Shown: positions 1 to 19,637 of the stretch, in pieces
Layout: each line of letters opens with the position of its first letter
How positions within the stretch are numbered: the first letter of the stretch is position 1
From: Kiritimatiellota bacterium
GTDB taxonomy: Bacteria; Verrucomicrobiota; Kiritimatiellia; JAAZAB01
DNA: 19,637 nt
Direction of reading: 5' to 3'
NCBI GenBank assembly: GCA_008636095.1
Contig: VSJD01000349.1
Span: 1-19,637 of the forward strand
The notes under the pieces: model-generated
What the model was told of the DNA's origin: nothing
What the model saw: the letters and a program-made list of their open reading frames with translations, nothing else
The model's database searches: none
Program-made: the position numbers and the translations under genes

Positions 1-630
1 GTTCAGGGCCGCTTGCGCCACGTAACGTTGGGCCACGGTTTCCAGAACGGCGATGTATTGTTGCTCGACATCATGCCGGCATTGCTGGGTCACTGCCCGC
101 CAGTGATTTTGAGCCATACGATGACGCTTGGCGGCGCGCTCATCGGAAAGTTTCCATTGGAGAAATCCGCGGTCGCGCAGGAGCGGCACGCCCAGCCGGA
201 GCCCTGCCAGGCTCTGCCATAGATCGTTATAGTTGTTTCCGAACACATTCGTTACGGTGCTGCCCTGCAACTGGGAATAATAACTTTCCTCGACACGCGT
301 GCCCAGGTAAACACCGGGCAGGATGGCCGCATCCACGCCGGCGTGCAACAAGGCTTGATTGTAGCCGGCGTTGTAATCGGACTGCGATGCGGTCGCATTC
401 AACTGGGGATCAAAAAACCCGCGCAGTTCGTCGCGTTCAGCCTGGGCACGGCTGACTTCGTACTGGGCCGCCTGAACGGCGGGGTTGTTGGCAAAAGCTT
501 CGGCCACGAGCGCTTCCAGCTCCAGGTTGGCCCACGCCGCCGGAAGGCCCATGACCAGCCCAAACCCAACAGACGCTAATACCTTTAAAAGCAATCCGTT
601 CACGATCACGCCCTGATTTCGATTTGACAC
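1..630 (-). CDS. TolC-family outer-membrane efflux protein, N-terminal part (cut by window edge)
   Basis: The first 210 residues are visible; the C-terminal part lies beyond base 1. Proteins of this family form the trimeric outer-membrane and periplasmic channel of tripartite efflux pumps or type I secretion systems. The chosen GTG at 630-628 follows GGAG by 9 nt and gives a signal peptide of about 34 residues (hydrophobic core, then AAW-A before N35). Next comes the usual family opening, LEALVAEAFANNPAV, followed by an alanine/glutamine-rich helix (QAAQYEVSRAQAERDELRG) and FDPQLNATASQSD, the helix-to-strand pattern of the first TolC repeat. A second long helix follows near residues 165-210. 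A GTG at 603 is an alternative start. No pump partner is visible because the downstream side is cut off. Family assignment is by sequence pattern; the substrate is unknown. Confidence 0.85.
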   Translation of the reverse strand, partial: MSNRNQGVIVNGLLLKVLASVGFGLVMGLPAAWANLELEALVAEAFANNPAVQAAQYEVSRAQAERDELRGFFDPQLNATASQSDYNAGYNQALLHAGVDAAILPGVYLGTRVEESYYSQLQGSTVTNVFGNNYNDLWQSLAGLRLGVPLLRDRGFLQWKLSDERAAKRHRMAQNHWRAVTQQCRHDVEQQYIAVLETVAQRYVAQAALN

Positions 631-727
631 TTTTTATCGCTCCAATTCCATAGCTATCCTTGCCCCGATCCGGAGCAAACAGCAGAACCACGCATTACAC
701 AAGAACAAAATATTCAAAAAAAACAGC

Positions 728-755
728 TTGATTATGTTACCACATTGATTAAATA
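728..755 (+). promoter_or_regulatory. Possible promoter for the HDAC-family gene
   Basis: TTGATT (728-733) and TAAATA (750-755) are separated by 16 nt in the AT-rich 225-bp gap between the divergent TolC-family and deacetylase genes. The match to sigma-70 boxes is loose and other AT-rich hexamers nearby would serve as well, so this is only a candidate. Confidence 0.2.
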
Positions 756-864
756 TTACACTTTGAAATATCCGGGGTAAAGAGTTGGTTTTTCACATTC
801 CATAATAACATTGCATTCAGACGTTCAGCGATTGCATATCAGCCGCATTTATTAATTGAAGATA

Positions 865-1860
865 ATGCTGATAACAGGATATGGATTAATCATGCTGGTT
901 GCCGCGGTACAGATCGTTTCCGGGGCAACCGGATTCGTGTGTGATGATCAGTATCTCCGCCACGATACGGGTCCCGACCATCCCGAACGCCCCGCGCGAT
1001 TAACCGCCATCCTGGACCAATTAAAAACAACCGGCCTGTACGAGCAACTGGTCTGCATCAAACCGCGCCCCTGCGAAAAACAGTGGATCTTGGCAGTTCA
1101 TAGCGAATCCTATCTTCGGCATGTCGCCTCCGTTTGCGCTGACGGCGGACCTTATCTCGATTCCAAGGACAATCCGGTTTCAAAGGAATCGTATGCGTGC
1201 GCGCTTTTGGCGGCAGGAGGTGTACTGGCAGCCGTTGATGCCGTGATGGACCGTCGCGTCCGGAATGCCTTTTGTGCCGTGCGGCCACCCGGCCATCACG
1301 CGTCGCAAGATCGCGCCATGGGTTTTTGCCTTTTCAATAACGCGGCGATCGCGGCCCGCTATATCCAGTCGAAATACCGCCTGAGAAAGATACTAATTGT
1401 GGATTGGGACGTTCATCATGGGAACGGGACGCAAGCCATATTTTACTCCGATCCAACGGTTTTCTATTTTTCAATTCATCAGGATCCATTCTATCCGGGG
1501 AGCGGCATGGCATCTGAACGGGGTTTCGCCAATGCCGAGGGCACCAAGTTGAACGTGCCCATGCCTCGCGGGTCCAGCGGTCTTGAATACCGGACCATGT
1601 TCGAGAAAACACTCAAACCGGCCGCGTTGGCCTTCAAACCGGATTTCGTTCTCGTTTCCGCCGGGTTCGATGCACATGCCAACGATCCGCTGGGTGGCAT
1701 GAACCTGACCGCCGCCGATTTCGGGATTCTGACGCAGACAGTCCGTGACATTGCGAAAACCTGTTGCGCGGACAGACTCGTGATCGTCCTGGAAGGCGGC
1801 TATAATCTCAAAGGATTATCCCGATCGGTGGAAATGGTCATCCGCGAAATTATGAAGTAA
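865..1860 (+). CDS. Histone-deacetylase-family zinc amidohydrolase
   Basis: This is a class II-like member of the HDAC / acetoin utilization protein / acetylpolyamine amidohydrolase family, which removes acetyl groups from amines in a zinc-dependent reaction. Motifs in order are HDTGPDHPERPARL, RPPGHHA (the His pair), FCLFNN, DWDVHHGNGTQ (zinc ligands Asp and second His), FYPGSG, VSAGFDAH (third zinc ligand, Asp) and LEGGYNL (catalytic Tyr). All catalytic residues are present and the domain is full length. The start is uncertain: ATG at 865, TTG at 856 or ATG at 892, none with a clear Shine-Dalgarno. The TTG form begins MKIMLITGYGLIML and reaches VSGA just before the domain, which looks like a signal peptide or membrane anchor, unusual for this family. 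The gene converges on the ten-gene minus-strand cluster with a 25-nt gap. Its real substrate cannot be read from sequence. Confidence 0.9.
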   Translation: MLITGYGLIMLVAAVQIVSGATGFVCDDQYLRHDTGPDHPERPARLTAILDQLKTTGLYEQLVCIKPRPCEKQWILAVHSESYLRHVASVCADGGPYLDSKDNPVSKESYACALLAAGGVLAAVDAVMDRRVRNAFCAVRPPGHHASQDRAMGFCLFNNAAIAARYIQSKYRLRKILIVDWDVHHGNGTQAIFYSDPTVFYFSIHQDPFYPGSGMASERGFANAEGTKLNVPMPRGSSGLEYRTMFEKTLKPAALAFKPDFVLVSAGFDAHANDPLGGMNLTAADFGILTQTVRDIAKTCCADRLVIVLEGGYNLKGLSRSVEMVIREIMK

Positions 1861-1862
1861 AG

Positions 1863-1916
1863 GCGCGCGGGAGGAATATTTAAAATTATTTTCCTTCCGT
1901 TCCGACTCTCGCGCGC
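1863..1916 (-). terminator. GC-rich hairpin between convergent genes (possible terminator)
   Basis: GCGCGCGGGAG (1863-1873) can pair with CTCTCGCGCGC (1906-1916), 11 bp with one G-U pair, around a loop that holds a weaker GGAA/TTCC stem. It spans the 25-nt gap between the deacetylase stop (1860) and the TAA of the minus-strand gene (1886-1888), so it lies at the 3' end of both transcripts. Neither side has a convincing U-tract; the minus side reads only CTTTACTT after the stem. It is a plausible bidirectional end, not a textbook terminator. Confidence 0.35.
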
Positions 1917-3610
1917 AGAATCAAGGCTGTTTCTTTCCTTATCAACCCGAGCAAACATTTCATTTGCTCATCCGAAGAGACGACATATAAAGAAGTGGCC
2001 CGGTCTCTTGTCGCTTTAACCATTGTTCGCAATAGGCCCAGAGCAGTATCCTGACTGCCGCCGATTGTTCTTATATCTCTCCCGATTTTTTTGCACTGTT
2101 CTTCTTTCTGCTCTTCATCTGTTTCCTGGTCGATAAGTTCCACGATTTTCTGCGAGAGCGCAGAAAAGTATTCGGGGGTTTTCATTCGCTTAATGCTGCC
2201 CGCGTATAACCATTTTGTCCCGCTCAACCCTTTCCTGAAATCGCAGACCGTATCGGAAATGTTTTTATTATTTGACTCTTCGGAAACTAAAACAGCGTCA
2301 AATCGCCTGTTCCATTCCATATACTCTTCTATCCTTTTCCGCATGGAGCAGACGAAAAGATCCGTGCTGTTAACATTTTCGGTTATTTTATTCCTTTCCA
2401 TTTTTTCCTCGCTCTTATAGAAAATCTTCTCAATATTCGCGGTGGCGCCGCATGTGGCGCGGCCCTTGTCGTTTTTTGACGGAACGCATGTTATTCTGCT
2501 GTAAGTATCATCGCCGAGCAGGTTTTTAACGGCCGTCAGCGGGAGTTTTATTCCAGCCGGCGTTTCCGGCATGCGGTCAAAAGGATATATGACGGGATCG
2601 AATTTTGAATCGTAAGAATATGCCGGATAGCTTCTGAACTTCGGATACTCGATAACTGTTCTGCCATTCATAAAATTGCATGAATATGTGAAGTTTCCGA
2701 GCCCGGCCGCCCAGGTATTCCCGGTTGCTGGATTTATCAAACCGACTCCCATCTGAATAAGATAATAAACTGGTTTTTTGTCCGGATTTTTTTCAATGAT
2801 GAACCACCGGTCCAGCAGGCCTTTTTCTTCGGGAAATATGCCTGTTTCCTTTTTATAGATTACCGCCCACCGGGCGGGAAAGGGCGGATTCCATTTGATT
2901 TCAACGGCCGCATTGAACGCTTCTTTTCCATCGGCCTTCCACCAGATGTTTTCCCCTGCATTTAACCCGATCCAGACCGATTCGCCGGGAACCAGGGATA
3001 TTTCCGTATAATTAAAACAGTCGGATCCCGGGGCATCCTTTCCGGCGTGAATCTTAATGTTTTCGTTTTTCCATAGAAATGAAAGCATGGCGTTCCGGCC
3101 GTCCAGCAGGTTTACAAAATAAAAGTTGTCGGATGGAATGTTTATCCTGTTCGTCACCGAATCCGGATAAAGCACAAAATCCTCGCTGATCGGATCCGGG
3201 ATTACTACCGCCTTGCTGCGGTGTGAAACACGAAGTTTTCCGGGAAAGCCATTGCCTGCTACATTCAGATATTCGCTATTTTCGGATATTTTAACGACGG
3301 CTTCGCCCCCATTTTTAAGTTTTAGGGACAGTGCGACCTCGGTCGGCCCTTTTTGCTCCGCGCGGAACGATATGGGCCGAACCTTATTGTCCTTTTCATC
3401 AGTGAACTTTATTTCCGCAGACGGCAGCTCAACATCCTTGAAAAAAACCGACAGGTTAATCCTGTTCCCTTCTGTTTTTTCAGCGGAAACACAGATTTTC
3501 CCATTTGATACTTTCAGGAAAGACGCCGTGTCCTCTATTTTAATATCGGCCGCCGCCGCGCCGACCGCCACCGATACAAGTAAAATCTCAAACAGTCCGC
3601 GAATTTTCAT
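1886..3610 (-). CDS. Large secreted protein of unknown family, paralogue A
   Basis: I do not recognise a named family. The 574-residue product starts with a signal peptide (MKIRGLFEILLVSVAVGAAA, cleavage near residue 20-21), so it should be exported. The N-terminal 230 residues look beta-rich; the C-terminal third is charged and helical (EQKEEQCKKIGRDIR, then GLLRTMVKATRDRATS). It is clearly homologous to the gene just upstream (3643-5295). Shared landmarks are a V-I-x-P-D motif near residue 138, LLDGRNAMLSF at 168, W-x-PPF-x-A-x-W at 240, C-x-x-T-A-x-IEKIF at 387-397, TPEYFSA near 481, IRT-(I/L)-GG near 517 and the final EGK. The ATG at 3610 is preceded by AAGGA at 8 nt. It is last in the proposed operon, 32 nt after its paralogue. 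Its place beside an acylation cassette makes a surface or periplasmic role likely; it could be a target, a glycan binder or an enzyme. Confidence 0.85.
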   Translation of the reverse strand: MKIRGLFEILLVSVAVGAAAADIKIEDTASFLKVSNGKICVSAEKTEGNRINLSVFFKDVELPSAEIKFTDEKDNKVRPISFRAEQKGPTEVALSLKLKNGGEAVVKISENSEYLNVAGNGFPGKLRVSHRSKAVVIPDPISEDFVLYPDSVTNRINIPSDNFYFVNLLDGRNAMLSFLWKNENIKIHAGKDAPGSDCFNYTEISLVPGESVWIGLNAGENIWWKADGKEAFNAAVEIKWNPPFPARWAVIYKKETGIFPEEKGLLDRWFIIEKNPDKKPVYYLIQMGVGLINPATGNTWAAGLGNFTYSCNFMNGRTVIEYPKFRSYPAYSYDSKFDPVIYPFDRMPETPAGIKLPLTAVKNLLGDDTYSRITCVPSKNDKGRATCGATANIEKIFYKSEEKMERNKITENVNSTDLFVCSMRKRIEEYMEWNRRFDAVLVSEESNNKNISDTVCDFRKGLSGTKWLYAGSIKRMKTPEYFSALSQKIVELIDQETDEEQKEEQCKKIGRDIRTIGGSQDTALGLLRTMVKATRDRATSLYVVSSDEQMKCLLGLIRKETALILRARVGTEGK

Positions 3611-3642
3611 TTTGGATTCCTTCGTTGATATTTTTCACCCGG

Positions 3643-5295
3643 TCACTTTCCTTCTTCCCCGTGGTGCGGCCGGATTATGACCGAACTTTTTTCGATAAAC
3701 GCGGTCAAAAATTCAGCCTCGGCCGAATCGGATGCCGTCAGAAGGCGTTGAACCGCAGTCCACCGCGCCGCCCGCACGACCTGTCGGCAGTAGCCCAACG
3801 TGTGATGCAAGGTTCCTCCCAGCGTGCGGATTTGGCGGGCAAGTTTATTGCACTCGTCTTCCTGCTTTTCGCCATCGAGGTCGGAATCGATCAGTGCGGC
3901 AACCTTCTCGGTCGTCGCGGAAAAATACTCCGGCGTCTTGAACACCTGCTGTTTTTCGCTCCAGACGAAAGGGATACGGACGAGTATATTGCCCAGTTCT
4001 TGACAAGCCGGCGACAGTTTTGGGTTCTGTTTGTTTTTTTCCGCCATCCAGTGGACGGTGGCGGTTTCCCAGTCCCGGTACTCCTTGGTGCGTTCGCAAT
4101 AGAGAAAGACGATATATTCATTCATCCCTTTCAGAAGAACGGCGATATCTTCTCGTTTTTCTTTCTGTTTTTCTTCTCTGAATATTTTTTCAATAGTCGC
4201 AGTGCCTGAACAGATACCGTGACCTCGCCCTCTCCGCTGGTGCTGCAGCGCCGTTATTTTATCAGCCGGCAGCAGCTTTTTGAGCGCCGGTAGCGGCAGC
4301 ATGGCTTCACCGGCGCTTTTGGACACAGCGTCAAGGGCATAGATCACCTGTGGACGGTCAAAGTTAATCTGTATCGCTTTGTCCGCAAAGATTAGCTGAC
4401 GCATAAACACTTCGCCGTCTTTCAGATAAACCGGATATGTGAAAGAACCGTTAACCTGGTCATAGCCTTGCCAGATGTCGGGTTTGAGAATACTGAATCC
4501 GGGTAGCAGGGAAAGCGGCTTCTGGTCAAATTCAGGAACAGGGAACGACTCGTCAAGGAACAAATCCTTGCCGAACATGTTTATAATACTGTAATTGATC
4601 AGCCATTTCGCATTAAAAGGAGGCTTCCATCCAATTTTTTTGAACTCCACGTCCTCCGGATTTTCCGCGACTTTTCCCCAAATGCCTTCGGCGGCGGGGG
4701 CCCCGATCTGCAACCTGTTTTTACCTTTGAATTCAATCAGACAATAATTGTAATATTGCTCCGTCGTTTTATCCCGTCCGCTGAACACCCGGTCGGCATC
4801 CAGCCATGCGCAGGAAAGCATGGCCCGTCCGCCATCCAACAGGTGAACCACCATCTGGAAACCGGGGAAAACCCGGCCGCCGTTTTCCTTTGGATTTTCA
4901 CGGAAGAAAATATAATTGTCGCTCAAGGTGTCAGGCACAATCATCACTTCACTTTTGAACTTCATCAGAAAAACATTTTCCCGGCTGTCCGGACTGTCAA
5001 ACTCAAGATCAAGATAAGGACCCTGGTCGCGCAGGACAGCGCGCAGCGTCACCTGGTCGCCGCACTCAATTTTAAGGGCGGAACCTGACGGTAATTTTTC
5101 CTCAATGACGGTTTTCATGGCGGCATTAACCACTTGCATTTCTGCGGCCGCCACCGTCCGGCCATTCAGACGATAAGACAACAAGGCCTTGCCGTTATTC
5201 ACTTCCAAGGCAATCTTGCCGTTGAGGATTCCGGCCCTGGCCGTTACAGCCATCGCCGTCAAAATCAAAAGCGTAAATAATCCGCGGATTCCCAT
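3643..5295 (-). CDS. Large secreted protein of unknown family, paralogue B
   Basis: This 550-residue protein is the tandem paralogue of the gene at 1886-3610 and belongs to no family I recognise. The signal peptide is MGIRGLFTLLILTAMAVTAR, cleavage near residue 21; its first seven residues differ from the paralogue's at only one position, which suggests duplication. Conserved points are VPDTLSDNYIF at 120, HLLDGGRAMLS at 151, W-x-PPF-x-A-x-W at 223, C362-S-G-T-A-T-IEKIF, KTPEYFSA, IRTLGG and the final EGK. Outside these blocks the two proteins differ considerably, so the duplication is not recent along the whole length. It starts 20 nt after the SGNH gene stop, with only a weak GGGG ribosome site, and is probably co-transcribed with it. 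No catalytic triad or metal site stands out. The product is probably periplasmic or cell-surface. Confidence 0.85.
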   Translation of the reverse strand: MGIRGLFTLLILTAMAVTARAGILNGKIALEVNNGKALLSYRLNGRTVAAAEMQVVNAAMKTVIEEKLPSGSALKIECGDQVTLRAVLRDQGPYLDLEFDSPDSRENVFLMKFKSEVMIVPDTLSDNYIFFRENPKENGGRVFPGFQMVVHLLDGGRAMLSCAWLDADRVFSGRDKTTEQYYNYCLIEFKGKNRLQIGAPAAEGIWGKVAENPEDVEFKKIGWKPPFNAKWLINYSIINMFGKDLFLDESFPVPEFDQKPLSLLPGFSILKPDIWQGYDQVNGSFTYPVYLKDGEVFMRQLIFADKAIQINFDRPQVIYALDAVSKSAGEAMLPLPALKKLLPADKITALQHQRRGRGHGICSGTATIEKIFREEKQKEKREDIAVLLKGMNEYIVFLYCERTKEYRDWETATVHWMAEKNKQNPKLSPACQELGNILVRIPFVWSEKQQVFKTPEYFSATTEKVAALIDSDLDGEKQEDECNKLARQIRTLGGTLHHTLGYCRQVVRAARWTAVQRLLTASDSAEAEFLTAFIEKSSVIIRPHHGEEGK

Positions 5296-5315
5296 TTTAA
5301 ATTACCCCGTTAATT

Positions 5316-6419
5316 TTATTGTTTTGCATCTCCGGCTTGGAATGCTTTGACAAAATCGGTTTTGAGCAGTTCTTCCGCGATCAGGCGGTATCCTTCCGCA
5401 ACGGGATGGCTGGCATCGGCGTAAAGCTCACTGGGCAATTCCATCGCCGTGTAACAGCTTACATTGTTTTGTTTCAGCCAGGATTCTATTTTAGATCTTA
5501 CCGCTTGGTAATGGCCAAGGCATTCTTTGGTCATCATGTATCCATTAAATGGGCCGACGATAACCAAGACCTCATTATTTCCGGATTTTAAAAGGTTTAT
5601 GGCCTGTTTGAAAGAATGCCATTGATAGGATTTGTCGAGTTCAACCCAGGCATAATCCTGTCCGCCAATCCCCTTGGTGGTCCATGGCGCCGGCGGACTA
5701 TGCGGTTGATTGTCTTCAAATTGCAGTCCTTTACCAAAGATCTTCAGGGGATTTTGATAAGGATTGTCCAGCGTCCATTGCCAGAGACTCATATTCCCGA
5801 AATACGCCGTATTGACATGATTCATCCAGCTCGCGAAAGGTACCCGGCGGTCCAACACGTTGCGAACTTGTTCTGAAAATTCCGCCTGGTAACCGCGTGG
5901 TTTCGAAAAAAACTGCGGCACCAGTCCCGGGTGATTGAAACGCGTTTCTTCGTCTTCTTGTAAATCCAGCTTGGTTGAAGTGAGCCATAAGGGATTCAGG
6001 TTGACTATTACTTTTGTGTTGCGGATGGATGATGCGTAATATTTAATCAGACCAAGCATGGCGGCGGGATGTAGGCCGTCCACTCCCAGGTTGGCAAACA
6101 TTTCACGACCGACCGTCTTGTTTAATGCCTGGGTCAGCGTCTCCTCCTTCTTGACGTATGGCCCCCAGAACACAGAATCGCCCAGCATAATGCATGGATA
6201 TCTCTTCACGGCATAATCGCACCAGCGCTCAAACATCCAGTAATCGCTGCTCAACGCATAGGGCAGGCGATAGTTTGCCGACGGCGTGAACCCTTCCAGC
6301 ATAGGCCATAACCGGGGCACGCCCCACACGATTGCCCCGACGATCAAAACAACCATGGCCCACTGCTTGAAGCTCAACCGCTCCACGTTTGAGGCAAATG
6401 GAATTTCATCATTATTCAT
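5316..6419 (-). CDS. Membrane-anchored SGNH-fold protein, DltD/AlgJ/AlgX-like
   Basis: Such proteins pair with MBOAT transferases in alginate, cellulose and teichoic acid acylation and act on the outer face of the membrane. One hydrophobic segment near the N-terminus (QWAMVVLIVGAIVWGVP) would anchor the protein with its domain outside. Block I is CIMLGDSVFWGP, with the nucleophile Ser in GDS (Ser82 from this start). Block V is DASHP near the C-terminus (Asp335, His338), so a complete SGNH triad appears possible. NLGVDGLHPAAMLGL is the usual second block. Length (367 residues) fits DltD/AlgJ-type proteins. A TTG at 6467 would add 16 residues and overlap the ligase stop by 4 nt (TTGA coupling); I prefer ATG 6419 because the extra residues (PKIIPAGRPAGENK) do not look like a conserved part, but no strong ribosome site decides it. 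The exact subfamily is uncertain. Confidence 0.8.
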   Translation of the reverse strand: MNNDEIPFASNVERLSFKQWAMVVLIVGAIVWGVPRLWPMLEGFTPSANYRLPYALSSDYWMFERWCDYAVKRYPCIMLGDSVFWGPYVKKEETLTQALNKTVGREMFANLGVDGLHPAAMLGLIKYYASSIRNTKVIVNLNPLWLTSTKLDLQEDEETRFNHPGLVPQFFSKPRGYQAEFSEQVRNVLDRRVPFASWMNHVNTAYFGNMSLWQWTLDNPYQNPLKIFGKGLQFEDNQPHSPPAPWTTKGIGGQDYAWVELDKSYQWHSFKQAINLLKSGNNEVLVIVGPFNGYMMTKECLGHYQAVRSKIESWLKQNNVSCYTAMELPSELYADASHPVAEGYRLIAEELLKTDFVKAFQAGDAKQ

Positions 6420-6463
6420 TTTATTTTCGCCCGCTGGTCGTCCCGCCGGGATAATTTTCGGTC

Positions 6464-8101
6464 TCAAATACTATCCAAAGTGCTCACGTCTCCGGCATCT
6501 GTCCCAAGATACTTGGCTTTCAGAACCCGCCGCATGATTTTGCCGCTTTTGTTCTTGGGAATGTTTTCCAATACCTTGAACTCCTGCGGCGTGGCCATGG
6601 TTGAAACCCGATTGGAAACGTGCAAACGCGCTTTAAGTTCCAAGCTGCGGTTCCATTCGTACCCTTTTCGCAAGGCAACAAACGCCACCACTTTCTCCCA
6701 AAGCAAATCATCCGGAGCGCCGATCACCCCGGACTCGGCAATCCCCTCAACCTCCAACAGGGCGCTCTCCACTTCAAACGGGCTGACCAGATGACCCGCC
6801 GTATTGATTACATCGTCACTTCGTCCTCTAAACCAATAATACCCTTCACGGTCACGGTTCGCCGTGTCCCCGGTCATATACCACCCGTGCCGGAATTTTT
6901 GCCGATAGACGTCTGCATGCTGAAAATAGGAAATAAACATTGAGTCCCATCCGGGCCGGAGGCAGAGGTTGCCCTGCTGGTTGTCCGCAAGAACCTCCCC
7001 TTTGTCCGACACAATGGCGGCTTCAATACCCGTCAGGGGTTTACCCATTGAACCCGGCTTGATCGGCAAACCGGGACGATTAGTGATCATAATGGCGCCT
7101 GTTTCGGTTTGCCACCACGTGTCGTAGATATCATGCCCCAACACCTTTTTTCCCCAACTGATCACTTCGGGGTTCAAAGGTTCGCCCACGCTGAAAACGT
7201 GGCGAAGTTTTGAAAGGTCGAACTGGGAAAAAGTCGCCGGTTCTTCCCGCATTAACATGCGCAGAGCCGTCGGCGCGGTGTACCACGCCGTTACGCGCTG
7301 TTCCACCAGGATTTTGAACCATTCCACGGCATCATACGCGCCGCCAAAATGGACCTGCGTAATACCCATACTCCAGGGGGCGATGATTCCATAAGAAGTT
7401 CCCGTAACCCACCCGTGATCAGCCGTGCACCAGAAAATATCATCAGGCTGAAGATGCAGCACTTCCGTTGCGGTCCGATTTTGGATAAGAACACTGCGAT
7501 GGCAATGCAATACGCCTTTCGGTTTGCCGGTTGAACCTGACGTGTAATGCAAAACCGATGGAGTATCCGGAGTAGTCAACGGCGTCTCAAACGACGGCGA
7601 AGCCGCCTGCATCAGAACGGGCATGCTAAGAATATCCTCGGCCTGATGTTCGGGAACGTCCGTCAAGATGATGAACTTCAAATCCGGCAGCTTTTCCCGG
7701 ATCCGCAGTAATTTCTTAAGGTAACTTTTTCGGGTCAGGATGCCTTTCGCCTTCGCATCACCCAACCGATCCAGCAACGCGTCCTCGCCAAAATTGGAGA
7801 ATAAAGTTCCGGTGATTACGCGGGCCTTAAGCGCTCCCAAAAACGAAGAAAATACTTCCGGGATTTTAGGAAGGAAAATAAAAAACACATCGCCCGCCGA
7901 AAAACCCGTTTTTTGCAGGACATTGGCGAAACGCGAGCTTTTTTCTTCCAAATCTCCAAAAGTCCATTCGACCCGTTCGCCATGCGCACCAAGCCAACGC
8001 AGGGCGGTTTTATTGGATAGACCCTGGTCACATTGCAGACGAGTACAAATATGGCCGATATTATATTGCCCGTTCTGAATAAAAGATGGATTTGCACTCA
8101 T
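6464..8101 (-). CDS. Acetyl-CoA-synthetase-like AMP-forming acyl ligase
   Basis: This is an ANL-superfamily adenylating enzyme: carboxylic acid plus ATP gives acyl-AMP, then a thioester on CoA or a carrier protein. The P-loop-like motif YTSGSTGKPKG is complete. DTWWQTETG is the motif of acetyl/propionyl-CoA synthetases; its second Trp corresponds to Trp414 of Salmonella Acs, which keeps the acid pocket small. HGWYMTGD and the hinge/C-domain YWFRGRSDDVI follow, and NKSGKIMRR holds the catalytic Lys. I chose ATG 8101 (545 residues) because AAAGGA lies 8 nt upstream; ATG 8191, one base after the MBOAT stop, would add 30 unmatched residues. In place it occupies the DltA slot between the MBOAT and SGNH genes and close to a carrier-protein gene. 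Whether it loads the carrier or makes acetyl-CoA is inference; the small-acid preference is by motif. Confidence 0.88.
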   Translation of the reverse strand: MSANPSFIQNGQYNIGHICTRLQCDQGLSNKTALRWLGAHGERVEWTFGDLEEKSSRFANVLQKTGFSAGDVFFIFLPKIPEVFSSFLGALKARVITGTLFSNFGEDALLDRLGDAKAKGILTRKSYLKKLLRIREKLPDLKFIILTDVPEHQAEDILSMPVLMQAASPSFETPLTTPDTPSVLHYTSGSTGKPKGVLHCHRSVLIQNRTATEVLHLQPDDIFWCTADHGWVTGTSYGIIAPWSMGITQVHFGGAYDAVEWFKILVEQRVTAWYTAPTALRMLMREEPATFSQFDLSKLRHVFSVGEPLNPEVISWGKKVLGHDIYDTWWQTETGAIMITNRPGLPIKPGSMGKPLTGIEAAIVSDKGEVLADNQQGNLCLRPGWDSMFISYFQHADVYRQKFRHGWYMTGDTANRDREGYYWFRGRSDDVINTAGHLVSPFEVESALLEVEGIAESGVIGAPDDLLWEKVVAFVALRKGYEWNRSLELKARLHVSNRVSTMATPQEFKVLENIPKNKSGKIMRRVLKAKYLGTDAGDVSTLDSI

Positions 8102-8109
8102 GTTAAGCG

Positions 8110-8115
8110 TCCTTT
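8110..8115 (-). promoter_or_regulatory. Ribosome binding site deciding the ligase start at 8101
   Basis: AAAGGA on the minus strand sits 8 nt before ATG 8101. The alternative upstream ATG at 8191 has only AT-rich sequence in the same position, so the shorter protein is favoured. Confidence 0.6.
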
Positions 8116-8192
8116 CACCCTTCTTCGCCAGCATGGCTTCGCAGGGTTCCGCAAAGGCTTTACTACGGATATCTTTGGCATTCTTTTTCATA

Positions 8193-9800
8193 TCAAAATT
8201 GAAAATAAATGAAGGCGCTTCCGCCGGATGAACTGAAAAAGAGGCCGAGCACCATCAAAACCGCGATGCCCACCCTCACAAAACCTGTTTTCAGCACATC
8301 CTGAAAACGCGACTCGCATAAAAACTCATAAATCCAAACCAATCCTACCAGCACCAGTATCAACACCGGGATTTGCGGATCCTGCCACGCCGCAGTGAAA
8401 ATACGCCGAATAATCAATAGCGCCTCAGGCAATGACTGGGCACGAAAAAAAATCCAGGTAAAGGTCACAAAAGTAAAAACAAAAAACTGTTTGACTATTT
8501 TTGGCACCCGCTTGCGATAAAAGGCCGAGCGTTCCAACCCGAATGTACCTGCCAGACCGAGCCCGTGCAACGCGCCCCAGGCCACAAACGTCCATGCCGC
8601 GCCGTGCCAGATGCCCGAAACGAGGAAGGTCACCACCAAGGCCAAGGCTATGCCCGCGTTGCGCCACGTCCGCCAGCGCATTTGCAGCGGCATGAAAATA
8701 TAATCCAAAATCCATCGCGAAAATGAAATATGCCAGCGCCGCCAGAAATCGCCCAGGCCGGTTGCCAGATACGGATGGTTGAAGTTCAAAACCAGGTTGA
8801 ATCCCATAAGTTTTGCCACACCCCGCGCCATGTCCGTATAGCCGCCGAAGTCAAAGAAAATTTGCCACGCATAGGCGACGCTGGCGAGGATCAGCGCCGG
8901 CGCGCCGAAAGTTTGAGGCGCGGCATAAACGCGCTCAACATACAAGGCCAGCCATCCGGCCAACACCATTTTTTTGAACAGGCCGGTGAGGAACAGCGAC
9001 AGAGCGTCCGTGAAGTTTTGCGCGCAAATTGCCGGAAATTGCCGGAACTGCGGCAACAGCTGTTCCGCCCGTTCGATCGGGCCAGCCATAAGCTGGGGGA
9101 AAAAGCAAACGAAATTTGCAAAGCGGAGAAGGTTCCGCTCACGTGCCGTCTTTCCAAGATATAAATCGATGAGGTACCCCATGGCCTGGAAAGTGAAGAA
9201 CGAAATGCCGATCGGCAGGAGATAATCAAGACCGAACGGCATGAGCGCAGAAGCATCGGGCAGCTTTGCCGGAATATGCAGCCAGGATAGAACCGCATTA
9301 AGATTTTCACTGATGAACCGGGCATATTTGAAGAACAGCAGGGGCACGCCGGCGTTGAACAAGCCAACCACGAGCCAAATTTCACGGCTCCCGTAAAGCG
9401 CGCCCAGGGCCATGAGCAGCATGATCAAGCCGAGTCCGCCCGCGAACGGCCGCAGTGTTTGCGGTCCGGCCCAGGCCATGCCCCCAAAAACCAGGCTCCC
9501 CAGGATGAAAAGGATAAAAGCGGTTTTTACCAGCCGGTCATTAAACTGAAACCGTAGCAAGCGTGCGCGAAGATTCGTCTTTTGGTTTTCAACAGGGCAG
9601 CGGTCCATCAATGCCGCCAGAATAAAAACAACTACGGTGATATAGAAAATAAGGACGAGATAATAGGGATTCCACCACCCATAAAAAAAGTAAGAGGCGG
9701 CAATAAGTCCCAAGAGCCAAAACGGGGTTTTGCGCAGCGCAAAAAACGCCGGCAACACGATCAGCAGGAAGCATAGGAATGGCCAGGTATAAAAGAGCAT
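8193..9800 (-). CDS. MBOAT-family membrane O-acyltransferase (AlgI/DltB type)
   Basis: A 535-residue polytopic membrane protein that moves an acyl group across or onto the outer side of the membrane for transfer to an exported acceptor. The family signature is strong: SYFFYGWWNPYYLVL near residue 36, LLPIGISFFTFQAMGYLID at 194, FFPQLMAGPIERAEQLLPQ at 233, FFDFGGYTDMARGVAKLMG at 315, NHPYLATGLGDFWRRWHIS at 341 (His357), SGIWHGAAWTF with the catalytic His399, and the terminal FIYFQF. About 75 residues between positions 75 and 150 add extra hydrophobic segments compared with the shortest AlgI proteins. It follows the carrier-protein gene by 62 nt and precedes the ligase; only a weak GAGA ribosome site is seen. 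By position it is the DltB equivalent. Acyl donor and acceptor are unknown. Confidence 0.93.
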   Translation of the reverse strand: MLFYTWPFLCFLLIVLPAFFALRKTPFWLLGLIAASYFFYGWWNPYYLVLIFYITVVVFILAALMDRCPVENQKTNLRARLLRFQFNDRLVKTAFILFILGSLVFGGMAWAGPQTLRPFAGGLGLIMLLMALGALYGSREIWLVVGLFNAGVPLLFFKYARFISENLNAVLSWLHIPAKLPDASALMPFGLDYLLPIGISFFTFQAMGYLIDLYLGKTARERNLLRFANFVCFFPQLMAGPIERAEQLLPQFRQFPAICAQNFTDALSLFLTGLFKKMVLAGWLALYVERVYAAPQTFGAPALILASVAYAWQIFFDFGGYTDMARGVAKLMGFNLVLNFNHPYLATGLGDFWRRWHISFSRWILDYIFMPLQMRWRTWRNAGIALALVVTFLVSGIWHGAAWTFVAWGALHGLGLAGTFGLERSAFYRKRVPKIVKQFFVFTFVTFTWIFFRAQSLPEALLIIRRIFTAAWQDPQIPVLILVLVGLVWIYEFLCESRFQDVLKTGFVRVGIAVLMVLGLFFSSSGGSAFIYFQF

Positions 9801-9862
9801 ATATGAAATCTCGCGAGTTGAAAACGCGCCTTGCGGAACCAGCCCGGGCGGCTTCAGCGCGG

Positions 9863-10108
9863 TTACGAGCCGGCGGCCCCCAGCTTATTTTCAATGTTCC
9901 GCAGTAGATCGCCGACATTCTTGAAAGTCAACAGTTCTCTTTCAGTAAACCGAATGCTAAAGCCTTCTTCCACGGCCAGGATCAGGTTCACATGGGACAA
10001 GGAATCCCAGCCGTCAATGTCGCCGGCGGTCATCTCCGGGCAGATATTGATTTCGTCGTTTTCAAAGACGGTTCGGAAAATATCGTTTAGTTTTTCAGCG
10101 GTTTTCAT
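9863..10108 (-). CDS. Acyl carrier protein
   Basis: An 81-residue acidic carrier with the phosphopantetheine attachment motif GWDSLSHVNLI (Ser in DSL, about residue 37), followed by the helix II to III pattern EEGFSIRFTERELLTFKNV and the final helix DLLRNIENKL. The serine would carry a 4'-phosphopantetheine arm holding the acyl group. It resembles stand-alone carriers of modification clusters more than fatty-acid AcpP, because no fatty-acid synthesis genes lie nearby and an MBOAT gene follows directly. It starts 4 nt after the FGE-domain gene stop with GGAGGGTG upstream, so the two are translationally close. By position it is the DltC equivalent. Its cargo is inferred from the neighbouring ligase. 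Confidence 0.9.
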   Translation of the reverse strand: MKTAEKLNDIFRTVFENDEINICPEMTAGDIDGWDSLSHVNLILAVEEGFSIRFTERELLTFKNVGDLLRNIENKLGAAGS

Positions 10109-10112
10109 AATG

Positions 10113-10943
10113 TCATTTCACCCTCCGTACACAGCGGAACCCATACGTATCATAGCCCTGACAGATGTCCGCGGTTACGGGATTATCCGCCATCCTTGCT
10201 GATGAACTCAAGTTTTTTGCCCGGCTGGCCCAGGCGCCGCCCCGGAGCACCCGCTTGTTTCCGCTTTGCGGTCCCGACGGATTATTCTCCGGACTGATTG
10301 AATAATATCCGGGATCATAAAAGTCATGGCACCATTCCGCCACGTTGCCATACATATCATAAAGTCCAAAAGGATTGGGTTTCTTTGTGCCGACTTTATG
10401 CGCTTTCTCGTCGGAATTATTCCGGTACCATGCATACTGCCGCAGTTCCGATTCGCCGCCGTTGAAAAAACAGTTCCCGGTCGTCCCGGCGCGGCAGGCG
10501 TATTCCCATTCCGCTTCAGTCGGAAGCCGGTAACCGCTGGCGGTGAAATCACACTCCCATGTTTGAGGATTATAACACGGCTTAAGCCCCTCCTTTTCAG
10601 ATCTGGCGTTGCAGTAGAGCGCGGCTTCCGGCCACCTGATCTGTTCCACCGGCCCCTGGATATCCCTGAATTTTGACGGGTTAATTTTAGTCAGTTTCTG
10701 GAAAGATTCCTGGGTTACCTCGCAAGCGTCCATATAAAAACTATCCACTACCACCTTGTGAACTTCTTTCTCGTCATCTTTGCCGTTTGCCGAACCCATC
10801 CGCAACGAACCGCCCGGTATCAAAACCATTTTTACGCCGCCAAAACCCGTGATTTTCCTGGCTAACTCTTCCCCGGCGGCAAACTGAAGCAAGATTGCGA
10901 ACGTTAAAGCCACGCCCAGAGCTTTTATATGATGTTTTTTCAC
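10113..10943 (-). CDS. Secreted FGE-sulfatase (SUMF1/EgtB/PvdO-fold) domain protein
   Basis: A 276-residue protein with a signal peptide (MKKHHIKALGVALTFAILLQ, cleavage near AAG-E25) followed by one complete FGE-sulfatase domain. Landmarks are VLIPGGSLRMGS, VVVDSFYMDACEVTQESF, GYRLPTEAEWEYACRAGT, GLYDMYGNVAEW, RVLRGGAWASRA and the closing YGFRCVR. In formylglycine-generating enzymes two active-site cysteines lie shortly after the GG(S/A)(Y/W) motif; here that stretch reads AWASRAKNLSSSARM with none, so it is probably not a sulfatase-activating enzyme. Related domains serve in other oxidative reactions or as sugar-binding or scaffold modules. The GTG start is backed by AGGAGGA 7 nt upstream. 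It lies 15 nt after the 406-residue secreted protein and 4 nt before the carrier-protein gene, so it belongs to the operon. Role unknown. Confidence 0.88.
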   Translation of the reverse strand: MKKHHIKALGVALTFAILLQFAAGEELARKITGFGGVKMVLIPGGSLRMGSANGKDDEKEVHKVVVDSFYMDACEVTQESFQKLTKINPSKFRDIQGPVEQIRWPEAALYCNARSEKEGLKPCYNPQTWECDFTASGYRLPTEAEWEYACRAGTTGNCFFNGGESELRQYAWYRNNSDEKAHKVGTKKPNPFGLYDMYGNVAEWCHDFYDPGYYSISPENNPSGPQSGNKRVLRGGAWASRAKNLSSSARMADNPVTADICQGYDTYGFRCVRRVK

Positions 10944-10950
10944 CGTCTGA

Positions 10951-10957
10951 TCCTCCT
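10951..10957 (-). promoter_or_regulatory. Strong ribosome binding site for the FGE-domain gene
   Basis: AGGAGGA lies in the 15-nt gap after the upstream TAG and 7 nt before the GTG at 10943. It is the best Shine-Dalgarno in the window and makes the GTG start convincing. Confidence 0.65.
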
Positions 10958-10958
10958 G

Positions 10959-12179
10959 CTATTTTCTGTAATAAATATCCACCGGTTTGCCGCCGGGCAA
11001 TATATCGAATTTAATCCCGCGCTTTTCCTTAAAGACGACATATTCATAACGGATTTCCTGCTTATCGCAAAAAGCCTTCGCTTCCCACGTTTGAGGAGGC
11101 AGGATAATTATTGCCGTAAGGGACTGTTCTGATTTAAATCCCTCGGGAAACCCTATTAACGATACTTTTATGTGATTCTTGCCGTCATCATCCTTTATAA
11201 CCTTCGCGGATTTCATCAGCTTTATGTAATTACCGACTTTTTCAACAGAATCTTTCCAGATCACGCAATCTAGCTTGCCTAAATATTCAAGGTGCTTTTT
11301 ATAACCTTCTTCCGAAGATTTACGCGCTGATTCCGGGTAGACCTCAATCAACCATTTCTTCTCATTCTCGGCTTTATCCGCCATTGCGTTCGCATCATCC
11401 GGCAGTTTCTTTCCTTCGGTATTGAAAATGATTGTATTATCGCCTTTGGGCGCCGTTGCCTTGTCATTTATTATTGATACGGCGCAATCCTTATCCCAAT
11501 ACCATGCGCAAATCATGCCGTCCATGCCTGCGGTGGCAGCTTTGCCGGCCGCTTTAATCCCGGCGATGCGGACGCCGATTGTGTTTTTTGACTGAAGTTC
11601 TTTGATATTCAGGCTTCTCAAATTCTCCACTTTTGAAATAGAAAACCATGACTGGCAAAGACACTTTTTCCCTTTCATCTCAAAACTCTGCCTCTTCCCG
11701 AACTCGATTACCTCCGGATTTACCGTAACGCTGAATATCCCGAAAAGATCGTTATTGACGTCAATGAACACGGTTTCAAACTTCGCTGTCGCAAGCTCTG
11801 ATTTCCAGCTGATAGCCGCTTCATAAGGCGTATTGATTTCAAGAATCTTTCTGCCGTTCATCAAAAGCTCGTGAAAACCCTTGTCCCCAAAATTACAGCC
11901 CATTCCCGCCGCCATTATGAACGTCACCTTATTGTTTCTGAGGTTTTCCGGAACAATCGCCGATTGCCATCTCATAAATTCAAGGCCGCTCGCCGGATAT
12001 TCCCAGAAACTATCCGTAAGTTCCCCGGTAAGACAGGTGTATTTCTCGGCGTTGGAAGCCTTCACCCCGACACTCCAGTCTACCCCGTCGACAACATCCT
12101 GTTCCGAACCGCAAACACCTTCCATCGCCATTAAACCGGACATTAGAAATACCAATGTTAAATCCAATTTCCTTTTCAT
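10959..12179 (-). CDS. Secreted protein of unknown function with a beta-sandwich-like N-terminal region
   Basis: The 406-residue product begins with a signal peptide (MKRKLDLTLVFLMSGLMAME, cleavage near VCG-S25). I cannot name a family with confidence. Residues about 45-190 (SFWEYPASGLEFMRW, AAGMGCNFGDKGFHELLMNG, FGIFSVTVNPEVIEFG) have alternating strands, a central N-G-(R/K) turn and an aromatic pattern reminiscent of carbohydrate-binding jelly-roll modules that recur in secreted proteins of the PVC group. Residues about 215-310 read like an esterase- or peptidase-like core (GMDGMICAWYWDKDCAVSII) without a visible catalytic triad, and the last 100 are strand-rich, ending VDIYYRK. It follows the FecR-like gene by 34 nt. 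An AGGA lies about 12 nt before the ATG. It could be the sensed surface component, a glycan binder or a target of the acylation genes; none is proven. Confidence 0.8.
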   Translation of the reverse strand: MKRKLDLTLVFLMSGLMAMEGVCGSEQDVVDGVDWSVGVKASNAEKYTCLTGELTDSFWEYPASGLEFMRWQSAIVPENLRNNKVTFIMAAGMGCNFGDKGFHELLMNGRKILEINTPYEAAISWKSELATAKFETVFIDVNNDLFGIFSVTVNPEVIEFGKRQSFEMKGKKCLCQSWFSISKVENLRSLNIKELQSKNTIGVRIAGIKAAGKAATAGMDGMICAWYWDKDCAVSIINDKATAPKGDNTIIFNTEGKKLPDDANAMADKAENEKKWLIEVYPESARKSSEEGYKKHLEYLGKLDCVIWKDSVEKVGNYIKLMKSAKVIKDDDGKNHIKVSLIGFPEGFKSEQSLTAIIILPPQTWEAKAFCDKQEIRYEYVVFKEKRGIKFDILPGGKPVDIYYRK

Positions 12180-12213
12180 CTTTTATTGCCGTCCTTTCTC
12201 TATTGATCCCAAA

Positions 12214-13305
12214 TCAGGAGTAATTTGCGCCTCTTCTTTTGATGCTCTTGATGGTGTTCTCAAGACATATATCCACGTTTTTTCGCTTCTGATAATTAAC
12301 GAGCAGTTCCTCATATTTTGATTCGCTCAGCGAAAGTTGTTTTTTTAACTCCGCGAACCGGGCGCCGGCTTTGGATCCTTCTGCCGACAGTTCCGCCGCC
12401 AGCAACTTTGAAGTTCCTTCTTGCGATAACACCAGACAATACCCGGCTTCAATTGTTAACGGATTCGGTTTATCCGCCAGTTCCAGAGAAACCGAACCGC
12501 AACTGACTTCCACAAAAACACTACCGTTTGAAACCGCCAGTATGAACCTGGCATCCCTGGCGCTTAATTCGCCCCCCGGTAAAGACACCTTGAATACCCC
12601 GTGATTTTTCGCTTTCAATATGTCGGCATCAATAACGCCTTCGCGTAGGCACATTTTTCTGCCCCCTGGTTGCGTCCCGCTCCCCGTATTCAAGCCGGAA
12701 ACCTCGGAAAATTTAATAGTGCTGCCACCGCCGATTTCTATCCGGCTCAAGTCTGAAAACATAACAAATGAACAGCTTCCGGCATAAGTCCTGATTATAT
12801 CCTTATCCTCAATCTGCATGCCGTTGTTAATGGCCGACCGTTTCATATTCCTTTCAAGCAGTCCCCCCGGAGTTGACGTCAGGAGACACGGCCTTGACGC
12901 CGGCCTGCCTTTCGCGCCACCGTTATAATGCGCCATAAGGCAAATGCCGCCGACGCCAAGCAATATCATAAAGCTCGCCGCCAAAGATAAATTTCTAATC
13001 GCAAATATATTCTTGTGTCCATCAGTCAAAGCCTCGCCGGATTTCAGGCTTGTCGCTTTTATTCCATTCATGACATTATTGATAAAATACTTGCTGTTTG
13101 CGGCCTCGTTCCCAAAGCCTGTGCTCACCGCAAGAATCCCTTCCATTACCCGGCGTTTGGATTCGCAAACAGCCGCGTCAGCCATAATCTGCCCCATAAT
13201 CGCGGCGGCGCCCCCCTTCGCTAATCCGAAGTGAGCGAAAAGCAATCCATCAAAAGCTCTTTTAACCGCCTCGTTTTTAATATCGCCTTTATTCCCGGCG
13301 TTCAT
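12214..13305 (-). CDS. FecR-like transmembrane anti-sigma factor / regulator
   Basis: A 363-residue protein with a helical N-terminal part of about 100 residues, one membrane segment (LSLAASFMILLGVGGICLMA, about 106-125) and a periplasmic FecR-type region. That region has the usual beta elements: CSFVMFSDLSRIEIGGGSTI, CLREGVIDADI, FKVSLPGGELSARDARFILAV and VFVEVSCGSVSLEL. FecR proteins hold or activate a partner ECF sigma factor in response to an outer-surface signal. Its start overlaps the sigma gene stop by 4 nt (ATGA), the normal arrangement of such a pair. A charged helix at the C-terminus (FAELKKQLSLSESKYEELLV) could form a short coiled coil and is less typical. No TonB-dependent receptor is nearby, so the signal input differs from iron-type systems or lies elsewhere. 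Confidence 0.85.
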   Translation of the reverse strand: MNAGNKGDIKNEAVKRAFDGLLFAHFGLAKGGAAAIMGQIMADAAVCESKRRVMEGILAVSTGFGNEAANSKYFINNVMNGIKATSLKSGEALTDGHKNIFAIRNLSLAASFMILLGVGGICLMAHYNGGAKGRPASRPCLLTSTPGGLLERNMKRSAINNGMQIEDKDIIRTYAGSCSFVMFSDLSRIEIGGGSTIKFSEVSGLNTGSGTQPGGRKMCLREGVIDADILKAKNHGVFKVSLPGGELSARDARFILAVSNGSVFVEVSCGSVSLELADKPNPLTIEAGYCLVLSQEGTSKLLAAELSAEGSKAGARFAELKKQLSLSESKYEELLVNYQKRKNVDICLENTIKSIKRRGANYS

Positions 13306-13847
13306 ATTTCCATTACTCCCTCTTCAGCGCCCGTCATTTTTTTGTCAATACATGCTTTTAAACCGCCGCGGATCCTTTCAAGCCTTTTTCTGACGGTCGG
13401 TTCGCTTAAATGTTCACTTTCCGCTATTTCCGCGCATTTCCTCTTTTCATAATAAAAAAGTTCGACAATCCTTCTATGGATTAACGACAAGGTCTCGAGG
13501 CATTTCTTAAGAATGCCAAAAACATCATTCCCGCTATTTCTGCCGAGTTCATCCCAGTTTTCGTATTCCCTTTCGATCAAGTCTATTATCTCCTGCTCAA
13601 GCGGTATTTCCCGATTTTTCCTGATTCTTTCCAGATATTTATTTCTGATTATTCCTCTTATCCAGCTTCCAAAACTACCCAGCATAGAATCAAAATTATC
13701 GAAGCTTTTAAATGCTTCCATAAGCGATTCCTGCGCAACCTCTTGCGCCGTATGGTAATTCTCCGACAGCGAATAGGCGTAAGCCAAAGCCATTTTATGA
13801 TGCTTAATCAGTAGTTCCTCAAACATCTTAACCTTATCCTGATTCAC
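13302..13847 (-). CDS. ECF-type RNA polymerase sigma-70 factor
   Basis: A 181-residue extracytoplasmic-function sigma factor with only regions 2 and 4, as the family requires. Region 2 spans about residues 17-76: AYSLSENYHTAQEVAQESL, then FGSWIRGIIRNKYLERIRK. Region 4 lies near 115-165: LIHRRIVELFYYEKRKCAEI, followed by the helix-turn-helix EHLSEPTVRKRLERIRGGL. It would direct RNA polymerase to its own operon and perhaps other sites. The start is GTG at 13847 with AAGGTGA upstream. It is the first gene of the ten-gene minus-strand series and overlaps the FecR-like gene by 4 nt. It looks more AT-rich by eye than the glycosyltransferase and ATPase genes to its right, which hints at a separate origin. 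Confidence 0.93.
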   Translation of the reverse strand: MNQDKVKMFEELLIKHHKMALAYAYSLSENYHTAQEVAQESLMEAFKSFDNFDSMLGSFGSWIRGIIRNKYLERIRKNREIPLEQEIIDLIEREYENWDELGRNSGNDVFGILKKCLETLSLIHRRIVELFYYEKRKCAEIAESEHLSEPTVRKRLERIRGGLKACIDKKMTGAEEGVMEI

Positions 13848-13880
13848 AAATCACCTTCACTCTATTGTTGAGAGTTTGAT

Positions 13881-13911
13881 ATATATTGATGAAAACACTA
13901 AAAATGTGACA
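13881..13911 (-). promoter_or_regulatory. Candidate promoter of the sigma-factor operon
   Basis: On the minus strand TGTCAC (13911-13906) is followed after about 17 nt by an AT-rich TCAATATATATC run (13889-13878), placing a transcript start about 25 nt upstream of the GTG at 13847. The -10 area is TATA-like. It could be a housekeeping promoter or the target of the ECF factor itself; the sequence alone does not decide. Confidence 0.35.
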
Positions 13912-13952
13912 GAATATCTTTAAATATTTATGAAACGGCCCGAAACACCTAC

Positions 13953-14123
13953 GGCTGTGTCATCCTCGCGGCTCACCAGGGACGGTTCGCCCTACCTGAT
14001 ACGATGTCTTCGGGAATAGTAGGGCGCGGCCCCGCGCAACGCGGGGGCAAGCGTCATCGTTTACCACGCTTGTAGCTTGGCCCAGCCGTCTGAAAACGGC
14101 CATTATACGAGAATGACGCAGCC
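13953..14123. repeat. 171-bp structured non-coding element with 16-nt terminal inverted repeats
   Basis: GGCTGTGTCATCCTCG (13953-13968) pairs with CGAGAATGACGCAGCC (14108-14123): 15 of 16 positions pair, including one G-U, with a single mismatch. Between the ends are four further hairpins: AGGG-A-CG / CG-CCCT (13978-13993), CCCCGCG/CGCGGGG with a CAA loop (14030-14046), CAAGCGT/ACGCTTG (14048-14072) and GCCGT/ACGGC (14085-14100). The whole would fold as a multibranched structure. No open frame explains it. It may be a MITE-like mobile repeat, a dispersed intergenic repeat, or a structured RNA. Clear target-site duplications are not visible at the ends. Confidence 0.6.
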
Positions 14124-14341
14124 CTGTGACCTCATCACGGATCCACTCTTCAGATTTGACAACCCGGCCACCTTTTTACACATTCCCACCATGAAAATGC
14201 TTCATCGGGTTGGTTTCGAAAGGCGGATGTCCGTGCCACCAGAAAAGTGATCGAAGTGCTGCGGGCAGGCAGGTATTCTGCGGCTCGTTACTCGTCCTCT
14301 GTCGTCCACCGTCCCGCCGGTCCCGCCCCATCCCTTCACAC
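14124..14341. other. Non-coding stretch beyond the 171-bp element
   Basis: No gene is supported here. It lies downstream of the glycosyltransferase stop. Only short frames without ribosome sites occur, and the part next to the glycosyltransferase (14291-14324) holds four loosely spaced GTCC units. No clear terminator for the glycosyltransferase was found. Confidence 0.5.
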
Positions 14342-15448
14342 TTAGCCCCGAATCCGTCGGCTGGCAGACGCCACATTCAGCATCTCCAGCGCGATGGTCA
14401 TCACGCATTCGGACGTTATCGCACGCACGCAGGAGCCGTCTTTGAACTTGCATCGTTCTGCAAAACAGGGCTGACAGCGCAGGTTGCCTGCCACCACCCG
14501 GTTGCGATCACCATAGGGACCCGTACGCTTCTTGTCGGTCGGGCCGAATACGGCCAGGACGGGCGTGCCCAGGCTGGCCGCCATGTGCATGGGACCGGAA
14601 TCATTGGCAATCACCAGGTTCATGGCCTGCAACACTCCGCCCAATTGCGGCAGGGATAGTTTGCCGGCCAGGTTCATGACGCGTCCCTTGAATTCTTTTT
14701 CCATCTCCGCGCAGGCCGCCGCCTCCGCGGCGCCGCCGATCAGGAAAATTGAGGCGTTGGCATGTTCCTGCAGGTCGCGGCCGGTCTGGACGAACGAGGG
14801 CATCGGCCAGTTTTTACTCGGCCAGCGCGAAAACGGGATCAGCGCCACGCGGGGTTCCGGCTCGCCCACAAGTTGCATGGGAAACTCCAAGGGAAACACC
14901 GGCGGCAAGACAGGTAATCCCAAGTGCCGGACCACGTCCAGGTTTTCCTCGACGGCGTGCCGGTCCTTGTTGCGGGGGCCGGCTATTGTCTGGTAAAACA
15001 GCCGCGAACCTTCCCGGTGAAAGGATGGCCCTATCCGCTGACTGCCGCGCGCGAGCCGGGAGGCCAGCGCGCTCTTGAGAATGCCCTGCAGGTCCACAAT
15101 CAGGTCATACGGTTCGGCGCGCAGAGCCCGCACGTCGCCTATCAGGACGCCCGACCAGACATCCCGCGCAAGCGGGATGACGCGGTCCACGTCGGTAAAA
15201 CACGCTACCAGTTCCTGGTAGGCCGGATGCACCACCCAGTCAACCGTCGCTTGCAGGCCAGCCTTCAGGCAGTGCACGGCCGGGAGGGCGTGAAACAGGT
15301 CTCCCAACGAACTTAATTTAACCACCAGCACTCGTGAAGCAACTGCGCCAGCCCGTCTGGAGCGCGACGACTGCCTGTCCGCAATACTACGCATAGCGTT
15401 ACAGGCGGGCGGGCTGACGGATTGCGGGCGGACCGTCATTTTTTTCAT
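14342..15448 (-). CDS. Glycosyltransferase family 9 protein (heptosyltransferase-like)
   Basis: GT9 enzymes transfer ADP-heptose or related sugars to the lipopolysaccharide core at the inner membrane. The domain opens with RVLVVKLSSLGDLFHALPAV (residue 37 from this start), the canonical GT-B N-terminus with the SSLGD loop. YDLIVDLQGILKSAL follows. The C-terminal half has VALIPFSRWPSKNWP and ANDSGPMHMAASLGTPVLAV (DSGP at 283-286), then FGPTDKKRTGPYG. The tail holds five cysteines (C-x2-C-x4-C-x6-C-x7-C), common in this family. The frame stays open upstream to a TTG at 15565 inside the kinase-like gene; ATG 15448 is the most sensible start, with ATG 15394 possible, and neither has a good ribosome site. 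The donor and acceptor sugars cannot be assigned. The kinase-like gene lies 94 nt upstream on the same strand. Confidence 0.88.
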   Translation of the reverse strand: MKKMTVRPQSVSPPACNAMRSIADRQSSRSRRAGAVASRVLVVKLSSLGDLFHALPAVHCLKAGLQATVDWVVHPAYQELVACFTDVDRVIPLARDVWSGVLIGDVRALRAEPYDLIVDLQGILKSALASRLARGSQRIGPSFHREGSRLFYQTIAGPRNKDRHAVEENLDVVRHLGLPVLPPVFPLEFPMQLVGEPEPRVALIPFSRWPSKNWPMPSFVQTGRDLQEHANASIFLIGGAAEAAACAEMEKEFKGRVMNLAGKLSLPQLGGVLQAMNLVIANDSGPMHMAASLGTPVLAVFGPTDKKRTGPYGDRNRVVAGNLRCQPCFAERCKFKDGSCVRAITSECVMTIALEMLNVASASRRIRG

Positions 15449-15542
15449 ACCGGCATCATATCGCACAGCCAGACCCCGATGCAACGGAAAAACACGGCAT
15501 GCGTGGCATGCGGGAAGGGGCATGCCGGAAAGTTGGACCCGG

Positions 15543-16619
15543 TCATCCCCTTGTTTGCCGGACAACCCGCTTGTTATCGGCCTTTACCGTTGACTCGGCA
15601 ATCGATACTTTTACTTTTACTCGCGGTGTCTTTCCGGTCACCACCGGTATAATATGAGTGGATGCTTTGGAAACCTCACTAATTCTAATTCCGCAAGGGA
15701 TAGCATCGATGTCGGCAGCTTCGAATATTTCAGTTGTATGATTTTTACATATCGGCATGTTGATCGTCTGCGTTTTCTTGTTATGATCCGACTTCATTGC
15801 GTGCGATTGCTTATAGCTGCTGATTGCCGCGCGCACGGCTTCCCATGACGGGCAACGATCCTCCGGGCGCGCGGCGGTCATGTAACGTATGATTTCCCCC
15901 ATCTCCCACGACACGGGGATGCGGATCGGCATGTGACTTTCATTTTGTTCGGGTTCGCGCAAACCTGTCAAAAGGCAGGACATCGTCATGCCTAAGGCAT
16001 AAATATCGGATAGATCATTCGGCGTGGTGCGTCTTGTCGATAGTTCCGGCGCCATGAAAGCCGGGGTGCCGATGATGCCCTGCGCACCCTTCAATGCCGA
16101 CAACGCCAGCAGAGTCGTTAGACCAAACTTGTCGATTTTGAGATTGCCATCTTTGTCAACGAGGATGTTCTCAGGTTTCAGATTGCCGTGCGCAATATGA
16201 CAACGGCTCCAATAATGCTCCAAGCCGGCCACAACATGTTCGGCCGTTAAAACAACATTTTCCTCATTCAAGGGACCATAATGTGGCAGCCAGTCTTTTA
16301 ATGATTCATCTGTAAACCATTCGTTGATCAGGCAATAATATCTGGCGTTTTGCAGCAAGACCTTTTCTAATTTGAACCATCTTATAATTCCCGGATGGTG
16401 AAATGTGACAACTTGGTCGGCCATCATTTCCAATAATATACTCCGCCGCATTGAATTCATTACCTCCGCGGAGCAGAAGAATAATCGGACTATGACTTGG
16501 CTTTGCAGGCCCTGATGCCATCCTTTGAACGTAGGAATCCATCGCTGATGGCCATAAGGTTCAATCCAGTCAAAACCCTTAAGGTCTGATATAATATTAT
16601 CTTGGTCCATTACGGCCAT
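15543..16619 (-). CDS. Ser/Thr-kinase-fold protein with degenerate active site (predicted pseudokinase)
   Basis: The first 270 of 358 residues follow the eukaryote-type protein kinase fold: NILVDKDGNL after the catalytic loop, GTPAFMAPE in the activation segment, LSDIYALGMTMSCLLTG in helix F, and PEDRCPSWEAV in the last helices. Key catalytic residues are changed. The beta-3 VAIK lysine is Arg45 (VIVR). The catalytic loop is HGNLKPEN, not HRDLKPEN, so the catalytic Asp is Asn146. The metal-binding DFG is KFG (Lys164). Codons at these points (AAT at 16184, AAG at 16130) are clear, so this is not a frame artefact. It probably binds a partner or nucleotide without phosphotransfer. The last 90 residues are polar, with no membrane segment, and of unknown use. 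Starts at ATG 16619 or 16610 are both possible (GGAG just upstream). It is followed by the GT9 gene. Confidence 0.88.
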   Translation of the reverse strand: MAVMDQDNIISDLKGFDWIEPYGHQRWIPTFKGWHQGLQSQVIVRLFFCSAEVMNSMRRSILLEMMADQVVTFHHPGIIRWFKLEKVLLQNARYYCLINEWFTDESLKDWLPHYGPLNEENVVLTAEHVVAGLEHYWSRCHIAHGNLKPENILVDKDGNLKIDKFGLTTLLALSALKGAQGIIGTPAFMAPELSTRRTTPNDLSDIYALGMTMSCLLTGLREPEQNESHMPIRIPVSWEMGEIIRYMTAARPEDRCPSWEAVRAAISSYKQSHAMKSDHNKKTQTINMPICKNHTTEIFEAADIDAIPCGIRISEVSKASTHIIPVVTGKTPRVKVKVSIAESTVKADNKRVVRQTRG

Positions 16620-16734
16620 ATCTCCATTATTTTAAAATACCAACGCGGGCGGTGTCCGCACTGATCTAAAACCGCTCCTCTGGCAGCACGGACATAATTG
16701 AAAATGGCATGATGAAGATTTTCGTTAATTAAGT

Positions 16735-16762
16735 ATAATATCAAAAAAGGGTATGACGTCAA
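16735..16762 (-). promoter_or_regulatory. Candidate sigma-70 promoter for the kinase-like gene
   Basis: TTGACG (16762-16757) and TATTAT (16740-16735) are 16 nt apart on the minus strand, giving a leader of roughly 110 nt. The -35 box overlaps the 8-bp palindrome TGACGTCA (16754-16761), which could be an operator. The match is good but untested. Confidence 0.45.
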
Positions 16763-16876
16763 TGTTGCTAGCACTTTCTGTTTCCGGCAATTGGGATCAC
16801 ACCATTTCCACGTAATGATATGCTGACGCTAACTTTCGGAATTGTTGCGGCTTGTTGAAAGGCTTGCGGGAATGGC

Positions 16877-16905
16877 TTGACCGACACAGCGGGCAACGAT
16901 ATTGT
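16877..16905 (+). promoter_or_regulatory. Candidate sigma-70 promoter for the P-type ATPase gene
   Basis: TTGACC (16877-16882) and TATTGT (16900-16905) are exactly 17 nt apart. Five of six and four of six bases match the consensus, and the predicted transcript start lies about 44 nt before the ATG at 16956. With the opposite promoter at 16735-16762 it accounts for the 336-bp divergent gap; nothing else was seen there. Confidence 0.5.
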
Positions 16906-16955
16906 TATGTAACTATTAACGGCTTGAAATTTCAACGTTCCGTGAATGCTTACTT

Positions 16956-19547
16956 ATGAATACTGATTTCGATCTTACGCGCATATCCGGGCTTACCGAA
17001 ACTGAGGCCCTGCGGCGGCTTCGCGCGGAGGGCTTCAACGAGATTCCTTCCACGCAACAGCGCGGGTTGTTGCATATCGTCCTGGAGGTCGCGCGCGAAC
17101 CGATGTTCCTCCTGCTGGTTGGCTGCGGCTTGCTGTACCTGCTGACGGGCGAACTATCCGACGCCCTGATGTTGCTCGGCTTCGTGCTGGTTGTGATGGG
17201 CATCACGGTTATCCAGGAGCGGCGCACCGAGCGGGCCTTGGAAGCGCTACGGGACCTGTCAAGCCCGCGGGCGCTTGTGATCCGCGACGGCCAACGGCGG
17301 CGCATTCCGGGGCGTGAAGTCGTCCGGGGAGACATTATGCTGCTCGTCGAGGGCGACCGTGTGCCCGCCGATGCGGTCCTGCGGCAGTCCATCAACCTGT
17401 CCGCCGATGAATCCCTTCTAACCGGCGAATCCGTACCGGTGCGCAAGGCGGCCACGGAGCAAACCAAAGCCGCGGCAAGGCCGGGTGGCGACGATCTGCC
17501 GTTTGTCTTTTCCGGCACGATGATCACCGCCGGCCAGGGGGTGGCGGAGATTCTGACAACCGGCATGCACACGGAGCTGGGCAAGATCGGCAAGGCACTG
17601 CAGAGCGTAACGCAAGAAGACACCCTCCTGCAGAAGGAAACCGGCCGGCTGGTTCGGAACCTGGCGATCGTCGGCCTGTCACTCTGCGCGCTGGTGGTCC
17701 TGGCCTACGGACTCACGCGGGGCAATACACCGCAGGCTTGGCAACAAGGCCTGCTGAGCGGCATCACCCTGGCAATGGCCTTGCTGCCGGAGGAGTTTCC
17801 CGTGGTGCTCACGATTTTCCTCGCGCTGGGCGCCTGGCGGATTTCCCGGAACAGGGTGCTCACGCGGCGCATGCCGGCCGTGGAAACATTGGGCGCTGCC
17901 ACGGTGCTGTGCACCGATAAAACGGGAACCCTCACGCTTAACCAGATGTCGGTCCGGCAACTGTTCACGAATGGCGAACTGTTTGACGCGAACGTTTCGA
18001 AACGGACGGCCTTGTCCGAGCGATTCCATCCGCTTCTGGAATACGGGATACTCGCCAGCAAGCACGACCCGTTTGACCCCATGGAAAAAGCCTTGCAGGA
18101 ACTGGGCGAAAAGTTCCTGGCCCGGACCGAGCACCTGCACCAGAACTGGAAATTGATCCGGGAATACCCCCTTTCGCCGCACCTGCTGGCCCTGTCACAC
18201 GTTTGGAAATCACCGGATGGGAGCATATTTGAAATCGCGGCCAAGGGAGCGCCCGAAGCCATTGCCGAACTGTGCCACTTAAACGCCCTGCAACAAAACG
18301 AACTGGCCAAACATGTGGCCACCATGGCCGACGCCGGTTTGCGTGTGCTCGGCGTTGCCAAGGCGCATTTCAAGCGATCCGACCTGCCGCCCAACCAGCA
18401 TGATTTCCGATTCGAGTTCTTGGGTCTAATCGGCCTGGCCGATCCGGTGCGGCCGGCCGTCCCAGCCGCCATCCAGGAGTGTTACACCGCCGGCATCCGC
18501 GTCGTCATGATTACGGGTGACTATGCGGGTACGGCGCGGAGCATCGCCCAGCAGATTGGCTTGCGTACGCCGGAGCAGTGCATCACGGGGAGCGAACTGG
18601 ATGCCATGAGCGACGAGGAGCTGGAGCGGCGGATTGGCGACACAAGTATTTTTGCCCGCGTCGTGCCTGAACAAAAACTGCGGATCGTAAACGCGTTGAA
18701 GGGACGCGGGGAAATTGTGGCCATGACGGGGGATGGCGTCAACGACGCGCCCGCATTGAAATCAGCCCACATCGGCGTCGCGATGGGCGGTCGCGGCACG
18801 GACGTGGCGCGCGAAGCATCGGCGCTGGTCGTGCTGGACGACGATTTTTCCTCCATCGTCGCGGCCGTCAAGCTGGGGCGCCGCATCTTCGACAACATCA
18901 AGAAGGCGGTGGCCTATATTTTTGCGGTGCACGTTCCGATTGCCGGGCTTGCGGTAATCCCGATGTTCTTCCGCGATTGGTCGCCCCTGCTCCTGCCAGT
19001 GCATGTGGCCTTCCTGGAACTCATCATTGACCCCGCCTGCTCGATCATTTTCGAGGCGGAAAACGCGGAACCGAATGTGATGAAACGCCCCCCGCGTAAT
19101 TCAAAAAACAGGTTGTTCAGCCGGAGTACGCTTCTGCTCAGCCTCTTACAGGGCGCCAGCGTGCTGGCAACAATTGTCGCCCTGCTGGCCGTCAGCGCCC
19201 GCCTGGGGCATGCCGACGAGAACTCGCGCCGGACGCTGGCGTTCATCGCGCTGGTGGTCGCCAATCTCGGCCTGATTCTCACCAATCGCTCCTGGACCCG
19301 CACGATCTTTTCGATGTTCCGGGAACCTAACCGGGCCTTGTGGTGGGTGGTGGGCGGCGCGGCCGTTGCGCTGACATTGCTCTTGAATGTTCCTTTCCTG
19401 CGTGCGCTATTCCACTTCGCCCCGCTCCACCTTGCGGACATCATGCTCAGTATCGCGGCCGGTATCGCGAGCATCCTGTGGTTCGAACTGCTGAAGCTGA
19501 CGCCCTTCCTGAATAGCACGCCGGTTGAGAAGACTGGAGCAAAGTGA
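16956..19547 (+). CDS. P-type cation-transporting ATPase (P2-like)
   Basis: An 863-residue ATP-driven cation pump of the inner membrane, full length. In order: an N-terminal cation-ATPase domain (GLTETEALRRLRAEGFNEI), the first helix pair around residues 48-85, the actuator loop with TGES at 156-159, PEEFP at 278-282 in the fourth helix, the phosphorylation site DKTGT (Asp321), the nucleotide domain, TGDGVNDAP (591-599), and the remaining membrane helices from about residue 650. All catalytic motifs are intact. Calcium pumps usually have PEGLP in helix 4 and N-x-x-T-D in helix 6; here these read PEEFP and E-x-x-I-D (FLELIID), so calcium specificity should not be assumed. No metal-binding CPx motif or heavy-metal domain is present. 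It stands alone, divergent from the kinase-like gene, with its own promoter and no obvious ribosome site. Confidence 0.93.
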   Translation: MNTDFDLTRISGLTETEALRRLRAEGFNEIPSTQQRGLLHIVLEVAREPMFLLLVGCGLLYLLTGELSDALMLLGFVLVVMGITVIQERRTERALEALRDLSSPRALVIRDGQRRRIPGREVVRGDIMLLVEGDRVPADAVLRQSINLSADESLLTGESVPVRKAATEQTKAAARPGGDDLPFVFSGTMITAGQGVAEILTTGMHTELGKIGKALQSVTQEDTLLQKETGRLVRNLAIVGLSLCALVVLAYGLTRGNTPQAWQQGLLSGITLAMALLPEEFPVVLTIFLALGAWRISRNRVLTRRMPAVETLGAATVLCTDKTGTLTLNQMSVRQLFTNGELFDANVSKRTALSERFHPLLEYGILASKHDPFDPMEKALQELGEKFLARTEHLHQNWKLIREYPLSPHLLALSHVWKSPDGSIFEIAAKGAPEAIAELCHLNALQQNELAKHVATMADAGLRVLGVAKAHFKRSDLPPNQHDFRFEFLGLIGLADPVRPAVPAAIQECYTAGIRVVMITGDYAGTARSIAQQIGLRTPEQCITGSELDAMSDEELERRIGDTSIFARVVPEQKLRIVNALKGRGEIVAMTGDGVNDAPALKSAHIGVAMGGRGTDVAREASALVVLDDDFSSIVAAVKLGRRIFDNIKKAVAYIFAVHVPIAGLAVIPMFFRDWSPLLLPVHVAFLELIIDPACSIIFEAENAEPNVMKRPPRNSKNRLFSRSTLLLSLLQGASVLATIVALLAVSARLGHADENSRRTLAFIALVVANLGLILTNRSWTRTIFSMFREPNRALWWVVGGAAVALTLLLNVPFLRALFHFAPLHLADIMLSIAAGIASILWFELLKLTPFLNSTPVEKTGAK

Positions 19548-19551
19548 AGCA

Positions 19552-19578
19552 CCCCGTGGCAAGCCACGGGGCATCTTT
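19552..19578 (+). terminator. Hairpin terminator after the P-type ATPase gene
   Basis: CCCCGTGG (19552-19559) and CCACGGGG (19564-19571) form a perfect 8-bp stem with a CAAG loop, 4 nt after the ATPase stop codon. CATCTTT follows, a short U-tract, so intrinsic termination is plausible. Confidence 0.55.
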
Positions 19579-19635
19579 GCGGAACTCCGCCGAAGCCATA
19601 AGAACGAACCCGCCATTGCTAAAGCTACGGCGGGT
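19579..19635. repeat. Two further hairpins at the window end
   Basis: GCGG/CCGC (19579-19590) and ACCCGCC/GGCGGGT (19608-19614 with 19629-19635) follow the terminator-like stem. Three stems in 85 bp suggest a dispersed intergenic repeat. The window ends before its right limit can be seen. Confidence 0.4.
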
Positions 19636-19637
19636 CG

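What the first reader, a model, noticed from the sequence alone, without database searches (positions are those of the whole stretch)
1886..13847. Ten-gene cluster with a Dlt-like acylation core under its own ECF sigma/FecR pair
Seen: ten minus-strand genes with small gaps or overlaps (the largest about 90 nt). The order is sigma, FecR-like, secreted protein, FGE-domain protein, carrier protein, MBOAT, acyl ligase, SGNH protein, secreted paralogues B and A. Known: DltA (ligase), DltB (MBOAT), DltC (carrier) and DltD (SGNH) acylate teichoic acids in Gram-positive bacteria. Inferred: this is an analogous four-part acyl export system in a Gram-negative cell, with dedicated regulators and four secreted partners I cannot match to a known pathway.
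Basis: partly seen in the sequence, partly recalled or inferred. Interest (0 to 1): 0.8.

Follow-up and report, generated by a model that had tools for sequence, protein, structure and literature searches.

The report
Surface acetylation cassette with exported HDAC
This gene cluster, from an uncultured relative of Kiritimatiellota/Lentisphaerae bacteria, looks like a machine that carries acetyl groups across the cell membrane onto a surface sugar polymer; its conserved parts differ from the 'Dlt' parts first proposed, and it is linked to an exported-looking, histone-deacetylase-like enzyme that may remove such groups.

Summary
The ten-gene cluster is real. The 'Dlt-like core' is only partly right. 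Seventeen loci (window plus 16) hold the MBOAT-SGNH pair. What recurs is FGE-like + MBOAT + SGNH (FGE in 16 of 17), usually with a secA/B-family protein (12 of 17). Ligase and carrier were found in the window only. The ligase is acetate-CoA-ligase-like. The MBOAT ends in FIYFQF, the FXYXXF acyl-Tyr shuttle of PatA-type systems; the SGNH triad is invariant in 13 of 13. Best reading: export of acetyl or another short acyl group onto an exported glycan; sigma/FecR-like genes in 4 of 17 loci. Close relatives are fused to an FGE-like protein inside one cassette and overlap the SGNH gene in another, within one supported clade. That suggests an acetylation/deacetylation pair outside the cytoplasm. 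Acyl group, acceptor and HDAC substrate are inferred. New variant of a known kind.

The parts
856..1860 (+). HDAC-family (class II-like) deacylase with signal-like N-terminal extension; convergent neighbour, 25 nt from secA; proposed part of the system
   Evidence: PF00850 355 bits; motifs RPPGHH, DWDVHHGNG, AGFDAH, GGYN; HDAC6 alignment starts only at residue 24 and leaves a hydrophobic leader; relatives fused to or overlapping cassette genes
1886..3610 (-). secA: secreted protein of the secA/B family, C-terminus TEGK
   Evidence: signal-like N-terminus; closest window match of the family member in the cassettes compared
3643..5295 (-). secB: paralogue of secA; N-terminal galactose-mutarotase/GH38-type sandwich in the model, helical C-terminal half, C-terminus EEGK
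5316..6467 (-). SGNH acyltransferase-like protein with one hydrophobic N-terminal segment (by inspection); triad S98, D351, H354
   Evidence: invariant in 13 of 13 aligned
6464..8191 (-). AMP-forming acyl (acetate-type) CoA ligase; not found in the 16 relative cassettes
   Evidence: PRK04319 acetate-CoA ligase 692 bits, cut-off 729; best solved relative acetyl-CoA synthetase 9g79
8193..9800 (-). MBOAT membrane acyltransferase; candidate catalytic His399
   Evidence: PF03062; DltB structures as solved relatives; distinct subfamily by bit score
8196..8213 (-). MBOAT C-terminal FIYFQF acyl-shuttle motif (residues 530-535, Tyr532)
   Evidence: F530, Y532, F535 in 13 of 13; motif known from PatA/DltX (PMC12148441)
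9863..10108 (-). acyl carrier protein with DSL motif (Ser36); not found in the 16 relative cassettes
   Evidence: PF00550, motif
10113..10943 (-). exported-looking FGE-fold protein without the FGE catalytic cysteine pair; most constant partner
   Evidence: PF03781; first Cys 0 of 15, second 7 of 15, window neither; FGE-like protein in 16 of 17 loci
10959..12179 (-). secC: secreted protein with a possible CBM35/BcsB-like N-terminal domain (weak)
12214..13305 (-). FecR-domain regulator, probable anti-sigma
   Evidence: PF04773
13302..13847 (-). ECF sigma factor, Rhodopirellula/Verrucomicrobium type
   Evidence: TIGR02989 98.7 bits, below cut-off 124.55; TIGR02937 75 bits, above cut-off 42.9

Best explanation
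An MBOAT-SGNH O-acylation system, most likely O-acetylation. In this genome the ligase activates acetate (or a similar short acid) to acyl-CoA and the carrier protein may hold acyl groups. The MBOAT takes the acyl group from the cytoplasmic donor and passes it across the inner membrane to Tyr532 of its own C-terminal FIYFQF tail. The membrane-anchored SGNH protein collects it on Ser98 and transfers it to hydroxyls of an exported glycan. SecA/secB, the FGE-fold protein and secC hold or present that glycan. The neighbouring exported HDAC-family enzyme removes acyl groups (probably N-acetyl) from the same material. The ECF sigma/FecR pair switches the operon on. Shown here: gene content, motifs, conservation, linkage. 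Inferred: acyl identity, acceptor, export of the partners, regulation, HDAC substrate.
Confidence: 0.6

Rival explanations
1. One reading: a Dlt-type pathway in which the ligase charges the carrier protein with an amino acid or acid and the MBOAT uses only acyl-carrier.
For: In this window all four functional types are interleaved and nearly touching; the solved relatives of the MBOAT are DltB.
Against: Dlt models missed by wide margins (DltB 158 of 375 bits, DltD 14 of 150, DltC 15 of 52). Ligase is acetate-CoA-ligase-like. No ligase or carrier found in the 16 relative cassettes. MBOAT has its own shuttle motif.
Confidence: 0.1
2. The acceptor is protein: secA/secB themselves (or another secreted protein) are acylated, the conserved C-terminal [ED]G[KR] tail being a docking or acceptor site.
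For: C-terminus exactly [ED]G[KR] in 23 of 28 well-matched family members, [ED]G plus 3-4 residues in the other 5 (my count); family co-inherited with the SGNH protein; an HDAC-type eraser usually acts on acyl-lysine (recalled).
Against: MBOAT-SGNH pairs of known function acylate polymers (PMC12148441); two weak partial relatives lack the tail (L053:4179-5846, L057:1766-3430); secA/B genes are not beside L096 or L164 and occur without the pair beside them in L025 and L026; glycan-degrading neighbours.
Confidence: 0.12
3. The HDAC gene is an AcuC-like cytoplasmic regulator of the cluster's acetate-CoA ligase and has nothing to do with the exported material.
For: Two Legionella deacylases deacetylate B. 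subtilis AcsA (PMC11532494, passage seen); the window has both gene types.
Against: Signal-like leader in the window and in L164, L083 and L084 (by inspection); fusion to an FGE-like protein with a lipoprotein-like leader in L052; the ligase was not found in the other two HDAC-linked cassettes.
Confidence: 0.1
4. The cassette acts on foreign glycans that the cell captures and degrades, as part of a polysaccharide-utilisation programme, rather than on the cell's own polymer.
For: SecA/B family genes lie near GH20, alpha-galactosidase, GH42 or sulfatase genes in L016, L026, L051, L054 and L056, and an alpha-galactosidase gene lies between MBOAT and FGE in L017.
Against: None of the ten window genes is a glycoside hydrolase; neighbours of the other cassettes were scanned only in part; adding acyl groups would usually hinder degradation.
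Confidence: 0.15

Closest known systems
PatA-PatB peptidoglycan O-acetylation (MBOAT-SGNH)
   Same: MBOAT with C-terminal FXYXXF tyrosine shuttle plus separate SGNH protein with Ser-Asp-His triad (PMC12148441)
   Different: recurrent FGE-like and secA partners, own ECF/FecR in some loci, HDAC link; no evidence that the acceptor is peptidoglycan
AlgI-AlgJ-AlgX-AlgF alginate O-acetylation
   Same: MBOAT plus SGNH plus several periplasmic partner proteins, exported polysaccharide acceptor (roles recalled; the PMC12148441 abstract extends the shuttle model to alginate)
   Different: secA, secB and secC have no Pfam family and were not compared directly with AlgF or AlgX; no polymer synthase among the ten genes
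DltABCD/DltX D-alanylation of teichoic acids
   Same: ligase, carrier, MBOAT and SGNH types all present in this window
   Different: ligase of acetate-CoA type, Dlt models missed, shuttle on the MBOAT itself, ligase and carrier not found in the 16 relatives
Bacterial classical (HDAC-family) deacylases
   Same: PF00850 domain with the family's active-site motifs
   Different: signal-like leader, FGE fusion and overlap with an acyl-exporter gene in relatives; in the main text of the bacterial survey PMC11532494 the words 'periplasm' and 'signal peptide' occur 0 times, the exported cases found in the passages being type IV effectors

Membership tests
MBOAT-SGNH envelope acyltransferase (PatAB type) | MBOAT domain with invariant His | tested here: met
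   PF03062 72 bits, cut-off 27; His357 and His399 13 of 13
MBOAT-SGNH envelope acyltransferase (PatAB type) | C-terminal FXYXXF shuttle motif on the MBOAT | tested here: met
   FIYFQF; F, Y, F invariant 13 of 13
MBOAT-SGNH envelope acyltransferase (PatAB type) | partner SGNH protein with Ser, Asp, His triad | tested here: met
   S98, D351, H354 13 of 13
MBOAT-SGNH envelope acyltransferase (PatAB type) | acyl-Tyr intermediate and transfer to polymer | not testable with these tools
   needs biochemistry
Dlt system | DltA-type D-alanine carrier ligase | tested here: not met
   best NCBIfam model is acetate-CoA ligase PRK04319 (692 bits); no DltA model among the best 25 of 108 shown, the lowest shown having 147 bits
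Dlt system | DltB equivalog | tested here: not met
   TIGR04091 158.2 bits, cut-off 375
Dlt system | DltC equivalog | tested here: not met
   TIGR01688 14.7 bits, cut-off 52.35
Dlt system | DltD equivalog | tested here: not met
   TIGR04092 14.3 bits, cut-off 150; PF04914 19.9, cut-off 22.7
Dlt system | DltX microprotein | not tested
   ORFs under 80 aa were not listed in the window
Formylglycine-generating enzyme | catalytic Cys pair | tested here: not met
   position of first Cys never Cys (0 of 15), second 7 of 15; window has neither
Acetate-CoA ligase (PRK04319) | curated score | tested here: inconclusive
   692.1 bits against cut-off 729
HDAC-family deacylase | domain and active-site motifs | tested here: met
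HDAC-family deacylase | deacylase activity and substrate | not testable with these tools
   needs assay
ECF sigma with FecR-domain regulator | sigma-70 regions 2 and 4; FecR domain; overlapping genes | tested here: met

The most novel reading that the evidence does not exclude
An envelope 'writer-eraser' module: an MBOAT-SGNH acyl exporter writes acetyl groups on a surface polymer or secreted protein, and a dedicated exported HDAC-family enzyme erases or remodels acetyl groups outside the cytoplasm, with lectin-like FGE-fold and sandwich-fold proteins presenting the substrate and an ECF/FecR pair sensing it. This would be an envelope role for classical HDAC-type deacylases.
Probability: 0.3. 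Interest if true: 0.8.

Novelty: new variant of a known kind. Interest (0 to 1): 0.58.

Why it matters
It defines a compact, recurrent acyl-export cassette in Kiritimatiellota/Lentisphaerae-type bacteria with two secreted protein families of unknown function that can now be tested against a known enzymatic mechanism. The link, in three arrangements (convergence, fusion, overlap), to an HDAC-family enzyme with a leader makes a concrete prediction: that HDAC-type deacylases can work outside the cytoplasm in concert with acyl transfer to surface material.

Tried and rejected
Dlt homology: rejected as membership, kept as a rival for mechanism. Active FGE (sulfatase maturation): rejected, cysteine pair absent. 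Anti-phage defence: no PADLOC match at E<=0.001 for the ten proteins. Rfam match at gathering score or tRNA in the window: none. Terminator and promoter scans over the whole window: 37 terminator-like sites against 27.7 expected and 27 promoter-like against 16.1, on both strands, uninformative for transcript ends. SGNH protein against the PDB by sequence: only chance-level matches, best E 0.2. Named genome collection with the single secB sequence: no relative; with the alignment: 3 loci. Protein search with A3: the same ten proteins, only 7,999 candidates scored; it missed the diverged secA proteins that genome searches found, so it is not exhaustive. SecC single-sequence search: 5 of 288 phylum genomes, three of them (window included) with long matches. 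Genome of L026: no SGNH match. HDAC linkage as a general rule: rejected, 148 of 387 genomes have HDAC homologues, far more than the 15 with strong SGNH matches; only one clade is linked. Stretches around the HDAC genes of G318, G352, G096 and the second one of G373 hold no cassette gene (L098-L101). Foldseek for secC: no match at E<=0.001. Paper searches on the cassette and on exported bacterial HDACs: no listed title or abstract start describes either; some listings were capped (15 of 1,044, 10 of 6,675) and the library is open-access only. Papers: PMC12148441 abstract and passages; PMC11532494 passages only; others search listings only. Profile annotation covered all neighbourhood stretches fetched by the fetch from genomes or the search for related loci, but Pfam was run only on 30 ORFs of relative loci that I picked.
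Full report
Observation. The window is a whole contig of a fragmented genome. Source names of relatives are Victivallaceae, Lentisphaerae, Kiritimatiellia and Verrucomicrobiae, with single records labelled Moranbacteria and Spirochaetia, so the host is most likely a PVC-group bacterium. Cluster genes have G+C 0.41-0.53 against 0.54-0.62 for four of the five genes around it; the kinase gene has 0.48. None of 9 same-genus or same-family genomes has a secB or SGNH match, so the cluster is patchy in its own family.

What is conserved. Profile searches of 387 phylum genomes gave 13 genomes for the secA/B family and 17 for the SGNH family, of which 15 are strong and 2 weak (E 3e-5 and 1e-4). All 13 are among the 15 (hypergeometric 2e-22). 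The SGNH profile came from neighbours of secA genes, so this mainly shows that unlinked SGNH relatives are rare. Of the two extra genomes, one contig ends right after the SGNH gene (L097, G333) and one has no secA gene beside it (L096, G390); neither genome is among the matches. A further SGNH fragment at a contig edge (L024, G013, a 69% complete genome) also has no secA gene on its contig or match in its genome.

I annotated 34 fetched stretches with profiles (25, window included; 2; 7 more; L027 and L051 are the same contig). Seventeen hold both MBOAT and SGNH: window, L016, L017, L020, L052, L053, L055, L058-L063, L096, L097, L163, L164. An FGE-like gene is in 16 of 17 (L096 breaks inside the MBOAT gene). 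A secA/B gene is in 12 of 17; of the five without, L097 and L163 break at the SGNH end, L017 and L164 have one elsewhere in their genomes, and L096 has none found. Eight loci have FGE-MBOAT-SGNH-sec in this order and direction (L020, L053, L055, L058, L059, L060, L061, L063); the window has it with the carrier inserted after FGE and the ligase after MBOAT; L016, L052 and L062 have the four genes in other orders. Ligase or carrier: found in the window only. In the 16 relatives the MBOAT-SGNH gap is -14 to 58 nt, so no ligase can sit there. The carrier is short and was sought with one sequence at E<0.01, so a diverged one could be missed, but only L017, L020 and L062 have over 250 nt between the nearest co-directional FGE gene and MBOAT. 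Sigma and FecR-like genes in line: 4 of 17 (window, L020, L055, L164); the L164 FecR-like protein matches the window's (57 bits) but no Pfam family. SecC is in 3 of these 4. In G318 a contig with sigma-FecR-secC ends where another begins with FGE (L021, L053), an inferred fifth. The other 17 stretches hold single cassette-type genes, sigma-FecR-secC, HDAC genes, FGE and secA/B genes without the pair, or (L022) nothing at these thresholds; L057 has SGNH, secA relatives and FGE with the MBOAT side cut off.

Trees. The combined FGE+MBOAT+SGNH tree (13 rows, 10 of 10 inner branches starred) puts the window with the three same-class cassettes. The FGE tree alone places the window beside L053 and L055 at weak support (60/67). 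In 288 same-class genomes MBOAT matches are common (172 at E<=1e-80), but the five cassette MBOATs score 656-738 bits and the next 484: the cassette MBOAT is its own subfamily, and MBOAT genes as such are ordinary here.

Mechanism. Known from print: in PatA an invariant Tyr of a C-terminal FXYXXF motif is acetylated from acetyl-CoA, and an acetyl-Tyr peptide donates to PatB; the authors extend this to other MBOAT-SGNH pairs, and DltX carries the same motif in Dlt systems (PMC12148441, abstract and passages). Here the MBOAT ends FIYFQF, with F530, Y532 and F535 invariant in 13 of 13; His357 and His399 are invariant; SGNH Ser98, Asp351 and His354 are invariant. The ligase is nearest to acetate-CoA ligases, its best solved relative is an acetyl-CoA synthetase, and it keeps the DTWW motif, whose second Trp I recall as limiting the pocket to short acids. 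A second acetate-ligase-like gene lies elsewhere in the genome at 43% identity. Hence acetyl or another short acyl is the likeliest group, and a cytoplasmic acyl-CoA pool could serve relatives without ligase.

The HDAC gene. The plus-strand gene 856-1860, converging on secA, is an HDAC-family gene with the family's motifs. It follows a GGAGG ribosome-site-like sequence and starts with a hydrophobic leader beyond the HDAC6-aligned part. In L052 its homologue (57%) is the second half of a 662-residue protein whose first half is an FGE-like domain 55% identical to the window's, next to the MBOAT gene. In L164 (genome of Lentisphaerae bacterium GWF2_45_14) the order is sigma-FecR-FGE-MBOAT-SGNH-HDAC, the HDAC start overlaps the SGNH stop by 4 nt, and the protein has a signal-like leader and 54% identity to the window's. 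In a 28-row tree of high-scoring HDACs these three and the HDACs of G318, G352 and G249 form one clade, 99/97. G318 and G352 carry cassette genes elsewhere in the genome; G249 is not among the secA or SGNH matches. HDAC homologues in general are common (148 of 387), and other leader-bearing ones exist in genomes without secA or SGNH matches, such as G038 and G075. So the link concerns this clade only. Leaders were judged by eye and hydropathy; no signal-peptide predictor was at hand.

Verdict. MBOAT-SGNH acyl export is well supported by motif, conservation and neighbourhood; Dlt membership is not met; acyl group, acceptor and HDAC substrate remain inference. New variant of a known kind.

Noticed in passing
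   Followed up: partly
L052:5797-7785: Fusion of an FGE-like domain with an HDAC domain behind a lipoprotein-like leader.
   Followed up: yes
L022:12223-12345: A short stretch 66% identical to part of the secC N-terminal domain just upstream of a 1007-residue ORF without Pfam match in a same-genus genome; one search reports one stop within its match; possibly a decayed or frameshifted relative.
   Followed up: partly
L023:5410-6492 and 11512-12582: Two 356-360 residue proteins with weak secC N-domain similarity; the first has no Pfam match; neighbouring ORFs look like glycosyltransferases by eye only.
   Followed up: no
L053:165-6678: A cassette with two FGE genes, a 1061-residue PD40/CBM9 protein and an extra diverged secA relative.
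   Followed up: no
window 14342-16619: A glycosyltransferase family 9 gene overlaps a protein-kinase-domain gene by 23 nt upstream of the cluster; relation unknown.
   Followed up: no
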